From Pseudonocardia hierapolitana (lineage in GTDB: Bacteria; Actinomycetota; Actinomycetes; Mycobacteriales; Pseudonocardiaceae), in NCBI RefSeq assembly GCF_007994075.1, contig NZ_VIWU01000001.1, positions 5,332,001 to 5,396,000 on the forward strand: DNA of 64,000 nucleotides, in the 5' to 3' direction. Position numbers and translations under genes: made by a program. Below are positions 1 to 64,000 of the stretch, piece by piece (positions within the stretch are counted from its first letter, which is position 1; the number at the start of each line of letters is the position of its first letter). A model generated the notes under the pieces. It had not been told where the DNA came from, ran no database searches, and was given only the letters and a program-made list of their open reading frames with translations.

Positions 1-365
1 ATGAGCACGATCGCGTCGCAGAGCGCACGGCCCGCGAGCCGGGTGAGCCCGGCCGCGCCCTCGTCGGTGGTCACGAGCAGGACGTCGTGGTCCTCCGCTC
101 GCGCGCAGCTCGCGATCGTCTCGATGAAGGGCAGGAGGCCTGCGGTGTCGGCGCCCGGCCCGAACGGGACGACGAGGCCGATCACCTGCGTGCGCTGGCT
201 GGCGAGCGCACGGGCGCCCGCGTTGGGTTGATAGGTGAGCTGCTCGATCGCGTCGAGCACGCGCTTGCGGGTCTCGGCCGAGATCGATCGGCGGCCGCTC
301 ATCACGTAGGAGACGGTGCTCTGCGATACACCCGCGACCCGGGCGACGTCCCGGCTGGTGACCAC
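1..365 (-). CDS. LacI-family transcriptional regulator, N-terminal part (cut by window edge)
   Basis: The first 121 residues of a LacI/GalR repressor are present; the rest lies beyond base 1. The start is GTG at 365, with GGAGGG a few bases upstream. Residues 4-25 form the LacI helix-turn-helix (RDVARVAGVSQSTVSYVMSG), followed by the hinge around PNAGARALASQRT and the start of the periplasmic-binding-like effector domain (VIGLVVPFGPG). The family binds palindromic operators and releases them on binding a sugar-like ligand. It is divergent from a second LacI gene at 493. The effector is unknown. Confidence 0.85.
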   Translation of the reverse strand, partial: MVTSRDVARVAGVSQSTVSYVMSGRRSISAETRKRVLDAIEQLTYQPNAGARALASQRTQVIGLVVPFGPGADTAGLLPFIETIASCARAEDHDVLLVTTDEGAAGLTRLAGRALCDAIVL

Positions 366-384
366 GGCACCCCCTCCGTCGGGA

Positions 385-400
385 GTCGATACGCATCGAC
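385..400. promoter_or_regulatory. Candidate LacI operator between divergent lacI genes
   Basis: GTCGAT and ATCGAC form inverted 6-bp arms around ACGC, with the central CG step typical of LacI-family operators. The site lies 20 bp upstream of the minus-strand lacI start and 93 bp upstream of the plus-strand one, a good place for autoregulation. Binding is inferred. Confidence 0.4.
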
Positions 401-492
401 AATGACGCGGGTGACCGTAGCCACACGACCGGGTGATCGCAAGCCCGGTGGGATAGTGGGCCCACCCGGTTCGCCGTCTCGGAGGTGCAGCG

Positions 493-1500
493 ATGTCCGC
501 GACCATGCGCGACGTCGCCCGGCTGGCGGGGGTGTCGGTCAAGACGGTCTCGAACGTCGTCAACGACTTCCCGTACGTGAGCGAGCGGACCAGGGCCCGC
601 GTGCTGGCGGCGATCGCGGAGCTCGGCTACCGGATGAACTTCTCCGCTCGCAACCTGAGCCTCGGCCGCACCGGGATGCTCGCGCTCGCGGTGCCGGAGC
701 TGCGGTTGCCCTACTTCGCCGAGCTGGCCGACGCCGTGATCGCCGCGGCCGCCGAGCGCGGGTACACCGTGCTGATCGAGCAGACCGGTGGCGTGCGGGA
801 GCGCGAGCTCGCGGTGCTGACCAGCGACCGGCGGCGCATGACGGACGGGCTGATCTTCTCGCCGATCGGGCTGCGCGCGGCCGACGGGGCACAGCTCGAC
901 GTGGACTACCCGATGGTCCTGCTCGGCGAGCGCGCGCTGCACGCGGGCGTGCCGCACGTCGCGATGGCCAACGCCGAGGCGGCGCGGGCCGTCGCCGGGC
1001 ACCTCCTCTCCGTCGGGCGGCGCAGGATCGCCGTGGTCGGCTCGTCCGACGAGCCGGGGCCGAGCGCGGGCTCGCTGCGCACCCGGGGGCTCCTCGACAC
1101 CCTCGCCGCCGCAGGCGTCACGCACGATCCCGCGCTCGTCGGGGAGGCCCTCGAGTGGACCCGCGCCGCGGGCGCCGCCGCCATGCGCCAGGTGCTGGAC
1201 CGCGGCGTGGAGTTCGACGCCGTCTTCGGCCTCAACGACGTGCTCGCGCTCGGCGCCATGCGCGTGCTGTACGAGCGCGGGCTGCGGGTGCCGCAGGACG
1301 TCGCGGTGGCCGGCTTCGACGACATCGAGGACGGCCGCTTCTCCCGCCCGAGCCTCACCACCGTCGAGCCGGGGAAAGCGGAGATCGCCGGCAGCGCCGT
1401 CGCGCTCCTGGTGGAGCACCTCACGACTACCGGTCCCGGGCCCGGGGCGTCGGTGGTGGCCGGGTTCCGGCTGCACGTGCGCGAGTCCACAGCCGGCTGA
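493..1500 (+). CDS. LacI-family transcriptional regulator
   Basis: This is a complete LacI/GalR repressor of 335 residues. The helix-turn-helix is at about residues 5-25 (RDVARLAGVSVKTVSNVVND), the hinge near residue 55, and the ligand-binding core runs to the end, with the usual late segment VAVAGFDDIEDGRFSRP. The ATG is preceded by GGAGG eight bases upstream. The next gene on the same strand encodes a sugar-binding lipoprotein, and a perfect 14-bp palindrome with central CG lies between them, so this protein probably represses that gene in response to a sugar. The ligand cannot be read from the sequence. Confidence 0.88.
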   Translation: MSATMRDVARLAGVSVKTVSNVVNDFPYVSERTRARVLAAIAELGYRMNFSARNLSLGRTGMLALAVPELRLPYFAELADAVIAAAAERGYTVLIEQTGGVRERELAVLTSDRRRMTDGLIFSPIGLRAADGAQLDVDYPMVLLGERALHAGVPHVAMANAEAARAVAGHLLSVGRRRIAVVGSSDEPGPSAGSLRTRGLLDTLAAAGVTHDPALVGEALEWTRAAGAAAMRQVLDRGVEFDAVFGLNDVLALGAMRVLYERGLRVPQDVAVAGFDDIEDGRFSRPSLTTVEPGKAEIAGSAVALLVEHLTTTGPGPGASVVAGFRLHVRESTAG

Positions 1501-1516
1501 GGCGCCGGACGCGGCG

Positions 1517-1558
1517 TTGACCACCACCCGCCCGTGTGCTGTTCTTACACCGGTGTAA
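1517..1558 (+). promoter_or_regulatory. Promoter with perfect LacI-type operator
   Basis: A -35-like TTGACC lies at 1517-1522. A perfect 14-bp palindrome, TTACACCGGTGTAA, lies at 1545-1558 with central CG, in the -10/+1 zone upstream of the binding-protein gene. This fits control by one of the two adjacent LacI proteins. Confidence 0.55.
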
Positions 1559-1590
1559 ACGCCGCGACGACGGGGCGAGGGGACGAGGAC

Positions 1591-2865
1591 ATGCGAATCC
1601 GGCTGGTGGCGGCCGCGCTCGGAGCGGCGCTCGTGGCCGCGGGGTGCGGCGCGGGCTCCGACGAGGACGGACCGGTGACGATCCGGTTCTCCTGGTGGGG
1701 CAACGACGAGCGCGCGCGGATCACCAACCAGGCCGTCGACGCTTTCGAGGCCGCCAACCCCGGCATCACGGTCGAGACCGAGTCGATCGACTTCACCTCC
1801 TACTTCGACCGGCTCGCCACGTCCGTCGCCGGGAACGACGAGCCGGACGTGATCACGATGGGCGGCGCCTACCCGCGGGAGTACGCCGATCGCGGTGTGC
1901 TCCTCGACCTCGCGCAGGTGTCCGGTCACCTCGACCTGTCCGCGCTCGACGAGCACGCGATGGCGGGCGGCAACTTCGAGGGCACCCAGTACGCGGTGCC
2001 GACGGGCGTGAACACCTACGGCGTGGTCGTGAACCCGGCGATCTTCGAGGCGGCGGGCGTGCCGCTGCCCGACGACAACACCTGGAGCTGGGAGGACTTC
2101 GCCCGGATCGCCACGGAGATCTCCGCGCGCGGCCCGGAGGGCACGTTCGGCGTGGAAGACCCGACGAGTCCCGACGTCCTCGACCTGTACGCCAACCAGC
2201 TCACCGGCGAGGGCCTCTACACCGCCGAGGGCACGATCGCGCTGCAGCCGGCGATCGCGCAGCGCTGGTGGGAGCTGACCACGGGGCTCATGACGAGCGG
2301 CGCGACGCCGCCCGCGAGCATCACCGCCGAGCTCGCCGGGCAGCCGGCGCCGGAGCAGACGCTGATCGGCCAGGGCAGGGCGGCCATGAGGTTCGGCTGG
2401 TCGAACCTGCTCTCGGCGTACCGGCAGGCCTCCGGAGCGGACCTGATCATGCTGCGGGCGCCGGGGGAGACCACCGCACAAGGGCCCGGGATGTGGCTGC
2501 AGGCCTCCCAGCTGTACACGATCAGCCGGCGCAGCGAGCACCCCGAGGAGGCGGCCCGCCTGATCGACTTCCTGGTCTCCGACCCGCGGGCCGCCGACTT
2601 CATCAAGGCCGACCGGGGCATCCCGGCGAACCCGGAGATCCGCGCCCACCTGGAGGGCGGCCTCGACGAGAGCCGCAAGGCGGAGTTCGCCTTCGTCGAC
2701 CGGATGAGCGGCCTCGTCGACGGGCACTTCGTGATCGGCCCGAGCGGCTCCACCGAGACGCTCGGCATCGTCACCCGGCTGAACGACGCCGTGCTCTTCG
2801 GCCAGCTCCCGCCGGGCCAGGCGGCGGAGCAGTTGGTCGCGGAGATGAACACCGCGGTGTCCTGA
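1591..2865 (+). CDS. Extracellular sugar-binding lipoprotein of an ABC importer (orphan)
   Basis: A 424-residue family-1 extracellular solute-binding protein (MalE/UgpB type) that would capture an oligosaccharide or related solute outside the membrane. A signal peptide ends in the lipobox VAAGC with the lipidated Cys at residue 19. The mature start (TIRFSWWGNDERARITNQAV) is typical of the family. The start at 1591 is chosen because the signal peptide begins there and GAGGGGACGAGG precedes it; an in-frame ATG or GTG near 1534 would add a non-signal extension. No permease or ATPase gene follows; the next gene is convergent, four bases away. The importer parts must be elsewhere. Confidence 0.85.
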   Translation: MRIRLVAAALGAALVAAGCGAGSDEDGPVTIRFSWWGNDERARITNQAVDAFEAANPGITVETESIDFTSYFDRLATSVAGNDEPDVITMGGAYPREYADRGVLLDLAQVSGHLDLSALDEHAMAGGNFEGTQYAVPTGVNTYGVVVNPAIFEAAGVPLPDDNTWSWEDFARIATEISARGPEGTFGVEDPTSPDVLDLYANQLTGEGLYTAEGTIALQPAIAQRWWELTTGLMTSGATPPASITAELAGQPAPEQTLIGQGRAAMRFGWSNLLSAYRQASGADLIMLRAPGETTAQGPGMWLQASQLYTISRRSEHPEEAARLIDFLVSDPRAADFIKADRGIPANPEIRAHLEGGLDESRKAEFAFVDRMSGLVDGHFVIGPSGSTETLGIVTRLNDAVLFGQLPPGQAAEQLVAEMNTAVS

Positions 2866-2869
2866 CGGC

Positions 2870-3973
2870 TCAGGCGGTGACTCCGAGGCCCTCCGCCGTG
2901 CGGACGATCGCCCCCCACGTGTTCACCGGGAGGGGGATGCCCTTCGCCAGCCGTTCCTCGCGGTTGGCCGCCTCCGGGTCGCCGGGGGCGAGCACCGGTG
3001 CGGCCGGGTCGACGGGGCGCGCGCCCAGCACCCAGTCCAGGTAGTCGCGGGCGATCCGCTCGAACTCGGCCTGCGTGCCGAAGTGGGCGGGGGAGAGGTA
3101 GATCGACAACATCCCGTTGGAGATGCCCTTGCGCGGGCCGTCGATCGGGCCTGCGCAGCCGCCGCCGGTGAAGGCGCCCGCGAGCAGCTCGCACATCAGC
3201 GCGAGGCCCGACCCCTTGTGCTCGCCGAACGCGCGGATGGCGCCCACACCCCCGCCCGGGTGGCGCAGGTCGGTGGGCCCGTAGTCGCCGTAGAGCAGGC
3301 GCGGGTCGCCCGACGGCACGCCCTCCGGACCGATCAACGCGTCCGGGGGCAGCGGCCTCCCGCCATACGAGGCCACCTGCACCTTCCCCTCGGCGACGAG
3401 CGACGTGGCGAAGTCCAGCACGACCGGACGCTCCGGCAGCGGGATCCCGACGGCGAACGGCGCGGTCGAGAACCTCCGCTCCACCGCCCCGAACGGGGCG
3501 ACCAGCGGTGACTTGGCGACGTTGACGAAGTGGATCGAGATCAGGCCGGCGGCGAGAGCGGTCTCGGCGTAGGCGCCGACGCGGCCGACGTGGCCGGAGT
3601 TGCGCAGCGCAACGATGCAGGTTCCGTTCGCGGCGGCCCGCTCGATGCCGAGCGCCACGGCCTGTGCTGCGATCGTCTGGCCGAAGCCCTGCCGGCCGTC
3701 GAGCACCACGAACCCGCCGCCGTCGGTGACGACCTCTGCCTGCTGCCCGGCCCGGACCCAGCCCTCGCGCATCCAGTCGACGTACAGCGGCACGCGCACG
3801 ACGCCGTGGCTGTCGTGGCCAGCGAGGTTCGCCCCGACGAGCTCGCGGGCGATGAGCCCCGCCTCCTCCTGGCCGCAGCCGGCCGCGGCGAAGATCGCGC
3901 GCACGGTCGCTTCCAGCACGTCCGCGGAGATGAGGTGCACCTGATCGATCGTCACGGCCCCAGCATGACTCAT
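2870..3973 (-). CDS. Ldh-family (malate/L-lactate/ureidoglycolate) dehydrogenase
   Basis: About 367 residues of the NAD(P)-dependent Ldh_2 family, which is unrelated to classical lactate dehydrogenases and oxidises 2-hydroxy acids such as malate, L-lactate, sulfolactate or ureidoglycolate. Family features seen are HDSHGVVRVPLY near the N-terminus, RNSGHVGRVGAYAE mid-protein (catalytic His region) and GEHKGSGLALMCELLAG toward the end. The start is uncertain: ATG at 3973 or GTG at 3955. It is divergent from the tetR gene at 4047 and convergent with the binding-protein gene. The substrate is not assignable. Confidence 0.8.
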   Translation of the reverse strand: MSHAGAVTIDQVHLISADVLEATVRAIFAAAGCGQEEAGLIARELVGANLAGHDSHGVVRVPLYVDWMREGWVRAGQQAEVVTDGGGFVVLDGRQGFGQTIAAQAVALGIERAAANGTCIVALRNSGHVGRVGAYAETALAAGLISIHFVNVAKSPLVAPFGAVERRFSTAPFAVGIPLPERPVVLDFATSLVAEGKVQVASYGGRPLPPDALIGPEGVPSGDPRLLYGDYGPTDLRHPGGGVGAIRAFGEHKGSGLALMCELLAGAFTGGGCAGPIDGPRKGISNGMLSIYLSPAHFGTQAEFERIARDYLDWVLGARPVDPAAPVLAPGDPEAANREERLAKGIPLPVNTWGAIVRTAEGLGVTA

Positions 3974-4018
3974 GCAGCGGGCCCGCCGGCGACCCTCCTC
4001 GGTAATCCCGTTGGGTAG

Positions 4019-4040
4019 TGAGTGCGCGCTCATTTACTCT
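4019..4040 (+). promoter_or_regulatory. Leaderless promoter and candidate operator of the tetR gene
   Basis: TGAGTGCGCGCTCA (4019-4032) matches its reverse complement at 12 of 14 positions. It abuts a -10 box TACTCT (4035-4040) placed six bases before the GTG start at 4047, the spacing of leaderless actinobacterial genes. This is a plausible TetR autoregulatory site. Confidence 0.45.
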
Positions 4041-4046
4041 GGCGCC

Positions 4047-4712
4047 GTGGCCTCCTCCCACCGCCGAGCCCCGCGCATGGCACCCGACGATCGCCGCGCG
4101 GCGATCGTCGACGCCGCGCGGCCGCTCGTCATGCGGCACGGCGCCGGGGTGACCACGCGCCAGATCGCCGAGGCCGCCGGCATCGCGGAGGGCACCATCT
4201 TCCGCGTCTTCCCGGACAAGGACTCGGTGGTGCAGGCCGTCGTCGCCGAGGTCTTCGACCCCGAGCCGACCCTGCGCGAGCTCGCCGCCGTCGACCGCGG
4301 GCTCCCGCTGCGCGAGCGCCTCACGAGGGCCACCGACGTGCTGCAGCGGCGGCTGTCGCAGGTGTTCGGCCTGCTCGACGCGCTCGGCTGGATCCGGCCG
4401 CCGGACCCGGAGGAGCACCGGCCGCAGCCACCCGCCGCGATCAACGACGCGTTCCGGGCCGCGGTGGTCGACATCGTCGGCGCCGACGAGCGGCGGCTGC
4501 GGGTGCCGGCCACGGAGCTCGCCCACGTGCTGAGGCTGCTCGTCTTCTCCGGCACCCACCCGATGATCTCCGACGGACGCCCGCTGACCCCCGAACAGAT
4601 CGTCACGATCCTGCTCGACGGGCTGTACCTACCCACCCCGCCGGCTCCGCAGGCTCCGCCGGCTTCCGCCCCCCGGTTCACCCCCACCACGACCGAGGAC
4701 CGTGCATGCTGA
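4047..4712 (+). CDS. TetR-family regulator of the ABC exporter
   Basis: A 221-residue TetR-type repressor. The N-terminal helix-turn-helix spans about residues 15-60 (AARPLVMRHGAGVTTRQIAE, then IAEGTIFRVFPDKDSVVQAV); the C-terminal ligand domain is family-variable. The GTG at 4047 is chosen because a TACTCT -10 box ends six bases before it, which implies a leaderless mRNA; an ATG at 4077 is the alternative. The stop overlaps the ATG of the exporter gene by seven bases, so the regulator is cotranscribed with the pump and probably senses one of its substrates. Confidence 0.85.
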   Translation: MASSHRRAPRMAPDDRRAAIVDAARPLVMRHGAGVTTRQIAEAAGIAEGTIFRVFPDKDSVVQAVVAEVFDPEPTLRELAAVDRGLPLRERLTRATDVLQRRLSQVFGLLDALGWIRPPDPEEHRPQPPAAINDAFRAAVVDIVGADERRLRVPATELAHVLRLLVFSGTHPMISDGRPLTPEQIVTILLDGLYLPTPPAPQAPPASAPRFTPTTTEDRAC

Positions 4713-6439
4713 TCCGATTGCTGCGCACCCACCTGCGCCCGTACTCCAGACCGCTGCTCGCGGTGGTCGCGCTGCAGCTCGCGGGCACGATCGCCTCGCT
4801 CTACCTGCCGAGCCTCAACGCCGGCATCATCGACCGCGGCATCGCGCGCGGCGACACCGCCTACATCATGTCCGTCGGCGGCTGGATGCTCGTGGTCACG
4901 TTCGTGCAGATCGTCTGCTCGGTCGCGGCGGTCTATTTCGGGGCGCGCACGGCGATGGGCTTCGGGCGTGACGTGCGGGCGGCGCTGTTCCACCGGGTCG
5001 GTGAGTTCTCCGTCCGCGAGGTCAACCACTTCGGGGCCCCGTCGCTGATCACCCGCGGCACCAACGACGTGCAGCAGGTGCAGATGCTCGTGCTGATGAC
5101 CTGCACGATGATGGTCGCGGCGCCGATCATGTGCTTCGGCGGCGTGGCGATGGCGCTGCGGGAGGACTCGCACCTGTCCTGGCTGATGCTGGTCTGCGTG
5201 CCGGTGCTGGTGGTCGCGATCGGCGCGTTGATCCTGCGGATGATGCCGGGCTTCCGCGCGATGCAGACCCGCATCGACGAGGTGAACCGCGTGCTGCGCG
5301 AGCAGATCACCGGCATCCGGGTGGTGCGGGCATTCGTGCGCGAGCCGCAGGAGACGGCCCGCTTCGAGACCGCGAACGCCGCGCTCACCGACGTCGCCAC
5401 GTACGTGGGCCGGCTGCAGGCGCTGATCTTCCCGACCGTGATGCTCGTGCTCAACCTGTCGAGCGTGGCGGTGCTGTGGTTCGGCGCGGGCCGGATCGAC
5501 GCGGGCCAGATGCAGATCGGCGCGCTGACCGCGTTCCTGGCCTACCTCATCCAGATCCTGATGGCGGTCATGATGGCCACCTTCATGACGATGATGATCC
5601 CGCGCGCCGCCGTCTGCGCGGAACGGATCACCGAGGTGCTCGACACGGAGTCCTCGGTGGCCCTGCCGGACCGGCCGGTCACCCCGGCCGCACCCACCGG
5701 TGCGCTCGAGCTGCGGGGCGCCGGGTTCGCCTACCCGGGCGCCGACGCCCCGGTGCTGCACGACGTCACGTTCACCGCGAACCCGGGCACCACCACGGCG
5801 ATCGTCGGCAGCACCGGCGCAGGCAAGACCACGCTGCTCGGGCTCGTGCCCCGGCTGTTCGACGTCACGAGCGGTGCCGTGCTCGTGGACGGGGCCGACG
5901 TGCGCGACCTCGACCCGGAGTACCTGTGGAGCCGGGTCGGCATCGTGCCGCAGAAGCCGTACCTGTTCTCCGGCACGGTGGCGAGCAACCTGCGCTACGG
6001 CAACCCGGACGCCACCGACGAGGAGCTGTGGACCGCGCTGGAGGTGGCCCAGGCCGCCGACTTCGTGCGCGCCACGCCCGACGGCCTCGACACCCCCATC
6101 GCCCAGGGCGGCACCAACATCTCCGGCGGCCAGCGCCAGCGCCTGTCGATCGCCCGCGTGCTCGTGCGGCGGCCCCAGATCTACCTGTTCGACGACTCGT
6201 TCTCCGCCCTCGACCTGGCCACCGACGCGCGGCTGCGCGCGGCGCTGCGGCCGGTCACCGCCACCGCGACCGTGGTCGTCGTGGCCCAGCGGGTGGCGAG
6301 CATCCGCGACGCCGACCAGATCGTCGTGCTCGACGACGGCGTCGTGGTCGGGATCGGCAGCCACCACGAGCTGCTCGCCGGCTGCCCGACGTACGCCGAG
6401 ATCGTCTCGTCCCAGTTCACCCCGGAGGAAGTCGCATGA
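4706..6439 (+). CDS. Heterodimeric ABC exporter subunit 1 (degenerate ATP site)
   Basis: A 577-residue half-transporter with six membrane helices followed by an ATPase domain. Walker A (GSTGAGKTT) is at about residue 368 and the signature SGGQRQR at about 473. The Walker B motif reads LFDDSFSALD, so residue 497 is Asp where a catalytic Glu is usual. In the MdlA/YheI-type exporters this change marks the half that supplies the degenerate site of a heterodimer, and the next gene supplies the canonical Glu. The gene starts inside the end of tetR and overlaps the partner gene by four bases. The pair probably exports a drug or lipid. Confidence 0.9.
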   Translation: MLIRLLRTHLRPYSRPLLAVVALQLAGTIASLYLPSLNAGIIDRGIARGDTAYIMSVGGWMLVVTFVQIVCSVAAVYFGARTAMGFGRDVRAALFHRVGEFSVREVNHFGAPSLITRGTNDVQQVQMLVLMTCTMMVAAPIMCFGGVAMALREDSHLSWLMLVCVPVLVVAIGALILRMMPGFRAMQTRIDEVNRVLREQITGIRVVRAFVREPQETARFETANAALTDVATYVGRLQALIFPTVMLVLNLSSVAVLWFGAGRIDAGQMQIGALTAFLAYLIQILMAVMMATFMTMMIPRAAVCAERITEVLDTESSVALPDRPVTPAAPTGALELRGAGFAYPGADAPVLHDVTFTANPGTTTAIVGSTGAGKTTLLGLVPRLFDVTSGAVLVDGADVRDLDPEYLWSRVGIVPQKPYLFSGTVASNLRYGNPDATDEELWTALEVAQAADFVRATPDGLDTPIAQGGTNISGGQRQRLSIARVLVRRPQIYLFDDSFSALDLATDARLRAALRPVTATATVVVVAQRVASIRDADQIVVLDDGVVVGIGSHHELLAGCPTYAEIVSSQFTPEEVA

Positions 6440-8418
6440 CCCGGCCCAACCCCGCGGCCGAGACGAACCGCGCCGCGCGCGAGATGTCGGCCCAGCGCCG
6501 CGGCGGGCCGCCGTGGGCCGGGATGGGCATGCCGGCGGAGAAGTCGCTCGCCTTCGGCCCCTCGGCGCGCAGGCTGCTGCACAGGCTCGCCCCGGAGCGG
6601 CTCGGTCTGGCCGCGGTCGTGGCCCTCGGCGTGCTCAGCGTGGCGCTCTCCTCGGTCGGGCCACTCGTGCTCGGCCACGCCACCGACGTCATCTTCGCCG
6701 GGGTGATCGGCCGCGATCTCGATCCGGGCACATCCGTGGCGGCCGCGGCGGCCGCCGAGCGGGAGGCGGGCAACGACGCGTACGCGAACGTGCTCGAAGG
6801 AGCCGGTGTCGTGCCGGGGCAGGGCATCGACTTCGCCCTGCTCGGCCAGGTGCTGATGGGCGTCGTGGTGATCTACGTGGCGGCGTCGCTCTTCGGTTGG
6901 CTGCAGGGCCACCTGCTCAACGGCGTCGTCCAGCGCACGATCTTCGCGTTGCGCCGCGACGTCGAGGACAAGATCAACCGGCTTCCGCTGCGCTACTTCG
7001 ACCGGCAGCCGCGCGGCGAGCTGCTCAGCCGGGTCACCAACGACATCGACAACGTGGCGCAGAGCCTGCAGCAGACGCTGTCGCAGCTGCTCACCTCGCT
7101 GCTCACCATCGTCGGCGTGTTGCTGGTGATGCTCGTGATCTCCCCGCTGCTCGCGCTGGTGGCGATCGTGTCGATCCCGCTGTCGTTGCTCGTCTCGCGG
7201 GCGATCATGGCGCGCTCGCAGAAGCAGTTCGTGGCGCAGTGGCGGCACACGGGTGCGCTCAACGCGCACATCGAGGAGGCCTTCACCGGCCACGAGCTGG
7301 TGCGCGTGTTCGGCCGCCGCGGCGAGGTGGAGGCGGCGTTCGCCGAGAAGAACGAGCACCTCTACGGCGCCAGCTACCGGGCGCAGTTCATCTCCGGGAT
7401 CATCATGCCGTCGATGATGTTCATCGGGAACCTGAACTACGTGCTCGTGGCCGTGGTGGGGGGCCTGCGGGTGGCGTCGGGCGCGCTGACCCTCGGCGAG
7501 GTGCAGGCGTTCGTCCAGTACTCCCGCCAGTTCACCCAGCCGCTCACCCAGGTGTCGTCGATGATCAACCTGCTGCAGTCGGGCGTCGCGTCGGCGGAGC
7601 GGGTGTTCGAGCTGCTCGACGCCGAGGAGCAGGTGCCCGATCCGGCGCGGCCCGCCGTGCCGACGACGCGCAGCGGCCGGGTCGTGTTCGAGGACGTCTC
7701 GTTCCGCTACCGGCCGGACCAGCCGCTGATCGAGCACCTCTCGCTCACCGCCGAGCCGGGGCAGACGATCGCGATCGTCGGTCCGACCGGGGCCGGCAAG
7801 ACCACGCTCGTGAACCTGATCATGCGGTTCTACGAGCTCGACGCCGGCCGCATCACGCTCGACGGCGCCGACATCGCGGCCATGGACCGGGCCGCCCTGC
7901 GTTCGGGCATCGGCATGGTCCTGCAGGACACGTGGCTCTTCGGCGGCACGATCCGCGACAACATCGCCTACGGCAACCCGGCGGCCACCGAGGAGCAGAT
8001 CGTGGCCGCGGCCAGGGCCACCTACGTCGACCGGTTCGTGCGCAGCCTCCCCGACGGCTACGACACCGTCATCGACGACGCGGGTTCGAACGTCAGCGCG
8101 GGGGAGAAGCAACTGATCACGATCGCGCGGGCGTTCCTCGCCGACCCGACGCTGCTCATCCTCGACGAGGCCACCAGCTCGGTGGACACCCGCACCGAGC
8201 TGCTCCTGCAGCGCGCGATGGCCGCCCTGCGCACCGACCGCACCAGCTTCGTGATCGCCCACCGCCTGTCGACGATCCGGGACGCCGACCTGATCCTCGT
8301 GATGGAGTCCGGCCGGATCGTCGAGCAGGGCGCCCACCACGAGCTGGTGGCCGCGGGCGGGGCCTACGCCGCGCTCTACGAGAGCCAGTTCGCCGGGGCC
8401 GTCGCGACGCCCGACTGA
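6436..8418 (+). CDS. Heterodimeric ABC exporter subunit 2 (catalytic ATP site)
   Basis: A 660-residue half-transporter of the MdlB/YheH type. The transmembrane domain carries a hydrophilic insertion of about 50 residues between the first two helices (around residues 95-135). The ATPase domain has Walker A GPTGAGKTT near 449, a non-canonical signature VSAGEKQ near 553, and a canonical Walker B ILDEATSSVD with Glu near 578. Together with subunit 1, where that Glu is Asp, this gives the asymmetric site arrangement of LmrCD- or TM287/288-like exporters. The ATG overlaps the preceding stop. A strong hairpin terminator follows. Confidence 0.9.
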   Translation: MTRPNPAAETNRAAREMSAQRRGGPPWAGMGMPAEKSLAFGPSARRLLHRLAPERLGLAAVVALGVLSVALSSVGPLVLGHATDVIFAGVIGRDLDPGTSVAAAAAAEREAGNDAYANVLEGAGVVPGQGIDFALLGQVLMGVVVIYVAASLFGWLQGHLLNGVVQRTIFALRRDVEDKINRLPLRYFDRQPRGELLSRVTNDIDNVAQSLQQTLSQLLTSLLTIVGVLLVMLVISPLLALVAIVSIPLSLLVSRAIMARSQKQFVAQWRHTGALNAHIEEAFTGHELVRVFGRRGEVEAAFAEKNEHLYGASYRAQFISGIIMPSMMFIGNLNYVLVAVVGGLRVASGALTLGEVQAFVQYSRQFTQPLTQVSSMINLLQSGVASAERVFELLDAEEQVPDPARPAVPTTRSGRVVFEDVSFRYRPDQPLIEHLSLTAEPGQTIAIVGPTGAGKTTLVNLIMRFYELDAGRITLDGADIAAMDRAALRSGIGMVLQDTWLFGGTIRDNIAYGNPAATEEQIVAAARATYVDRFVRSLPDGYDTVIDDAGSNVSAGEKQLITIARAFLADPTLLILDEATSSVDTRTELLLQRAMAALRTDRTSFVIAHRLSTIRDADLILVMESGRIVEQGAHHELVAAGGAYAALYESQFAGAVATPD

Positions 8419-8435
8419 GGCCGAGGACGGAGAGA

Positions 8436-8470
8436 GGGCGGTACCCCGCGGTGCACGCGGGGTACCGCCC
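8436..8470. terminator. Bidirectional hairpin terminator
   Basis: A perfect 15-bp stem (GGGCGGTACCCCGCG pairing with its complement) has a five-base loop, GTGCA. It lies between the convergent ABC exporter and MFS pump genes, 17 bases after one stop and 12 before the other. There is no U-run on either side, as is common in high-GC actinobacteria. Confidence 0.85.
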
Positions 8471-8482
8471 TGGGACAGCGGG

Positions 8483-9928
8483 TCATCCGGCCACGCGCTC
8501 GGACGCGGCGTCCGACCCGGTCGTTCCCGTGGCCGGCGCGGCAGCCGGACGGCGTCCGCGGAGCGTGACGGCGGCGAGCAGCCCGCCCGCGGCGGCGATC
8601 GCGGCGGCTCCGAGGAACGCCGCGGAGAAGCCGCTGGTGAGAGCGGCCGGGTCACCGACCCGGGCGGCGCCCGCGGCGCTCGCCACAGCCGTCATCGCGG
8701 CCAGGCCGAGCGCGGACCCGATCTGGTAGCCGGTGTTGACGATCCCGGAGGCGAGGCCCCCTTCCTCGGGCCGGGCCGAGGAGATCGCCGTCCCGAGTGA
8801 CGGGATGAATGCCAGGGCCATCCCGGCCGCGGCGACGAGCGACGGTCCGAGCACGTCGGCCAGGAACGAGCCGGCAGGATCGACGGCCGCCATCCAGACC
8901 AGGCCGGTGGCGAGCACGAGCAGCCCGGCCACGGTCAGCGACTTCGGGCCGAACCGTGCCACCAGCCGCGGCACGACCCCGACCATCAGCACCATGATCC
9001 CGATCGTCATCGGCAGCAGCGCGGCCCCGGACGCGAACGCCCCGAACCCGAGCACCTGCTGCAGGTACAGGTTCAGGAAGAACCACATGGGGATCCACGC
9101 CGCCCCGAGCAGCAGCTGCGCGACGTTCGCAGCACCCAGATCGGGCGTGCGGAAGATGCCCAGCCGTACGAGAGGTGCGCTGCTGCGCGCCTGGATCAGC
9201 AGGAACGCGATGAGGAGCACCGCTGCTGCGGCGAGCGCTCCGATCGTCGAGCCCGCCGACCAGCCTGCCTCGGGCGCCCGCACCAGGCCGAACACGCCGA
9301 GGCCGAGGCCTGCGGTGACGGTCAGCGCGCCGACGAGGTCGACCCGGCCCGAGGACGGCGGCGCCGCGGGCAGCAGGACCGGGACCAGCGCCAGCGTCGC
9401 GGCCGCGATCGGCACGTAGAGCCAGAAGATGAACGGCCACGACAGCCACTCGGTGATCACGCCGCCGAGGAACACGCCTGCCGTGCCGCCGGCCGGTGCC
9501 GCAGCGCCGTAGAGCGCGAGGGCGGTCGTCAGCTCACGGGACGAGCCACCGAAGAGGATCATGAGCAGGGTCAGCGCGGCCGGGGCGATGAGCGCCGCGC
9601 CCACGCCCTGCACCGCCCGCCCGGCCAGCTCGACCCAGGCCGTTCCGGCCACCGCGGCGAGCACCGAACCGGCCAGCAACAGGGCCCAGCCGGCCGCGAA
9701 GACGCGCCGCGCCCCGAAGAGGTCCGACAGCCGCCCGCCGAGCAGCAGCAGGCCGCCGAACGCGACGACGTAGGCGTTGAACACCCAGGACAGGTCGGCC
9801 TGGGAGAACCCGAGGTCGGCCTGCATGTGCGGTAGCGCGACCCCGATGATCGACGTATCCATGATCACCATGAACTGGGCGAGGGCGATGAGGCCGAGAG
9901 CCCACCACCGCCGGGGGTGACGTGACAT
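8483..9928 (-). CDS. MFS multidrug efflux pump, DHA2 (14-helix) type
   Basis: A 481-residue proton-coupled exporter of the DHA2 family with 14 predicted membrane helices. Motif A-like GGRLSDLFGARRVF follows helix 2 and the early MDTSIIGVALPHMQADLGFS segment is characteristic. The ATG at 9928 is preferred over the adjacent GTG at 9931; AAGGAAGGAGAAC precedes both. Two palindromic GATACCC/GGGTATC-like sites lie just upstream and suggest repressor control, but no regulator gene is adjacent. The substrate is unknown. Confidence 0.88.
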   Translation of the reverse strand: MSRHPRRWWALGLIALAQFMVIMDTSIIGVALPHMQADLGFSQADLSWVFNAYVVAFGGLLLLGGRLSDLFGARRVFAAGWALLLAGSVLAAVAGTAWVELAGRAVQGVGAALIAPAALTLLMILFGGSSRELTTALALYGAAAPAGGTAGVFLGGVITEWLSWPFIFWLYVPIAAATLALVPVLLPAAPPSSGRVDLVGALTVTAGLGLGVFGLVRAPEAGWSAGSTIGALAAAAVLLIAFLLIQARSSAPLVRLGIFRTPDLGAANVAQLLLGAAWIPMWFFLNLYLQQVLGFGAFASGAALLPMTIGIMVLMVGVVPRLVARFGPKSLTVAGLLVLATGLVWMAAVDPAGSFLADVLGPSLVAAAGMALAFIPSLGTAISSARPEEGGLASGIVNTGYQIGSALGLAAMTAVASAAGAARVGDPAALTSGFSAAFLGAAAIAAAGGLLAAVTLRGRRPAAAPATGTTGSDAASERVAG

Positions 9929-9948
9929 CACCGTTCTCCTTCCTTCTT

Positions 9949-10000
9949 GATACCCACCGGGGGTATCGATGGGAGAGAGATATACACCCCTCGGGGGTAT
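9949..10000 (-). promoter_or_regulatory. Two candidate operators upstream of the DHA2 pump
   Basis: Site 1 (9949-9967) is GATACCC-ACCGG-GGGTATC with perfect 7-bp arms. Site 2 (9982-10000) starts ATACACCCC and ends GGGGGTAT, with one to two mismatches. Both lie within 75 bp of the start codon, 33 bases apart. The shape resembles CsoR-like or some TetR-like operators; the cognate regulator is not identified. The rest of this 200-bp gap shows no further signal. Confidence 0.5.
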
Positions 10001-10130
10001 CTACGACGGCGCTTTGTGACGGACGTCTCGGGGCGTGCTCGCGGATGGCCCGGCGGCGGCCGCTGCTCCCGCGCCGGCGGCCCCGCTCATCGCGGCAGTG
10101 CTCCGGCCCCGGGCGTGAGACGATCTTCAG

Positions 10131-11243
10131 GTGCGCGTGGTCGTGGTCGGGTCTGGCATCGCGGGGGCTGCCGCCGCCCACCAGTTCGCGCGGCGCGGCG
10201 TCGAGGTCGTGGTGGTCGACGACGCGCGGCCCGGGGTCGCGACGGCTGCGGGCGCCGGGATCGTCTCGCCGTGGGCCACCGCGGACGAGGCGCTCTTCGC
10301 CCTCGCGGGCGCCGCGGCGGCCTACTATCCCGAGCTCGTGGCCGCGTTGGCCGAGGACACCGACGAGCCGACGTCCTACTCCGTGGTCGGCGGCCTCGTC
10401 GTCGGCCGGGACGAGGGTGCGCTGCGGGAGATCCAGCGGCGCGTCGCGGCACGGGCGGCCGAGCATCCGGCCGCAGGTGAGGTGTCGCTCCTCGACCCCG
10501 CGCAGGCCCGCGCGCTGTTCCCGCCGCTGGACCCGGGGCTGGCGGCCGTGCACGTCGGCGGGGGAGCCCGGGTGGACGGGCGGCAGCTGCGCGCGAGCCT
10601 GTTGGACGCCGCGCGGCGGCGCGGGGCGGAGCTGCGCACCGGCACCGCCGCGCTGACCGTCGACGGCCTGCGCGTGGACGGGGAGCCGTTCGGTGCCGAC
10701 GCCGTGATCGTCGCGGCAGGGGCTTGGAGCGGCGAGCTGCTCGCCGCGCTCGGGGCGCAGTTGCCCGTCGCCCCGCAGCGCGGGCAGATCACGCACTTCG
10801 AGGTCGCCGGGGAGACCGCCCGGTGGCCGGTGGTGTCGCCGCTGGGCAGCGGCCACTACCTGCTGGCGTTCCCGGGCGGGCGAGTGGTGGCAGGGGCCAC
10901 GAGGGAGACCGGTTCCGGGTTCGACCACCGGGTGACCGCGGCCGGGCAGCTCGAGGTGCTGGAGCGGGCACTGGCGGTCGCGCCCGGGCTGCACGACGCG
11001 ACCCTGTTGGAGACCCGCGTCGGATTCCGGCCGGCCACGCCGGACGGCCTGCCCGTGCTCGGCCCGCTCCCCGGCCATCCCCACCTCGTCCTGGCCACCG
11101 GTTTCGGCCCGGTCGGCCTGACCCTGGCCCCGCTGGCCGGGGCACTGGTGGCGGACGCGGTGCTGGGCGAGGCAACCCGTATCGACCTGCGTCCGTACGC
11201 CCCGGAGCGCTTCATCCCGACGAACGGCGCGTTCGTCGGATAG
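10131..11243 (+). CDS. FAD-dependent oxidoreductase, DAO family (ThiO/DadA-like)
   Basis: A 370-residue D-amino-acid-oxidase-fold flavoprotein, of the type that oxidises amines such as glycine, sarcosine or D-amino acids. The N-terminal FAD site is VVVVGSGIAGAAAAHQFARR (residues 3-22), and the C-terminal segment GFRPATPDGLPVLGP followed by TGFGPVGLTLAP is typical. The start is GTG. The last eight codons (encoding PTNGAFVG) and the TAG stop lie in or at the edge of a 53-bp nested palindrome, so the original C-terminus may have been altered by the repeat. No thiamine genes are nearby, so ThiO function is not implied. Confidence 0.8.
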   Translation: MRVVVVGSGIAGAAAAHQFARRGVEVVVVDDARPGVATAAGAGIVSPWATADEALFALAGAAAAYYPELVAALAEDTDEPTSYSVVGGLVVGRDEGALREIQRRVAARAAEHPAAGEVSLLDPAQARALFPPLDPGLAAVHVGGGARVDGRQLRASLLDAARRRGAELRTGTAALTVDGLRVDGEPFGADAVIVAAGAWSGELLAALGAQLPVAPQRGQITHFEVAGETARWPVVSPLGSGHYLLAFPGGRVVAGATRETGSGFDHRVTAAGQLEVLERALAVAPGLHDATLLETRVGFRPATPDGLPVLGPLPGHPHLVLATGFGPVGLTLAPLAGALVADAVLGEATRIDLRPYAPERFIPTNGAFVG

Positions 11244-11269
11244 GTACCGACGAGCGCGCCGCTCGTCGG
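11217..11269. repeat. 53-bp nested palindromic repeat, copy 1
   Basis: Two 23-bp hairpins flank ATAGGTA. The left arms are CCGACGAACG and CGTTCGTCGG around GCG; the right arms are CCGACGAGCG and CGCTCGTCGG around CGC. The halves are near reverse complements, so the whole unit is also an inverted repeat. It overlaps the 3' end of the flavoprotein gene and contains its stop codon. A second copy is inside nuoL (50138-50190). Confidence 0.85.
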
Positions 11270-11314
11270 AAGGGGTCGGCAGTGCGGAGCCGGCGCATGT
11301 AAGACTCCGCCGTC

Positions 11315-13186
11315 GTGAGTGGTCGCCTGATGAGCCGGATCCTGTGCACGCTCGGTGTCCTGATGGGCGTCTGGGGGGCGCCGGGTGTGGCGGAGGCGCA
11401 GGCGCCGGGCACGGAGCTGGCGCCGACGATGGTCGTGCTCGACGCGTCCGGGTCCATGACCGGTGCCGACCCGACCGGCGGCACGAAGATGGACGCAGCG
11501 CGGAGCGCCGTGCACACCTTCCTCGACGCCGCACCGGACGGCGCGCCCGTCGGGCTCGCCGCCTACGGCACGGCGACCGGCAACTCGGACGCCGAGCGCG
11601 CGCAGGGCTGCCAGGACGTCACGGTGGTGAGCCCGGTGGGCCCGCTCGACCGGGCCGGCCTCGGCGCCGCCGTCGACCGGCTCACCCCGCGCGGGTACAC
11701 GCCGATCGGGCGGGCGCTGCAGGTGGCGGCGGAGCAGCTGCCGCAGGAGGGGCCCCGCTCGATCGTCCTCGTCTCCGACGGGGTCGACACCTGCTCGCCC
11801 CCGCAGCCGTGCGACGTGGTGCGTACGCTCGCCGGACAGGGTGTGGACCTCGTCGTGCACGCCGTCGGGTTCGGCGTCGACGCCGAGGCCCGCGCCCAGC
11901 TCAGCTGCATCGCCCAGGCCACGGGCGGTACGTACACCGACGCCCCCGACGCCTCCGCGTTGCAGCGGGTGCTCCCACGCGTGGCGGGGTCGGCGCTGCG
12001 CAACTACCAGCCGGCCGGCACGCCGATCGCCGGTGCCGCCACCGTGGAGGCCGCGCCCGTCGCCGCGCCCGGCCAGCACCTGGACACGATCGGTCAGCAC
12101 GAGCAGCGCTACTACGCGGTGGACGTCCCGGAGGGAGCGACGGCGTACTTCAGCGCCACCGTCTCCTTCCCGCGCCTGTCCGGCATCGGCATCCTCGACG
12201 ACTTCAACTCCCTGCAGCTGCGGACCTACGGCGAGCGGGGAGAGGACTGCCACGAGTTCACGTCCGAGCAGGCCGCCGACTCCAGCTCCGGCGAGGCACT
12301 GACCGTCGCCACGACCTGGACGGGCGCGACCGAGCCGAAGACGGGCAGCGGAAGCACCGACCGGTGCCGGGGTGGCGGCCGCTACACGTTCGCGCTCACC
12401 TGGGATCGGGTGTCGGCAGGTGTGCCGGAGCGGCTGCCCGTGGAGCTGCTCGTGGGCGTGGAGCCGCCGGTGGCCGACGCCGGCCCGGTCGCCGTGCTCC
12501 CGGAGCCCGTGTTCGGCCGGCCGCAGGGGCCGGCCCGGCCCGTCGTCGGCGGCGGCTCGTTCAACGTGGCCGGCGCCCTCGACGGCTCGGGGAGCTACAC
12601 CGACACGGTGCAGCGCGGGGAGTTCGTGTTCTACCGCGTGCAGCTGGACTGGGGTCAGGGCCTGGCCTACCGCGTCCGGTTCGGTGAGACCCCGGGCACC
12701 GGCCTGCGCAACCTGTCACCCGCCTCGACCACGGTCTACGCGCCCTCCCGCGAGGAGATCGCAACCGCCAATCTGGTCTACACCGGATCCGAGCTCGTGC
12801 TGCCCACCACCGACCCCGCGATCACCACGGCACCGGTGCGCTACAACAACCGCACGGCGGACGACATCAGCGTGCGTACGCAGAGCGTCGCGGGCACCTA
12901 CTACATCGCGGTGCAGCTCGGTCCCACCGCGGAGGATCCCGAGGCGGCCGGCCCCGTGCCGATCACGCTCGACGTCACCGTCTCGGGTGACGAGGAGCCC
13001 GGCCCGCGGTACGCGCAGGCGAACGCGCCGTTCGGCGAGCGGGCTCCGGTGGAGGTGCAGAACGTGCAGGCCCCGGCCGCCAGGACCGTGATCGCGCCGG
13101 CCGGCTGGGTGGCGATCGGGGCCGCCGCGCTGGTCGTGATCGGGCTCGTCGTCGCGATCGTCGCGCGGCGCCGGCGTGGGGCATGA
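11315..13186 (+). CDS. Exported, membrane-anchored von Willebrand factor A protein
   Basis: A 623-residue surface protein. An N-terminal signal peptide ends near VAEAQA (about residue 29). The VWA domain begins with MVVLDASGSM; the DxSxS metal-ion-dependent adhesion site is at about residues 43-47, and the domain extends to about residue 225. About 330 extracellular residues of unassigned beta-rich sequence follow, then one C-terminal helix and a basic RRRR tail, so the bulk faces outside. VWA domains mediate metal-dependent protein contacts; the partner is unknown. The GTG at 11315 or ATG at 11330 may be the start. It does not share an operon with its neighbours in any obvious way. Confidence 0.8.
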   Translation: MSGRLMSRILCTLGVLMGVWGAPGVAEAQAPGTELAPTMVVLDASGSMTGADPTGGTKMDAARSAVHTFLDAAPDGAPVGLAAYGTATGNSDAERAQGCQDVTVVSPVGPLDRAGLGAAVDRLTPRGYTPIGRALQVAAEQLPQEGPRSIVLVSDGVDTCSPPQPCDVVRTLAGQGVDLVVHAVGFGVDAEARAQLSCIAQATGGTYTDAPDASALQRVLPRVAGSALRNYQPAGTPIAGAATVEAAPVAAPGQHLDTIGQHEQRYYAVDVPEGATAYFSATVSFPRLSGIGILDDFNSLQLRTYGERGEDCHEFTSEQAADSSSGEALTVATTWTGATEPKTGSGSTDRCRGGGRYTFALTWDRVSAGVPERLPVELLVGVEPPVADAGPVAVLPEPVFGRPQGPARPVVGGGSFNVAGALDGSGSYTDTVQRGEFVFYRVQLDWGQGLAYRVRFGETPGTGLRNLSPASTTVYAPSREEIATANLVYTGSELVLPTTDPAITTAPVRYNNRTADDISVRTQSVAGTYYIAVQLGPTAEDPEAAGPVPITLDVTVSGDEEPGPRYAQANAPFGERAPVEVQNVQAPAARTVIAPAGWVAIGAAALVVIGLVVAIVARRRRGA

Positions 13187-13221
13187 TGCGAGAAAGGCTG
13201 ATCCGTTCAGGGGGTACGCCT

Positions 13222-14700
13222 GTGGAACATCTGGACGTCCTCGTCGTCGGCGCCGGCATCTCCGGCATCGACGCCGCCTACCGCCTGCAGACCGAGCACC
13301 CGCGGCGCACCTACACGATCCTCGAGGCGCGCGACTCGATCGGCGGCACCTGGGATCTCTTCCGCTTCCCGGGGATCCGCTCGGACTCCGACATGTTCAC
13401 GCTCGGGTTCCCGTTCCGCCCGTGGAGGGCGGCCGCGGCGATCGCCGACGGCGAGTCGATCCTGCGCTACCTGAAGGAGACCGCGGAGGAGTGCGGCATC
13501 GACCGGCGCATCCGCTTCGGCAGGCGGGTCACGGCGGTGTCGTGGTCGAGCCCCGACCAGCGGTGGACGGTCGAGGTGCAGGTCGCCGACGGCACCACCG
13601 AGCACTACACGTGCGACTTCCTCTTCCTCGGCACCGGCTACTACCGCTACGACCGCGGCTACCTCCCGGAGTTCCCCGGGATCGACGCCTACCGGGGCAC
13701 GGTGGTGCACCCGCAGCACTGGCCGGAGGACCTCGACTGCGCGGGCAAGCAGGTGGTCGTGATCGGCAGCGGGGCCACCGCCGTCACGCTGGTCCCGGCG
13801 CTCGCCGAGCGCGGGGCGCAGGTCACGATGCTGCAGCGCTCGCCGAGCTACGTCATCGCGCTCCCCGGCACCGACCGGCTCGTCGACCGGCTCCCCCGAT
13901 GGGCACACCGGCTGATCCGCTGGAAGAACGTGCTCGTGACCTCGGCGTTCTACCAGGTCGCACGGCGTGCTCCCGCCGTGGCGAAGCGGCTCCTGCGGGC
14001 GGGGCTCGAGCGGCAGATCCCCGACCGCTGCGTGATCGACCGCGACTTCACGCCCCGGTACCAGCCGTGGGACCAGCGACTGTGCGTCGTGCCCGACGGC
14101 GACCTGTTCCGGGCGATGCGCGCAGGCCGCGCGGAGGTCGTCACCGACACGATCGCCACCTTCACCGAGGGCGGGATCCGGCTCACCTCCGGCCGGGAGC
14201 TGCCGGCCGACGTCGTCGTCACGGCGACGGGGCTGCAGCTGCAGGTCGGCGGCGGCATGCGGATCACGGTGGACGGCACGGAGGTCGACCCGGGCCGCAC
14301 GGTCGTCTACCGCGGCTGCCTGCTCTCCGGGGTGCCCAACCTCGCGATCTGCATCGGCTACGTCAACGCGTCGTGGACCCTGCGGGCCGACCTGACCGCG
14401 CGCTACGTCTGCCGGCTCCTCGCCCACATGGACGCCCACGGCTACCGCTCGGCCACCCCGGAGTTCGACGGTGGCGTGTCCGCCCGGCCGCTGCTCGCCC
14501 TCACCTCCGGCTACGTCGAGCGGGCCGCGGGCGTGCTGCCGAAGCAGGGAGAGGCAGCGCCGTGGGTGCTGCGCCAGAGCTACCCGATCGACATGCTGAG
14601 CACGCGGTTCGGCGACGTCACCCGGGACATGGTGTTCACCGCGCGCCCGCTGAGGCACTCGCCGGTCGCGGTCGACGCGGCAGCCCCCGAACCGGGCTGA
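13222..14700 (+). CDS. Baeyer-Villiger-type flavin monooxygenase, EthA-like
   Basis: A 492-residue FAD/NADPH monooxygenase very like mycobacterial EthA, which oxygenates ketones and activates ethionamide. The FAD motif VVGAGISGIDAA is near the N-terminus; GGTWDLFRFPGIRSDSDM follows, and the NADPH motif VVVIGSGATAVTLVPALAE is near residue 180. HPQHWPEDLD and WDQRLCVVPDGDLFRAM also match EthA as I recall it. The GTG at 13222 is chosen because AGGGGG precedes it and the protein then starts EHLDVLVVGAG, as in EthA; ATGs at 13183 and 13186 overlap the previous gene. No EthR-like tetR gene is adjacent. Confidence 0.85.
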   Translation: MEHLDVLVVGAGISGIDAAYRLQTEHPRRTYTILEARDSIGGTWDLFRFPGIRSDSDMFTLGFPFRPWRAAAAIADGESILRYLKETAEECGIDRRIRFGRRVTAVSWSSPDQRWTVEVQVADGTTEHYTCDFLFLGTGYYRYDRGYLPEFPGIDAYRGTVVHPQHWPEDLDCAGKQVVVIGSGATAVTLVPALAERGAQVTMLQRSPSYVIALPGTDRLVDRLPRWAHRLIRWKNVLVTSAFYQVARRAPAVAKRLLRAGLERQIPDRCVIDRDFTPRYQPWDQRLCVVPDGDLFRAMRAGRAEVVTDTIATFTEGGIRLTSGRELPADVVVTATGLQLQVGGGMRITVDGTEVDPGRTVVYRGCLLSGVPNLAICIGYVNASWTLRADLTARYVCRLLAHMDAHGYRSATPEFDGGVSARPLLALTSGYVERAAGVLPKQGEAAPWVLRQSYPIDMLSTRFGDVTRDMVFTARPLRHSPVAVDAAAPEPG

Positions 14701-14709
14701 AGACGGAAG

Positions 14710-14874
14710 TCAGTCGGGGAGCAGCTCGATCCAGTGGCGGATGTCGTCCGCCGTCTCGGTACCGGCCAGGTCGGGATGGTCGGTGACGAGGTGGGCCTGG
14801 ATCAGCGAGATCACCACGTCGTCGCTCTCACCGCGCGCGGTGTACCCGCACTCGCATCGGATCTGCCGAGTCAT
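14710..14874 (-). CDS. Small DUF1059-like metal-binding-type protein
   Basis: A 54-residue protein starting MTRQIRCECGYTARGESDD and continuing to a HLVTDHPDL segment. The CxCG pair and the two spaced histidines match the small DUF1059 family of actinobacterial proteins, which is likely metal-binding but of unknown function. AAGGGGG lies four to five bases before the ATG. It is convergent with the EthA-like gene and divergent from the SARP gene. Confidence 0.65.
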   Translation of the reverse strand: MTRQIRCECGYTARGESDDVVISLIQAHLVTDHPDLAGTETADDIRHWIELLPD

Positions 14875-14926
14875 GAAGCCCCCTTCGAACTACTCTGCAG
14901 GATCTGTCGTCACCGTGCGAGGAACC

Positions 14927-15679
14927 ATGTCGAGCCCCGTCCCCTCCACGAGGGTTCAGCTGTGCGGGGCGTTTGCCGTGGAGATCGACGGGCAGCGCGT
15001 CGACCGGCGCCTCCCGGGCAAGCAGGGCCGGCTCCTGTTCGCCTACCTGACCCTGTTCCGGCTTCAACCGGTGTCCCGTGACCGGCTCGTCGACGTCCTC
15101 TGGGGCAGCTCCGCACCCGCAGGCGCAGGCGGCGCACTGAGCGTTCTCGTCTCGAAGATGCGTGCGGCGGTCGGCCACGGCGTGCTCACGGGCCGCACGG
15201 AGCTGTCCTTGGCGCTGCCGGAACCGGCGCGGGTCGACGTCGAGGACGCGGTGGCGGCGCTGCACTCGGCCGAGTCGGCGATCGCGTTGCAGGACTGGCG
15301 GCGGGCCTGGACGCCGGCGTTGACCGCCCAGCTGGTGGCCCGTCGACGGTTCCTGCCGGAAACCGACGCGCCGTGGACCGAGACGTGGCGCGGCAAGCTC
15401 GCCGACGTGCACGTCCGCGCCCTGGAGTGCTACGCCACGGCGTGTCTGCGGCTGGGTGGCACGGAGCTCCCCGGAGCGGAGCGGGCGGCGCGGGAGCTCG
15501 TGGACGCCGCACCGCTGCGCGAGACCGGGCACCTGCTGCTGATGGAGGTGCTCGCGGCGAGGGGCAACGTCGCCGAGGCGATCGCGGTGTACCAGCGCCT
15601 CCGCACCGAGTTGCGTGAGCAACTCGGCGTCGACCCGTGCCAGGCCGTGCAGGACGGCTACCTCCAGCTGCTCGGCTAG
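14927..15679 (+). CDS. SARP/AfsR-type transcriptional activator with BTAD domain
   Basis: A 250-residue SARP. The N-terminal winged helix (about residues 10-95; VQLCGAFAVEIDGQRV through LWGSSAPAGAGGALSVLVSK) is of the OmpR-like SARP type, followed by the helical BTAD domain with RALECYATACLRLG and IAVYQRLRTELREQLGVDP. SARPs bind direct heptamer repeats spaced 11 bp apart and recruit RNA polymerase. Exactly such repeats lie between this gene and the next (15692-15731), which makes the methyltransferase-SDR pair the probable target. The start ATG has GAGGA upstream. Confidence 0.85.
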   Translation: MSSPVPSTRVQLCGAFAVEIDGQRVDRRLPGKQGRLLFAYLTLFRLQPVSRDRLVDVLWGSSAPAGAGGALSVLVSKMRAAVGHGVLTGRTELSLALPEPARVDVEDAVAALHSAESAIALQDWRRAWTPALTAQLVARRRFLPETDAPWTETWRGKLADVHVRALECYATACLRLGGTELPGAERAARELVDAAPLRETGHLLLMEVLAARGNVAEAIAVYQRLRTELREQLGVDPCQAVQDGYLQLLG

Positions 15680-15691
15680 GAGCCGGGGCCG

Positions 15692-15731
15692 CCAAGGTTG
15701 CCCCAAGGTTCTGCCAGCGTGTCCCCAAGCT
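15692..15731 (+). promoter_or_regulatory. SARP-type operator: four direct repeats at 11-bp period
   Basis: CCAAGGT at 15692 and 15703, CCAGCGT at 15714 and CCAAGCT at 15725 are spaced exactly 11 bp, one helical turn. This is the textbook arrangement of SARP binding sites. It sits directly after a SARP gene and 49 bp before the methyltransferase start. Confidence 0.75.
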
Positions 15732-15779
15732 CGCGCATCCAGTCTGGGCCGCATCACCCGTCCACCTGGAGGCAACCGC

Positions 15780-16838
15780 ATGACCACCGTGACCGAAGAG
15801 CAGATCGACGAGCTGCTCGGCCGATTCGTCACCGACCTCGGCGCGACCATCTCGGCTGGCAACGTGCTGATCGGGGACAAGCTCGGCTTCTATCGCGCCC
15901 TGGCAGAAGCAGGCCCTCTCACCCCGCGCGAACTGGCGGTCTACACCGACACCGCCGAGCGGTACGTCCGGGAGTGGCTGCCCGGGCAGGCTGCCGGGGG
16001 CTACATCCGTTTCGACGAGAGCACGGGCCAGTACTCCCTGACCGAGGCGCAGGCGCTGGCCTTCGCCGACCCGGCCGGGCTGGTGCTGCCCGGTGCGTTC
16101 CAGCTCGCCGTGGCCTGTCTGGCCGACGAGCCGGCGATCCTGGACGCGTTCCGGACCGGCCGGGGTGTCGCCTGGGGAGACCACCATCCGGACGTCTTCA
16201 CCGGCTGCGAGCGCTTCTTCCGCCCCGGCTACGTCGCGAACCTCGTGACCTCGTGGATCCCGGCGATCCCGGGACTCCCGCAGCAGCTGGAGGCCGGTCT
16301 CCGCGTGGCCGACGTCGGGTGCGGGCTCGGGCCGTCGACGCGCATCCTGGCCGGCACCTACCCCGCGTCGACCGTGCGCGGGTTCGACGCGCACCCGGCT
16401 TCGATCGAGCTCGCGCGCGAGGCGGCCGCCGAGGCGGGCCTCGCCGAGCGCTGCGACTTCGCGGTGGCCCGCGCGCAGGACTTCCCCGGAACGGGCTACG
16501 GGCTGGTGACGACGTTCGACTGCCTGCACGACATGGGTGACCCCGTGGGCGCGGCGCGCCACATCCGTGACGCCCTCGCCGAGGACGGCATCTGGCTGAT
16601 CGTGGAGCCCTTCGCGGAAGACTCGGTGGCGGAGAACCTGAACCCGGTGGGCCGGGTGTACTACTCGTTCTCGACCTTCCTGTGCGTACCGCACGCGATC
16701 TCCGAAGGCGCCGACGACGCGCTCGGCAACCAGGCAGGCGAAGCCCCCGTCCGGTCGATCGTGGAGGCGGCGGGGTTCCGCACCTTCCGCCGGGCGGCAC
16801 AGACGCCGTTCAACATCGTCTACGAAGCCCGTGCGTGA
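15780..16838 (+). CDS. Class I SAM methyltransferase with N-terminal winged helix (Rv2258c-like)
   Basis: A 352-residue protein. The N-terminal 100 residues form a dimerisation/winged-helix segment (LGFYRALAEAGPLTPRELAV, AERYVREWL), and the C-terminal domain binds S-adenosylmethionine, with motif I VADVGCGLGPSTRILAG near residue 178 and a following acidic FDAHP. This architecture resembles mycobacterial Rv2258c and O-methyltransferases of secondary metabolism. GGAGG lies eight bases before the ATG. SARP-type repeats precede it and the SDR gene overlaps its end by eight bases, so the pair probably modifies a small molecule under SARP control. The substrate is unknown. Confidence 0.82.
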   Translation: MTTVTEEQIDELLGRFVTDLGATISAGNVLIGDKLGFYRALAEAGPLTPRELAVYTDTAERYVREWLPGQAAGGYIRFDESTGQYSLTEAQALAFADPAGLVLPGAFQLAVACLADEPAILDAFRTGRGVAWGDHHPDVFTGCERFFRPGYVANLVTSWIPAIPGLPQQLEAGLRVADVGCGLGPSTRILAGTYPASTVRGFDAHPASIELAREAAAEAGLAERCDFAVARAQDFPGTGYGLVTTFDCLHDMGDPVGAARHIRDALAEDGIWLIVEPFAEDSVAENLNPVGRVYYSFSTFLCVPHAISEGADDALGNQAGEAPVRSIVEAAGFRTFRRAAQTPFNIVYEARA

Positions 16839-17582
16839 CACGCGTGACCGGTTTCGGCTCGACGGACGGGTCGCTCTGGTCACGGGCGCCTCCTCCGGCC
16901 TCGGCGCCCGGATCGCGGCGGTCCTGCACACGGCTGGGGCCGGCCTCGTCCTGATCGCTCGCCGCGAGGATCGGTTGCGCGAGCTGGCCGACGAGCTCGG
17001 CCCGGGCGTCGTCGCCACGGCAGGCGACATCCGCGATCCGGTCGTCCGCGCGGCGGCGGTCGACCTCGCGGCCGCCGCCGGTGGACTCGACATCCTGGTC
17101 AACAACGCGGGCAGCTGCGACCGCGGTGCGTTGCAGGACCAGTCGCTCGCCGACATCTCGGACGTGATCGACCTGAACCTCCTCGCGGCGATCGACCTCT
17201 GCCGGCTGGCCGCACCACTGCTGTTCGCGGGCACGGGCTCGACCGTCATCAACGTCGCGTCCATCTACGGCCTGATCGGGTCCCGTGCGCCGATGGCCGC
17301 CTACAACGCGTCCAAGGGCGGGTTGGTGAACTTCACCCGCCACCTGGCGGCGCAGTGGGGGGCGTGCGGGTGAACGCCCTCGCTCCCGGGTTCTTCCCCA
17401 CGGAGCTGACCGGCGGGCTGAGGAACCCGGCCCAGCGGGTGCAGATCGAGCAACGAACGCTGCTCGGGCGCACCCCCGATCTCTCCGAGATCGACGGCCC
17501 GCTGCTGTTCCTAGCCTCGGACGCCGCGAGCTACGTGACCGGCCACGTGCTGGCCGTCGACGGCGGCTGGACGGCGGCGTAG
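16831..17582 (+). pseudogene. Short-chain dehydrogenase/reductase, frameshifted
   Basis: An SDR of about 250 residues is split into two frames. Frame 1 starts at GTG 16831 and holds TGASSGLG (cofactor), NNAG and the catalytic YNASK, then stops at 17373 after QWGACG. Frame 2 resumes at once with GVRVNALAPGFF and runs to 17582, ending GGWTAA like intact SDRs. The break falls at a run of six Gs (17357-17362). One extra G would restore a single frame, so either a sequencing error or a real lesion is possible. The gene overlaps the methyltransferase by eight bases and would share its promoter. Confidence 0.85.
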
Positions 17583-17636
17583 TGCCCACCTCGAACGCCA
17601 CCGGACGGACCGCGGGTTCCGGGGATCTGGCGCGCC

Positions 17637-18218
17637 TCACCGGCGGGAGCGGGCGCGGACGTGCATGCGCTCGCCCTGGCGGCCGAAGAGGCTGAGGATC
17701 TCGACGGGGCCGCCGCCCGCGCTGCCGAACCAGTGCGGCACGCGGGTGTCGAACTCGGCCGCCTCGCCGGGGCCGAGGACGAGGTCGTGCTCGGCCAGCC
17801 GGAGCCGCAGCCGGCCGGACATGACGTAGAGCCACTCGTACCCGTCGTGCGTCACGAGCCGCGGTTCGGTCTGCGTCGCCGGGATGGTCAGCTTGAACGC
17901 CTGCAGCGGGCCGGGGTGGCGGGTCAGCGGGAGCACCGTGCGCCCGTCCACGCGGCGAGGGCTGGTGTGCACCCGCGGGTCGGCGACCCGCAGCGTGCCG
18001 ATCAGCTCGTCGACCGGCACCTGCAGCGCCACCGCGATCGGCAGCAGGAGCTCGAGGCTCGGTCGTCGTCCACCGGACTCGAGCCGCGAGAGCGTGCTCT
18101 TGGAGATGCCGGTGGCCTCGGCGAGCGCGGTGAGGGTGATGTCGCGCTGCGTGCGCATCCTTCGCACCCGAGGCCCGACCTCGGCGAGCGCGCTGCTGAT
18201 CGTCGGTGAGTCCTGCAC
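17637..18218 (-). CDS. XRE-family regulator with C-terminal cupin domain
   Basis: A 193-residue regulator. The helix-turn-helix is at about residues 15-70 (LTALAEATGISKSTLSRLES) and a cupin sensor fills the C-terminal half (EWLYVMSGRLRLRLAEHDLVLGPGE with the later VPHWF). Such proteins usually autoregulate and control a neighbouring metabolic gene. The GTG at 18218 is inferred. It is divergent from a thioredoxin-reductase-like gene, with a perfect 9-bp-arm palindrome between them. A close paralogue is at 27202-27786; the two share LSRLESGGRRP, EWLYV and LVLGPGEAAEFDT. Confidence 0.85.
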   Translation of the reverse strand: MQDSPTISSALAEVGPRVRRMRTQRDITLTALAEATGISKSTLSRLESGGRRPSLELLLPIAVALQVPVDELIGTLRVADPRVHTSPRRVDGRTVLPLTRHPGPLQAFKLTIPATQTEPRLVTHDGYEWLYVMSGRLRLRLAEHDLVLGPGEAAEFDTRVPHWFGSAGGGPVEILSLFGRQGERMHVRARSRR

Positions 18219-18245
18219 GGGACCATCGAAGGCCTCCGTCCCGGA

Positions 18246-18267
18246 TTCGGCAACGATTGTTGCCGAA
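18246..18267. promoter_or_regulatory. Candidate XRE-cupin operator
   Basis: TTCGGCAAC and GTTGCCGAA form a perfect 9-bp inverted repeat around GATT, between divergent regulator and oxidoreductase genes, 28 bp from each start. It could control both. Confidence 0.6.
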
Positions 18268-18295
18268 GCCGGGCCGGCGGGCGGATTCTGCGGGC

Positions 18296-19234
18296 ATGGA
18301 CGAGCAGTTCGACGTGGTGGTGGTGGGTGGCGGCGCGGCCGGGCTGAACGCGGCCCTGGTGCTGGCGCGGGCCCGCAGGCGGGTGGCCGTTGTCGACGCG
18401 GGGGACCCGCGCAACGCACCGGCCGCCCACATGCACGGCTTCCTCTCCCGTGACGGCATGCCCCCGGCCCAGCTGCTGGAGGTGGGGCGGGCCGAGGTCG
18501 CGGCCTACGGCGGGGAGCTCGTCGCGGACCGGGTCGCGCGGATCGACGAGGGTTTCACCGTGCACCTGGCCGGCGGCCGTGCGCTCCGCGCCCGCCGCGT
18601 GCTCGTGGCCACCGGCCTGCGCGACGAGCTCCCCGACATCCCCGGCCTGTGGGAGCGGTGGGCCCGCGACGTGCTGCACTGCCCGTTCTGCCACGGCTAC
18701 GAGGTGCGCGACCGGCCCCTCGGCGTCCTGGGCACGCTGCACCTCGGGCTCCTGCTGCCGCAATGGTCGGGCGACGTGGTGTTCTTCCCGCACCGGACCG
18801 CGCTCTCGGCCGACGAGCGCGAGCAGCTCGTCGCGCGCGGAGTGCACATCGCCGACGGCGAGGTCACCGGACTCGTGGTGGACGGTGACGCCCTGAGAGG
18901 GGTCGAGCTGGCCGGGGAGCGGGTCGTCCCGCGGGCGGCGCTCTTCGTCGGGCCGCGGTTCGTCCCCCGTGACGAGCTGCTGGCCGGGCTGGGCTGCGCG
19001 ACGGATGCGGACGGCCGGGTCCGCACCGACCCGACCGGCCGCACGAGCGTTCCCGGTGTGTGGGCTGCCGGAAACGTCGTGGATCCCCGCGCCCAGGTCG
19101 TGACGGCGGCCGGGATGGGATCGGCCGCCGCCATCGCGCTGAACGCCGACCTCGTGCAGGAGGAGGTGCAGCGCGCGGTCGCGACGCACCGGGGGGAGAC
19201 GGAGGCGGCCGGGGCGGCGGGCCCTGCCACCTGA
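18296..19234 (+). CDS. Thioredoxin-reductase-like FAD/NAD(P) disulfide oxidoreductase
   Basis: A 312-residue two-domain flavoprotein of the TrxB fold. The FAD motif DVVVVGGGAAGLNAALVLAR is at the N-terminus, the redox pair CPFC is in LHCPFCHGYEVRD near residue 127, and the C-terminal FAD segment TSVPGVWAAGNVVDPRAQV is near residue 255. The pyridine-nucleotide Rossmann motif in the middle is weak, and CPFC replaces the CATC of classical thioredoxin reductase, as in the actinobacterial TrxR-like group that may reduce other disulfides. No thioredoxin gene is adjacent. Likely regulated by the divergent XRE-cupin protein. Confidence 0.85.
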   Translation: MDEQFDVVVVGGGAAGLNAALVLARARRRVAVVDAGDPRNAPAAHMHGFLSRDGMPPAQLLEVGRAEVAAYGGELVADRVARIDEGFTVHLAGGRALRARRVLVATGLRDELPDIPGLWERWARDVLHCPFCHGYEVRDRPLGVLGTLHLGLLLPQWSGDVVFFPHRTALSADEREQLVARGVHIADGEVTGLVVDGDALRGVELAGERVVPRAALFVGPRFVPRDELLAGLGCATDADGRVRTDPTGRTSVPGVWAAGNVVDPRAQVVTAAGMGSAAAIALNADLVQEEVQRAVATHRGETEAAGAAGPAT

Positions 19235-19292
19235 CGCCGCGACTCGCACCCGCACCCGGACCGCGACTCGCGGAATCCGGACGCTTCGTGGG

Positions 19293-20909
19293 TCAGGCGC
19301 CGTCGGGTGGAGCCGTCTCGCGCAGCCGGCCGTCCGCGAGCCGCAGCCGGCGGTTCACCCCGATCTCCGCGAGGAAGCGCTCGTCGTGGCTCACCACGAC
19401 GAACGCGCCCTCGTACGCGGCGAGCGCGCCCTCCAGCTGACCGACGCTGACCAGGTCGAGGTTGTTCGTCGGTTCGTCCAGGAGGAGGAGCTGGGGTGCC
19501 GGCTCGGCGAAGAGGACGCAGGCGAGGGTGGCGCGCAGGCGCTCGCCGCCCGACAGCGCACCGATCGGCAGGTGGATGCGCGCGCCGCGGAAGAGGAACC
19601 GGGCGAGCAGGTGCATCCGCCGCGACGGGGGCATCGCCGGGGCGGCAGCGGTCAGGCTCTCCACGACGGTGCGGTCCGGGTCCAGCAGGTCCAGTCGCTG
19701 GGACAGGTAGGCGATGCGGCCGTCGGCGCGGGTGGTCGTGCCGGCGTCGGGGAGCAGCTCGCCCTGGATCACCCGCAGCAGCGTGGACTTGCCCGCCCCG
19801 TTGGGGCCGGTCAGTGCGATGCGCTCGGGGCCACGGATGTCGAGGTCGACGCCGCTCCCCGCGAAGAGGTCCCGCACGCGGATGCCCTCGCCGACGAACA
19901 CGGTGCGCCCGGCAGGCACGCGGGTGTCGGGCAGCTCCAGCACGATCTTCTGCTCGTCGCGCAGCGCTTGGCTCGCCTCGTCGAGCCGGGCGCGGGCCGC
20001 CCCGACGCGCGCGGAGTGGGTGCCGTCCGCCTTGCCCGCCGACTCCTGAGCACGCCGCTGCCGCGCTCCGGCGAGGATCTTGGGCAGGCCCGCGTCCTTG
20101 ATGTTGCGCGCGGCGGTGCTCGCCCGGCGCGCGGCCCGCTCCCGGGCCTGCTGCATCTCCCGCTTCTCGCGTTTGACCTCCTGCTCGGCGTTGCGCACGT
20201 TCCGCTCGGCGACCTCCTGCTCCGCGGTCACGGCCTCGGTGTACGCGGTGAAGTTGCCGCCGAAGAAGCGGACGTCGCCCCGGTCGAGCTCGGCGATGCG
20301 GTCCATCCGGTCGAGCAGGGCGCGGTCGTGGCTGACCAGCAGCAGGCATCCGCCCCAGTCGTCGAGCACGTCGTAGAGGGCGCTGCGGGCGTCGAGGTCG
20401 AGGTTGTTGGTCGGCTCGTCGAGCAGCAGGACGTCGGGCCGCTTCAGCAGCTGACCGGCCAGTCCGAGGGAGACGACCTGGCCGCCGCTGAGGGTGCCGA
20501 GCCGCCTGTCGAGCGCGACGTCGCCGAGCCCGAGCCGGTCGAGCTGGGCGCGGGTGCGCTCCTCGACGTCCCAGTCAGCACCGATCGTCGTGAAGTGCTC
20601 CTCGCTCGCGTCGCCGGCCTCGACGGCGTGCAGCGCCGCAAGCACGGGAGCGATCCCGAGCACCTCGGCCACGGTCAGATCGGCGGCGAACGGCAGCTCC
20701 TGCGGGAGGTACCCGAGTGCGCCATCGACGGTGACCGACCCGCCGGTGGGCCGCAGCTGCCCGGCGATCAGCTTGAGCAGCGTGCTCTTCCCGGCGCCGT
20801 TCGGCGCGACGAGGCCCGTACGGCCGCCGCCGGCGGTGAAGGACAGGTCCTGGAACACCGGCGTGTCGTCGGGCCAGGAGAAGGACAGGTGGGAACAGAC
20901 GATCGACAT
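19293..20909 (-). CDS. ABC-F ATPase, likely ribosome-protection or antibiotic-response type
   Basis: A 538-residue protein with two ATPase domains and no membrane segments. Walker A motifs are APNGAGKST (about 35) and GPNGAGKST (about 345), both Walker B regions read LLLDEPTNNLDL, and the interdomain linker (about 230-300) is long and basic, with KREKREMQQARERAARRAS. ABC-F proteins of this kind remodel the ribosome, often giving resistance to macrolides, lincosamides or related drugs. The ATG at 20909 is chosen because the ATPase domain starts there. A 12-codon leader frame and hairpin lie upstream, a common design for drug-inducible ABC-F genes. Confidence 0.85.
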   Translation of the reverse strand: MSIVCSHLSFSWPDDTPVFQDLSFTAGGGRTGLVAPNGAGKSTLLKLIAGQLRPTGGSVTVDGALGYLPQELPFAADLTVAEVLGIAPVLAALHAVEAGDASEEHFTTIGADWDVEERTRAQLDRLGLGDVALDRRLGTLSGGQVVSLGLAGQLLKRPDVLLLDEPTNNLDLDARSALYDVLDDWGGCLLLVSHDRALLDRMDRIAELDRGDVRFFGGNFTAYTEAVTAEQEVAERNVRNAEQEVKREKREMQQARERAARRASTAARNIKDAGLPKILAGARQRRAQESAGKADGTHSARVGAARARLDEASQALRDEQKIVLELPDTRVPAGRTVFVGEGIRVRDLFAGSGVDLDIRGPERIALTGPNGAGKSTLLRVIQGELLPDAGTTTRADGRIAYLSQRLDLLDPDRTVVESLTAAAPAMPPSRRMHLLARFLFRGARIHLPIGALSGGERLRATLACVLFAEPAPQLLLLDEPTNNLDLVSVGQLEGALAAYEGAFVVVSHDERFLAEIGVNRRLRLADGRLRETAPPDGA

Positions 20910-20957
20910 GCGGCAGCCTTCACGAGCGATGAGGGTGAACGGGGAATCGGCGATGTG

Positions 20958-21014
20958 CTCCGGGATCACCCGGAGATGTCGTCGTCCCCTGCGCCTGCCA
21001 CGAGACCGACCTTA
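20958..21014 (-). promoter_or_regulatory. Leaderless promoter, leader ORF and attenuator-like hairpin of the ABC-F gene
   Basis: On the minus strand, a -10 box TAAGGT (21014-21009) is followed by seven bases and then GTG. The hairpin CTCCGGG-loop-CCCGGAG is at 20975-20958, and its four-base loop TGAT contains the leader stop. The gap from here to the ABC-F start is 48 bases. The upstream remainder (21015-21114) holds only an unexplained open tail. Confidence 0.5.
20966..21001 (-). CDS. Putative leader peptide of the ABC-F gene
   Basis: A 12-codon frame (GTG start, peptide MAGAGDDDISG, TGA stop) begins seven bases after a -10 box, so its mRNA would be leaderless. The stop lies in the loop of a 7-bp hairpin just upstream of the ABC-F gene. 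Ribosomes stalled by drug on this peptide could change the fold of the leader and induce the downstream gene. This is inferred from layout only; the peptide itself has no recognised family. Confidence 0.4.
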   Translation of the reverse strand: MAGAGDDDISG

Positions 21015-21114
21015 ACAGCCCGGCGATCCGGTGCCGACGAGCTCGGTGAGGAACCGGTCGATCTGGTCCTCCAGCGGTGCCCAGGGCTGGTCGGGCTGGT
21101 CGAGCGTGCTCCGG

Positions 21115-21414
21115 TCACACGGGCGTCTTCATGCCGGACGGATCGCGCGGCCCGGGCGGGGGTGTCGTGAGTCGGCGGCCCCCGCCACCGCCCCCGCCGC
21201 CTCCCGTCTCGACGGCGACGGCGACCGGGTGGGCCGGAGCGACCCTCGTGCCTGCGGCGGGCGCCTGCGCGATGATGACGCCGGTGGCCGGGAGGGGCTC
21301 GTCGGGGTCGGCCGCGACCACGACGACCCGCGCCTCGAACGCGAGCTCGTGCGCGTCGCTCACGTCCAGGCCGACCAGCGCCGGTACCAGGACCTTGTCC
21401 TCCCGCTCGCTCAC
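21115..21414 (-). CDS. Small PASTA-domain protein
   Basis: A 99-residue protein with one PASTA-like repeat at about residues 6-68: VLVPALVGLDVSDAHELA, then PAAGTRVAPAHPVAVAVE. A run of nine glycines and a Pro/Arg tail follow. PASTA domains usually bind peptidoglycan fragments or beta-lactams on kinases and penicillin-binding proteins, but no signal peptide or membrane helix is seen here, so this copy is probably cytoplasmic and its role is unclear. The start is a GTG with a weak ribosome site. It lies between the epoxide hydrolase and ABC-F genes on the same strand. Confidence 0.65.
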   Translation of the reverse strand: MSEREDKVLVPALVGLDVSDAHELAFEARVVVVAADPDEPLPATGVIIAQAPAAGTRVAPAHPVAVAVETGGGGGGGGGRRLTTPPPGPRDPSGMKTPV

Positions 21415-21468
21415 CCTGCAGGTGTACCCGATTGATCCGGATCGGTCACAACGGACGTTCTCGCCCCG

Positions 21469-22626
21469 TCAGCGCAGCGACCGGAAGAAGTCCCGCACGT
21501 CCGCGACGAGCAGTTCCGGCTCCTCGAGCGCGGCGAAGTGCCCGCCGCGGTCGACGTCGGTCCAGCGCACGATCGTGGCCGACTGCTCCGAGTACCGGCG
21601 GATGCCGATGTCGTGGGCGAACACGATCACACCGGTCGGCACCCCGGAGTTCGCCCTCGGCTCCCAGTCCCCACCCTGCGCGTAACCGACGTAGGCGGCC
21701 GAGCCCGCGGTGCCGGTGAGCCAGTAGAGCATCACGTTGGTGAGCAGCCGGTCCCGGTCGACGATCTCGTCGGGCAGGACGTGCCGCGGGTGGGTCCACT
21801 CGCGGAACTTGTCCATGATCCACGCCAGCAATGCGACGGGGGAGTCGACCAGCCCGTAGCCCATGGTCTGCGGGCGCGTCGACTGGATCGCGATGTAGCC
21901 GAACTCCTCCCGCATGAACGCCTCCACCCTGGCCACACGGTCGCGCTCGAGGTCGGTGAGCGAGGCGCGCTCCTCGTCGGGCATCGGGAGCGGGGGCAGG
22001 TTGTCGGCGCTGCCGTTGACGTGCACGCCGATCACCCGGTCCGGCGCGACCCGGCCGAGCTCGGCGGACACCCCGGACCCGATGTCCCCGCCCTGCGCCG
22101 CGAACCGCTCGTACCCCAGCCTGCGCATGAGCTCCGCCCACGCCCGTGCGATGCGGTTCGTGGTCCAGCCGGTGTCCGTCACCGGGCCGGAGAACCCGAA
22201 CCCGGGCAGCGCCGGGATCACCACGTGGAACGCGTCGGCCGGGTCGCCGCCGTGCGACACGGGGTCGGTGAGCGGGCCGATCAGGTCGAGGAACTCCACG
22301 ATCGACCCGGGCCAGCCGTGGGTGAGGACCAGCGGCAGCGCGTCGGGCTCGGCCGACCGCACGTGCAGGAAGTGGATGTTCTGCCCGTCGATCGTGGTGC
22401 TGAACTGCGGGATCGCGTTCAGCTCCTTCTCGGCCGCGCGCCAGTCGTAACCGGAGCGCCAGTGGTCCGCCAGTGCGCGCAGCCACGCCGTCGGCACGCC
22501 GGTGTCCCAACCGTCGCCGGGGAGCGGGGCCGGCCAGCGGGTGGCGTCGAGCTTCGCGGCGAGCTCGTCCAGAGCTGCCTGCGGGACGTCGATGCGGAAG
22601 GGGCTGATCTCGTCGCCGAAGGTCAT
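21469..22626 (-). CDS. Epoxide hydrolase (EHN plus alpha/beta hydrolase)
   Basis: A 385-residue microsomal-type epoxide hydrolase, which opens epoxides to diols. The N-terminal EHN domain covers about residues 5-105 (FRIDVPQAALDELAAKLDAT). The catalytic domain has the oxyanion motif HGWPGS near 129, the nucleophile Asp in QGGDIGSGV near 189 and the base His in GGHFAALEEPE near 360. The -10 box TAGTGT ends seven bases before the ATG, suggesting a leaderless mRNA. It is divergent from a WYL regulator across a strong palindrome, so it is probably that regulator's target. Confidence 0.9.
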   Translation of the reverse strand: MTFGDEISPFRIDVPQAALDELAAKLDATRWPAPLPGDGWDTGVPTAWLRALADHWRSGYDWRAAEKELNAIPQFSTTIDGQNIHFLHVRSAEPDALPLVLTHGWPGSIVEFLDLIGPLTDPVSHGGDPADAFHVVIPALPGFGFSGPVTDTGWTTNRIARAWAELMRRLGYERFAAQGGDIGSGVSAELGRVAPDRVIGVHVNGSADNLPPLPMPDEERASLTDLERDRVARVEAFMREEFGYIAIQSTRPQTMGYGLVDSPVALLAWIMDKFREWTHPRHVLPDEIVDRDRLLTNVMLYWLTGTAGSAAYVGYAQGGDWEPRANSGVPTGVIVFAHDIGIRRYSEQSATIVRWTDVDRGGHFAALEEPELLVADVRDFFRSLR

Positions 22627-22633
22627 GGGATCG

Positions 22634-22682
22634 ACACTAGAGCCCGGTTAGGACAGCTCCGGTCCTAACCGGAAGGGATACT
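22634..22682. promoter_or_regulatory. Divergent leaderless promoters around a perfect operator
   Basis: CCGGTTAGGAC (22644-22654) and GTCCTAACCGG (22662-22672) form a perfect 11-bp inverted repeat with a seven-base spacer. On one side the -10 box TAGTGT (22639-22634, minus strand) is seven bases from the hydrolase ATG; on the other GATACT (22677-22682) is seven bases from the WYL-gene ATG. One bound protein would cover both promoters. Confidence 0.65.
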
Positions 22683-22689
22683 TCCTCGC

Positions 22690-23643
22690 ATGTTGGAGAC
22701 CTCCGCGCGCCTGCTCCGCCTCCTGTCGCTCCTGCAGATGCCGCGCGAGTGGGCGGGGGCCGAGCTCGCCGAACGCCTCGACGTCGACGTGCGCACCGTG
22801 CGGCGCGACGTCGACAAGCTGCGCGCGCTCGGCTACCCGGTGCACGCCGCACGCGGGCTGGCCGGCTACCGCCTCGGGGCGGGCAGCACGCTGCCCCCGC
22901 TACTGCTCGACGACGAGGAGGCGGTGGCCGTCGCGGTCGGGATGCGGACCGCGGCGAGCGGCGGCGTGGCCGGCATCGAGGAGTCCTCGCTCCGGGCACT
23001 GACCAAGCTCGAGACCGTGCTGCCGTCCCGGCTCCGGCACCGCGTCGAAGGGCTGAGCGCCGTGACCGTGACCATCCCGCCGGGTGCCGCGACCGTGGAC
23101 CCCGACGTGCTGATGGCCGTGGCGGCCGCGGCCCGGGCGCACGAACAGCTGCGGTTCGACTACCGCAACCAGGACGGCGGCGAGACACTGCGGCGCACCG
23201 AGCCCCACCGGCTCGTGCACGCAGGGCGGCGCTGGTACCTGCTCGCGTGGGACCTCGACCGCGGCGACTGGCGCACGTTCCGGGTCGACCGCATGCGCCC
23301 GCGCATCCCGACCGGTCCCCGGTTCGTCCCGCGCGAGCTGCCCGAGGATCTTCCCGGACACGTCGGGCGCGGAATCACCACGCGCGCCTACCGCTACCGG
23401 GCCCGCTTCACGCTGCACGTCCCGATCACGGTTGCCGCCGACCGCATCGCGCCGACGGTCGGCACCTTGCAGGCGATCGACGAGCGGTCCTGCACGCTGC
23501 ACGCGGGCTCGGACTCCCTCGACGAGCTCGCCCTCCACGTCGGGCTCTTCGGCTTCCCGTTCGAGGTGCACGAGCCCCCTGAGCTCGTCGCGCACGTCCG
23601 GGAGCTGGCGGTGCGCCTCGCTGCGGCCGCCGATCGGCCGTAA
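22690..23643 (+). CDS. WYL-domain transcriptional regulator (YafY/PafC type)
   Basis: A 317-residue regulator with an N-terminal winged helix (about residues 5-60; ARLLRLLSLLQMPREWAGAE, RTVRRDVDKLRALGYPV), a WYL domain near residues 140-215 (LRFDYRNQDGG, AGRRWYLLAWDLDRGDWRTF) and a C-terminal WCX extension. WYL domains sense a nucleotide-like or small-molecule ligand. The divergent epoxide hydrolase and the shared perfect palindrome argue for local control of that gene. The signal is unknown. Confidence 0.88.
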   Translation: MLETSARLLRLLSLLQMPREWAGAELAERLDVDVRTVRRDVDKLRALGYPVHAARGLAGYRLGAGSTLPPLLLDDEEAVAVAVGMRTAASGGVAGIEESSLRALTKLETVLPSRLRHRVEGLSAVTVTIPPGAATVDPDVLMAVAAAARAHEQLRFDYRNQDGGETLRRTEPHRLVHAGRRWYLLAWDLDRGDWRTFRVDRMRPRIPTGPRFVPRELPEDLPGHVGRGITTRAYRYRARFTLHVPITVAADRIAPTVGTLQAIDERSCTLHAGSDSLDELALHVGLFGFPFEVHEPPELVAHVRELAVRLAAAADRP

Positions 23644-23713
23644 ACCTGGCACCACCCTCGTCCCGGATGCCTGCACCGGTGAAACGGCGGCGTCGACGCG
23701 GTGAGGTCGACCC

Positions 23714-24037
23714 GTGCTGCTGGTGCTGCGGATCTGGTCGCTCGTGCTCGGCGTCGGGTTCGTCGTCGTGGGTGTGTTGCGCATGGTCCCGATCCCGGAC
23801 CTCGCGCCCTTCGCGCAACCCGAGTACGTCCACGGTGCATTGCACCTCGTCTCCGGGGCGGCGTTCGTGCAGTGGGGCGCACGCCGGCCGGCGCCCCGGG
23901 TCGTCGCGGTGCTCGGCCTGTCGTGGGTGGTGCTCGGGCTCGTCGCGCGGTTCGGGCTGCTCGACCACACCGACGCACTGGTGCACATCGGCACCGGCGC
24001 CGTGTCGGTCGGGCTCGCCGTCGCGGTCCGGCGATGA
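23714..24037 (+). CDS. Small four-helix membrane protein, DUF4383-like
   Basis: A 107-residue hydrophobic protein starting at GTG 23714, with about four membrane helices (IWSLVLGVGFVVVGVLRMV, then ALHLVSGAAFVQW, VVAVLGLSWVVLGLVA and ALVHIGTGAVSVGLAVAV). The two helix-His motifs HGALHL and ALVHIG resemble DUF4383-type proteins, which have no known function. Its stop overlaps the ATG of the decayed reductase gene by four bases, so the two were one operon. Confidence 0.6.
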   Translation: MLLVLRIWSLVLGVGFVVVGVLRMVPIPDLAPFAQPEYVHGALHLVSGAAFVQWGARRPAPRVVAVLGLSWVVLGLVARFGLLDHTDALVHIGTGAVSVGLAVAVRR

Positions 24038-24966
24038 GGATCGACCGGATCGGGCCGGGCGCCACCGTCGCGCTGCCGGTGCTGAACGGCGTGCTCTGGG
24101 CGGCGTCGCCACCGCCCGGCGACGGCCGTCAGGTGGTGGGGGAGGCCGCAGGCTCCACCGCGGTGCTGCTCTTCGCGGTCGCCCTCGTGCTGGCCACCCG
24201 GGCGCGGTGGCTCGAGCGCTTCTTCGGTGGGCTGGACCGGATGTACCGGACGCACCGCCGCGCCGGTCGCCTACCTCCACACCCTCCTGCTCGCCCGGTT
24301 CGTCCGGCCCCGGCGCGCCTACGTGGTGCGCGCGGTACGCAGGCTCGACCCGGCGACGGTGGAGGTCGTCCTGTCCCCGCGCGGGACGCGCAGGCTCGCG
24401 TTCCGCCCCGGCCAGTTCGCCTTCGTGACGTTCCACCAGCGCGGTCTGCGCGAACCGCACCCGTTCACGGTGACCAGCGCCCCCGCCGACGAGACGCTGC
24501 GGCTCACGATCCGGGCGGCCGGGCGCTTCACCGCCCGGGTGCACCGCGAGCTCGGACCCGGCAGGCGGGCCACCGTGGAGGGCGGCTACGGGATGCTGGG
24601 TCACGCCGGCGGGCGGGCGCGCCAGATCTGGGTGGCGGGAGGCATCGGGATCACGCCGTTCCTCAGCCGGTTGCGCGCGGGCGGGCCCGACCGTCCTGTT
24701 GACCTCTTCTACGTCGTGCGCCACCGCGAGGACGCCCTGTTCCGGAGCGAGCTCGAGAGCCACCCGGGGGTGCGCGTGCACCTCGTCGTCACCTCGGAGT
24801 CGGGCCGTCCGACCGCCGGGCGGATCCGGCCACCGTGGGCCGGCCGGCGGACGTCGACGTCCACCTGTGCGGGCCGGAGTCCATGACGACCGGCCTGGCC
24901 GCCGGGTTCCGCAGGCTGGGAGTGCCCCCGGCTGCGATTCACCTCGAGCCGGCCGCGTTCCGCTGA
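24034..24966 (+). pseudogene. Ferric-reductase-like flavoprotein, internally deleted and frameshifted
   Basis: Three pieces of one ferric-reductase/ferredoxin-reductase-like gene lie in different frames. Piece 1 (24034 to about 24260) holds the first membrane helices and ends GLDRMYRTHRR, where intact relatives enter the haem-binding helices. Those helices are missing, and piece 2 (from about 24255) enters directly at the FAD domain (FRPGQFAFVTFHQRG, HPFTVTSAP) and NAD domain (WVAGGIGITPFLSRL), stopping at 24886. Piece 3, from about 24838 in another frame, gives the expected end VDVHLCGPESM and stops at 24966. Loss of the membrane core makes this non-functional. It overlaps the convergent response-regulator gene by 28 bases. 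Confidence 0.75.
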
Positions 24967-25592
24967 ACCCCGAGGAACGCGAGCACCGCCAGCACCCGGC
25001 GGTGGTCGTCCGGTGCGGGCGGCAGGTCGAGCTTCGTCAGGATCGAGTTGACGTGCTTGGCCACCGCGGCCTCGGTGACGACGAGCCGGCGCGCGACGGC
25101 CGCGTTCGACCGTCCCTGCGCGATGAGCGCCAGCACCTCGCGCTCCCGCGGGGTGAGCGCGGCGACCGGCGAGCGGGTGAGCAGCCGGCGTACGACCTCC
25201 GGGTCGAGCACGGTGCCACCACCCGCCACCTCCCTCACCGCCGACGCGAACTCCGCCACGTCGCCGACCCGGTCCTTGAGCAGGTAGCCGATGCCGCGCC
25301 CGCTGCGGACCAGCTCCGCGGCGCAGCCCTGCTCGACGTGGTGAGAGAGCACGAGCACCGGGAAGCCGGGCCTGCGCCTGCGCAGCTCGAGCGCGGCGAC
25401 GAGGCCCTCGTCGGTGAACCGGGGCGGCATCCGCACGTCGGTGACCGCGAGGTCCGGGGCTTCGCGCTCGACCGCGGCGATCAACGCGTCCGCGTCGCCG
25501 ACCTCGGCGGCCACCTCCCAACCGGACCGCCGCAGGATGTGGGCGAGCCCGTCGCGCAGCAGCACCGAGTCCTCGGCGATCACCGCGCGCAC
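24939..25592 (-). CDS. NarL/LuxR-family response regulator
   Basis: A 217-residue two-component regulator. The receiver domain has the acidic pair in AVIAEDSVLL, the phospho-acceptor Asp in DLAVTDVRMPP near residue 53 and the conserved Lys in GYLLKDRVGD near residue 104. The LuxR helix-turn-helix is at about residues 145-205 (LTPREREVLALIAQGRSNAA, VTEAAVAKHVNSILTKL). The GTG start at 25592 lies inside the 3' end of the kinase gene (13-base overlap), so the two are translationally coupled. Its target genes are not obvious; the adjacent reductase gene has decayed. Confidence 0.9.
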   Translation of the reverse strand: MRAVIAEDSVLLRDGLAHILRRSGWEVAAEVGDADALIAAVEREAPDLAVTDVRMPPRFTDEGLVAALELRRRRPGFPVLVLSHHVEQGCAAELVRSGRGIGYLLKDRVGDVAEFASAVREVAGGGTVLDPEVVRRLLTRSPVAALTPREREVLALIAQGRSNAAVARRLVVTEAAVAKHVNSILTKLDLPPAPDDHRRVLAVLAFLGVQRNAAGSR

Positions 25593-26431
25593 GGCAGCTC
25601 CGCGGTGAGCACGGTGGGCCCGCCCTGCGGGCTGTGCACGCGCAGCCGGCCGCCGAGCAGCGCCACCCGCTCCGCCAGGCCGGACAGCCCCGTTCCCCCG
25701 TGCGGGTCGGCGCCGCCGCGTCCGTCGTCGCCCACCTCGACGTGCAGCACACCCGCCCGCTGCGTGCACCGCACCCAGGCCCGACCGGCCCCGCTGTGCT
25801 TGGCGACGTTCGCGACCGCCTCCGTGGCGACGAACCACGCCGCCGCCTCGACCTCCGCGGGCGGCCGGGCGCGCAGGGCGACTGCGACGTCGAGGGGGAC
25901 GGCGGACCGCTCGGCCAGCGCGGCGAGCGCCGGACCCAGGCCCTCGCGCGGGTGCAGACCGTGCACCAGCTCCCGCAGCTCGGCGAGCGCCAGCCGGGCC
26001 TGGTCGTACGCGCGATCGAGCTGGGCTCGCACGGCAGGCGCGTCCTCCTCGACGCGTGCGACCCCCAGCGCCATCGTGACGGCGGTGAGCCGCAGCTGCG
26101 CGCCGTCGTGCAGGTCGCGTTCGATCCGCCTCCGCTGCGCGTCGAGCAGCGCACCGACCGCGGGACGTCGGGTGAGCGTGGCGGCCAGCCGGGCGAGCAC
26201 CGGGAGGAACAGCAACGCGGTGACGCCGAGGCCGACCTGTGCGAGCGGCGGACGAGGGCCGAACCAGCCGGTCTCGAACGGCGCGGTCTGCGGGATCACG
26301 GCCAGGACCAGCGACCCGGCCAGCGCGACGAGGTCCACCACGAGCAGCAGCCCGACGGCGGCGGTGACCCATGCCTGCAGCACCGAGCACCCGATCCGCA
26401 GGCTGGTCACGGGGGCGGACGGTAGCGCCAT
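25580..26431 (-). CDS. Sensor histidine kinase, HisKA_3 type
   Basis: A 283-residue kinase with two or three closely spaced N-terminal helices (about residues 12-75) and almost no extracellular loop, so it senses in or near the membrane. The phospho-acceptor motif is RRRIERDLHDGAQLRL near residue 105, followed by the HATPase N box EAVANVAKHSG, GDDGRGGADPHGGTGLSGL and a short end. It is coupled to the NarL-type regulator. The ATG at 26431 is preceded by GGAG; a GTG at 26410 is possible. The signal is unknown. Confidence 0.87.
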   Translation of the reverse strand: MALPSAPVTSLRIGCSVLQAWVTAAVGLLLVVDLVALAGSLVLAVIPQTAPFETGWFGPRPPLAQVGLGVTALLFLPVLARLAATLTRRPAVGALLDAQRRRIERDLHDGAQLRLTAVTMALGVARVEEDAPAVRAQLDRAYDQARLALAELRELVHGLHPREGLGPALAALAERSAVPLDVAVALRARPPAEVEAAAWFVATEAVANVAKHSGAGRAWVRCTQRAGVLHVEVGDDGRGGADPHGGTGLSGLAERVALLGGRLRVHSPQGGPTVLTAELPCAR

Positions 26432-26496
26432 ACCGGATGGCTCCGCGGTAAGGAAAGCCCCCCTTTCGGGCCGAGAAGCCGATAGCGTCCGCCCCC

Positions 26497-27168
26497 GTGC
26501 AGCTGCATCCACTCGGACCGATGCCGGCGACTCCCGACGAGGCCGCGGCGGAGCAGGAGCGGCTGCGCCCGCTCGTCGACACCACCGGCCCCGGCCCCTC
26601 GGATCTGCGCACGGTGGCCGGCATCGACGTGGCGCACCGCGACGGCACCGACGACGTCGTGGCCGCGGTCGTCGTGCTGGACGCCGTCAGCCTGCGACCG
26701 GTCGAGACCCGCACGGCGTGTGGCCGCGCCGGCCACCCTTACGAGCCCGGCTTCCTCGCCCTGCGCGAGCTGCCCGCCGTCAGCGCGGCGCTGGAGGCGC
26801 TGGAGCGCGTCCCCGACCTGATCGTGTGCGACGGCGCGGGCGTCGCGCACCCGCGCCGCTTCGGCCTCGCCTGCCACGTCGGGCTGCTCACCGGCGTGTC
26901 GACCATCGGCGTGGCGAAGTCGCCGCCGATGCCGTTCGAGATGCCGAAGCCTGCGCGCGGCTCGTGGACTCCGCAGGTCGACGGCGACGAGGTGGTCGGG
27001 AGGGCGCTGCGCACGCAGCACGGTGTGCAGCCGGTGTTCGTGTCGGTGGGCCACCGCATCGGGCTCGACGCCGCGTGCGACCAGGTGCTGCGGCTCGCCC
27101 GCCACCGCCTGCCGGAGACCACCCGCCGAGCGGATCGGCTGGCCCGCGATGCGGCGTTGCGGTTGTAG
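26497..27168 (+). CDS. nfi: Endonuclease V (deoxyinosine 3'-endonuclease)
   Basis: A 223-residue DNA repair nuclease that nicks DNA one base 3' of deoxyinosine produced by adenine deamination. Family residues seen are the Asp in VAGIDVAHRDG near 43, the YEPGFLALREL segment with its Glu near 90, the Asp in VCDGAGVAHPRRFGLACHVG near 110 and GVAKSPPMP. The GTG start is eight bases after a -10 box TAGCGT (26483-26488), suggesting a leaderless mRNA. It is divergent from the kinase gene and followed by an XRE-cupin gene. Confidence 0.9.
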   Translation: MQLHPLGPMPATPDEAAAEQERLRPLVDTTGPGPSDLRTVAGIDVAHRDGTDDVVAAVVVLDAVSLRPVETRTACGRAGHPYEPGFLALRELPAVSAALEALERVPDLIVCDGAGVAHPRRFGLACHVGLLTGVSTIGVAKSPPMPFEMPKPARGSWTPQVDGDEVVGRALRTQHGVQPVFVSVGHRIGLDAACDQVLRLARHRLPETTRRADRLARDAALRL

Positions 27169-27182
27169 CACGCTGTCGTGCT
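27167..27182. promoter_or_regulatory. Candidate operator of the second XRE-cupin gene
   Basis: AGCACG and CGTGCT are inverted around CTGT, starting at the nfi stop codon and ending 20 bp before the regulator's GTG. The sequence differs from the site of the paralogue at 18246, so the two regulators probably have different targets. Confidence 0.4.
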
Positions 27183-27201
27183 GCTTCGGCACGATGGGAC
27201 G

Positions 27202-27786
27202 GTGGACGACGAACTGGATGCGGTGCTCGGCGCGGTCGGGCCGCGGTTGCGGGCCATCCGCAAGCGCCGCGGCCTGACGATCACCGACGTGGCGGCGACG
27301 ACCGGGATCTCGGCGAGCACGCTGTCCCGGCTCGAGAGCGGGGGACGCAGGCCGAACCTGGAGCTGCTCCTGCCGCTCGCGCGCGTGTACGGCGTGCCCC
27401 TCGACGAGCTCGTCGGGGCGCCGCAGACCGGCGACCCGCGCGTGCACTTCCGTCCGGTGCGCCGGCACGGGATGACCCACATCCCGCTGAGCAGGCGCGC
27501 CGGCGGGGTGCGGGCCTTCAAGATGATCATCCCGGCTCGCACGGACGACCCCGACCCGAAGGCCCACGAGGGGTACGAGTGGCTCTACGTCCTCGACGGC
27601 AGCCTCCGGCTCCTGCTCGGCGACAACGACCTCGTGCTCGGCCCGGGCGAGGCCGCGGAGTTCGACACGCACGTCCCGCACTGGCTCTCCTCCGCAGGCC
27701 CCGGCCCGGTGGAGCTCCTGGTGTTGTTCGGTGCACAGGGGGAGCGGGCCCACCTGCGCGTTCGGCCGCGCGTCACCGCGCGGTGA
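27202..27786 (+). CDS. XRE-family regulator with C-terminal cupin domain (paralogue)
   Basis: A 194-residue regulator with a helix-turn-helix at about residues 15-70 (LTITDVAATTGISASTLSRL) and a C-terminal cupin (EGYEWLYVLDGSLRLLLGDN, then AAEFDTHVPHW). It is clearly related to the protein at 17637-18218. The GTG at 27202 is chosen by comparison with that paralogue; an in-frame upstream start at 27178 is possible. Its 3' end overlaps the convergent hydrolase gene by 14 bases. The likely ligand is a small polar molecule bound in the cupin; the target is unknown. Confidence 0.85.
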   Translation: MDDELDAVLGAVGPRLRAIRKRRGLTITDVAATTGISASTLSRLESGGRRPNLELLLPLARVYGVPLDELVGAPQTGDPRVHFRPVRRHGMTHIPLSRRAGGVRAFKMIIPARTDDPDPKAHEGYEWLYVLDGSLRLLLGDNDLVLGPGEAAEFDTHVPHWLSSAGPGPVELLVLFGAQGERAHLRVRPRVTAR

Positions 27787-28615
27787 GGAACTCCTTCACC
27801 GCTGCGGTCTGCGCCGGCAGGAGGTGCCCGATACCGGGGAGGACCCGGACCGTGGCCGAGGGCACGAGCCGCGAGAGCCGCGCGGCCGTGCGGGGCGTGT
27901 CGATGAACGCGTCGCGGGCGCCGAGGACCGCCAGTACGGGCATGGTCGCGCGGCGCAGTGCGGCGTCGTCGACCACAGGTACGGGCTCGCGCCGGTAGCG
28001 GTAGTGCCGGGACAGGAGCCGGACGAACTCGGCCGATCCGCGCTGCCTGCGCACCTCCGGCCCCAGGAACAGCTCCATCGACTTCTGCTCCCCCCACTCG
28101 CCGAACGGCTTCACGAGCACGGCGCCGAGCAGCCCGGCGACCTTCGGTCTGGCCACGCCGGCCGGGGTCAGCAGGGCCAAGCGGTCCACGCGCTCCGGGT
28201 GTCTAGTGGCGAAGTCCAGCGCCAGCCACCCGCCCAGCGAGACCGCTACGACGGAACCGTGCGCGACGCCGAGGGCGTCGAGGACGTCGCCGAACCAGAG
28301 CGGGTAGGCCCCGGACGGCAGAGGAGGGCGAGCCGGGGCGCTGAGGCCGGGCTCACCGATGAGGTCCACCGCGTACACCCGGAAGCGCTCGGACCACGCC
28401 GCCACGTCGCCGGCCCACATCAGGGCGTTCGACCCCGAGCCGTGCAGGAGCACCAGCGCCGGGGCGCCCGGCGGGCCCGACACGACGACGAACGTCTCGC
28501 CCTCGCGCGTGGGGACGCGCAGGTGCTCGGCGGGCACCGGCCAGGCCGCGAGCAACTCCCGGTACCGCTGCTCGATGGCGCGGGCGCCGTCGGCAGATGT
28601 GTAGATGGCTGTCAC
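27773..28615 (-). CDS. Alpha/beta hydrolase
   Basis: A 280-residue serine hydrolase. The oxyanion loop is LLHGSGSN near residue 58, the nucleophile elbow is VVAVSLGGW near residue 125, the acid Asp is in GARDAFID near 233 and the His is in LPGIGHLLP near 262. The substrate is not predictable. It starts at a GTG overlapping the stop of the upstream excisionase-like gene by four bases, so its translation depends on that gene. Confidence 0.87.
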   Translation of the reverse strand: MTAIYTSADGARAIEQRYRELLAAWPVPAEHLRVPTREGETFVVVSGPPGAPALVLLHGSGSNALMWAGDVAAWSERFRVYAVDLIGEPGLSAPARPPLPSGAYPLWFGDVLDALGVAHGSVVAVSLGGWLALDFATRHPERVDRLALLTPAGVARPKVAGLLGAVLVKPFGEWGEQKSMELFLGPEVRRQRGSAEFVRLLSRHYRYRREPVPVVDDAALRRATMPVLAVLGARDAFIDTPRTAARLSRLVPSATVRVLPGIGHLLPAQTAAVKEFLTAR

Positions 28616-29031
28616 GACCGGTCCTCCAACAGCGCGCCGACGAGCCGGAGCAGCTCAGCGGTGCTCTCCGGCCCGCCGAGAACGATGATCTTCATTCGCG
28701 ACTTCCCCTCGTCGTAGGCCATCTCGACGCGCAACCGCCCGTCGTCGTGAACGCCGCCCCCCGCGCTGCTCGTGACGAGCGTGCTGACGCGATCCACCAG
28801 TGCGCGGTCGGCGTCGTCGATCTGGACGATGCTCGACACCTCGACCGCCGCCCCTCTCCGCGGCGGCGTCACGGCCCGCCCGGTGAACGCCTCCAGGGCG
28901 CCGGCGTCGATCCGGTACTGCCGGCCGACGCGGACGGCGTCGAGGCGGCCGTCGCGCACGTAGCTCCGCACGGTCTTCACGTGGAGCCCGAGCAGCGCCG
29001 CGACCTCCTCGACGGAGTACAGCTTTGTCAT
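28612..29031 (-). CDS. Excisionase/MerR-like helix-turn-helix protein with unknown C-terminal domain
   Basis: A 139-residue protein. Residues 1-52 form an excisionase-type (HTH_17) DNA-binding domain (SVEEVAALLGLHVKTVRSYV, then VRVGRQYRIDAGALEAF). The C-terminal 85 residues (SSIVQIDDADRALVDRVSTL, EGKSRMKIIVLGGPESTAEL) match nothing I recognise and look like an alpha/beta regulatory domain. There is no integrase or other phage gene nearby, so it is more likely a regulator of its coupled hydrolase gene than a recombination factor. An AT-rich promoter with a TTGTT/AACAA repeat precedes it. Confidence 0.75.
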   Translation of the reverse strand: MTKLYSVEEVAALLGLHVKTVRSYVRDGRLDAVRVGRQYRIDAGALEAFTGRAVTPPRRGAAVEVSSIVQIDDADRALVDRVSTLVTSSAGGGVHDDGRLRVEMAYDEGKSRMKIIVLGGPESTAELLRLVGALLEDRS

Positions 29032-29052
29032 CTCACGTTCCCTCAAATGGCC

Positions 29053-29069
29053 TTGTTGAGAGAACAATA
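29053..29069 (-). promoter_or_regulatory. Promoter and candidate operator of the Xis-like/hydrolase pair
   Basis: TTGTT and AACAA are inverted around GAGAG (29053-29067). A minus-strand -10 box TATTGT (29069-29064) overlaps the repeat, and the start codon is 33 bases further. This is one of the few AT-rich spots in the window and fits autoregulation by the encoded helix-turn-helix protein. The gap from here to 29159 holds nothing else clear. Confidence 0.45.
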
Positions 29070-29159
29070 GCGTACTTGAAGGCAGTTCTGTGCCGCTGTC
29101 GGATTCGGGCACCGCCGGTTCGTCTCCAGGGCATGAGTTCCTCGAGCGGAAGGACGGCC

Positions 29160-29780
29160 ATGGACGCGATGCAGCAGTACGGGCGCGCGCAGGACGCTTT
29201 CGAGACGGTGTTGGCCGCGGTGCGGCCGGACCAGTGGGACGCCCCGTCGGCCTGCACCGAGTGGACGGTGCGGGACGTCGCGGGGCACGCCATCTGGGGG
29301 CAGCGCCAGATGCAGGCCTGGGCGACCGGGGCGGACTACGCGGACAGGCGCGGGGCGCCGGGTGCGCCACGTCCGGGTGACCTGGCCGGGTCCGACCCGG
29401 TCCCGGTCTGGCGGTCCGCGCGTGCCGAGTCGGTGGCGACCTTGACCCCCGACGCGCTGGCCCGCACGACGTCGATCACGGGCTTGGGCGAGGTCCCGCT
29501 CGGCGCGATCGTGACGCTGGTGATCACCGACCTCGTGACGCACACCTGGGACATCGGGCACGGGCTCGGCACGGACGTGCGGCTCGACCCGGAGCTCGTC
29601 ACGGTCGCGTTCGACTGGGCACGCTCCAACGTGGTCCGTCGCCCCGGCTTCTTCGGGCCCGAGCTCGCGCCGCCCGCGGGCAGCGACGAGCAGACCAGGA
29701 TGCTGGCCTTCCTGGGGCGGGCGCCGTGGCAGGACGTGAGCGAGCGTGCGAGCTCACCATCACTCAGCACGTCCAGCTGA
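29160..29780 (+). CDS. TIGR03086-family (mycothiol maleylpyruvate isomerase-like) protein
   Basis: A 206-residue DinB/MDMPI-fold protein. The N-terminal segment TEWTVRDVAGHAIWGQRQM and the central TDLVTHTWDIGHGLGTDV carry the histidines that normally bind a metal. Family members are thought to be mycothiol-dependent or metal-dependent enzymes; the reaction here is unknown. The ATG at 29160 has GGAAGGA upstream; an ATG at 29133 would add nine residues. The 3' end overlaps the convergent sigma-factor gene by 17 bases. Confidence 0.82.
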   Translation: MDAMQQYGRAQDAFETVLAAVRPDQWDAPSACTEWTVRDVAGHAIWGQRQMQAWATGADYADRRGAPGAPRPGDLAGSDPVPVWRSARAESVATLTPDALARTTSITGLGEVPLGAIVTLVITDLVTHTWDIGHGLGTDVRLDPELVTVAFDWARSNVVRRPGFFGPELAPPAGSDEQTRMLAFLGRAPWQDVSERASSPSLSTSS

Positions 29781-30972
29781 TGCGGTCCTCGATGATGGCG
29801 CGCTGAGCGGGGTTCGCGGTGAGGTCGAGCGCGCGGCGGTCGGCCTCCCGCGCCTCCTCGGGCGCACCGAGCGCCCTGAGCAGCTCCGCGCGGGTGGCGT
29901 GCAGGAGTGGGTACCGGTCGAGGTGCTCGGCGAGCGCGTCCACCTCCTTCATCGCCGCCTCGGGGCCGGCGTGGTAGCGCAGGGCGATCGCGCGGTTCAG
30001 CCGGGTCACCGGTGACGGGGCCACGGCGAGCAACATGTCGTAGAGGACGACGATCTGCGCCCAGTCGGTGTCCTCCCACCGCGGGGCCTCCGCGTGGCAG
30101 GCGACGATCGCGGCCTGCAGCTGGTACGGCCCGGGGCGGCCGGACGCGGCGGCGCGGGCGATGAGCTGGCCCGCCTCGGCGATGGCGGCGTGGTCCCACC
30201 GGCTCCGATCCTGGTCGGGCAGCAGCACGATGCGCCCTCCCGCGTCGAACCGGGCGCAGGCGCGGGCCTGGTGGAGCCGGATCAGCGCGAGCAGCCCGAT
30301 GACCTCGGGTTCGCGGGGCAGGGTCCAGACGAGCGAGGACGCCAGCCACTCGGCGTCCTCGGCCAGCCGCCGCGACCAGGCCCCGTCACCCGTCGAGGAC
30401 AGGTATCCCTCGTTGTAGAGCAGGTAGACGACCGTGAGGACCTCGTTCAGCCGCTCCGGCAGCTCCGCGTCCGGCGGGATGCGGTACGGGATGGCCGCGT
30501 CGGTGATCTTGCGTTTGGCCCGGGTGATCCGCTGCGCCACCGTGCTCTCCGGCACCAGGAACGCCGCGGCGATCTGGGGCGTCGTCAGCCCGCAGATCGT
30601 GCGCAGGGTGAGCGCGACCTGCGCCTGACGGGGGAGCGCGGGGTGGCAGCAGGTGAACAGCAGCCGCAGCCGGTCGTCCGGCTCCTCCCGGGCCGGCCAC
30701 TGCAGCTGCGTGAGCTTCTCCCGGTAGCGGGCCTGGCGGCGCAGCACGTCGAGCCCGCGGTTGCGGGCGACGGTGAAGAGCCACGCGTCCGGCCGGTCCG
30801 GGACGCCCTCGACGGGCCACCGCCGCAGCGCGGTCTCGATCGCGTCCTGCACGAGGTCCTCCGCGGCGGAGAAGTCCCCGAGCAGGTGCACCAGCGACGC
30901 GGCGAGCCTGCCGGCGTGATCCCGCACCACGCGGGCCAGCTCGTCGTGCGGACGACCGACGTCGTCACACAT
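29764..30972 (-). CDS. ECF42-type RNA polymerase sigma factor with C-terminal extension
   Basis: A 402-residue ECF sigma factor. Region 2 is near residues 25-85 (AAEDLVQDAIETALRRWP, PDAWLFTVARNRGLDVLRR) and region 4 near 115-165 (LTTPQIAAAFLVPESTVAQR). A long helical DUF6596/TPR-like domain fills the rest (LNEVLTVVYLLYNEGYLS and onward), as in the ECF42 group. Such sigma factors have no anti-sigma factor and are encoded beside DGPF/YCII proteins, as here; the extension is thought to control activity. The ATG overlaps the DGPF gene by eight bases. Confidence 0.9.
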   Translation of the reverse strand: MCDDVGRPHDELARVVRDHAGRLAASLVHLLGDFSAAEDLVQDAIETALRRWPVEGVPDRPDAWLFTVARNRGLDVLRRQARYREKLTQLQWPAREEPDDRLRLLFTCCHPALPRQAQVALTLRTICGLTTPQIAAAFLVPESTVAQRITRAKRKITDAAIPYRIPPDAELPERLNEVLTVVYLLYNEGYLSSTGDGAWSRRLAEDAEWLASSLVWTLPREPEVIGLLALIRLHQARACARFDAGGRIVLLPDQDRSRWDHAAIAEAGQLIARAAASGRPGPYQLQAAIVACHAEAPRWEDTDWAQIVVLYDMLLAVAPSPVTRLNRAIALRYHAGPEAAMKEVDALAEHLDRYPLLHATRAELLRALGAPEEAREADRRALDLTANPAQRAIIEDRISWTC

Positions 30973-31306
30973 CCGCCGGCCGGATCTCGATGACCGGGCA
31001 CCCGGGCCAGGAGCGGGCCATCGCCAGCGCCTCGTCCAGGTCGGCCACCTCGGCCTCGACGAACCCGGTGACGATCTCCTTGCCCTCGACGAACGGCCCG
31101 TCGGTCACCTCCGCGTGACCGTCGACCTTGCGCATGGTGGTGGCGGTGTGCGCGGGCAGCAGGTGGACGTGGTGGGTGATCCGCGCGGCGTTCTCGGCGA
31201 ACCAGCGCCCCACCTCGTCGTAGGCCGCCTGGCGCTCCTCGTCGCTCATGGCGGCCAGGTACTCGGCGTATTGCGGGGGCTCGGCGAACATCAGCACGTA
31301 CTTCAT
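30965..31306 (-). CDS. DGPF-domain (YCII-related) protein
   Basis: A 113-residue protein with the name-giving motif TDGPFVEGKEIVTGF near residue 70 and the N-terminal MKYVLMFAEPP. These small ferredoxin-like-fold proteins accompany ECF41/ECF42 sigma factors and are probably part of the stress output or its control. GAGGAGGGAG lies just before the ATG, a strong ribosome site. It overlaps the sigma-factor gene, so the two are translated together. Confidence 0.85.
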   Translation of the reverse strand: MKYVLMFAEPPQYAEYLAAMSDEERQAAYDEVGRWFAENAARITHHVHLLPAHTATTMRKVDGHAEVTDGPFVEGKEIVTGFVEAEVADLDEALAMARSWPGCPVIEIRPADV

Positions 31307-31370
31307 CTCGCTCCCTCCTCCGGGACACCCCATCGACGTTCGGGAGCGCCGCCGTTTCGACATCCTGGCC

Positions 31371-32042
31371 CTACGCCGCCCCGGCGACGGGCAGGCCCGC
31401 GAGCCGCCACTCGAGCATCCCGTCGGCCAGGCGGACCGCGCGCCTGCCCTCGGCCTCGAGCAGGCGCACGGCGTCGTGGGCGAGCACGCAGTACGCGCCG
31501 CGGCAATAGGCGACGACCTCGACATCGGCCGGCAGCTCGGACAGCCGGACGGGCAGCTCGTCGACGGGGATCGACACCGCACCCGGAATGTGCCCGGCGG
31601 CGAACTCCTGCCAGGGCCGTACATCCAGGACCACGACCTCGCCTGCCTCGACCCGGCGCAGCAGCTCCTCGCGATCGACGTGTTCGGTGTCCTCCCCGTC
31701 GTCGATGCCGAGGTATCGCGTCCGCGCCGCCTCGACGTCGGGCAGGCGCGCCGCGGCGACGGAACGCAGGTGCGCGAACAACGCGGCCACGTCGGTGTCC
31801 GCGAGCCGGTACCGGATCGTGGTGCCATCCCGGCTGGTCGCCACCAGCCCGGCCCGCTTCAACGTCTGCAGGTGCGCCGACGTGGTGGTCAGCCCGAGCC
31901 CCGCCGCCGAGGCGAGAGCGGCCACGCCGCGCGGCGCCTGTGCGAGCAGGTCGAGCAGCTCCAGCCGTTTCCCGCTGCCCATCGCCTTGCCCACCCGGGC
32001 CAGCTGGTCGAACAGCTCCGACTTGCGCCCGGCGTCGCCCAT
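31371..32042 (-). CDS. ArsR-family regulator fused to a rhodanese domain
   Basis: A 223-residue fusion. Residues 10-95 form an ArsR winged helix (LAQAPRGVAALASAAGLGLT, SAHLQTLKRAGLVATSRDGT) without the usual metal-site cysteines. Residues 125-215 form a rhodanese (VVLDVRPWQEFAAGHIPGAV) with the loop VAYCRGAYCV, which carries two Cys including the persulfide-accepting one. Sulfane sulfur on the rhodanese may control DNA binding. It is divergent from a CstB-like persulfide dioxygenase, its obvious target. The ATG at 32042 follows TTGGAGGAG. Confidence 0.87.
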   Translation of the reverse strand: MGDAGRKSELFDQLARVGKAMGSGKRLELLDLLAQAPRGVAALASAAGLGLTTTSAHLQTLKRAGLVATSRDGTTIRYRLADTDVAALFAHLRSVAAARLPDVEAARTRYLGIDDGEDTEHVDREELLRRVEAGEVVVLDVRPWQEFAAGHIPGAVSIPVDELPVRLSELPADVEVVAYCRGAYCVLAHDAVRLLEAEGRRAVRLADGMLEWRLAGLPVAGAA

Positions 32043-32072
32043 GGACTCCTCCAATGATCCGTGGAATAGTCT

Positions 32073-32226
32073 AGTGCCCCCGCCGGAAGTCCGTTGGGTT
32101 AGTCGGTGGATTCAAGTTCTCGCTGGGTGCGCCGGTCGGCGGCGCTCGTACCGGGCGTACTCGGGCCGTCGGCCGGTCGTGGGCTTGGGCCGCCGAATCA
32201 TTCGGCGGACTTCCGGCGGGGGCACT
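32073..32226. mobile_element. 154-bp MITE-like element with 21-bp perfect inverted ends
   Basis: The ends are exact 21-bp inverted repeats (left begins AGTGCCCCCGCCGG, right ends CCGGCGGGGGCACT). Inside the right end is a perfect hairpin, CCGCCGAAT-C-ATTCGGCGG (32191-32209). The element carries no gene and fills the promoter gap between the divergent ArsR-rhodanese and CstB-like genes. No target-site duplication is clear. It may be a non-autonomous transposon or a large regulatory structure. Confidence 0.6.
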
Positions 32227-32274
32227 GGGAAGGCGCGGGTGAGCGCGCCATGCCCTGCAGCGCGGGAGGGCGGC

Positions 32275-33672
32275 ATGAGCGACACCACGACGGCCGGATC
32301 CGCCAGCACCGTCGGACCGACGGCGATCGTCGACGAAGGGCTGGGCAACTCCTGCTACCTGGTCGATCTCGGCGACGGCGGGGCGCTGGTGGTCGACCCC
32401 CCGCGGGACCTGCGGGGGGTGCGCGCCGCGGCCCACGAGGCGGGGCTGCGGATCAGGTTCGTCGCCGACACCCACCTGCACGCGGACTTCCTCTCCGGCG
32501 CCGTGCAGCTCGCTCATGACGACGGTGCGTCCGTAGTGGCATCCGCTGCCGGGTGCCGGGAGTTCGCGCACGTCGGGCTCGACGACGGGGCCGAGGTCGA
32601 TCTCGGCGGACTGTGGCTGACCGCGCTCGCCACCCCGGGCCACACCGACGAGCACCTGTCGTTCCTGCTGTCCGACGGTGCCCGACCGGTGGGCGTGTTC
32701 ACCGGCGGGTCGCTGATCGTCGGGTCGGCCGCGCGAACCGACCTGCTCGGACCGGAGCGCGCGGAAGACCTGGCGCGATCGCAGTTCGCGTCCCTGCGAC
32801 GGCTCTCGCGACTGCAGGCGGACACGGCGGTGTGGCCGACCCACGGGGCGGGCTCGTTCTGCTCGGCCCCACCCGGGGCCGAGCGGACGTCGACCATCGG
32901 CCGGGAGCTGGCCACGAACCCACTGCTCGCCATTGACGACGAGGACCGCTTCGTCGAGCGGCTACTGGGTTCGCCGGGCAGCTACCCGCACTACTTCGCG
33001 AGGCTGGCCGAGATCAACCGCCGAGGGCCGTCCGTGCTCGACACCGCCGCGACGGGACGGCTCACCGCGCTCCCCGTGCCGGAGGTGCGGCGGCAGTGCG
33101 CCGACGGCGCGTTCATCGTCGATGTCCGTCCGGTGTCCGACTACGCCCGCGCACACATCCCCGGCTCGATCTCGATCCCGCTGCGCGCCCAGTTCGCCAC
33201 CTGGCTGGGCTGGCTCGTCCCCGCCGACGTCCCCGTGGTCGTCGTGCGGGGCGACGATCAGGATCCCGCCGACCTGGTGTGGCGGGCGGTGAATATCGGG
33301 GTCGAGCGGCTGGTCGGGGAGCTGCACGAGGGGCTCGCCGCCTGGACCGCGGCCGGGCTGCCCACGGCGAGCGTCGGGCTGGTGCGCCCCGGGGAGATCG
33401 ACGCGAACCGGCGGGTGCTCGACGTCCGCCAGGACGCCGAGTTCGCCGCAGGCCACCTGCCGGGCGCCCTGCACGTCGAGCTCGGCGCACTCGCGCGGGA
33501 CGCGGGGGACCTGATCGACACGCCCACGCTGGTGACCTGTGGGCACGGGGAACGCGCCGCGGGAGCGGCAAGCATTCTCGAACGCGCCGGGCACCACGAC
33601 CTGGCCGTCCTCGTCGGCGGCCCCGCCGACTGGGCCGAGGCCACCGGTAGGGAGCTGGAAACGGGGTCGTGA
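32275..33672 (+). CDS. CstB-like persulfide dioxygenase with two rhodanese domains
   Basis: A 465-residue metallo-beta-lactamase/rhodanese fusion. The hydrolase domain (1-240) has THLHADFLSG near 66, TPGHTDEHLSF near 120 and PTHGAGSFC near 197, a pattern typical of persulfide dioxygenases of the CstB type. The first rhodanese (about 275-360) reads VVVVRGDDQD where the Cys should be and is inactive; the second (about 375-460) has LVTCGHGERAAG and is probably active. The enzyme would oxidise persulfides to sulfite or thiosulfate and so detoxify sulfide. GGGAGGG precedes the ATG, and the stop overlaps the MFS gene by four bases. Confidence 0.87.
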   Translation: MSDTTTAGSASTVGPTAIVDEGLGNSCYLVDLGDGGALVVDPPRDLRGVRAAAHEAGLRIRFVADTHLHADFLSGAVQLAHDDGASVVASAAGCREFAHVGLDDGAEVDLGGLWLTALATPGHTDEHLSFLLSDGARPVGVFTGGSLIVGSAARTDLLGPERAEDLARSQFASLRRLSRLQADTAVWPTHGAGSFCSAPPGAERTSTIGRELATNPLLAIDDEDRFVERLLGSPGSYPHYFARLAEINRRGPSVLDTAATGRLTALPVPEVRRQCADGAFIVDVRPVSDYARAHIPGSISIPLRAQFATWLGWLVPADVPVVVVRGDDQDPADLVWRAVNIGVERLVGELHEGLAAWTAAGLPTASVGLVRPGEIDANRRVLDVRQDAEFAAGHLPGALHVELGALARDAGDLIDTPTLVTCGHGERAAGAASILERAGHHDLAVLVGGPADWAEATGRELETGS

Positions 33673-34940
33673 CCGGGCGGCCTCCGCGGTTGGGGCTGCG
33701 GGAGAACCTCGCCCAGTTCGTGCTGCTGGTCGCCGTCAACGCCCTGGTGGGCGGCATGTACGGGCAGGAACGGACGGTGCTGCCCCTGCTGGCGGAGACC
33801 GAGTTCGGGCTCACCCGCTACAGCGGCGTGCTGACCTTCATCCTGGCGTTCGGCGCCACGAAGGCCGTCGCGAACTACGCGGCCGGCGCTCTGTCCGATC
33901 GCTTCGGCCGCAAACCCGTGCTGGTCGGCGGCTGGCTGATCGCACTTCCCGTGCCGCTGCTGCTGATGTGGGCGCCCAGCTGGGGCTGGGTGATCGCGGC
34001 CAACGTCCTGCTCGGGCTCAACCAAGGCCTGACCTGGTCCACCACCGTGGTCATGAAGATCGACCTCGTCGGGCCGGCCCGGCGTGGGCTGGCGATGGGC
34101 CTCAACGAGGCAGCCGGGTACGTCGCCGTCGCGGCGACCGCGCTGGCCACCGGTTACATCGCCGCCCGGGCCGGACTGCGGCCCGAGCCGTTCTTCCTCG
34201 GCGTCGCCTTCGCCGCGCTCGGGCTCGGCCTGTCCACGCTGCTCGTGCGGGAGACCCGCGACCACGCCCGTCTCGAGGCGGCGAACCACGTCGGACGCGC
34301 GGACGGGCGGCACGCGCACCTGCACGCCGGCCTGCCGAGCCGGCAGATCCTCGCCCAGGTCAGCTACCGCGAACCGGCGCTGTCCGCGGCGAGCCACGCC
34401 GGCATGGTCAACAACCTGATGGACGGCGTGGCGTGGGGGCTGCTCCCGCTGCTGTTCGCCCGCGCCGGGCTGCCGGTCGCGCAGATCGGTGTGCTCGCGG
34501 CGCTCTACCCGGCCGTGTGGGGATTCGGCCAGCTCGCCACCGGCGCGCTGTCGGACCGGACCGGCCGCAAACCGCTCATCGTCACCGGGCAGTTCCTGCA
34601 GGCCGCCGCCCTCGCCCTCGTCGCGATCGGCGACTCCTTCCCCGTGTGGGCCGTCGCGGTCGTCCTGCTCGGAGCGGGCACCGCCCTGGTCTACCCGACC
34701 CTGCTTGCCACGATCGGCGACGTCGCCCACCCCGCGTGGCGGGCCCGCGCGGTGGGGGTCTACCGCCTGTGGCGTGACGGGGGGTTCGTCGTCGGGGCTC
34801 TGGTGGCCGGGCTGATCGCCGACGCCTACGGCCTCACCGCCGCCGTCTGGGCCGTCGCCGCGCTGACCACCGCGTCCGGGATCGGGGTCGCGGTGCGCAT
34901 GTACGAAACCCACACGCCCGTGCCGGGAAGATCCCGCTGA
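33669..34940 (+). CDS. MFS transporter of the sulfide-detoxification operon
   Basis: A 423-residue, 12-helix major facilitator. MFS motif A copies are present in both halves (GALSDRFGRKPVLVGGW near 77 and GALSDRTGRKPLIVTGQF near 292). The central loop is His-rich (DGRHAHLHAG). It starts with a GTG inside the end of the persulfide dioxygenase gene, so it is translated with it and may export sulfite, thiosulfate or another sulfur compound. That substrate is inferred from context only. Confidence 0.85.
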   Translation: MTGRPPRLGLRENLAQFVLLVAVNALVGGMYGQERTVLPLLAETEFGLTRYSGVLTFILAFGATKAVANYAAGALSDRFGRKPVLVGGWLIALPVPLLLMWAPSWGWVIAANVLLGLNQGLTWSTTVVMKIDLVGPARRGLAMGLNEAAGYVAVAATALATGYIAARAGLRPEPFFLGVAFAALGLGLSTLLVRETRDHARLEAANHVGRADGRHAHLHAGLPSRQILAQVSYREPALSAASHAGMVNNLMDGVAWGLLPLLFARAGLPVAQIGVLAALYPAVWGFGQLATGALSDRTGRKPLIVTGQFLQAAALALVAIGDSFPVWAVAVVLLGAGTALVYPTLLATIGDVAHPAWRARAVGVYRLWRDGGFVVGALVAGLIADAYGLTAAVWAVAALTTASGIGVAVRMYETHTPVPGRSR

Positions 34941-34960
34941 CGACGCCCGCGTGCAGCCAC

Positions 34961-35386
34961 TCACGCGCTGGCCGCGCCGTCGAGTTCCGCGAAGGGGATG
35001 GGGCAGGCCGGGTCGCACGAGCATTCGGCGAGGTCGCTGCAGTCCGCGGCGAGCACGGCGGTGAGCGTGGCGCGGACCTGCGTCAGGTGGTCGATCTTCG
35101 CGTCGACCTCGGCCAGCTTGGCGGTCGCCGCTGCGCGCAATCCCGGGCGCGGGCCGCGGTGGGAGCCGACCTCGATCAGCTCGCCGATCTCGGTGAGCGT
35201 GAACCCCAGTCGGGCCAGCCCGCGGATGACCCGCAGCGCCGTGACCGCCTGCGAGTCGTACTCCCGGTGCCCGCCCAGGCTGCGCCGCGGCGTGGGGAGC
35301 AGGCCGCGGCGCTCGTAGTAGCGCAGCGTCTGCACGTTCACGCCTGCCTCCCTCGCGAGCTGCCCCGAGCGCAGGGTCGTGCTCAT
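34961..35386 (-). CDS. MerR-family regulator with Cys-rich C-terminus
   Basis: A 141-residue MerR protein. The winged helix (residues 5-75; GQLAREAGVNVQTLRYYERR, RGLARLGFTLTEIGELIEV) is followed by a dimerisation helix and a tail DCSDLAECSCDPACPIPF with five cysteines, suited to a soft metal such as Hg(II), or to redox sensing. Its ATG overlaps the stop of the upstream small gene by four bases. The pair's promoter has a 20-bp spacer with a dyad, as MerR activators require, so it probably activates its own operon. Confidence 0.85.
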   Translation of the reverse strand: MSTTLRSGQLAREAGVNVQTLRYYERRGLLPTPRRSLGGHREYDSQAVTALRVIRGLARLGFTLTEIGELIEVGSHRGPRPGLRAAATAKLAEVDAKIDHLTQVRATLTAVLAADCSDLAECSCDPACPIPFAELDGAASA

Positions 35387-35733
35387 GCGGACTCCCTCGG
35401 CGCACGGGCGCCCTCGGCCCGGCGGGCGAGGCCGTCCAGCACGGCGATCCGGGCTGCCGGCACCTGCACGTCCAGCACCAGGTCGTCCGTCGACGCCGTG
35501 AGCCGGAAGCCGAAGAACGAGCAGCAGGAGGACTCGCGGGCGACCAGATCTCGCACCGCCGATGCCGTCACGGCGCTACCGTCGAGGATCAACCGGAGCC
35601 GCTCGGGCGCCGGTCGCTCCACCCTGTTCAGGGCGGTGGCGAACACGGCGTCGAACTCGGCCGCCCGCAGGGGCTGCTCCTCGGTCGGCAGCGTGCAGGC
35701 GTCGACCGCCACCCAACCATCGCTCGCGCTCAT
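35383..35733 (-). CDS. Unknown small protein with ESSCCSFF motif, coupled to MerR
   Basis: A 116-residue soluble protein. The core DGSAVTASAVRDLVARESSC runs into CSFFGFRLT, with paired cysteines near residue 75, and the rest is short strands. I do not know a function. I recall similar CCSFF proteins beside MerR-type genes in actinobacteria, which with the vicinal cysteines suggests metal or thiol binding. AGGAGGT, an excellent ribosome site, precedes the ATG at 35733. It is the first gene after the MerR-type promoter. Confidence 0.65.
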   Translation of the reverse strand: MSASDGWVAVDACTLPTEEQPLRAAEFDAVFATALNRVERPAPERLRLILDGSAVTASAVRDLVARESSCCSFFGFRLTASTDDLVLDVQVPAARIAVLDGLARRAEGARAPRESA

Positions 35734-35777
35734 CGCACCCACCTCCTGCCGGGGCCCGCCGATTGGGCCGTGCACCC

Positions 35778-35809
35778 ACGCTAAATCCGTACCTGGGTAC
35801 CGGATGCAA
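35778..35809 (-). promoter_or_regulatory. MerR-type promoter with 20-bp spacer
   Basis: On the minus strand, TTGCAT (35809-35804) and TAGCGT (35783-35778) are separated by 20 bp, longer than usual. GTAC-CTGG-GTAC (35789-35800) lies between them, the same layout as the classical mer operator GTAC-N4-GTAC. MerR proteins untwist such promoters. Confidence 0.65.
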
Positions 35810-35846
35810 GTGTTCCGGCGAACCGTGGAACCGGCAGGGCTGAGCT

Positions 35847-35879
35847 ACCGCGGTGAGGGCGGCCCGCCGCACCCGCGGT
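35847..35879 (-). terminator. Hairpin downstream of the GNAT gene
   Basis: ACCGCGG (35847-35853) pairs with CCGCGGT (35873-35879), with further GC pairing inside. It lies 27 bp after the stop of the GNAT gene and before the MerR-type promoter, so it probably ends GNAT transcription. Confidence 0.4.
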
Positions 35880-35905
35880 CCCGTGGATGACGCCGGCCGA
35901 GCGGC

Positions 35906-36397
35906 TCAGCGCCCGGTCCCGTTGACGGCGATGTCGAGGCGCAGCAGCGGGCGGGGCCAGGTGATCCGGCCGGTAGGCGGGATCTCACCCACCCGGACCG
36001 CGCCGACCGATCGGTAGAAGCCCTCCGACGGCGGGTGCGACACGATGTGGAGACGCTCGACGCCCATCTCCCTGCTGATCGCGACGACGTCGTCCATCAA
36101 GGCGCGGCCGATGCCGTGACCCTGCCGGTCGTCGGCCACGAACATGAAGTCGAGCTCCGCCTCGCCCGCCACCCCGCGGCCCGGCACCAGCAGGCTGGCG
36201 AACCCGACGATCCCGCCCTGGTCGTCGACGCACACCCGCGTCGGGTTCGCGGCCAGGTAGGCGTCGTCGATGAGCTGCGGCGCGACCATCACGCGGTACT
36301 CGCCGTCGTAGGCGCCGGAGCCGCGCACCATCCGGGTCAACTCCGGCCCGTCCGTCGACCAGGCATCGCGGATTCGGAGGGGTGCGGTCGAGTCCAT
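35906..36397 (-). CDS. GNAT-family N-acetyltransferase
   Basis: A 163-residue acetyl-CoA-dependent acyltransferase. The acetyl-CoA loop is VADDRQGHGIGRALMDDVVA near residues 90-110, preceded by the strand ELDFMFV, with a late HPPSEGFYRSVGAVRVG segment. The acceptor is unknown. A 9-bp-arm palindrome lies 11 bp upstream of the ATG, and the gene is last in a run that starts with the CmtR-like sensor. Confidence 0.85.
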   Translation of the reverse strand: MDSTAPLRIRDAWSTDGPELTRMVRGSGAYDGEYRVMVAPQLIDDAYLAANPTRVCVDDQGGIVGFASLLVPGRGVAGEAELDFMFVADDRQGHGIGRALMDDVVAISREMGVERLHIVSHPPSEGFYRSVGAVRVGEIPPTGRITWPRPLLRLDIAVNGTGR

Positions 36398-36407
36398 ACC
36401 CACATCA

Positions 36408-36429
36408 TGCCCTATAGGGGTATAGGGCA
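36408..36429. promoter_or_regulatory. Perfect palindrome upstream of the GNAT gene
   Basis: TGCCCTATA and TATAGGGCA are inverted around GGGG. The CCCTATA half shares CCCTAT with the ArsR-type site at 38080-38091. It lies directly after the methyltransferase stop, so it may be an operator for the GNAT gene, a terminator, or both. Confidence 0.5.
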
Positions 36430-37056
36430 CTAGGCGCCGGGCTTGCCGGCGACGACGCGCTCGACGATCCCCAGCCTGAACCGCTCCTGCTGCTCGATCA
36501 CGAATCCCTGGTCGCGCACGTGGAGGACCGGCCGGCGGCGGAAGTGCTCCCCGCCGGTCGGGATCGTCACCAGCTCGAGCATCCGCTGGAGCAGCCGCGC
36601 CGGCGCGGACGTGCTGACGACGTGATCGGCCAGGCGCAGCCGCCCGCCGGGCCGCAGCACTCGCCACATCTCGGCGATGGCGCGGCGGTCGTCGGGGATG
36701 GCGCACAGCGCGAACGTGCACACCACCGTGTCGAAGGCGGCGTCGGGGAACTCCAGCCGGTGCGCGTCGCCGACCTGCAGGGAGACCGTGCGGCCGCTCG
36801 TGGCGGCGCGGCGCCGGGCGTGTTCGAGCATCTCGGGGCTGAGGTCGACGCCGGTGATCGAGACGTCCGCGGGGTAACTGTCGAGGTTGAGGCCCGTGCC
36901 GATGCCCACCTCGAGCACGTCCCCGACCGCCCCGTGGCACACCCACTGCCTGCTGTCACCGAACACCTTGCGGTCGAGGAACGCCATCTGCCTGTCGTAG
37001 GAGCCGGCGTGCTTGTCCCAGTAGCGGCGCAGGCGCTCTGCCTCCGGTCCTCTCAT
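36430..37056 (-). CDS. Class I SAM-dependent methyltransferase (UbiE-like)
   Basis: A 208-residue methyltransferase with motif I VLEVGIGTGLNLDSYP near residue 47, the acidic GVDLSPEML near 70, GDAHRLEFPDAAFDTVVCTF near 97 and LRPGGRLRLADHVV near 135. It overlaps the CDF gene by four bases, so it is part of the metal-resistance operon. A methyltransferase here could act on a metalloid such as arsenic or tellurium, or on a lipid; the Cys pattern of arsenite methyltransferases is absent, so arsenic is unlikely. Confidence 0.82.
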   Translation of the reverse strand: MRGPEAERLRRYWDKHAGSYDRQMAFLDRKVFGDSRQWVCHGAVGDVLEVGIGTGLNLDSYPADVSITGVDLSPEMLEHARRRAATSGRTVSLQVGDAHRLEFPDAAFDTVVCTFALCAIPDDRRAIAEMWRVLRPGGRLRLADHVVSTSAPARLLQRMLELVTIPTGGEHFRRRPVLHVRDQGFVIEQQERFRLGIVERVVAGKPGA

Positions 37057-37724
37057 GACGTGGCCTCGTCCTCCTCGGCGCAGCAGTCACATCCGTCCTC
37101 GTCGTCGAGCCGAACGGGTGGGCAGCAGGTCTCGCCGCGCAGGGCCTCGCGGCCCTCCCGCACGGCGACGGCGGCCAGCCCGAGCGCGACCACGGGGTCG
37201 GCCCACCACCAGCCGAGCGTGGCGTTCAGCACGAGTCCGACCAGGACCGCGGCCGAGAGGTAGGTGCACAGCAGGGTCTGCTTCGAGTCGGCCACCGCGC
37301 TGGCCGAGCCCAGCTCGCGCCCGGCGCGCCGCTGGGCCCATGACAGGAAGGGCATGATCACGACGCTGACGGCGACCAGCGCGATCCCGACGTCCGACCG
37401 CTCGGGTTCGTGCCCGCCGACGAGCGTGCGCAGCGCCTCGACCGTGACGTAGGCGGCGAGGACGAAGAACGACCCCGCGATGACCCGCAGCGCGACCTTC
37501 TCCCGTCGCTCGTGGTCCGGGCCGGCGAACTGCCAGGCGACCGCGGCGGCTGAACTGACCTCGATCACCGAGTCCAGGCCGAACCCGATCAGCGCGATCG
37601 ACGAGGCGATCGTGCCCGCGGTGATCGCCACGACCGCCTCGATGACGTTGTAGGTGATCGTCGCCGCGACGAGCAGCCGGATGCGGCGCCGCAGCACGGC
37701 TCGACGATCGACGGCGATGCTCAC
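37053..37724 (-). CDS. Cation diffusion facilitator-like metal exporter with Cys-rich tail
   Basis: A 223-residue membrane protein with about six helices. The metal-site helices are suggested by SIALIGFGLDSVIEVSSAAA near residue 43 and ASAVADSKQTLLCTYLSAA near 145. The usual cytoplasmic C-terminal domain is missing; instead the protein ends GETCCPPVRLDDEDGCDCC plus acidic residues, a likely soft-metal site with five Cys. It starts at a GTG overlapping the ArsR stop, so the sensor, pump and methyltransferase form one operon. The substrate is probably Cd, Pb or Zn, judged from the sensor. Confidence 0.82.
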   Translation of the reverse strand: MSIAVDRRAVLRRRIRLLVAATITYNVIEAVVAITAGTIASSIALIGFGLDSVIEVSSAAAVAWQFAGPDHERREKVALRVIAGSFFVLAAYVTVEALRTLVGGHEPERSDVGIALVAVSVVIMPFLSWAQRRAGRELGSASAVADSKQTLLCTYLSAAVLVGLVLNATLGWWWADPVVALGLAAVAVREGREALRGETCCPPVRLDDEDGCDCCAEEDEATS

Positions 37725-38071
37725 GACGCCACCTCGGCCGGCGTCCCGTAGACGGGGCAGAGCGCCACCGCCGAGCCGGTCTCGGAGAGCAGCAGTTCCG
37801 CGCTGCGCAGGAGATCGATCAGCTCGGGGCGGGTGAGCGAGTAGAACGACTGGCGGCCCTCGACGCGGAAGTCGACCAGCCCGCAGTCGCGCAGGCAAGC
37901 CACGTGCTTGGACACCGTCGACTGTGCCAGCCCGAGCGCCCGGGTCAGGTCGACCACGCGGGCCTCCCCGTGCGCCAGCCGTCGGACGATCGCGAGCCGC
38001 GCCGGGTCGCCGAGCGAGCGGAACAGCGCGACCGCGGGGGTCAGATCCTGATCGCAACAATCGATCGCCAC
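37721..38071 (-). CDS. ArsR-family Cd/Pb-type metal sensor, CmtR-like
   Basis: A 116-residue repressor. The winged helix contains LTRALGLAQSTVSKHVACLR followed by DCGLVDF; the two cysteines in ACLRDC sit in the recognition helix exactly as in mycobacterial CmtR (Cys57/Cys61), and a third Cys in AVALCPVYG matches CmtR's C-terminal ligand. CmtR senses Cd(II) and Pb(II). An extra DCCDQD is at the N-terminus. The GTG start is six bases after a -10 box overlapped by a palindrome, giving a leaderless autoregulated mRNA. It heads the operon with the CDF exporter. Confidence 0.87.
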   Translation of the reverse strand: MAIDCCDQDLTPAVALFRSLGDPARLAIVRRLAHGEARVVDLTRALGLAQSTVSKHVACLRDCGLVDFRVEGRQSFYSLTRPELIDLLRSAELLLSETGSAVALCPVYGTPAEVAS

Positions 38072-38077
38072 TCGGCG

Positions 38078-38091
38078 ATGATAGCCCTATC
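38078..38091 (-). promoter_or_regulatory. Leaderless promoter and operator of the CmtR-like gene
   Basis: The minus-strand -10 box TATCAT (38083-38078) ends six bases before the GTG. GATAG-CC-CTATC (38080-38091), with inverted arms around CC, overlaps it. ArsR proteins commonly block the -10 region in this way. Confidence 0.6.
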
Positions 38092-38187
38092 CAGCGATGA
38101 TCAGTGCCCGGCGCGTGGCATCACCGCGGTTCGCGTGCTCACGGGGGAGAGGTTGCCCTGACCGTCGTTCTGGCGCATGCTCTAAAC

Positions 38188-38203
38188 CGTACACCAGTGT
38201 TCG
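38188..38203 (+). promoter_or_regulatory. Candidate TetR operator of the DHA2 pump operon
   Basis: CGTACAC-CA-GTGTTCG has inverted ACAC/GTGT arms flanked by a matching CG pair, 20 bp before the pump's ATG. The tetR gene is the second gene of the operon, which suggests feedback control. Confidence 0.4.
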
Positions 38204-38222
38204 ACTTACAGGAGGTTCGGCG

Positions 38223-39620
38223 ATGACCCGAGGCCGGTTGATGCTCGCCTTGCTCGCTTTCGCCCAGTTCATGCTGATCGTCGACATCACCGTCGTGCAG
38301 GTCGCGCTGCCGAGCATCGGGGTCGACCTCGCGCTGGGCCGCGAGGCGCTGACCTGGGTGGTGACCACGTACACCCTCGTCTTCGGCGGCCTGATGATCC
38401 TGGGTGGCCGCCTCGCCGACGTCCTGGGCGCGCGGCGCACCCTGCTCGTCGGGCTGACCGTCTTCACGGCGGCGTCCCTGGTGTGCGGCCTGGCCACGTC
38501 GGGGGGCGTTCTCATCGGGGCGCGGGCCGCGCAGGGCGTCGGTGCGGCGCTGCTGTCACCCGCGGCGCTCGCGATCATCACCACTTCGTTCCGCGGGAAC
38601 GACCGCAGCCGCGCACTGGGCGTGTGGGCGGCGATCGGCGGCGCGGGGGCCGCGGCCGGCGTGCTGCTGAGCGGCCTGCTGACGGCCGGTCCGGGGTGGC
38701 AGTGGGTGTTCTGGGTCAACGTGCCGGTCGGCGTCGTGGTGCTGGCCCTGATCCCCGGCCTCGTCCGGCCGGACGGCACGGTCGGAGCTCGGCAGCCGGT
38801 CGACGTGCCGGGTGCCCTCGCGGTCACGGCGGCCACGGCCCTGTTGATCTACGGCGTCGTGCACGCGGGCGAGGCCGGGTGGGCTGCTCCGGTCACGGTG
38901 GGTGCGCTGCTCGCGGCGGTCATCGGCTACGCCGTGTTCGGCGGGATCGAGTCCCGGGTCGCGACGCCGTTGATGCGACCGCAGACACTCGCCCGCAGGC
39001 CGGTGGTCTCCGGCACGCTGCTCATGCTGGTGGCCACCGGGCTGATGCTGGGGCTGTTCTTCCTCACCTCGCTCTACCTGCAGCACGTCCGCGGCCTGGA
39101 CGCGCTGGCCACCGGCCTGCTGTTCCTCCCGGTTGCGCTCGCGATCACCGCGGGTGCGCAGCTCGGGGCGCACCTGGTCGGGCGGGTCGGTGGCCGCGCC
39201 GTCGCGGTGGGTGGGTTGCTGCTCACGGCGCTGGGAGCGGCCGTGCTGACGCAGGCCCCGGCCGTCGACGGAGTGATCGCCGCCGTGCTACCCGGGTTCG
39301 TGCTGGCAGCCTTCGGGATCGGGCCGGTGTTCGTCGCGGCCACGACGACGACGCTCGCGAACGTGCCGCCCGACGAGGCGGGTGTCGCCTCCGGTGTGGT
39401 CAACACGTTCCACGAGCTCGGCGGGAGCATCGGCGTCGCGCTCGTCTCGACCGTCGCCGCGGTGAGCATCTCGGGCTCCGGTACGAGCGGGTTCACCAGC
39501 GGTTACGTGGTGTGCTCCGTGGTCGCCGCCGTCGCGGGCGTGGTCGCGCTGGGGCTCGTGCCCGGCGGGAAGCCGCACGCCGTGGCCGGGCACGGACACG
39601 GGGTGGCTCAGGGACACTGA
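38223..39620 (+). CDS. MFS drug efflux pump, DHA2 (14-helix) type
   Basis: A 465-residue exporter of the same broad family as the pump at 8483. FAQFMLIVDITVVQVALPSI opens helix 1 and motif A is GGRLADVLGARRTLLVG near residue 60; SPAALAIITTSF and GVVNTFHELGGSIGVAL also fit the family. The C-terminus is His-rich (HAVAGHGHGVAQGH). AGGAGG precedes the ATG. Its own tetR gene follows by a few bases. The substrate is unknown. Confidence 0.88.
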   Translation: MTRGRLMLALLAFAQFMLIVDITVVQVALPSIGVDLALGREALTWVVTTYTLVFGGLMILGGRLADVLGARRTLLVGLTVFTAASLVCGLATSGGVLIGARAAQGVGAALLSPAALAIITTSFRGNDRSRALGVWAAIGGAGAAAGVLLSGLLTAGPGWQWVFWVNVPVGVVVLALIPGLVRPDGTVGARQPVDVPGALAVTAATALLIYGVVHAGEAGWAAPVTVGALLAAVIGYAVFGGIESRVATPLMRPQTLARRPVVSGTLLMLVATGLMLGLFFLTSLYLQHVRGLDALATGLLFLPVALAITAGAQLGAHLVGRVGGRAVAVGGLLLTALGAAVLTQAPAVDGVIAAVLPGFVLAAFGIGPVFVAATTTTLANVPPDEAGVASGVVNTFHELGGSIGVALVSTVAAVSISGSGTSGFTSGYVVCSVVAAVAGVVALGLVPGGKPHAVAGHGHGVAQGH

Positions 39621-39624
39621 GCTG

Positions 39625-40218
39625 GTGGCTGGGGACCCGATCAGCGAGAAGCCGCGGCGGCGCCGGGCCGACGCGGAGCGCAACGTGGCGGCGATCGTGG
39701 CGGCGGCCCGTGACCTGCTGTCCCGCGGAACGCTGCCGTCGATGGGCGAGGTCGCGGTGGCCGCCGGCGTGGGCCGGGTCACGCTCTACGCGCACTTCGC
39801 GTCCCGCGAGGTCCTCCTCGACGCCGTCGTCCGCCAGGTGATGGCGGAGACCGATCAGGTACTGACCGGTCTCCGCCTCGACGACGACCCGCCGCAGGTC
39901 GCGCTGGACCGGCTGGTCCGCACGTCCTGGCAGATCCTGGACCGTCAACGCACCGTGCGGTCCGTTGCGCTCGCCGAGCTCGGCCCCGAGGCCCTGCGCG
40001 AGCAGCACGACCGGGTCGCCCACCACGTCGAGCGCCTGATCGCACGGGGGAAGGACGACGGCGTGTTCCGCGCGGACCTGCCCGAGCCGTGGCTGGTGGC
40101 GGCCTTCTACGCCACGGTGCACGCCGCGGCCGACGAGGTCAGCGGCAGCCGGCTCGACGCACGGGTGGCGCCCGACGTGCTGGGCGCCACCCTGCGGTCG
40201 ATCCTCGAGGTGGGCTAG
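39625..40218 (+). CDS. TetR-family regulator of the DHA2 pump
   Basis: A 197-residue TetR repressor with a helix-turn-helix at about residues 20-65 (AIVAAARDLLSRGTLPSMGE, GVGRVTLYAHFASREVLLDA). It starts at a GTG four bases after the pump stop and is cotranscribed with it. The palindrome at 38188-38203 is its likely operator. The stop overlaps the DUF305 gene's end by four bases (convergent). Confidence 0.88.
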   Translation: MAGDPISEKPRRRRADAERNVAAIVAAARDLLSRGTLPSMGEVAVAAGVGRVTLYAHFASREVLLDAVVRQVMAETDQVLTGLRLDDDPPQVALDRLVRTSWQILDRQRTVRSVALAELGPEALREQHDRVAHHVERLIARGKDDGVFRADLPEPWLVAAFYATVHAAADEVSGSRLDARVAPDVLGATLRSILEVG

Positions 40219-40829
40219 CCGAGGAGCTGCCGCATCCGTTCGATCTCGGCGGTCTGCCCGCTGATGATCTGGGTGGCGAGCTGCTTGGCCTCCGCGTTCG
40301 CGCCGCCTGCCACCTCGCGCTCCGACTCGGCGACGGCGCCCTCGTGGTGCGCGATCATCATCTCGAGGAACGTCCCGTCGAACGTCGCGCCGGTTGCGGC
40401 CCCGAGCGAGTCCATGTCGGCCTGGGCCATCATCCCGTTGGAGTGGTCCATCCCCGAGTGGTCCATCCCACCTTCCACGGGCGGGGTGCCCCAGGCCGAG
40501 AGGAAGCCGTTCAGGGTGGCGATCTCCGGGTCCTGCGCCGCCCGGATCTGCTCGGCGAGCGCCTTCACCTCTGGGCTCTCCGCCCGCTGCAGCGCCATCT
40601 CCGCCATCGCCAGTGCCTGCTGGTGATGGGGGATCATCATCTGGGCGAAGCGGATGTCGGTGTCGTTGTGCTGCGCCCCGGCACCGGACGGGGCGGTGAC
40701 CGGCGGCTGGATGGTGGCAGGAGCGGCGGCGGGCGTGGGGCTGCCCCCACCACAGGCGGACAGCGTGACGGACAGGACGAGCGCCGCGCCGGCCACGGCG
40801 GCACGGTTGGACCTGCGAATGGTGGACAT
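40215..40829 (-). CDS. DUF305 exported lipoprotein of the copper operon
   Basis: A 204-residue lipoprotein with a signal peptide and the lipobox TLSAC (Cys near residue 26). Two DUF305 repeats are marked by MMIPHHQQALAMAEM near 65 and MMIAHHEGAVAESE near 155. Between them is the Met/His segment GMDHSGMDHSNGMM, encoded by a 15-bp tandem repeat (40441-40470) and well suited to Cu(I). DUF305 proteins are ferritin-like and commonly accompany copper resistance genes. It is last in the csoR-copZ-copA operon. Confidence 0.85.
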   Translation of the reverse strand: MSTIRRSNRAAVAGAALVLSVTLSACGGGSPTPAAAPATIQPPVTAPSGAGAQHNDTDIRFAQMMIPHHQQALAMAEMALQRAESPEVKALAEQIRAAQDPEIATLNGFLSAWGTPPVEGGMDHSGMDHSNGMMAQADMDSLGAATGATFDGTFLEMMIAHHEGAVAESEREVAGGANAEAKQLATQIISGQTAEIERMRQLLG

Positions 40830-40882
40830 GCGTGTTTCCTCTGCGGAAGAAGGGTCGGTGAGGAACGCGGGGCGAGCGCTCT

Positions 40883-41296
40883 CTACAGCCGGAACACGCA
40901 GAGGGAGAGGAACAGGGGCTGGGGTGGGGCGCGCGGTGGCGACCACCTCGACCGGATCAGGGCCGAGACGCCGCGAGTCCTGCCGCCCGCTGCGACGCCG
41001 AGCGCGTGCAGCACGATGCCGGCGAGCACCGTGAGCAGGATGAACGCGCAAGCCGCCATGTCGTCGTGGTGGTGGCGCGGGTTGCCGGACGAGGCGACCG
41101 TCTCCGGGCCGACGTCGGGCATCGCCATGGCGCTCTCGGCCGGCGCCGTCACGGAGTGGGAGTCGAGTGGGCTGATGTGCCCCGCCACCGGGTCCGTGGC
41201 CGCCACGCCGTGCATGGCGAGGAAGCCGGTGGCGGCCATGGCGAGCAGGACGAGGCGGACGATGCCCGCCGCGATTGCTCCCGTCCCGGTGTTCAC
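40883..41296 (-). CDS. DUF6153-like membrane protein of the copper operon
   Basis: A 137-residue protein with an N-terminal helix (IVRLVLLAMAATGFLAMHGV), an exported His/Met-containing loop (PRHHHDDMAA) and a second helix (CAFILLTVLAGIVLHALGVA), ending in a basic tail. The layout matches DUF6153 proteins that accompany DUF305 in actinobacteria; their function is unknown, but the histidine cluster outside the membrane suggests copper handling. It starts at GTG 41296. Confidence 0.65.
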   Translation of the reverse strand: MNTGTGAIAAGIVRLVLLAMAATGFLAMHGVAATDPVAGHISPLDSHSVTAPAESAMAMPDVGPETVASSGNPRHHHDDMAACAFILLTVLAGIVLHALGVAAGGRTRGVSALIRSRWSPPRAPPQPLFLSLCVFRL

Positions 41297-41355
41297 CGCA
41301 CCCCATGATGCCGCGACGGGGCCGGCCCGGGTGCACCGGGCCGACCCCGTCACGA

Positions 41356-43584
41356 TCAGCGGAACCGGCGCAGCCGCAGACTGTTCGCCACGACGAACGC
41401 CGAGCTGAAGGCCATCGCCGCCCCGGCGATCATCGGGTTGAGCAGGCCGGCCGCCGCCAGCGGAAGGGCGGCCACGTTGTAGGCGAACGCCCAGAACAGG
41501 TTGCCCTTGATCGTGGCGAGCGTCCGGCGGGAGAGCCGGATCGCGTCGGCCGCGGCCCGCAGGTCGCCCCGGACCAGGGTGATGTCGCTCGCCTCGATCG
41601 CCACGTCGGTGCCGGTGCCCATGGCCAGCCCCAGGTCGGCCTGGGCGAGTGCGGCGGCGTCGTTGACCCCGTCGCCGACCATGGCGACGACCTTGCCCTC
41701 GTCCTGCAGCCGCTTGACCACGTCGACCTTGTCGGCCGGCAGGACCTCGGCCACGACCTCGCTGATGCCGACCTCGGCGGCCACGGCATGCGCTGCGGCC
41801 TCGTTGTCGCCGGTGAGCAGCACGGGGGTGAGCCCGAGCCCTCGCAGCTGTGCGATGGCCTCTGCCGACGTGGGCTTCACCGTGTCGGACACCACCAGGA
41901 CCGCGCGAGCCGCGCCGTCCCACGCCACGGCGACCGCCGTGCGCCCGTCGGACTGCGCCGCCGCGAGGTGCGCGGCGAGGCCGGGGCCGAGCGGCTGGCT
42001 CCACTCCTCCAGCAGCGCCGGTCGGCCGACGAGCACGGCGTGCCCGTCGACGATCCCCTGCACCCCCAGGCCCTCGACGGCTGCGAACCCCTCGACGGCC
42101 GGGAGCGCTCCGACGCGGTCGCGGGCACCCCAGGCGATCGCCGCGGCGATCGGGTGCTCGGATGCGTCCTCCAGCGCGCCGGCGAGCCGCAGGACCTCGT
42201 CCTCGTCGACGCCGTCACCGGGGTGCACGGCGACGAGCTCCATCCGGCCGGTGGTGACGGTGCCCGTCTTGTCCAGCACGACGGTGTCGATCCGGCGCGT
42301 GGACTCCAGCACCTCGGGACCCTTGATCAGGATGCCCAGCTGGGCACCCCGGCCGGTGCCGACCAGCAGCGCGGTGGGCGTCGCGAGCCCCAGCGCACAG
42401 GGGCAGGCGATGATCAGCACCGCGACCGCGGCCGTGAACGCCGCCGCCGCACCGGCGCCCGTGCCGAGCCAGAACCCGAGGGTGGCGGCGGCGAGTGCGA
42501 TCACGATCGGCACGAACACCCCGGAGATGCGGTCGGCGAGGCGCTGCACGGCTGCCTTGCCGTTCTGGGCGTCCTCCACCAGCGTCGCCATCTGCGCGAG
42601 CTGGGTGTCCGAGCCGACCCGGGTGGCGCGCACGACGAGCCGCCCGCCCGCGTTGACGGTGGCACCGACGACCGCGTCGCCGGGCCCGACCTCGACCGGC
42701 ACCGACTCGCCGGTCAGCATCGAGGCGTCCACCGCCGAGGTGCCCTCGTCGACCACGCCGTCGGTGGCGACCTTCTCACCCGGCCGCACGACGAACCGGT
42801 CGCCCACGGCCAGCTGCTCGATCGGGATGCGCAGCTCGGCGCCGTCCCGCAGCACGGCGACGTCCTTCGCCCCCAGCTCGAGCAGCGCCCGCAGGGCCGC
42901 CCCGGCACGGCGCTTCGAGCGGGCTTCGAAGTAGCGGCCGGCGAGGATGAACGTGGTGACGCCGGCCGCCACCTCCAGGTAGATGTTTCCGGCGCCGTCG
43001 CTGGGCGAGATCGTCAGCTCGAAGGGGTGCGTCATGCCGGGCACCCCGGCCGTGCCGAACAGCAGGGCGTACAGCGACCAGGCGAAGGCCGCGAGCACGC
43101 CCATCGAGATCAGCGTGTCCATCGTTGCGGTGGCGTGGCGCAGGTTCGCCCACGCCGCCCGGTGGAACGGCCACGCCGCCCACGTGACGACCGGCCCGGC
43201 GAGCGCGAGGGAGATCCACTGCCAGTACGTGAACTGCCATGCGGGGACCATCGCGAGCGCGATGACCGGCACCGCGAGGACCGCGCTGGTGACCAGCCGG
43301 TTCCGCAGCGGGCTGGTGGGGTCGTCCTCGGGCGCTGTCTCCTCGCCGGGAGTTGCGGCCGGCCGGGGCAGCTCGGCGGTGTAGCCGGCCGCCTCGACCT
43401 GGGCCACCAGCACCGCGGGGTCGACGCCGCCCGGGGCCTCGACCCGCGCCTTCTCGGTGGCGTAGTTGACGGTGGCGGTCACGCCGTCGAGCTTGTTGAG
43501 CTTGCGCTCGATCCGGTTGGCGCACGACGCGCACGTCATGCCGCCGATCGCCAGTTCGACGGTGGTGGGGGAAGCGGTACTCAT
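41356..43584 (-). CDS. copA: Copper-translocating P1B-type ATPase
   Basis: A 742-residue Cu(I) export pump. One N-terminal heavy-metal-associated domain carries GMTCASC near residue 15. The transmembrane metal site CPC is in [15 protein letters not shown] near 398, the phosphorylated Asp is in [11 protein letters not shown] near 437, the HP motif is in SEHPIAAAI near 475 and the hinge is [11 protein letters not shown] near 632. The last helices contain [16 protein letters not shown] and [17 protein letters not shown], both diagnostic of the P1B-1 copper group. It is the fourth gene of the csoR-led operon. Confidence 0.95.
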
Positions 43585-43605
43585 CGTCCAACTCCTTCCT
43601 GGCGA

Positions 43606-44553
43606 TCAGTGACCGTGGCCGTCGTCGGCGTGGGCCGGGGCCGCGTTCGCGTCCGGGACTGCCGGGCCGGTGGGCACCGTGAACTCTGCCGTGCGCACCA
43701 CGCCGTCGTGCTGGAAATCGAGGAACAGCCGGTAGCTACCCGCGCTCGGCACCTCGGCGACGAACTCGATCTGCGGGCCGGCGGGGGTGCGCCCGTCGCC
43801 GGGCTCGCCGTCGGGGTGCACGTGAAGGTAGGCGAGGTCGCCCTCCCGCAGCGCCACCAGGTGGCCGTACGCGGCGAGGTAGGGCTGCAGATCGGTGACC
43901 GGTCGCCCGTCCTTGCTCACCGTCAGGGTGACCGGGGAGGCCTGACCGGGCACGAGCTCGCCGGTGAGCTCGACGGTGTACCCGTCGACCTGTGCCGTGC
44001 GGCTCGGTGCCTGCTCCACGGGCTCGAACGTGCCGGGCACGGCGAGGTCGACGCCGAGCGTGGTTCCCTCGCCGCCCGTCGGGGCGAAGTCGGCGAAGGC
44101 GCGGTACGAGCCGCCTGCCGGGAACGTCAGCGGGACGCTCCACGTGCCGTCGGGCGCCATCTCGGGGTGGACGTGCTGGAAACCGGTAGTGTCGCGGCGC
44201 ACGACGATCAGGTGCATCCGCTTGTCGTGCTCCACGTCGAACGCGGTGACCGGCGCCCCGTCGGGACCGATGATCTGGAAGGAGAAGGATCCCGCCTCGG
44301 GCGTCGGGTCGGTGGGCGTGAGGGTGTAACCGCCCCTGCTCGACGCCAGCCCGGCAGGCTGGTCTGCTGCGGCCTCCGCGACGGTGCCGCTGTGTGCGTC
44401 CCCGTGCCCGGCGGCCTCAACGCCGGACGGTGCCACGTCGCCGCTCGGGGCGACGGGGCGAAGGGGACCGACAGCGGTGCCGACGGCGTACGCACCTGCG
44501 ACGAACAGGACGAGCGCCGCACCGTAGGCGGAGAGCTTCGCGATTGTGTTCAT
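43606..44553 (-). CDS. Exported His-rich protein of the copper operon, unknown function
   Basis: A 315-residue protein anchored by one N-terminal helix (YGAALVLFVAGAYAVG). The exported part consists of two or three beta-sandwich-like segments with His motifs (GFQHVHPEMAPDG near 130, YLHVHPDGEPG near 245) and ends AHADDGHGH. It resembles proteins often found between copZ and copA in actinobacteria and may bind or deliver copper outside the membrane. The exact role is not known. It is spaced about 20-25 bp from both neighbours, as in a tight operon. Confidence 0.7.
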   Translation of the reverse strand: MNTIAKLSAYGAALVLFVAGAYAVGTAVGPLRPVAPSGDVAPSGVEAAGHGDAHSGTVAEAAADQPAGLASSRGGYTLTPTDPTPEAGSFSFQIIGPDGAPVTAFDVEHDKRMHLIVVRRDTTGFQHVHPEMAPDGTWSVPLTFPAGGSYRAFADFAPTGGEGTTLGVDLAVPGTFEPVEQAPSRTAQVDGYTVELTGELVPGQASPVTLTVSKDGRPVTDLQPYLAAYGHLVALREGDLAYLHVHPDGEPGDGRTPAGPQIEFVAEVPSAGSYRLFLDFQHDGVVRTAEFTVPTGPAVPDANAAPAHADDGHGH

Positions 44554-44579
44554 GTCAGTTCCTGATCTCCGGCCGGCGG

Positions 44580-44786
44580 TCAGCCGGCGAGCTGGTACCC
44601 GGCTTCCTCGACGGCGGCGCGGACGTCCGCGCTTTCGAGCGGCTTGCTGCTGGTGACCGTGACGGCGCCGGTGGGCAGGTCCACCGCGACGTCGGTGACA
44701 CCGTCGATCTCGCTGATCTCCTCGGTGACCGAGGCGACGCAGTGGCCGCAGGTCATGCCGGTGACGGTGTAGGTGCTCTCGCTCAT
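44580..44786 (-). CDS. copZ: CopZ-like copper chaperone
   Basis: A 68-residue heavy-metal-associated-domain protein with the Cu(I)-binding loop GMTCGHC at residues 10-16 and the full ferredoxin-like fold through VRAAVEEAGYQL. It would carry Cu(I) to CopA or CsoR in the cytoplasm. It lies 21 bp after csoR in the same operon. Confidence 0.92.
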   Translation of the reverse strand: MSESTYTVTGMTCGHCVASVTEEISEIDGVTDVAVDLPTGAVTVTSSKPLESADVRAAVEEAGYQLAG

Positions 44787-44807
44787 CAGCTGTTCCTCCT
44801 CGGGGTT

Positions 44808-45089
44808 TCAGGACTTGACGAGCCGCGCGATGGCGGCGCTGGCTTCTGCGACCTTCTCGTCGGCCACCGCACCGCCCTCGGCGGCGGCCTGGGTGACGCA
44901 GTGCTTCAGGTGCTCGTCGAGCAGGCCGAGCGCCACGGCCTCGAGGGCCTTGGTGGCGGCGGAGACCTGGGTGAGCACGTCGATGCAGTACTGGTCGGTC
45001 TCGATCATCTTGGCGATGCCGCGGACCTGCCCCTCGATGCGGCGCATCCGCTTGAGGTAGGCGTCCTTGTCGTGGGCGTAGCCGTTCAT
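44808..45089 (-). CDS. csoR: Copper-sensing repressor CsoR (copy 1)
   Basis: A 93-residue all-helical CsoR/RcnR-family repressor. The Cu(I) ligands of the family are present as Cys in DQYCIDVLTQ and His-x3-Cys in DEHLKHCVTQ, matching the C-H-C triad of Mycobacterium CsoR. The conserved basic DNA face RMRRIEGQVRGIAKMIE is intact. It heads the copZ-copA operon; Cu(I) binding would release it from the promoter. A near-identical paralogue is at 45232-45513. Confidence 0.93.
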   Translation of the reverse strand: MNGYAHDKDAYLKRMRRIEGQVRGIAKMIETDQYCIDVLTQVSAATKALEAVALGLLDEHLKHCVTQAAAEGGAVADEKVAEASAAIARLVKS

Positions 45090-45118
45090 GCCGTGCTCCT
45101 CTCCGAACGCCGATGACG

Positions 45119-45135
45119 ATACCGTAGGGGGGTAT
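45119..45135 (-). promoter_or_regulatory. CsoR-type operator upstream of csoR copy 1
   Basis: ATACCGTAGGGGGGTAT contains ATACC and GGTAT ends around a G-tract, as in known CsoR operators. It lies 30 bp upstream of the start codon. Confidence 0.6.
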
Positions 45136-45198
45136 CCTATCAAGTCGGTTCGGCTGTGATGGTGGTCACGCGGGGTCCGGCGGCGGAGGTTTCGGGAG

Positions 45199-45215
45199 AT
45201 ACCCCTTGGGGCTAC
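45199..45215 (-). promoter_or_regulatory. Second CsoR-like box upstream of the copper operon
   Basis: ATACCCCTTGGGGCTAC contains CCCC-TT-GGGG between AT-rich ends. It is 110 bp upstream of csoR copy 1 and 17 bp after the end of copy 2, so it could be a second operator or a weak terminator for copy 2. Confidence 0.35.
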
Positions 45216-45231
45216 CCGTACCGGCGGGCCG

Positions 45232-45513
45232 TCAGGACTTGACGAGACGGGCGATCGCGGCGCTCGCCTCGGCGACCTTCTGCTCCGCGACCTCGCCGCC
45301 CGTGGCCGCGGCCTGGGCGACGCAGTGGCGCAGGTGCTCCTCGAGCAGGCCGAGAGCCACCGCTTCGAGGGCCTTCGTGGCGGCCGAGACCTGCGTCAGC
45401 ACGTCGATGCAGTACTTGTCGTTCTCGATCATCTTCGCGATGCCGCGGACCTGACCTTCGATCCGCCGCAGGCGCTTGAGGTAGGCGTCCTTGTCCTGGG
45501 TGTAGCCGTGCAT
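45232..45513 (-). CDS. csoR: Copper-sensing repressor CsoR (copy 2), divergent from the nuo-like operon
   Basis: A 93-residue paralogue of copy 1, differing at only a small minority of positions by eye. The ligands are conserved (Cys in DKYCIDVLTQ; His and Cys in EEHLRHCVAQ). It sits alone between copy 1 and the complex-I-like operon, divergent from the latter, with CsoR-like G/C tracts in the shared promoter. It may therefore control that operon. GGAGGACGG precedes the ATG at 45513. Confidence 0.9.
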   Translation of the reverse strand: MHGYTQDKDAYLKRLRRIEGQVRGIAKMIENDKYCIDVLTQVSAATKALEAVALGLLEEHLRHCVAQAAATGGEVAEQKVAEASAAIARLVKS

Positions 45514-45537
45514 CCGTCCTCCTCGGGCCCTGCGCAA

Positions 45538-45632
45538 ATACTATGCCCCCCTATCCGGGCGGGTGACGCAGAGCGCACGGGCCTGGACACCGCGACGCGC
45601 ATCGGCGAGTATCCGACACCCCATACGGGTAC
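45538..45632. promoter_or_regulatory. Shared promoter region of csoR copy 2 and the nuo-like operon
   Basis: ATACTATGCCCCCCTAT (45538-45554) shares the CCCCCCTA core of the copy-1 operator, read in reverse. GTATCCG (45609-45615) and CGGGTAC (45626-45632) are near-inverted arms around ACACCCCATA, 9 bp before nuoA's start, next to its ribosome site. Together they suggest metal control of both directions. The assignment is tentative. Confidence 0.4.
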
Positions 45633-45641
45633 CGAGGAGGG

Positions 45642-45998
45642 ATGGTCGTGGCGGAGTTCGGCCCGCTGCTCGTGGTGCTCGCCGTCGGCGGTGGCCTGGT
45701 GCTGGCGTGCTACGCGCTCTCCGCGCTGGTGGCGGTCCGGCCCCCGGCCGACGGGGTCGGGGCCTTCGCAGGCGGCCTGCCCCCTCGGGAGCACGCCGTC
45801 TCGCGGTTCCACGTGCGCTGGTACCCGGTGACCATGGTGTTCCTGGCCTTCGACATGGAGATGCTCTTCATGTACCCGTGGACGCTCGTCGTGTCCCGGG
45901 TGGGGGCGGCCGCGGTGATCGAGATGTTCCTGTTCCTCGCGATCCTGCTCGCCGGGGTGCTCTACGCGTGGCGCGAGGGAGCGCTGCGGTGGACCTGA
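45642..45998 (+). CDS. nuoA: Complex I-like membrane subunit NuoA
   Basis: A 118-residue, three-helix protein. The signature FDMEMLFMYPWTLVV near residue 69 is the conserved NuoA FDxExxFxYPW motif. The loop that usually reads YECG is AFAGGLPP here, so the conserved quinone-site Cys is missing. GAGGAGGG precedes the ATG. It is first in an eight-gene operon that encodes only the membrane arm of complex I. The last 10 bases overlap the next gene. Confidence 0.85.
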   Translation: MVVAEFGPLLVVLAVGGGLVLACYALSALVAVRPPADGVGAFAGGLPPREHAVSRFHVRWYPVTMVFLAFDMEMLFMYPWTLVVSRVGAAAVIEMFLFLAILLAGVLYAWREGALRWT

Positions 45999-47149
45999 CC
46001 GCGCTCCTGCTCCGGATCGCCGCCCGCCGCCCGCACGTGCTCGTGGTGGCCGTGCCGGGCGCCACCGGTAGCCGGCTCGCGCTCGAGGCCGCCCTCGCCC
46101 GGCGCGGGTGGCCGATCGCGACGGGTCCGGCCGACGCCGACGTACTGGCCGTCGCCGGCACGCCAGGGCCCGGGCTCGCGGCGGTGGTCGACGCCGTGTG
46201 GGAGCAGGTCCCCGGGCCACGGGCCCGCATCGAGGTGCAGCCACCTGCGGACGTCGACGAACGCCTGGACGCGGCGTCCGCCCTCCTGGCCGACGTCGAG
46301 CACCAGCGCACGGAGGTCGTCGGTGGGAACGAGGGCCACCACGGAGGGCACGCGGTGCACGGCGGTCACGGGACACACGACGGACCTGCCGAGCACGGCG
46401 ATCACGCGGGCCACCCGGAGCACCACGACCATGCGGAGCACGGGGGCGAGGCCGGTGGCGACCATGCCGGCCACGGCGGCGGGCACCACCACGGCCACGG
46501 CGGGACGGTCGCCGGACTGCCGATGGCCGAGCTGGGGCCCGACCGGGACGGGCTGACACTGGACCGGCTGCACATCCCGCTCGGCCCGCTGCTCCCGGAC
46601 TGGCCCGCCGGGCTGGTGGTTCGGGTGACGCTGCAGGGCGACGTGATCCAGGAGGCCGCCGCCGAGGTCCTGGATGCCGGGCACGCGGTGCCGTTCGGGT
46701 GGCCGAGTGCCGCGGCGCGGGAGCTGGACGGCCTGGCGCGGTTCCTGGGCGTTGCCGGTTGGCCGAGCGCGGCCGGCGAGGCGCGCCGGCTGCGCGATGC
46801 GTTCCTGGCCGGTGAGCGGGTCTCCGCCGGGGTGGCCGGCCTGCTACGTCGGATCAGGCGGTCCCGCACGCTGCGCCGGCTGATCCGCGGGATCCCCGCA
46901 GGCCCCGCCGATGTTGCGGCGCTGCTCGCGACGAAGCTGGCGGCGATCGAGGCGGCGCTGCCGGTCGATTCGCGGCCCGGCGCCTCTCCCGCACCGTGGC
47001 GCGGTGGCCGGACCCCGGTTCCGCCGGAGCCGGGCGACCTTGCTGACCTGCTCGTCGGCGCCGAGCTCGCGGCGGCCCGGCTGATCGTGGCCGTCCTCGA
47101 TCCCGACATCGACCGCGCAGCGGCCGGGACGGGGGCCGGGCATGGGTGA
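45989..47149 (+). CDS. Cysteine-free NuoB/NuoD-like fusion with His-rich linker
   Basis: A 386-residue soluble protein in the nuoB-nuoD position. Residues 15-83 weakly follow NuoB (RPHVLVVAVPGATGSRLALE, ADADVLAVAGTPGPGLAAVV, WEQVPGPRARIEV), but every iron-sulfur Cys is gone; the whole protein has no Cys. Residues 117-172 hold about 19 His (HHGGHAVHGGHGTHDG and GGGHHHGHGG among them). Residues 185-235 weakly resemble the NuoD/hydrogenase large-subunit N-terminus (LGPLLPDWPAGLVVRVTLQG, DVIQEA); the rest is helical. It starts at a GTG overlapping nuoA. I infer a non-redox, metal-binding plug or regulator for the membrane arm. Confidence 0.6.
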   Translation: MDLTALLLRIAARRPHVLVVAVPGATGSRLALEAALARRGWPIATGPADADVLAVAGTPGPGLAAVVDAVWEQVPGPRARIEVQPPADVDERLDAASALLADVEHQRTEVVGGNEGHHGGHAVHGGHGTHDGPAEHGDHAGHPEHHDHAEHGGEAGGDHAGHGGGHHHGHGGTVAGLPMAELGPDRDGLTLDRLHIPLGPLLPDWPAGLVVRVTLQGDVIQEAAAEVLDAGHAVPFGWPSAAARELDGLARFLGVAGWPSAAGEARRLRDAFLAGERVSAGVAGLLRRIRRSRTLRRLIRGIPAGPADVAALLATKLAAIEAALPVDSRPGASPAPWRGGRTPVPPEPGDLADLLVGAELAAARLIVAVLDPDIDRAAAGTGAGHG

Positions 47150-48077
47150 GATGCCGGTCGTTCCGGATCCGGCCGCGCTCCCGTGGTGGTCGGCGCTGTT
47201 GTTGCCGGTGCTCCTCGGGTTCGTCACGTGGTTGGCGCTGGTCGGGGACGCGGCGTTCGCGGGCGAGCGCGCGGCCCTCGCCGTGCCGGGGCGCGAGGTC
47301 GCCCGGCTGCTCGTCGGGCAGCGCCGCCGCACGGTCGCAGGGGACGTGGTGCTGGGGCGCATCGGTGCCGGTGTGCTGCCGGTGGCCGCGCTGCTGGCCG
47401 CCGCGGTGCTGCCGCTGGGGGAGCGGCCGGTGGCCGATCTCTCGGTCGGCGTCGTCTGGTTCAACGCGATGGAGGTGCTGGCCTGGGCCGCGGTGTGGAT
47501 GGTCGGGTGGGGCTCCAACAGCGCGCTGGGGCTGGTGGGCGGCTACCGGTTCGTCGCGCAGGGGCTTGCCTACGAGCTGCCGCACATGTTCGCGATCATC
47601 ACCGCCGCGCTGGGCGCGGAGAGCCTGCGCCTCACCACGATCGTCGACGCCCAGCGCGACCTCTGGTTCGTCGTGATCATGCCGGTCGCGTTCGTGGTGT
47701 ACCTGATGTCGGCGGCCGCGATGGCGTTCTGGGGCCCCTTCGACGCGCCCGTCGACCGGGACGTCGCCGGCGGCGCGGCGGCGGAGCTCTCGGGCGTCGA
47801 CCGGCTGGTGTTCGCGGGCGGCCGGTGGCTGCTGCTCGTCACCGCGGCCGCGATGGCCGTGCCGCTCTTCCTCGGTGGGGGAGCGGGCCCGCTGCTGCCG
47901 GCGTGGGTCTGGGTGGCGGTCAAGACCGCCGCGGTGCTGGCGCTGCTGCTGTGGCTGCGCCACCGGTTCCCGACCGTGCGGATGGACCGCTACGTCGAGT
48001 TCGCCTGGGTCGTGCTGATCCCGCTGACGATCGCGCAGGCCCTGGCCGTGGCGCTGGTCGTGCTCGGAGGGGCCTGA
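47142..48077 (+). CDS. nuoH: Complex I-like membrane subunit NuoH
   Basis: A 311-residue, eight-helix NuoH homologue. The SNSALGLVGGYRFVAQGLAY segment followed by ELPHM keeps the family's SNSK...SYE(I/L)P region with its Glu. The quinone-chamber motifs are altered: the canonical GPNRVGP loop is absent (RAALAVPGREVARLLVGQRR stands there) and PFDLPEAExEL has become PFDAPVDRDVAGG. This suggests it no longer binds quinone in the usual way but still forms the proximal membrane channel. It overlaps the preceding gene by eight bases and shares one base with nuoJ. Confidence 0.82.
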   Translation: MGEMPVVPDPAALPWWSALLLPVLLGFVTWLALVGDAAFAGERAALAVPGREVARLLVGQRRRTVAGDVVLGRIGAGVLPVAALLAAAVLPLGERPVADLSVGVVWFNAMEVLAWAAVWMVGWGSNSALGLVGGYRFVAQGLAYELPHMFAIITAALGAESLRLTTIVDAQRDLWFVVIMPVAFVVYLMSAAAMAFWGPFDAPVDRDVAGGAAAELSGVDRLVFAGGRWLLLVTAAAMAVPLFLGGGAGPLLPAWVWVAVKTAAVLALLLWLRHRFPTVRMDRYVEFAWVVLIPLTIAQALAVALVVLGGA

Positions 48078-48586
48078 TGCTCGAGATCGTCCTGTTCTGG
48101 GTGCTCGCCGCGGCCGCGCTGGTGTTCGGGTACCTGGTGTTCCGGCTGGACTCGATGGCGCAGGTGACGTTCGCGCTGCTCGCGTCGTTCCTCGCCGTGG
48201 CGGGGCTCGTGCTGCTGCTCGGGCTGGGCTACCTCGGCGTCGTCATCGCGCTCATGATGGTCATCGAAATGGTGATCATGGCCGTCTTCATGATCATGTT
48301 CATGATGAACCCGGCCGGGTTGATGCCGATGACGATGGTGCACAACAAGGCCGGGTCCGCGGTGATAGCGATCGGCACGTTCGTCGTGCTGGCGGCCGGG
48401 ATCCTGCTCGTCGACTGGCCGACCCGCGAGGGCGAGCCCGCGCCCGACCCGACGTTCGCGCTCGGCGAGGCCCTGATGGGCGGGCAGATGCTCACGATGA
48501 TGACGCTCGGCGTGGGCCTGTTCGCCACGATCGTCGCCACCGTGGTGCTGTCCACCGACCGCGGCCGCTACGGCGGCGAGCGATGA
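48077..48586 (+). CDS. nuoJ: Complex I-like membrane subunit NuoJ
   Basis: A 169-residue, five-helix protein in the nuoJ position. The third helix reads YLGVVIALMMVIEMVIMAVF, unusually Met-rich and with a Glu inside the membrane, where NuoJ normally has a Tyr/Gly-rich pi-bulge. VHNKAGSAVIAIGTF follows. The divergence is high but the helix pattern, length and position between H and K support the call. It overlaps nuoK by four bases. Confidence 0.8.
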   Translation: MLEIVLFWVLAAAALVFGYLVFRLDSMAQVTFALLASFLAVAGLVLLLGLGYLGVVIALMMVIEMVIMAVFMIMFMMNPAGLMPMTMVHNKAGSAVIAIGTFVVLAAGILLVDWPTREGEPAPDPTFALGEALMGGQMLTMMTLGVGLFATIVATVVLSTDRGRYGGER

Positions 48587-48888
48587 CCCTGCAGTTGTTC
48601 CTGCTGCTCGCCGCCGGGCTGTTCGCGATCGGGCTCTACGGGGCGCTGTCCCAGCAGTCGATCGTGATGCTGATGATGGGCCTCGAGCTGATGCTGAACG
48701 GCGTGATCGTCGCGGCGGCGGCGTTCTGGTACTTCGTCTCGCCGGGCGGCACCGACGGCCAGGTGCTCATCGTCGTGATCATCACCGTGATGGCGGTCGA
48801 GATGGCGGTCGGGTTCGCCGTCGTCACGGCCATCTACCGGGCCCGGCAGGTGGACATGACCGACGACGCCGCCGATCTGAAGGGCTGA
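48583..48888 (+). CDS. nuoK: Complex I-like membrane subunit NuoK
   Basis: A 101-residue, three-helix NuoK. The two membrane glutamates needed for proton transfer are kept (MMGLELMLNGV near residue 36 and MAVEMAVGFAVV near 72). It resembles MnhC/MrpC of antiporters as well as NuoK; the operon context decides for NuoK. It starts inside the nuoJ stop. Confidence 0.88.
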   Translation: MTLQLFLLLAAGLFAIGLYGALSQQSIVMLMMGLELMLNGVIVAAAAFWYFVSPGGTDGQVLIVVIITVMAVEMAVGFAVVTAIYRARQVDMTDDAADLKG

Positions 48889-48892
48889 CGCG

Positions 48893-50683
48893 ATGCTGTG
48901 GTGGCTGGTCGCGGTGCCGCTGCTCGCGGGCGCCGGGCTCGCGCTCGCGGGTCGCCGCGCCGACCGGGCCGCGCCGGCGGCCGGGGTGCTGGTCGCGGTC
49001 GCCGTGCTGGCTCTCGCGATCACCGCGGCGCTCACCCGCCCCGCCGTCGACGCACCGCTCGTGGCCGGGGTCCGCGCCGGGCTCGCCGTCGACGGGCTCT
49101 CGGCGCTGATGGTCGTCACCGTCGCCGGTGCGACGCTGGCCGTGCTCGCCCACGCCGCGGGCGAGGCGGAGCTGCGGACCGCGCGGTTCGTCGGGTGCAT
49201 GCTGCTGTTCGCCGGGGCGATGCTCGTGACGGTCACCGCGACCACCCTCGCAGCGCTGCTCATGGCCTGGGAGGTCATGGGCGCGATGAGCTGGGCGCTC
49301 ATCGCCCACCGGTGGCGGGAACCGGAGTCGGTGCGCGCGGCGCACACGGCCTTCCTCACCACCCGACTCGCCGATGCCGGGCTCTACGTCGCCGCCGGAG
49401 CCGCGCTGGCGGGCGGCGTCGGATCGCTCGCGCTCGCCGAGCTTCCGGTCGCGCGCGAGCCGTGGCTGCACGTCGTCGCCGCCGGGCTGGTCGTCGCGGC
49501 GCTGGGGAAGTCGGCGCAACTGCCGTTCAGCTTCTGGCTGTCGCAGGCGATGCGCGGCCCGAGCCCGGTCTCGGCGCTCCTGCACTCGGCCACGATGGTG
49601 GCGGCCGGGGCGTACCTGCTGCTGCGGCTCGCTCCGCTGCTCGAGACGGCCGGGTGGGCCGCGCCGCTGGTGGCGTGGGTCGGTGCGGCGACGGCCCTGC
49701 TGATGGGGCTGGTCGCGGTCGCGCAGTCCGATCTCAAGCAGCTGCTCGCGGCCTCGACGTGCGCGCAGATCGGGTTCATGGTGCTCGCCGCGGGCGTCGG
49801 CGGCGTCGCGGGCGGGGCGCTGCAGCTGGTGGCGCACGCCGCCACCAAGAGCCTGCTCTTCCTCGGAGCGGGTGCCTGGCTCGTCCTGCTCGGGACGAAG
49901 CAGCTCGGCGAGCTCCGCGGCGCAGCGCGGCGCTACCCCCTGGTCGGCGTGACGTTCACCGTCGGCGCGGCCTCACTGGCCGGCCTCCCGCCGCTCTCCC
50001 TGTGGGTGACGAAGGACCTGGTCCTGGCCGCTGCGCTGGACCGGAGCACCGCCCTCTACGTCGTCGGCCTGGTCGCAGCGCTGGTCTCGGCGATCTACAG
50101 CGCGAAGGCGGTGTGGTGGGTCTGGCAACCGCCCCCTTCCGACGAACGGCGCGTTCGTCGGATAGGTACCGACGAACGCGCCGTTCGTCGGAACGGGGTG
50201 TTGCCGCTCGGAGTGCTCGCGCTGCTCGCCGCCCTGCTCGGGATTCCCCTTCTCACCCTCGCTTCCGCACCCTGGGAGCTCGTCCTGTCCGGAGCGCTCG
50301 CGGTCGTCGCCGTCGCGGTGACTTGGCGGGTCGCGGGGCGGATCGGGGCCCCGCCCGTGCTCGCCTCGTGGCTCGGGATCGAGCGCCTCTCGCACGCGGT
50401 GGTCGTGCGGCCGGTTCTCGGCCTCGCCCGGCTGCTCGCCCGCTTCGACGACGGCCTGGACAGCTCCGTGACCGCGGTGGCCCGGGGAACCGTGGCCGTG
50501 GCGCAGGCGCTGGACCGGCGGGGCGAGGGGGCCGTCGACGGCGCGGTGCGCGGGATCGCGGACGGGGCCCGCGCCCTCGGCAGGCTCGCCCGCCGCCCGC
50601 AGACCGGGCAGGTCCACCAGTACTACGCCCAGGCGGCCGCCGCGCTCGCGGTGCTGGCCCTCGTCGTGATCGTCATGGGGTGA
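48893..50683 (+). CDS. nuoL: Complex I-like proton-channel subunit NuoL with an in-frame repeat
   Basis: A 596-residue antiporter-like subunit. Channel residues are intact: the Glu in MAWEVMGAMSW near 125, the Lys in LGKSAQLPFSFWL near 205, HSATMV, and the Lys in HAATKSLLFLGAG near 320. The C-terminus (RPQTGQVHQYYAQAAAALAV) is typical of NuoL, so the lateral helix is probably present. Near residues 416-433 the 53-bp palindromic repeat is translated in frame as roughly DERRVRRIGTDERAVRR, in a loop between two helices. It overlaps nuoM by four bases. Confidence 0.9.
   Translation: MLWWLVAVPLLAGAGLALAGRRADRAAPAAGVLVAVAVLALAITAALTRPAVDAPLVAGVRAGLAVDGLSALMVVTVAGATLAVLAHAAGEAELRTARFVGCMLLFAGAMLVTVTATTLAALLMAWEVMGAMSWALIAHRWREPESVRAAHTAFLTTRLADAGLYVAAGAALAGGVGSLALAELPVAREPWLHVVAAGLVVAALGKSAQLPFSFWLSQAMRGPSPVSALLHSATMVAAGAYLLLRLAPLLETAGWAAPLVAWVGAATALLMGLVAVAQSDLKQLLAASTCAQIGFMVLAAGVGGVAGGALQLVAHAATKSLLFLGAGAWLVLLGTKQLGELRGAARRYPLVGVTFTVGAASLAGLPPLSLWVTKDLVLAAALDRSTALYVVGLVAALVSAIYSAKAVWWVWQPPPSDERRVRRIGTDERAVRRNGVLPLGVLALLAALLGIPLLTLASAPWELVLSGALAVVAVAVTWRVAGRIGAPPVLASWLGIERLSHAVVVRPVLGLARLLARFDDGLDSSVTAVARGTVAVAQALDRRGEGAVDGAVRGIADGARALGRLARRPQTGQVHQYYAQAAAALAVLALVVIVMG
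50138..50190. repeat. 53-bp nested palindromic repeat, copy 2, inside nuoL
   Basis: CCGACGAACG-GCG-CGTTCGTCGG, spacer ATAGGTA, then CCGACGAACG-CGC-CGTTCGTCGG; the second half is the exact reverse complement of the first. Flanking CCCCCTT and AACGGGG extend the symmetry to about 67 bp. It matches copy 1 (11217-11269) at all but two positions. It is read through in frame, so it is not a terminator here. Confidence 0.9.
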
Positions 50684-52191
50684 ACGCAGTGCTCTCGCTG
50701 ATCGTGTTCCTGCCCGCGGTGGTGGCGGCGGTGCTGCTGCTGGTGCCGGCCACCGCGCCGCGGCGGGTGTTCACCGGCGCCTGGGTGGGGGTCAGCGCCG
50801 TCGACCTCGCGCTGGTCGTGGCGGTGTGGCTCACGCCGGGCAGCGGGTTCCGGTTCGAGGAGCGGGTGGCCTGGATGCCGACCGTCGGCATCTCTTACCA
50901 CGTGGGGGTCGACGGGATCTCGCTTCCGCTCGTCGCGCTCACCGCTGTGCTCTTCGCCGGGTGCGCGGTGTTCGCGCTGCGGGAGACCCGCCGGGTGAAG
51001 AGCTACGTCGCGCTGTTCCTCGCCCTGCAGACGGTGTCGCTCGGGCTCTTCGTCGCCCTGGACCTGATCCTGTTCTTCCTGTTCTTCGACCTGTCGATCG
51101 TGTTCATGTACTTCCTGATCGCCGGGTGGGGGCACGGCGAGCGGGCCCGCGCGGCGGCGCTGAAGTTCTTCCTCTACACGTTCCTCGGGTCGCTGGCCCT
51201 GCTGCTCGGGTTCATCGTGCTGTACCTCGCCGCGGAGCCGCACACGTTCGACATCGTCGAGCTGGTCGCGGCCGATCCGCTCGCAGGCGGCGGGCCGGCG
51301 GCCGCGCTGGCGCTGCTCGCGATCGGGATCGGCCTCGCGGTGAAGACGCCGACGGTGCCGTTCCACACCTGGCTCCCGCCCGCTCACACCGAGGCGCCGG
51401 CCACCGGCTCGGCGATCCTCGCCGGGATCCTGCTGAAGATGGGCACGTACGGCTTCCTGCGCATCGCGATGCCGATCCTGCCCGACACGTGGCGCCAGTA
51501 CGCCGTGGTCGCGGTCGTCGTCGGCGTCGTGTCGGTGCTCTACGGGGCCCTGGTCGCGCTGGCCCAGAGCGACGTCAAGCGGATGATCGCCTACACGTCG
51601 GTGAACCACATGGGTTACGTGGTCCTCGGCGTGGGCGCGGCCGGGATACTGGCAGGCAGCGACGAGCAGGCCCGGCAGCTGGCCACGACCGGCGCGGTGA
51701 CCCAGATGGTGGCCCACGGCCTGATCACCGGGGCGCTGTTCCTGCTCACCGGCGTGCTCTACGACCGCGGCCGCACCTACGACATGGCCGCCTACTCCGG
51801 GCTCGCGGCGCGGACGCCGCTGTTCGCGGGCGTGTTCGCCGTGGCAGCGTTCGCGTCGCTGGGTCTGCCCGGCTTCGCCGGGTTCATCGCCGAGTTCCAG
51901 ATCTTCACCGGCGCGCTGGCGTCCGCGCCGGTCGCGACCGCGCTCGCCGTCCTCGGCATCCTCGTCACGGCGGCGCTGTTCCTCCGCGCGCTGCAGCGGG
52001 TGTTCCTCGGCCCGGAACGCCTGCCGGACGCGCCGGGCACGCCACGGCCGTTCGCCGACCTGCACCCCAGCGAGACGGTCGCGATCGTCCCGCTGCTGGC
52101 GCTGGCCACCGTGATCGGGGTGCTGCCCCGGTTCCTGCTCGACGTGATCGAACCGGCGTCCCGCGCGCTCGTGGAGCTGGTCGCCCGGTGA
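50680..52191 (+). CDS. nuoM: Complex I-like proton-channel subunit NuoM
   Basis: A 503-residue antiporter-like subunit. VKTPTVPFHTWLPPAHTEAP with its Lys near residue 220 and ALAQSDVKRMIAYTSVNHMG near 292 are hallmarks of NuoM. The conserved helix-5 Glu (canonical FFE) is Asp here, in FFDLSIVFMYFLIAGWG near 127. The GTG start overlaps nuoL, and nuoN overlaps its end. Confidence 0.92.
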   Translation: MNAVLSLIVFLPAVVAAVLLLVPATAPRRVFTGAWVGVSAVDLALVVAVWLTPGSGFRFEERVAWMPTVGISYHVGVDGISLPLVALTAVLFAGCAVFALRETRRVKSYVALFLALQTVSLGLFVALDLILFFLFFDLSIVFMYFLIAGWGHGERARAAALKFFLYTFLGSLALLLGFIVLYLAAEPHTFDIVELVAADPLAGGGPAAALALLAIGIGLAVKTPTVPFHTWLPPAHTEAPATGSAILAGILLKMGTYGFLRIAMPILPDTWRQYAVVAVVVGVVSVLYGALVALAQSDVKRMIAYTSVNHMGYVVLGVGAAGILAGSDEQARQLATTGAVTQMVAHGLITGALFLLTGVLYDRGRTYDMAAYSGLAARTPLFAGVFAVAAFASLGLPGFAGFIAEFQIFTGALASAPVATALAVLGILVTAALFLRALQRVFLGPERLPDAPGTPRPFADLHPSETVAIVPLLALATVIGVLPRFLLDVIEPASRALVELVAR

Positions 52192-53615
52192 ACGGCATGA
52201 ACGAGAATCCGGCGGCGCTGCTGCCGGAGCTGTTCCTGCTCGGTGCCGCCGTCGTCGGGCTGCTGCTGGGCGCGTGGCTGCCCCGGGACCGGCAGTGGCT
52301 GGTGCGACTGCTCGCCGCGGCCGCCGCCCTCGCCGGGCTGGTCGCCACCGCCGTCGCGGCCGCCCGGCCCGACGAGCTCGTGTTCGGCACCAGCTACGCC
52401 GTCGATACGCCCACGCACGCCACGCGCGCGATCGTGCTGGTCGCGGTGCTCGTGGCGCTGGCGCTGTCGGTCGACGCGACGGCCGGGCACCGGCGCGAGA
52501 CCGAGTTCGTGGTGCTGCTGCAGCTCGGCGCGTTGGGCACGATCGTGCTCGGCGGCGCGAACGACCTCCTGCTGCTGCTCGCGGCGTTCCTGCTGGCGAG
52601 CGTGCCGTTCTACGCCCTCGCGGGCTGGGACAAGAGCTCGCTCGGCACCGAGGCCGCGATGAAGTACTACCTGTCGGGGGCGTTCCTCGGCGTCGCGATG
52701 CTCACCGGCACCGCGATCCTCTACGGCGTCGGCCGCGCCACCGGATACGGACCGCTCCGCGAGGGATTGGCCGCCGCGCCGGTGGCAGCGGCCGGGGTGG
52801 GCCTCGTCGCCGTGCTCGCCGGGCTGCTGTTCAAGGTCGGCGGCGTGCCGGGGCACTTCTGGGTCCCGGACGTCACAGACGGCACCCCGCCCGCCGTGGC
52901 CGCGATCGTCACCACGATCCCCAAGATCGGCGGTCTGGTCGCGCTGTACCGCCTGCTGACGGTCGCGGTTCCGGCCGACGCCCTCGACTGGCCGCTGCTC
53001 GTCGCGGTACTGGCCGCCGCCTCGATGACGCTGGGCAACCTCGCCGCGTTCTTCCAGACCACGGTGCAGCGGCTGCTCGCGTACTCGACGATCAGCCAGG
53101 TCGGCTACCTGCTGATCGCCGTGGCGGTCGCGGGCCGGGCGGATCTCGCCCAGCCCGCGCTGCTCTACTACGTCGCCGGGTACGCCGTCACGAACCTCGG
53201 TGCGTTCGCCGTGGTGGCCGAGTTCCCGCAGGCGCGGACGATCGAGGACTATCGCGGGATGGCCCGGCAGCACCCGGGCTTGGCCGTCGCGCTCGCCGTC
53301 TGCCTCCTCGGGCTGATCGGGACGCCGCCCACCGCGGTGTTCGTCGGGAAGCTCGCGGTGTTCACCGCGGCCGTCGACGGTGGGTTCGCGTGGCTCGCGG
53401 TTCTCGCGATCGTCAACACGGTCGCGAGCGTCTTCTACTACCTGCGCTGGATCGCGCCCACGTTCCGCGGGACCGATTCCGAGGCGGCCGCGCTGCGACC
53501 GGCCGGCACCTGGTCGGCCGGCACCGCGTACGCGTGTGCCGGCCTCGCGGTGGGGCTCGGAGTGGCGGGGGGCGTCGCCTTGCCGTTGCTGGTGGGGCTG
53601 CCCATCCCGGTGTGA
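52188..53615 (+). CDS. nuoN: Complex I-like proton-channel subunit NuoN
   Basis: A 475-residue antiporter-like subunit. TEAAMKYYLSGAFLGVAML near residue 150, LLFKVGGVPGHFWVPDVTDG near 213 and LAYSTISQVGYLLIAVAVAG near 298 match NuoN. The helix-5 Glu of other NuoN proteins is replaced: the segment reads LAAFLLASVPFYALAGW, with no acidic residue. It starts at a GTG overlapping nuoM and is the last gene of the operon. Confidence 0.9.
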   Translation: MNGMNENPAALLPELFLLGAAVVGLLLGAWLPRDRQWLVRLLAAAAALAGLVATAVAAARPDELVFGTSYAVDTPTHATRAIVLVAVLVALALSVDATAGHRRETEFVVLLQLGALGTIVLGGANDLLLLLAAFLLASVPFYALAGWDKSSLGTEAAMKYYLSGAFLGVAMLTGTAILYGVGRATGYGPLREGLAAAPVAAAGVGLVAVLAGLLFKVGGVPGHFWVPDVTDGTPPAVAAIVTTIPKIGGLVALYRLLTVAVPADALDWPLLVAVLAAASMTLGNLAAFFQTTVQRLLAYSTISQVGYLLIAVAVAGRADLAQPALLYYVAGYAVTNLGAFAVVAEFPQARTIEDYRGMARQHPGLAVALAVCLLGLIGTPPTAVFVGKLAVFTAAVDGGFAWLAVLAIVNTVASVFYYLRWIAPTFRGTDSEAAALRPAGTWSAGTAYACAGLAVGLGVAGGVALPLLVGLPIPV

Positions 53616-53668
53616 CGGGCCGGTGCCCATCGACACCGCCGAACGGGCCCCCGTACGCCGCTGAATGG

Positions 53669-53680
53669 CCTTGCGCAAGG
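53669..53680. promoter_or_regulatory. 12-bp perfect palindrome upstream of the zinc-finger-like gene
   Basis: CCTTGCGCAAGG lies in the 101-bp gap after nuoN, 37 bp before the next start. It may be an operator; nothing else is seen in this gap. Confidence 0.3.
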
Positions 53681-53716
53681 ATCTCACCCACCTCGATCGG
53701 ATGATGGAAGAGCACC

Positions 53717-55453
53717 TTGCAAACAAAGGCGAGCGGCGCCCATCCGCTCAGCGGGATCGCCGTCCACGACTGGCCGTGCGACCGTTGCCACGCCGACCCA
53801 CGGCAACCCTGCCGGACGCTGCGGTCCGGGAAACAGCGGAGAGTGGCCCACCTCGCGCGCTGGTCGACCGCGGTCGTGTTCACGCTGGCCACGAGGTGGC
53901 TGCCCCGGCTCCCGGTGTGGGACCGGCTGACGCTCGCCATCCGCGCCGTCGGCAGCACGGACGGCACCGCGCCCCCGGCCGCGTGGAACGACGTCACGGC
54001 CCTGCTGTGGCAGGCCGACCAGCTGCAGAAGGCCCTCGTCCGCCGCGTCGTCGACGACGCCGACCCGTACGTGGACGTCTCGGAGCTGCGCAGGCCCGGT
54101 CTGCATCTGGCCGCGACCATGAAGGAGGCCGGGAACCTCCTGCGTCAGCAGTACCTGCAGGACGATCCCCGGCGGGCCGAGGTCGACACGATGGTGCTGC
54201 CCGAGCACGAGGGCGAAGGGCCCGCTCGGCTCACCCTCGCCCAGCTGCGGGCCGCCCGCGACCTCGGGCAGGTGCACGTCATGACCGCCGACATGGCCCG
54301 CCGCGCGGCGGCCGTGGAGGCGGCGAGCGGGAGCGACACCGTCCGGTGGTCGGTGCGGTGGGACCCGTCCGGCCGGTTCGACGCGGAACCCGTCCCGGAC
54401 GGGGACGGGGATCGTCCCGGCGTGCGCGGCTGGGTCGCCCACCCCTCGATCGTGGCCGACGAGCTGGGGCGGTGGAGCGCGCGGCCGAGGGCGGCCGAGG
54501 TCGGGTGGCGAGGCGCGCCCCCGTCCCCGAGTACGCGGCTGTGCACGTTCACGTCCGCGGCGATGCCCCGGGTGACCGAGGAGCAGGCCGCCGCGGCGTT
54601 CATGGCGCGACGGGACGTGATCGCCGAGATCGTGGCCGAGATCGACAGCCTGCGCCGCAGCTTCCAGCAGGACCGGCTCCGGGAGGAGGTCGCCGCGCGC
54701 GCCGACCGGCTGCAGGCCGAGGAACCGCAGCTCCCGGACCTGTTCGCGCCCAGCGATTCCTGGGCGTGCACCAGGGCTGTCGAATGGGTGCGGACCCGAG
54801 CGGTCGTGCACACCCCCGACGAGGTGTGGGGCCGGTTCGACCGCGACGACCCCGAACAGGCGGGTCGCTGGATCCCGGACCGCACGGCCGAGCTGCTCGC
54901 CGTCGGGTACGCCGACGTGCCGGCCTACCTCACCCGCCACTTCGGCGCACACAGCGAGTCGGGCGCGGTGCAGCTGCTGCGGATCCCCGGCCCGGCCGGG
55001 CCGCTGTACACGGTCAGCGCGGGGTCGCGCCGGGCCCACCTGTGCCGCGTCCTGGGGCTGCCGTGGATGTTCTCGGTGACGACGATGCTGTCGCTGCCGC
55101 GACGGATCGAGACCACGGCCGTCACGCCCACCGAGCACGGTCCGGAGGGCGCTCGCGAGACGGCAGCGCTGTGGCGCGGGCTTCTCGCGCGGGGCCTCGT
55201 CCGAGGGGAGCTGATCCCGCGCTACTCGGACTGGGTGGTGGAGTTCCGGATCGAGTACGCGCTGGCTCCGTGGCTGCTGCTGCCCGCGGACCGGGCCACG
55301 GCCTACAACCAGCGCTACGAGCTGCTCCACCCGGGCGCGCTGGCGGACGCGGGGATCCCGGACGCCGCGCTGCGCAGCCCCGAGGCGTGGCGGTCCTGGC
55401 TCACGGCCGCGATCGCGACGCCGGCAGGGGTCGGAGACCGGGACGTTCCCTGA
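53717..55453 (+). CDS. Unknown protein with N-terminal zinc-finger-like domain
   Basis: A 578-residue protein I cannot assign. Residues 19-48 read WPCDRCHADPRQPCRTLRSG and continue to VAHLARW, a pattern like the actinobacterial Cys-x2-Cys-x7-Cys...His zinc finger found in phage- and plasmid-type proteins. The rest is helical and charged, with RRDVIAEIVAEIDSLRRSFQ near 295 and FSVTTMLSLPRR near 455. No catalytic motif is evident. No ATG or GTG is available, so a TTG start with GGAAG six bases upstream is chosen. It may be a nucleic-acid-binding or structural protein. Confidence 0.7.
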   Translation: MQTKASGAHPLSGIAVHDWPCDRCHADPRQPCRTLRSGKQRRVAHLARWSTAVVFTLATRWLPRLPVWDRLTLAIRAVGSTDGTAPPAAWNDVTALLWQADQLQKALVRRVVDDADPYVDVSELRRPGLHLAATMKEAGNLLRQQYLQDDPRRAEVDTMVLPEHEGEGPARLTLAQLRAARDLGQVHVMTADMARRAAAVEAASGSDTVRWSVRWDPSGRFDAEPVPDGDGDRPGVRGWVAHPSIVADELGRWSARPRAAEVGWRGAPPSPSTRLCTFTSAAMPRVTEEQAAAAFMARRDVIAEIVAEIDSLRRSFQQDRLREEVAARADRLQAEEPQLPDLFAPSDSWACTRAVEWVRTRAVVHTPDEVWGRFDRDDPEQAGRWIPDRTAELLAVGYADVPAYLTRHFGAHSESGAVQLLRIPGPAGPLYTVSAGSRRAHLCRVLGLPWMFSVTTMLSLPRRIETTAVTPTEHGPEGARETAALWRGLLARGLVRGELIPRYSDWVVEFRIEYALAPWLLLPADRATAYNQRYELLHPGALADAGIPDAALRSPEAWRSWLTAAIATPAGVGDRDVP

Positions 55454-55495
55454 CCGTGCGTCGGGCCGTCACCCGACTGGGTACGGTGTCGCTCC

Positions 55496-56077
55496 ATGCG
55501 GAGGCGGCGAGAGCGCGAGGGCGGTGACCGCCCCCACGTGCTCCTGCGCGGCCGGGTGGGCCGCACCGCAGGCGCCGTCGCCGCCGCCGTCGTCACCACG
55601 AGCGGCGGCCACCTGATCGGCACCGGCGCCGCGCCCCCGCTGCCCGGCCTCCTGCTGGCGCTGGCCCTGACGGCCGTTGCCTCGTGGTGGTTGACCCGCG
55701 ACGAGCGCGGCTGGGAGCGGCTGGCCGCGGCCCAGCTCGTCGCGCAGCTCGGTGGGCACGCCCTGTTCGTCGGCACCGCGGCGGACCCGGCCGTCCACGC
55801 GGGCCACGGCGTGCTCGGGCCGGAGCTGGTCCTGCTCGCCCACGTGCTGGGCGCGGCCGTCGCGGGGGCGTGGCTGCGCTGCGGTGAGCGCAGGGCAGTG
55901 GCGGCTGCGCGCCGCGCGGTCGCCGCGCTGCGGCGACTCCTCACCCGGCTGCTGGGGGAGTGGCGCACGGCCCGGCGACCGGCGCGACGGCGCCCGACCG
56001 GCGCGCCCGTCCCCGCCGTCCTGACCGCACGGCTGCGGCATTCGATCGTGCACCGGGGGCCTCCCGCGGTCTGCTGA
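55496..56077 (+). CDS. Small membrane protein upstream of the PepSY gene
   Basis: A 193-residue protein with about four helices (AGAVAAAVVTTSGGHLIGTG, LLLALALTAVASWWLT, LAAAQLVAQLGGHALFV, LGPELVLLAHVLGAAVAGAW) and a long Arg-rich tail. Histidines recur at helix ends (GGHLIG, GGHALF, HAGHGVLG). I know the type only as an uncharacterised companion of PepSY/copper genes. It is 109 bp before the PepSY gene on the same strand; that gap holds no clear signal. Confidence 0.6.
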   Translation: MRRRREREGGDRPHVLLRGRVGRTAGAVAAAVVTTSGGHLIGTGAAPPLPGLLLALALTAVASWWLTRDERGWERLAAAQLVAQLGGHALFVGTAADPAVHAGHGVLGPELVLLAHVLGAAVAGAWLRCGERRAVAAARRAVAALRRLLTRLLGEWRTARRPARRRPTGAPVPAVLTARLRHSIVHRGPPAVC

Positions 56078-56186
56078 CCGCCGCTTCACCGGCCGACGCG
56101 GCCGGGCCCGACCCATCTGCGCATTCCCGCGCCGTCGTGCCCGCCGCACCGTGCCGTCCCCGCTGCCCTCGAACCCCGGAGACCCC

Positions 56187-57578
56187 ATGTCCGTGATCCC
56201 GAATTCCACGACGAGTCCACCCACTCGCAGCCGGTCCGGCTGGCGCGGCCTCGTGCTGCGCCTGCACTTCTACGCCGGCCTGCTCGTCGGCCCGTTCATC
56301 CTCGTGGCCGTGGCCACCGGGCTGCTCTACGTGCTGACACCACAGCTCGAGGACTGGCTCTACGACGAGCAGCTGCGCGTGCCGCCGACAGCGCAGCAGC
56401 TCCCACTGGCCGACCAGGTGCGCGCTGCGGTGGCCACGAATCCCACCGGCGACCTCGCCGCCGTGCGGCCCGCCCCCGAGCCCGGCGCGACGACTCGGGT
56501 GCTGTTCGACGACGAGAGCCTGGGCGAGTCCGAGCGCCGCACCGTGTTCGTGGACCCCGGCACCGGCGAGGTGATGGGCTCGCTGGTCACCTACGGCACC
56601 AGCGGCGTGCTGCCGTTCCGCATGACGATCGACCAGCTGCACCGCAACCTCCTGCTCGGCGAGCCGGGCCGGCTCTACAGCGAGCTGGCCGCGTCCTGGC
56701 TGTGGGTGGTCGCGCTGGGCGGGCTGGCGCTGTGGGTTGCGCGGTGGCGGGCGCGACGGGCGGCCGTCCGCGATCTGGTTCGGCCGGAACCGGGCGCGCG
56801 CGGCCGCGGGCGCATCCTGACCCGCCACGGTTCGCTCGGCGTCTGGCTGCTGCTCGGCGCGCTGTTCCTCTCCGCGACCGGGCTGACCTGGTCGGCGTAC
56901 GCGGGCGAGAACATCTCGTCGCTGCGCGCCGCGCTGGGCTGGAGCACCCCGTCGCTCGACGTCGGCGGGCACGCCGGTCACGGCGGCGGCCCGGCCGCCG
57001 ACGTCGCGGTCGATCCCGCGCGGTTCGACGCGGTCCTCGGTGCCGCCCGGGTCGCCGGCATCGACGCCGGGATGATCGAGATCGCCCGCCCGGCCGAGCA
57101 CGGCGCGGCCTGGACGGTCACCGAGATCGGACGGGGCTGGCCGACCGAGGTCGACGCCGTCGCGATCGACGGCGACACCGGCACCGTGGTGGACCAGGTG
57201 CGCTTCGCGGACTACCCGCTCGTGGCCAAGCTCGCCCGCTGGGGCATCGACGCGCACATGGGCGTGCTCTTCGGCGTGGCCAACCAGCTCGTGCTGGTCG
57301 CCTTCGGCCTCGGGCTGATCACCCTGATCCTGCTCGGCTACCGCATGTGGTGGCAACGCAGGCCCACCCGCGGCGGGGCATGGCGGCTCGTCCCGCGCGG
57401 CAGGCTCCGGAACGCGGCATGGCCGGTCGTGGCCGTGGCGGTCCTGCTGGCCGTCCTGCTCGGCTGGTTCGCGCCGCTGCTCGGGATCAGCCTCCTCGCG
57501 TTCCTGGTGATCGATGCTGCCCTGGGCCGGCTGGACGCTCGACGGTCACGACATGTGCGATCGGTGAACCGAACGTAA
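56187..57578 (+). CDS. PepSY-associated membrane protein
   Basis: A 463-residue PepSY-TM protein with about five helices. The first is LRLHFYAGLLVGPFILVAVA with the family's early His, then an exported PepSY-like domain (TVFVDPGTGEVMGSL, TIDQLHRNLLLGEPGR), a third segment RHGSLGVWLLLGALFLSATG and another exported region containing GGHAGHGGG. These proteins occur in iron and copper uptake or resistance loci and may reduce or bind metal at the membrane. The ATG at 56187 follows CCGGAG. No regulator is adjacent. Confidence 0.82.
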   Translation: MSVIPNSTTSPPTRSRSGWRGLVLRLHFYAGLLVGPFILVAVATGLLYVLTPQLEDWLYDEQLRVPPTAQQLPLADQVRAAVATNPTGDLAAVRPAPEPGATTRVLFDDESLGESERRTVFVDPGTGEVMGSLVTYGTSGVLPFRMTIDQLHRNLLLGEPGRLYSELAASWLWVVALGGLALWVARWRARRAAVRDLVRPEPGARGRGRILTRHGSLGVWLLLGALFLSATGLTWSAYAGENISSLRAALGWSTPSLDVGGHAGHGGGPAADVAVDPARFDAVLGAARVAGIDAGMIEIARPAEHGAAWTVTEIGRGWPTEVDAVAIDGDTGTVVDQVRFADYPLVAKLARWGIDAHMGVLFGVANQLVLVAFGLGLITLILLGYRMWWQRRPTRGGAWRLVPRGRLRNAAWPVVAVAVLLAVLLGWFAPLLGISLLAFLVIDAALGRLDARRSRHVRSVNRT

Positions 57579-57673
57579 CCTTCCGAGCGTGTCTGCACGT
57601 GACCAGGCAGAGACGAGCGGCGACACCACGTGAACGGAACGGCGTGGCGCCCGGAGCGTGATGGAGGCGCCCC

Positions 57674-57838
57674 GTGAGGAACGTTCAGGTCATGGCCCAC
57701 TGGTTCTGCGGCGACTGCGACGTCGAAGGGCGGGACGTCGCCGCCGAGCCCACGTGCTGGAACTGCGGCGGCGCCGTCACGGTCACCGCGCGGCCCACCA
57801 TCCCCGCGGATCACCCTCCGGCCGACGGCGCCGCCTGA
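57674..57838 (+). CDS. Small zinc-ribbon protein
   Basis: A 54-residue protein with two Cys pairs (WFCGDCDVEG and PTCWNCGGAV), a classic zinc ribbon. GGAGG lies seven bases before the GTG at 57674; an in-frame ATG at 57692 is the alternative. The stop codon lies in the stem of the terminator that separates it from fmdA. It has no known function; a link to the amidase genes is only positional. Confidence 0.6.
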   Translation: MRNVQVMAHWFCGDCDVEGRDVAAEPTCWNCGGAVTVTARPTIPADHPPADGAA

Positions 57839-57859
57839 CCCGCGGATCAGGCGGCGCCG
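57826..57859. terminator. Bidirectional hairpin terminator
   Basis: A 13-bp perfect stem (CGGCGCCGCCTGA pairing with its complement) has the loop CCCGCGGA. It lies between the convergent zinc-ribbon and fmdA genes and includes the zinc-ribbon TGA. Confidence 0.75.
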
Positions 57860-57870
57860 CCGGGCCGGGG

Positions 57871-59124
57871 TCAGGACGTCACAGCGCACTGACCCCGATC
57901 CTGGTGGGCCGGTCCGGCCGCCGACGGCTTCACGTCGAAGTCGAAGATCGCGGTCGGCAGGTACAGCGAGCAGCAGGCGTTCGGGATGTCGACGATCCCG
58001 CTGACCCGGCCCTCGATCGGCGCGGAGCCGAGCAGCAGGTACGCCTGCTCGCCGGAGTAGCCGAACTTCGTCAGGTACTCCACCGCGTTCAGGCAGGCGC
58101 GCCGGTAGGCCACGGTGGCGTCGAGGTAGAAGTTCTCGTCGGTCTCGCGGTCCACCGACACCCCGATGAAGGTCATGAACTCCGAGTACCGCGGCTCCAC
58201 GTTCCCCGGCATGAACACCGGGTTGGTCGTCACGCCGTAGGCCTCCATCCCGCCCTTGATCAGGTCGACGTGGAAGTCGATGAAGCCGCCCATCTCGATG
58301 GCGCCGCAGAACGTGATCTCCCCGTCGCCCTGGCTGAAGTGCAGGTCGCCGCCGGAGAGCTTGGCGTCGTTCACGTGCACGGGGTAGAAGACGCGCGAGC
58401 CGCGGGTGAAGTTCTTGATGTCGTGGTTCCCGCCGTTCTCCCGTGCCGGCACGGTGCGTGCTCCGTCGCGGGCGATCGCCTCCGCCTCCGAGCCCGACGC
58501 CGTCCCGCCGAGCGCGTTCTGCTCGAGCGGGGGTAGCGCGAGCGGCGGCACGCGGTCCGGGTCGGTGTCGATCAGCGCCCGCTCCCGGCGGTTCCACCGA
58601 TCCAGCAGCTCGGCCGACGGCGCCGTGCCGAACAGCCCGGGGTGGGTGATGCCCGTGTAGCGAACCCCCGGGAGGTGCCGCGACGTGGCGACCTGGCCGG
58701 CGAAGTCCCAGATCGCCTTGTAGGCGTCGGGGAAGTAATCGGTCAGGAAGCCACCGCCATTGGCCTTCGCGAAGATGCCGGTGTAGCCCCAGCCTTGGCC
58801 GGGTGCGTCGCCGTACTCCTGCGGGGCCTGCACGGGGCCCAGGTCGAGGATGTCGACGACGAGCAGGTCGCCCGGCTCGGCACCCTCCACCCCGATCGGG
58901 CCGCTCAACATGTGCGCGCGCGTCAGGTCGACGTCGCGCACGTCGTTCGCGGAGTCGTTGTTGCCGATCTGCGCGTCGGTCCATTCGCGGCACTCCACCC
59001 GGATCTGCTGCCCGGGGCGGACCATCACCGCGACGGGCACGTCCGGATGCCACCGGTTGTGCCCGGGAACCGACTGATCACGCATCGACTTCGCCTGATC
59101 GACGCTGAACACCACATCGGGCAT
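57871..59124 (-). CDS. fmdA: Formamidase/acetamidase
   Basis: A 417-residue FmdA/AmdA-family amidase that hydrolyses formamide or acetamide to ammonia and the acid. Seen are GHNRWHPDVP near residue 21, GAEPGDLLVVDILDL near 82, GGNHDIKNFTRGSRVFYPVH near 238, SGGDLHFSQGDGEI near 263 and the conserved Cys-rich IVDIPNACCSLYLP near 383. It lies downstream of the AmiS/UreI channel gene and an FmdB-type zinc-ribbon gene on the same strand, the usual short-chain amide utilisation set. Confidence 0.93.
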   Translation of the reverse strand: MPDVVFSVDQAKSMRDQSVPGHNRWHPDVPVAVMVRPGQQIRVECREWTDAQIGNNDSANDVRDVDLTRAHMLSGPIGVEGAEPGDLLVVDILDLGPVQAPQEYGDAPGQGWGYTGIFAKANGGGFLTDYFPDAYKAIWDFAGQVATSRHLPGVRYTGITHPGLFGTAPSAELLDRWNRRERALIDTDPDRVPPLALPPLEQNALGGTASGSEAEAIARDGARTVPARENGGNHDIKNFTRGSRVFYPVHVNDAKLSGGDLHFSQGDGEITFCGAIEMGGFIDFHVDLIKGGMEAYGVTTNPVFMPGNVEPRYSEFMTFIGVSVDRETDENFYLDATVAYRRACLNAVEYLTKFGYSGEQAYLLLGSAPIEGRVSGIVDIPNACCSLYLPTAIFDFDVKPSAAGPAHQDRGQCAVTS

Positions 59125-59154
59125 CGCAGATCCTCCTTCGTCGATACCTGTCGA

Positions 59155-59796
59155 TCAACCCGGCGCCGGATGGGCGGTCGGGGCGGGTGTCGCGGCCGGA
59201 GCTCGCGGCGCTCGTGGGTGGATGTAGGCGTAGAGGGCCCCGAACACGACGACCCCGCCGACGGCCAGGCCGATCGCGATCGCGTCCTCGTAGCGCCAGA
59301 GGTCGGTGAGCAGCAGGAACGCCGGGATCGCGGCCGTCACCCACGCCTGGATGATCGTGACCCATCCGGTGTAGCGCGCGAGCCACTCGTGCTTGAGGCC
59401 GAGCAGGACGAAGAACAGCGCCCAGAGGAACCCCCAGTAGAGCCAGATGACACCGAACGGGCGGTCGTCGAGGATCACGAAGTTCGCGTACGAGTAGCCG
59501 ATGGTCATCACCGCGACGAACAGCGAGAACCAGCCGACGCCGGTGGTGTCGAGCCCGGCGAGCAGGTTGATGCCCACGTAGAGGTAGGTGAACCCGAACA
59601 GGTACAGCCCCGACGCCGCGAGGATCACGGCCGGGTCGTTGTTCGCCGTGAAGATCAGGTACGTGGGCGTGACGACCTGCAGCGCCCCGACGAACAGGTT
59701 GATCGGCGCAGCCGCTCTGCCCTCGACGACCCCGAGCAGCAGCAGCCCGTTGATGAACAGGACGGCTCCGACGTACAGGAGACCGACAAGACCCAT
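59155..59796 (-). CDS. AmiS/UreI-family amide or urea channel
   Basis: A 213-residue, six- to seven-helix channel. MGLVGLLYVGAVLFINGLLL at the start and the later TPTYLIFTAN and LYWGFLWALFFVLLG match AmiS/UreI, which let small amides or urea into the cell by diffusion. The C-terminus is an Ala/Pro-rich tail. It lies 30 bp upstream of fmdA and probably supplies its substrate. Confidence 0.9.
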   Translation of the reverse strand: MGLVGLLYVGAVLFINGLLLLGVVEGRAAAPINLFVGALQVVTPTYLIFTANNDPAVILAASGLYLFGFTYLYVGINLLAGLDTTGVGWFSLFVAVMTIGYSYANFVILDDRPFGVIWLYWGFLWALFFVLLGLKHEWLARYTGWVTIIQAWVTAAIPAFLLLTDLWRYEDAIAIGLAVGGVVVFGALYAYIHPRAPRAPAATPAPTAHPAPG

Positions 59797-59831
59797 GGTT
59801 CGGCCCTCCTCGGTGGCACCGGCGGTCTGGT

Positions 59832-60110
59832 TCAGGGGCGAGGCAGGCGTGCCTGGCGGGGATCGCGCCGGGCGCGCCGACGGGCGGCCTGCGGCACCGA
59901 CGTGACGACCTCCGGGACGTCCCGGCTCGCCTCCTCGCGCAGGCGTTCACGGGCGACGGCCGGGTCCATGCGGTTCAGCAGGGGCGCCGACCAGCGCCGC
60001 GGGGAGGGATCTCCGCAGGTGGGACAACTGCGGTGCGCCTCGGCCGCCCCCATCGGCAGCGCGACGGACCACGGCCCGCAGGCCGGGCACCGGTACTCGT
60101 AACGCACCAT
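59832..60110 (-). CDS. FmdB-type zinc-ribbon protein
   Basis: A 92-residue protein with an N-terminal zinc ribbon (YRCPACGPW and RSCPTCGDPSPRRW), the FmdB signature, and a basic C-terminal tail. In Methylophilus, FmdB is thought to regulate formamidase expression. It is the first gene of the amidase operon. The 150-bp gap upstream (60111-60261) shows no clear promoter or repeat. Confidence 0.82.
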   Translation of the reverse strand: MVRYEYRCPACGPWSVALPMGAAEAHRSCPTCGDPSPRRWSAPLLNRMDPAVARERLREEASRDVPEVVTSVPQAARRRARRDPRQARLPRP

Positions 60111-60261
60111 TGCGTTCCACCGTCCCCATCGAGGGGGCCGAAGGTAGACCTGTGCTTCCCGCCGGGACAGGCCCTAACGGACCCCGCCGCGCAGCCCGGG
60201 AACCCGCCGGAGGACGTATCGGGAACGCGCCAGAAGGTGGGAAGGGTTAGGTCTGCCCGCC

Positions 60262-60621
60262 TCAGGGCTCGACCGCGGCGAGGATCTTGTCCACCTCGCC
60301 GGGATCCGCCTGGTGATCCACGAGCACCTGGCGGATCCGCTCCTGGCCTGGCTGCCCGGGCGGGTACGGGCGGTCGCCGATGAGGATCCGCGCCCAGCCC
60401 TGGGGATCGTCGACGTCGCTGCGGCGCAGTGCGGCAGCGACGTCGTCCTCCGAGGACTCGTTGATCGACTCCTTCTGCGCGGGCTGTGCGGTGTTGCTCT
60501 CCATGCCCGGCAGGCTCGGTTGGTCCGACCCGCTGCGCGATCCACCGGCGCAGCCGGCCGCCGCGATCGCGACCAGGATCGCGATCGCGGCGTGCACCAG
60601 GCTTCGGTGTCTGCCGTTCAT
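60262..60621 (-). CDS. Small lipoprotein of unknown function
   Basis: A 119-residue exported lipoprotein. The signal peptide (LVHAAIAILVAIAAAGCAGG) ends in the lipobox AAGC, with Cys near residue 22. The mature part is acidic and helical (ESSEDDVAAALRRSDVDDP, QVLVDHQADPGEVDKILAAV). No family is recognised. ATGs at 60621 and 60633 are both possible; the first fits the signal peptide better. Confidence 0.65.
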   Translation of the reverse strand: MNGRHRSLVHAAIAILVAIAAAGCAGGSRSGSDQPSLPGMESNTAQPAQKESINESSEDDVAAALRRSDVDDPQGWARILIGDRPYPPGQPGQERIRQVLVDHQADPGEVDKILAAVEP

Positions 60622-60758
60622 CGCAGAGCTCATACCCGCTGAGGGCGCACCCAACCGCGGCAGTTCGGCTGCGGTTCCAGTACGGAATGCACATGTAACG
60701 GTACGGAGGGTGGCGACGCTGTCCGCATGTTCCATGGCCGCACGAGGGGAGATCAGGC

Positions 60759-60971
60759 ATGGTTCGCAACTGGTCGGGCGAGGTGTCCGAACTGATCGCC
60801 CAGCTGATCGCCGACCGGCCCGCCGCGGTGATGGACCTGCTCGCCCGGCACGTCGACGACGGGAACGGCCACTGCCGGGTCTGTGTCCTCGGCGCGCAGC
60901 GCGGCTTCCACACCTGGCCGTGCACGATCTACGCCGCGGCCGTGCTCGCCGAGCGGGGCCGTGGACGCTGA
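60759..60971 (+). CDS. Small protein with CxxC-like motif, unknown function
   Basis: A 70-residue protein: an amphipathic helix (GEVSELIAQLIADRPAAVMD), then GHCRVCVLGAQRGFHTWPC near residues 37-55, with His/Cys spacing that could bind zinc. GAGGGGAG precedes the ATG. I know no function; its composition and clear ribosome site support a real gene. Confidence 0.55.
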   Translation: MVRNWSGEVSELIAQLIADRPAAVMDLLARHVDDGNGHCRVCVLGAQRGFHTWPCTIYAAAVLAERGRGR

Positions 60972-61111
60972 CGTCGTTCCGGCGGGGTCAGCGCCGGTGG
61001 AACACCTGATCTCCCGCGCATCGGAACGCATGCGAGACGGATCGGTGCTCATCACTCTCACTTCACGGCCAAGTGGACGGGTTGCTCCACTTGCGCGGCT
61101 ACGTTGGTGTC

Positions 61112-61465
61112 GTGATCTTCAAGGGACCCCACATCGATCGCTTCAACGCCTGGGTGAGTGGGCTGCGAACCTCTCCTCGTTGGGGCGGGCTCGTCAGCAG
61201 GCGCATCACCGTCGTGACGTACACGGGACGGCGTTCCGGCCGCACCTTCACCATTCCCGTCGGATACAAGCGCCGCGGCGAGATCGTCACCATCGGCGTG
61301 CGATTCCCGGACGCCAAGACCTGGTGGCGCAACTTCCTCCACCCCGGTGGCCCGATCACGATCGAGCTCGACGGCAGCGGCCGGACCGGACACGCCGTCG
61401 CCGAGCGCGACGAGCGCAGCCGCGTCACGGTCACGGTCGAGCTCGGTGAGGCTCGAGCAGCGTAG
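61112..61465 (+). CDS. Deazaflavin (F420)-type nitroreductase-family protein
   Basis: A 117-residue split-barrel protein of the Ddn/DUF385 group, which binds F420 in actinobacteria and reduces diverse substrates. TYTGRRSGRTFTIPVGYKRR near residue 35 and the WWRNFLHPGGPITIEL segment near 70 are typical, but the protein is somewhat short. The GTG at 61112 is chosen because the conserved part begins there; GTG 61073 is further upstream. The 140-bp gap before it shows no clear signal. Confidence 0.72.
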   Translation: MIFKGPHIDRFNAWVSGLRTSPRWGGLVSRRITVVTYTGRRSGRTFTIPVGYKRRGEIVTIGVRFPDAKTWWRNFLHPGGPITIELDGSGRTGHAVAERDERSRVTVTVELGEARAA

Positions 61466-61521
61466 AGACCGCAGCTCGGGGCGTTGGTGTGATCCGGCGT
61501 CATCTGTGTACGTCGATGTGG

Positions 61522-64000
61522 TCAGGAGAGCTGCATGGTCCGCAGTTCGTGGCGGGAGGTGATGCCGAGCTTGCGGAAGATGTTGCGCAGGTGGGTCTCG
61601 ATCGTCCGCGGGCTGAGGAACAGCTGGGCGCCGATCTCCTTGGAGGTGGCGCCGGTGGCGACCAGGCGGGCGATGTGCAGCTCGTGCTCGGTGAGCCCGG
61701 TCGCGGGCCGGTCGGACCGTTCGCGCGGCTGGTCGCCGGTGGCGCGCAACTCGCGAGCGGCGCGGGCGGCGAACCCGTCCGCGCCGCTCGCCGTGAGCTG
61801 GTCATGGGCGATCCGGAGCTGTTCGCGAGAGTCGCGGCGGCGACCTTCGCGGCGCAGCCACTCGCCGTAGACCAGGTGGGCGCGGGCGAGGTGGGCCGCC
61901 ATCCGGCAGCCGCCGAGGTGCTCGATCGCCTCGCGGTAGCCCGCCTCGGCGGCCGGTCCGGCGCTGGTCAGCGCACGGGAACGGGCCTCGAGACCGAGCG
62001 CCCATGGGGTACCGCACGCGCGGGCCCGCGGGCGGAGCTCGGCCAGCGCGGCCGAGGCGCGTTCCGGCGCGCCGGAGCGGACGGCCGCCTCGATCAGCTC
62101 GGGCAGAGCCATGGTGCTGTGCACCAGCTCTCCGGACTCCCACACCCGCTCCGCGGCGTCGAGCGCGGCGGCGTAGCCGCCCAACCCGTTGTGGAGGACC
62201 GCCAGGTTGGAGTCCGCGACGGTGATCGCGGTGCCCTCGCCTCGCTCGTTCGCGTCCTGGACCGCGGCCGTGTGGAGCGTGGAGGCCTCGGCGCGCCTGC
62301 CACGCCAGGCCGCGAGCATGAGCCGGGCGTAGGGCAGCGGTGCGGCTCCGGTCGCTCGCGTGATCGCGTCGGTCTCCGCGATCAGCTCGGAGACCCGGGT
62401 GAGCTCGCCGGCGTGCGCCAGCAGGGTCGCGTGGAAGGTGAGCGCGAACGGCAGCGTGGCCAGCGCCCCCGCGTCGCGGGCCAGCCGGAGGTGGCGACCG
62501 GCGAGTGTCGCGCCCGCCGCGTCGTCCCAGAGCGCCATCGCGGTGTGGCAGCCCAGCCACAGCCAGCGGAGGTCGCCTGCGCTCGGCGGCAGGCCGAGAA
62601 ACGTCTCCAGCGTCCGCCGGAAGCCGGGCACGCCCGTCTCGTACCCGTGGAGGTAGTAGGTCACCAGGCCGTCGAGCAGGACGTCCACCGGCCGGGGCGG
62701 GGCCGGTGGGGCGGGCGCCGTCCGGGCGGCCTCGGCCACCTCGCCGATCCCGCGGCCGCAGGTCCGGGCACCGGCGATGATCGACGCTTCGAGCGCCTGG
62801 AGGTAGGCCTCGCGGGACAGCGCGGCGTCGAGCGGGGCGAGCCCCGCGGCGGCCGTCAGCAGCATCCCCGGCGCGTCGTTCCCCCGCGTGAGGTGGAACG
62901 CGACCTGGGCGCGCAGCAGATCGACCCGTGCCGCGTGCAGCGCGTCCGGAGGGCCTGCTGCCGCGACCGTCAGCAGGCCCGACGCGGCCTCGGGGTCACC
63001 TGCCTCGTGCTTGGCGGACGCGGCGGCCAGGGCCCGGCGGGCCCGGCCGGCCGGCTCGGGGGAGAGGGCGGCCGCCCGTTCCAGGAAGGCGGCCGCCGAG
63101 GAGAGCCCGCCGCGGGTCCGTGCCCGGTCCGCCGAGCGTTCCAGTTCCACGGCGGCCGTCTCGTCGGTGCCGAGCACGCTCTGCGCGTGGTGCCAGGCCC
63201 GCCGGTCGGGGTCGGTCTGCGGGTCGGTCACCGCGGCCAGCGCGTGGTGGGCCCGGCGCCGGTCGGGTGGCGCCGCGGCCCGGTAGACGGCCGAGCGGGC
63301 CAGCGGGTGCGGGAACCGGACCTGGGTGCCGATCTCGAGCAGGCCGGCCTCCTCGGCGGGCGCGGCGGCGTCGGCGCCGATGCCGAGGTGGGCGGCGGCG
63401 CGCAACAGCAGCGCGGTGTCACCGGTCGGGTCGGCGGCGGCGGTCAGCAGCAGCAGCCGGGTGGCGGTGGGCAGGCTCTCGGACCGCTGCCGGAAGCTCT
63501 CCTCGACCCGGTCCGGGACGGTCAGCGCGTCGGGCAGCCCGAAGCCGCCTGCCAGTGCCGCCGTCCGCGCCGGCCGGGTGCTGCGGGCGAGTTCCCGCAG
63601 GGCGAGGGGGTTGCCGCGGGCCTCGGCGAGGATCCGGTCGTGCACCCGCGCGTCGAGCGGGGCGTGGACCGCCTCGGCGAGCAGCGTCCGCGCGTCGGCG
63701 TCGCCGAGCCGGTTCGGGCGCAGCTGCGGCAGGCCGGTGAACGCCTCGGTGTTGCCGGTGCCGGGCGCGGGGTCGCGCCGGGCGAAGATCAGCGCCAGGT
63801 GCTCGGCCTCGACGCGGCGCGCGACGAAGCCGAGGGTCTGCGCGGAGGCCGGGTCCAGCCATTGGACGTCGTCGATCAGGCACAACAGGGGTTGCTCGGC
63901 GGCGGCTTCGGCGAGCAGGCCGAGGGTGGCCAGCCCGACCAGGAACCGGTCCGGGGGGTCGCCGCCGATCTGCCCGAGTGCCACGCCGAGCGCGGTCTGC
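61522..64000 (-). CDS. LuxR-family ATPase regulator (LAL type), C-terminal part
   Basis: At least 821 residues, with the N-terminus beyond the window edge. The visible start is inside the AAA-like ATPase domain: Walker B CLIDDVQWLDPAS is near the edge and the P-loop lies outside. A long helical TPR-like middle follows (about residues 200-720 of the visible part), then a LuxR helix-turn-helix (LTEHELHIARLVATGATSKE, LSPRTIETHLRNIFRKLGIT). LAL proteins are large ATP-dependent activators of transport or secondary metabolism. The target is not visible. Confidence 0.9.
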   Translation of the reverse strand, partial: QTALGVALGQIGGDPPDRFLVGLATLGLLAEAAAEQPLLCLIDDVQWLDPASAQTLGFVARRVEAEHLALIFARRDPAPGTGNTEAFTGLPQLRPNRLGDADARTLLAEAVHAPLDARVHDRILAEARGNPLALRELARSTRPARTAALAGGFGLPDALTVPDRVEESFRQRSESLPTATRLLLLTAAADPTGDTALLLRAAAHLGIGADAAAPAEEAGLLEIGTQVRFPHPLARSAVYRAAAPPDRRRAHHALAAVTDPQTDPDRRAWHHAQSVLGTDETAAVELERSADRARTRGGLSSAAAFLERAAALSPEPAGRARRALAAASAKHEAGDPEAASGLLTVAAAGPPDALHAARVDLLRAQVAFHLTRGNDAPGMLLTAAAGLAPLDAALSREAYLQALEASIIAGARTCGRGIGEVAEAARTAPAPPAPPRPVDVLLDGLVTYYLHGYETGVPGFRRTLETFLGLPPSAGDLRWLWLGCHTAMALWDDAAGATLAGRHLRLARDAGALATLPFALTFHATLLAHAGELTRVSELIAETDAITRATGAAPLPYARLMLAAWRGRRAEASTLHTAAVQDANERGEGTAITVADSNLAVLHNGLGGYAAALDAAERVWESGELVHSTMALPELIEAAVRSGAPERASAALAELRPRARACGTPWALGLEARSRALTSAGPAAEAGYREAIEHLGGCRMAAHLARAHLVYGEWLRREGRRRDSREQLRIAHDQLTASGADGFAARAARELRATGDQPRERSDRPATGLTEHELHIARLVATGATSKEIGAQLFLSPRTIETHLRNIFRKLGITSRHELRTMQLS

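Follow-up and report, generated by a model that had tools for sequence, protein, structure and literature searches.

A redox-free relative of the complex I membrane arm encoded with copper genes in Actinomycetota and tentatively assigned to Cu(I) export

Introduction

What does the membrane arm of complex I serve for when the genes around it supply nothing to carry electrons? The question is raised by an operon at positions 45642-53615 of the 64,000-nucleotide stretch of Pseudonocardia hierapolitana DNA analysed here (the window). As a preliminary description of the window had stated, its eight overlapping genes encode NuoA, a cysteine-free NuoB/NuoD-like fusion protein (BD), NuoH, NuoJ, NuoK, NuoL, NuoM and NuoN.

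The order nuoA-hypothetical gene-nuoHJKLMN has been published for Streptomyces, Salinispora and Kocuria (PMC6676996, PMC3314556). In the parts of the two papers available to us, this “partial nuo operon” of marine actinomycetes is interpreted as a proton pump for salt adaptation, present in marine strains and absent from two terrestrial relatives. One of the papers also reports it from a strain of copper-rich mine fluids and from rhizosphere strains, and PMC3314556 mentions a related proteobacterial NuoM. The hypothetical protein is left without identification in those parts and copper is not proposed as a substrate. The earlier view of an undescribed system is only partly correct, since the gene order is in print. 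Beyond the remark on the mine isolate, no link between the operon and copper was found in a literature search whose reach ended short of most subscription papers, and the main text of copper papers on S. tsukubaensis, S. coelicolor and Frankia contains neither “nuo” nor “NADH”. The copper link of the operon is new here; the gene order itself is not.

Materials and Methods

Named loci are the best 80 of 493 confirmed loci, a selection in which the lack of other phyla says little. They were chosen by two NuoJ motifs, a choice that in part presupposes conservation of the NuoJ methionines among them; the unbiased figure comes from the loci selected with the BD profile. The phylum scan with this profile, at a threshold of 1e-3, gave a match in 186 of 396 genomes, mostly only through NuoB-like positions about 42-84. 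Sequence regions around 16 phylum loci and 20 family loci were retrieved, three of these 36 being clipped by contig ends (L044, L047, L050). The BD proteins of the uncut loci L045, L048 and L052 were too divergent for the first search and were assigned as the ORF between nuoA and nuoH, and the short NuoJ of L097 (132 aa) was used as read. Gene order was scored by stop codons in the 61 named loci that span at least 18 kb. Row set A1 comprises the window and 65 of 120 homologues (66 rows), A2 26 of 36 NuoJ sequences, and A3 the window with 55 of 83 non-redundant pieces (56 rows). The neighbouring ORFs (A4), taken from an approximate gene call based on G+C, are 147 of 171, at most three upstream and two downstream of each locus.

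Results and Discussion

Gene Organization and Conservation of the Operon

The features of the operon and of its surroundings are listed in Table 1. The subunits A, H, J, K, L, M and N make up a complete complex I membrane arm, so that, as the preliminary description had proposed, the ion-pumping part is what remains, together with a cofactor-free remnant of NuoB and NuoD. The absence of NuoC, E, F, G and I, also stated there, extends beyond the window: canonical B, C, D, E, F, G or I was the best match of an ORF in 0 of the 61 long named loci (18 kb or more; among the best 80 of 493). NuoL, NuoM and NuoN also score against Mrp antiporter models, and no small-subunit family of the MrpB/C/E/F/G type was present among the Pfam matches of the operon, whose A, J and K belong to complex I families.

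Table 1. Features of the operon and of the adjoining copper-gene region in the window
Feature	Position	Strand	Support or remark
DUF305 protein	40215..41336	-	PF03713 E 4.1e-47, residues 227-372; true start probably inside ORF
CopA-type P-type ATPase	41356..43584	-	PF00122, PF00403; CPC and YNxxxxP motifs
His-containing protein, weakly YtkA-like	43606..44553	-	PF13115 E 5e-4, under cut-off
CopZ-like chaperone (HMA), 68 aa	44580..44786	-	PF00403 E 5.6e-17
Second CsoR repressor	44808..45143	-	PF02583 E 1.8e-29; start codon uncertain
CsoR-operator-like box upstream of second csoR	45120..45134	-	2 mismatches
CsoR-operator-like box between the csoR genes	45200..45214	.	1 mismatch
CsoR repressor, divergent from nuoA	45232..45537	-	PF02583 E 1.8e-30; motif C-x24-H-x3-C
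CsoR-operator-like box just before nuoA	45617..45631	-	2 mismatches to looser pattern, 3 to consensus; weak alone
NuoA-like subunit, 118 aa	45642..45998	+	PF00507 E 3.7e-26
BD, NuoB/NuoD-like fusion, 386 aa	45989..47149	+	GTG start at 45989 (or 393 aa from 45968)
NuoH-like subunit, 311 aa	47142..48077	+	PF00146 E 1.9e-45
NuoJ-like subunit, 169 aa	48077..48586	+	PF00499 E 1.3e-10
NuoK-like subunit, 101 aa	48583..48888	+	PF00420 E 1.5e-16
NuoL-like antiporter subunit, 596 aa	48893..50683	+	PF00361
NuoM-like antiporter subunit, 503 aa	50680..52191	+	TIGR01972 486.8 bits, exceeds cut-off
NuoN-like antiporter subunit, 475 aa	52188..53615	+	TIGR01770 E 1.4e-93

The eight genes lie on one strand and in the same order in all 61 long named loci (among the best 80 of 493) and in 33 of 33 uncut loci from the phylum and family scans with the BD profile. 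Decay, which the preliminary description had named as a possible refutation, does not affect this type of operon: its order is conserved and its subunits have many invariant residues. A few broken copies occur, and a single stop codon lies within the BD match in three family-scan loci (G566, G571, G488).

The BD Fusion Protein

Residues 1-118 of BD are NuoB-like, residues about 119-178 form a His-rich disordered linker and residues 180-379 correspond to a truncated NuoD. BD has no Pfam match, and searches of the genome with PF01058 and PF00346 matched other loci, not the operon, which lacks the NiFe-type large subunit and the Fe-S small subunit of energy-converting hydrogenases (Ech, Hyf, MBH). 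By sequence profile the relation to NuoD is weak; it is based on the fold and on an aligned loop. In the AlphaFold2 model (pLDDT 81.7, pTM 0.78) BD retains the NuoB and NuoD folds. Foldseek with the whole model gave nothing at an E value of 0.001 or better, and the NuoB half was therefore modelled and compared separately.

In complex I, four cysteines of NuoB are Fe-S ligands and NuoD has a histidine at the quinone site. The window BD contains no cysteine, and no column with cysteine in at least 75% of the sequences was found among 36 BD proteins. The position of the quinone-site histidine is occupied by proline in 36 of 36 BD proteins and by histidine in the canonical NuoD of the same genome. 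Of 120 homologues, 96 have a His-rich linker with seven or more histidines within 50 residues; linker histidines are few in the majority of distant relatives.

Methionine Ladder and Antiporter Residues of the Membrane Subunits

The operon-specific residues of NuoJ are ten methionines (M27, M60, M61, M65, M68, M72, M76, M77, M85 and M87) as well as E64 and H89. In loci picked by the BD profile, all 36 operon copies have the ten methionines of this ladder and none of 30 canonical NuoJ does; across 35 columns, the operon proteins have 11.2 methionines versus 3.0 in the canonical ones. The two kinds of NuoJ fall into separate groups. NuoK retains both of its membrane glutamates and has additional methionines at M29, M31 and M70 (36/36 operon copies versus 0/30 canonical), and H57 and M77 of NuoA are invariant (37/37). 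The methionines of NuoJ and NuoK could also bind copper as a sensor instead of passing it, which would speak against transport.

The residues of the antiporter-like subunits are conserved to different degrees: E127, K206, K319 and K374 of NuoL in 35 of 35 sequences; K222 and K253 of NuoM likewise in all 35, with E405 in 34 and D137 in 33. In NuoN the TM5 glutamate of the canonical subunit is replaced (L135 in 31/34) and the TM7 lysine K216 is kept in 27 of 34 sequences and lost in 7, so that proton movement may differ.

Copper Genes and Predicted CsoR Operators

Two csoR genes, copZ and copA lie directly upstream of the operon in the window. The three operator-like sites found within 520 bases around csoR and nuoA are a notable cluster, although one that was sought after the fact. 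Two further boxes with one mismatch lie at 9951-9999 of the window, flanked by an MFS gene and a DAO-type gene, where no relation to copper is obvious. Over the whole genome, boxes with at most two mismatches are not enriched (94 versus 112 for a reversed-pattern control).

The association recurs in other genomes. Of the 27 phylum-scan loci, a set that leaves out matches to NuoB-like positions alone, 14 have a csoR gene within 10 kb (0.36 expected). For the family loci, one fragment (G568:C22) left out, the count is 18 of 54 (0.46 expected), 36 having no csoR at that distance; in simulations, 0 of 20,000 attained either observed count. Several Rubrobacter-like loci entered these counts by their BD match alone, the operon having been read in two (L051, L052). 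The link is not universal, 31 of the 61 long named loci (among the best 80 of 493) having no csoR, copA or copZ match within 9 kb of nuoJ. Among the 147 ORFs within 2 kb from 36 loci, the commonest Pfam families (top 25 of 104) are HMA (16) and CsoR (12), and multicopper oxidases are found near some loci. The copper-type motif is present in 16 of 18 neighbouring CsoR proteins, and neighbouring P-type ATPases carry CPC in 15 of 17 and YNxxxxP in 13 of 17 cases, the window being included in both counts.

The predicted CsoR operator TACCCCCNNGGGGTA, with at most one mismatch, precedes nuoA in 8 of 37 loci versus 0.01 expected from shuffled sequences, the other 29 having no good box there. It was found at the same place in 17 of 75 named loci, compared with 0.56% of random windows, and in none of 78 regions upstream of nuoH or 80 upstream of nuoL (all among the best 80 of 493). 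In one locus (L085) the box agrees exactly with the core of the copZA1 site of S. lividans as given in the accessible part of PMC3902906. The genomic link of the operon to copper is strong.

Distribution

Many non-marine genera carry the operon (among the best 80 of 493 named loci). It is also present on plasmids, without adjoining redox subunits; one plasmid copy consists of the eight genes alone, flanked by two IS3 transposases. Copper or metal-ATPase genes are found in 7 of 12 plasmid stretches, and no copper exporter or copper enzyme in 5 of the 12. A complete nuo set, for which the preliminary description had suggested a search, lies elsewhere in the P. hierapolitana genome (C1:4.28 Mb), and the intact nuoB, C, D and I found there belong to that complete operon. 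A canonical-level NuoJ match is additionally present in 32 of 36 operon-bearing genomes.

Function of the Complex

The lack of electron-carrying parts, the Met-rich membrane subunit and the copper-gene setting together suggest that the complex is probably a copper transporter. The reading that we prefer, and whose chances we consider evenly balanced, makes the complex a redox-free relative of complex I with eight subunits, which acts in copper resistance as a proton-coupled Cu(I) transporter under the control of CsoR. Both Cu(I) transport and its proton coupling are read from the genes. Export is probably the direction rather than import because the genes adjoin copA, copZ and csoR. Judging from operators and gene neighbourhood, CsoR would repress the operon and copper would relieve this repression. 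The membrane arm of A, H, J, K, L, M and N would be capped on its cytosolic side by BD in the position of NuoB and NuoD. Cu(I) would enter from the cytosol, perhaps gathered by the His-rich linker of BD, and follow the TM3 methionine ladder of NuoJ and the neighbouring methionines of NuoK and NuoA, at the place of the coupling axis of complex I, driven by proton movement through the antiporter-like L, M and N. Transport driven by something other than NADH or ferredoxin, as the preliminary description had proposed, stands as the best reading of the genes; redox-free transport was correctly seen there, and the copper setting, the methionine ladder and the operator were missed.

Copper could instead act on the complex without being carried. 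Cu(I) bound by the methionines of NuoJ and NuoK might gate a proton path through L, M and N, so that a cell exposed to copper stress maintains its membrane potential or drives other exporters. The copper linkage, the operators and the methionines also fit such a valve and the antiporter lysines of L and M are conserved, but ten invariant methionines along one subunit exceed the need of a sensor site, and the operon is able to travel as a self-contained unit; we regard this alternative as unlikely, though deserving consideration. Less probable still is the published interpretation for Salinispora, Kocuria and marine Streptomyces, by which the complex serves salt and osmotic adaptation as a proton pump or as a Na+/H+ (or K+/H+) antiporter. 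The matches of L, M and N to Mrp models agree with it, as do the presence of the operon in marine strains and its absence from the two terrestrial relatives, as far as the accessible text of PMC3314556 and PMC6676996 goes. It leaves the methionine ladder without explanation, and the commonest neighbours are copper regulators, operators and copper enzymes; the many non-marine genera (among the best 80 of 493 named loci) and the mine-fluid and rhizosphere strains of one of those papers, likewise known from its accessible text, also argue against it.

That the complex still has a redox function we consider very improbable in either of its forms. A hybrid enzyme reducing quinone with NuoB, C, D and I (or E, F and G) borrowed from the canonical operon would find these partners at C1:4.28 Mb, and canonical-level NuoJ accompanies the operon in most genomes that bear it; yet BD, with its NuoB and NuoD folds, would fill the same docking site, plasmid copies have no redox subunits adjoining, and operon and canonical NuoJ form separate groups. 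An enzyme in which copper on the His-rich linker or the methionine ladder replaces the Fe-S chain, coupling Cu(I) oxidation to ion pumping, would accord with the linker histidines of most homologues and with the multicopper oxidases near some loci. Against it stand the scarcity of linker histidines in the majority of distant relatives and the missing quinone histidine, and we give it equally little credit.

For the Cu(I) transporter reading, the most specific form, which we advance tentatively as a little short of an even chance, is that a complex I membrane arm has been turned into a dedicated proton-driven Cu(I) exporter, with a NuoJ methionine conduit and a cofactor-free cap, serving as a copper-resistance module of Actinomycetota and plasmids. 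If true, it would be the first metal transporter derived from complex I and would represent a new class of copper efflux machines in bacteria, giving soil actinobacteria a large copper-resistance machine. The coupling machinery of complex I could then be rebuilt for metal transport without electrons, and the operon would be a natural experiment on this coupling, the redox end being gone and the axis rewritten. The common annotation as NADH-quinone oxidoreductase subunits and the published salt-adaptation reading would both be corrected.

Comparison with Known Systems

With complex I/NDH-1, in its 14-subunit form and in the 11-subunit forms without NuoEFG, the operon shares homologous A, H, J, K, L, M and N in the usual order and, in BD, the NuoB and NuoD folds. 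It differs by lacking C, E, F, G, I, the Fe-S cysteines and the quinone histidine, and by its Met-rich NuoJ and NuoK. The multisubunit cation/H+ antiporters of the Mrp type are, like the operon, redox-free and built with complex-I-type antiporter subunits; they are not known to have NuoH or a B/D cap, and they differ from the operon, whose J and K belong to the complex I families PF00499 and PF00420. Copper transporters of the Ctr1 and RND types line their Cu(I) path with spaced methionines. The likeness to them concerns the mode of working, on a different scaffold, and no sequence relation is claimed. The partial nuo operon (Penn and Jensen 2012; Almeida et al. 2019) has the identical order in the accessible text and very probably belongs to the same family. 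The csoR-copZ-copA regulon of S. lividans resembles the loci described here in the kind of operator and in the neighbouring genes, whereas its three sites, as described in the available part of PMC3902906, do not include an eight-subunit complex.

Operon composition and other complex I-type gene sets

The membrane-arm operon of eight genes set out in the preliminary description is borne out by the translations and by a Pfam search. Seven products match complex I or antiporter families, while BD (386 residues) matches no Pfam family. A full nuo set, for which a search elsewhere in the genome had been proposed, is indeed encoded in the single 8.86 Mb contig, as a canonical operon at C1:4.28 Mb. 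The window operon is thus supernumerary and not a damaged sole copy. A Hyf/Ehr-like complex adjoins a nitrate-reductase-like gene pair at 1.03 Mb (names assigned by eye from translations). Coordinates are collected in the Table.

Table. Features in the window (C1:5332001-5396000) and at related loci.
Feature	Location	Coordinates	Strand	Remarks
Operon nuoA, BD, nuoH, J, K, L, M, N	window	45642-53615	+	eight genes, overlapping or almost abutting
Two CsoR-box-like sites	window	9951-9999		one mismatch each; between MFS transporter and DAO-type oxidase gene
578-residue protein	window	53717-55453		directly 3′ of nuoN; putative phage-type zinc finger (PF24623)
193-residue ORF	window	55496-56077		unassigned; ahead of PepSY_TM gene
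PepSY_TM membrane protein	window	56151-57578		downstream of operon; possibly metal-related too
Hyf/Ehr-like energy-converting complex	L004, same genome (G000:C1:1030000-1046000)	~1366-7988		antiporter, NuoH-like, 49-kDa-like and NuoB-like subunits; beside narGH-like nitrate reductase genes
Operon	L219, M. avium pMAH135	12621-20763		near P-type ATPase and HMA gene
BD	L221, Pseudarthrobacter plasmid	10029-11191		split by IS3 element; looks broken
nuoA-BD	L222, Rhodococcus oxybenzonivorans plasmid	12225-13889		only these and a short piece annotated; looks broken

Distribution and plasmid copies

In a profile scan about two dozen of 396 phylum genomes matched BD clearly, the weaker matches being mostly canonical NuoB, and 50 of 200 family genomes matched at 1e-12, some with two copies. 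Gene order, which the preliminary description suggested comparing across Pseudonocardiales, is A-BD-H-J-K-L-M-N on one strand in all 61 named loci that span 18 kb or more (from the best 80 of 493 confirmed matches), and A-H-J-K-L-M-N in 33/33 uncut loci fetched by handle. No ORF of those 61 loci had canonical B, C, D, E, F, G or I as best match. Judged by record titles, the best 80 loci are all actinobacterial. The operon copy L051 is from Rubrobacter, an assignment made at 99% identity.

BD occurs in 14 of 72,556 plasmid records, every one from Actinomycetota by organism; besides pMAH135 these include other M. avium plasmids and one M. intracellulare plasmid. On a Rhodococcus pyridinivorans plasmid two IS3 transposases flank the eight genes and nothing else, which points to a set that is complete in itself. 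Twelve plasmid stretches were read, and seven of them encode a metal P-type ATPase, multicopper oxidase or CopC (Pseudonocardia alni, P. autotrophica, Arthrobacter FB24, M. avium, Curtobacterium, M. paragordonae and Rhodococcus WAY2, the last matched at nuoM only). These genes are absent from the other five (R. pyridinivorans, Gordonia, Pseudarthrobacter, R. oxybenzonivorans and Ornithinimicrobium); the Ornithinimicrobium stretch has metal-regulator and DUF305 genes.

Conserved residues of the membrane subunits

Ten NuoJ positions (27, 60, 61, 65, 68, 72, 76, 77, 85 and 87) are methionine in 36/36 operon copies and in none of 30 canonical NuoJ drawn from the same genome list; E64 and H89 are also operon-specific. 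Over 35 NuoJ columns the operon copies have 9-12 methionines (mean 11.2) versus 1-4 (mean 3.0) in canonical NuoJ. Residues 60-77 align with TM3 of solved NuoJ, the helix that moves during complex I coupling. In NuoK, M29, M31 and M70, close to two conserved acids, follow the same pattern (36/36 versus 0/30). NuoL and NuoM retain the key lysines and acids, with Asp replacing Glu at the key acid of NuoM (33/35); NuoN has lost the TM5 Glu (Leu in 31/34) and keeps the TM7 Lys in 27/34. A midpoint-rooted NuoJ tree separates operon and canonical proteins into two groups (support 0.61 and 1.0). Two distant relatives (L045, L048) have a His-rich NuoJ C-terminal tail, whereas histidines are scarce in the BD linker of the same two.

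Copper genes and candidate CsoR boxes

Directly upstream of the window operon, the opposite strand encodes two CsoR, CopZ, a weakly YtkA-like protein, CopA and DUF305. Both CsoR carry C-x24-H-x3-C, in agreement with the CsoR/RicR motif of PMC4531530. A csoR gene lies within 10 kb of 14/27 phylum loci (0.36 expected) and 18/54 family loci (0.46 expected), values reached in 0 of 20,000 simulations, so the copper setting is not peculiar to the window. Pfam searches of the 147 ORFs lying up to 2 kb from 36 loci identified HMA (16), CsoR (12), E1-E2 ATPase (7), ArsR-type HTH_5 (6), DUF305 (5) and multicopper oxidase (2). In half of the long named loci (31/61) no csoR, copA or copZ lies closer to nuoJ than 9 kb. 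An ArsR-like regulator (cluster c12) ends 4-23 bases 5′ of nuoA in loci L041-L044, and a YHS-type metal domain-like stretch was seen by eye immediately 5′ of nuoA in L046 and L049.

The sequence TACCCCCNNGGGGTA is found within 160 bases 5′ of nuoA in 5/37 loci, and in 8/37 with at most one mismatch (shuffle expectation 0.00 and 0.01). In the named set such a box, with at most one mismatch, occurs within 200 bases 5′ of nuoA in 17/75 loci, compared with 0.56% of random windows, 0/78 upstream of nuoH and 0/80 upstream of nuoL. The box of one locus (L085) is identical to the core of the S. lividans CsoR copZA1 operator (PMC3902906). The window has a poorer candidate before nuoA, but three candidates, this one included, fall within 520 bases around the csoR genes and nuoA.

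Proposed function and relation to known systems

A membrane helix with spaced methionines is a usual route of Cu(I) passage, as in Ctr1 and CusA. The operon is very probably linked to copper. That its complex itself transports Cu(I) is about as likely as not. A proton-coupled Cu(I) transporter would be the simplest machine uniting spaced methionines, CsoR control and proton-antiporter subunits: the complex would be under CsoR control, Cu(I) would pass along the methionines, and the antiporter subunits would couple protons to its movement. Export would be the more likely direction.

Incomplete complex I was reported in 2,171 species and plasmid-borne Nuo subunits in 57 (Shirsath et al. 2025, PMC12361115), the abstract and sections 9 and 11 of which do not single out the nuoA-BD-nuoHJKLMN form. 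The preliminary description saw the operon as a candidate for an undescribed system. No account of what BD is, of the methionine ladder, of the copper regulon or of redox-site loss as a conserved state was found in the literature searched; the gene arrangement itself is already known in print. Penn and Jensen (2012, PMC3314556) listed a seven-gene partial NDH-1 operon of Salinispora among marine adaptation genes. In 2019 Almeida et al. (PMC6676996) inferred a role in osmotic tolerance and noted that a strain from mine fluids rich in copper carries the operon; the partial operon that they describe in Streptomyces, Salinispora and Kocuria, nuoA-hypothetical-nuoHJKLMN, has the same arrangement as the window operon.
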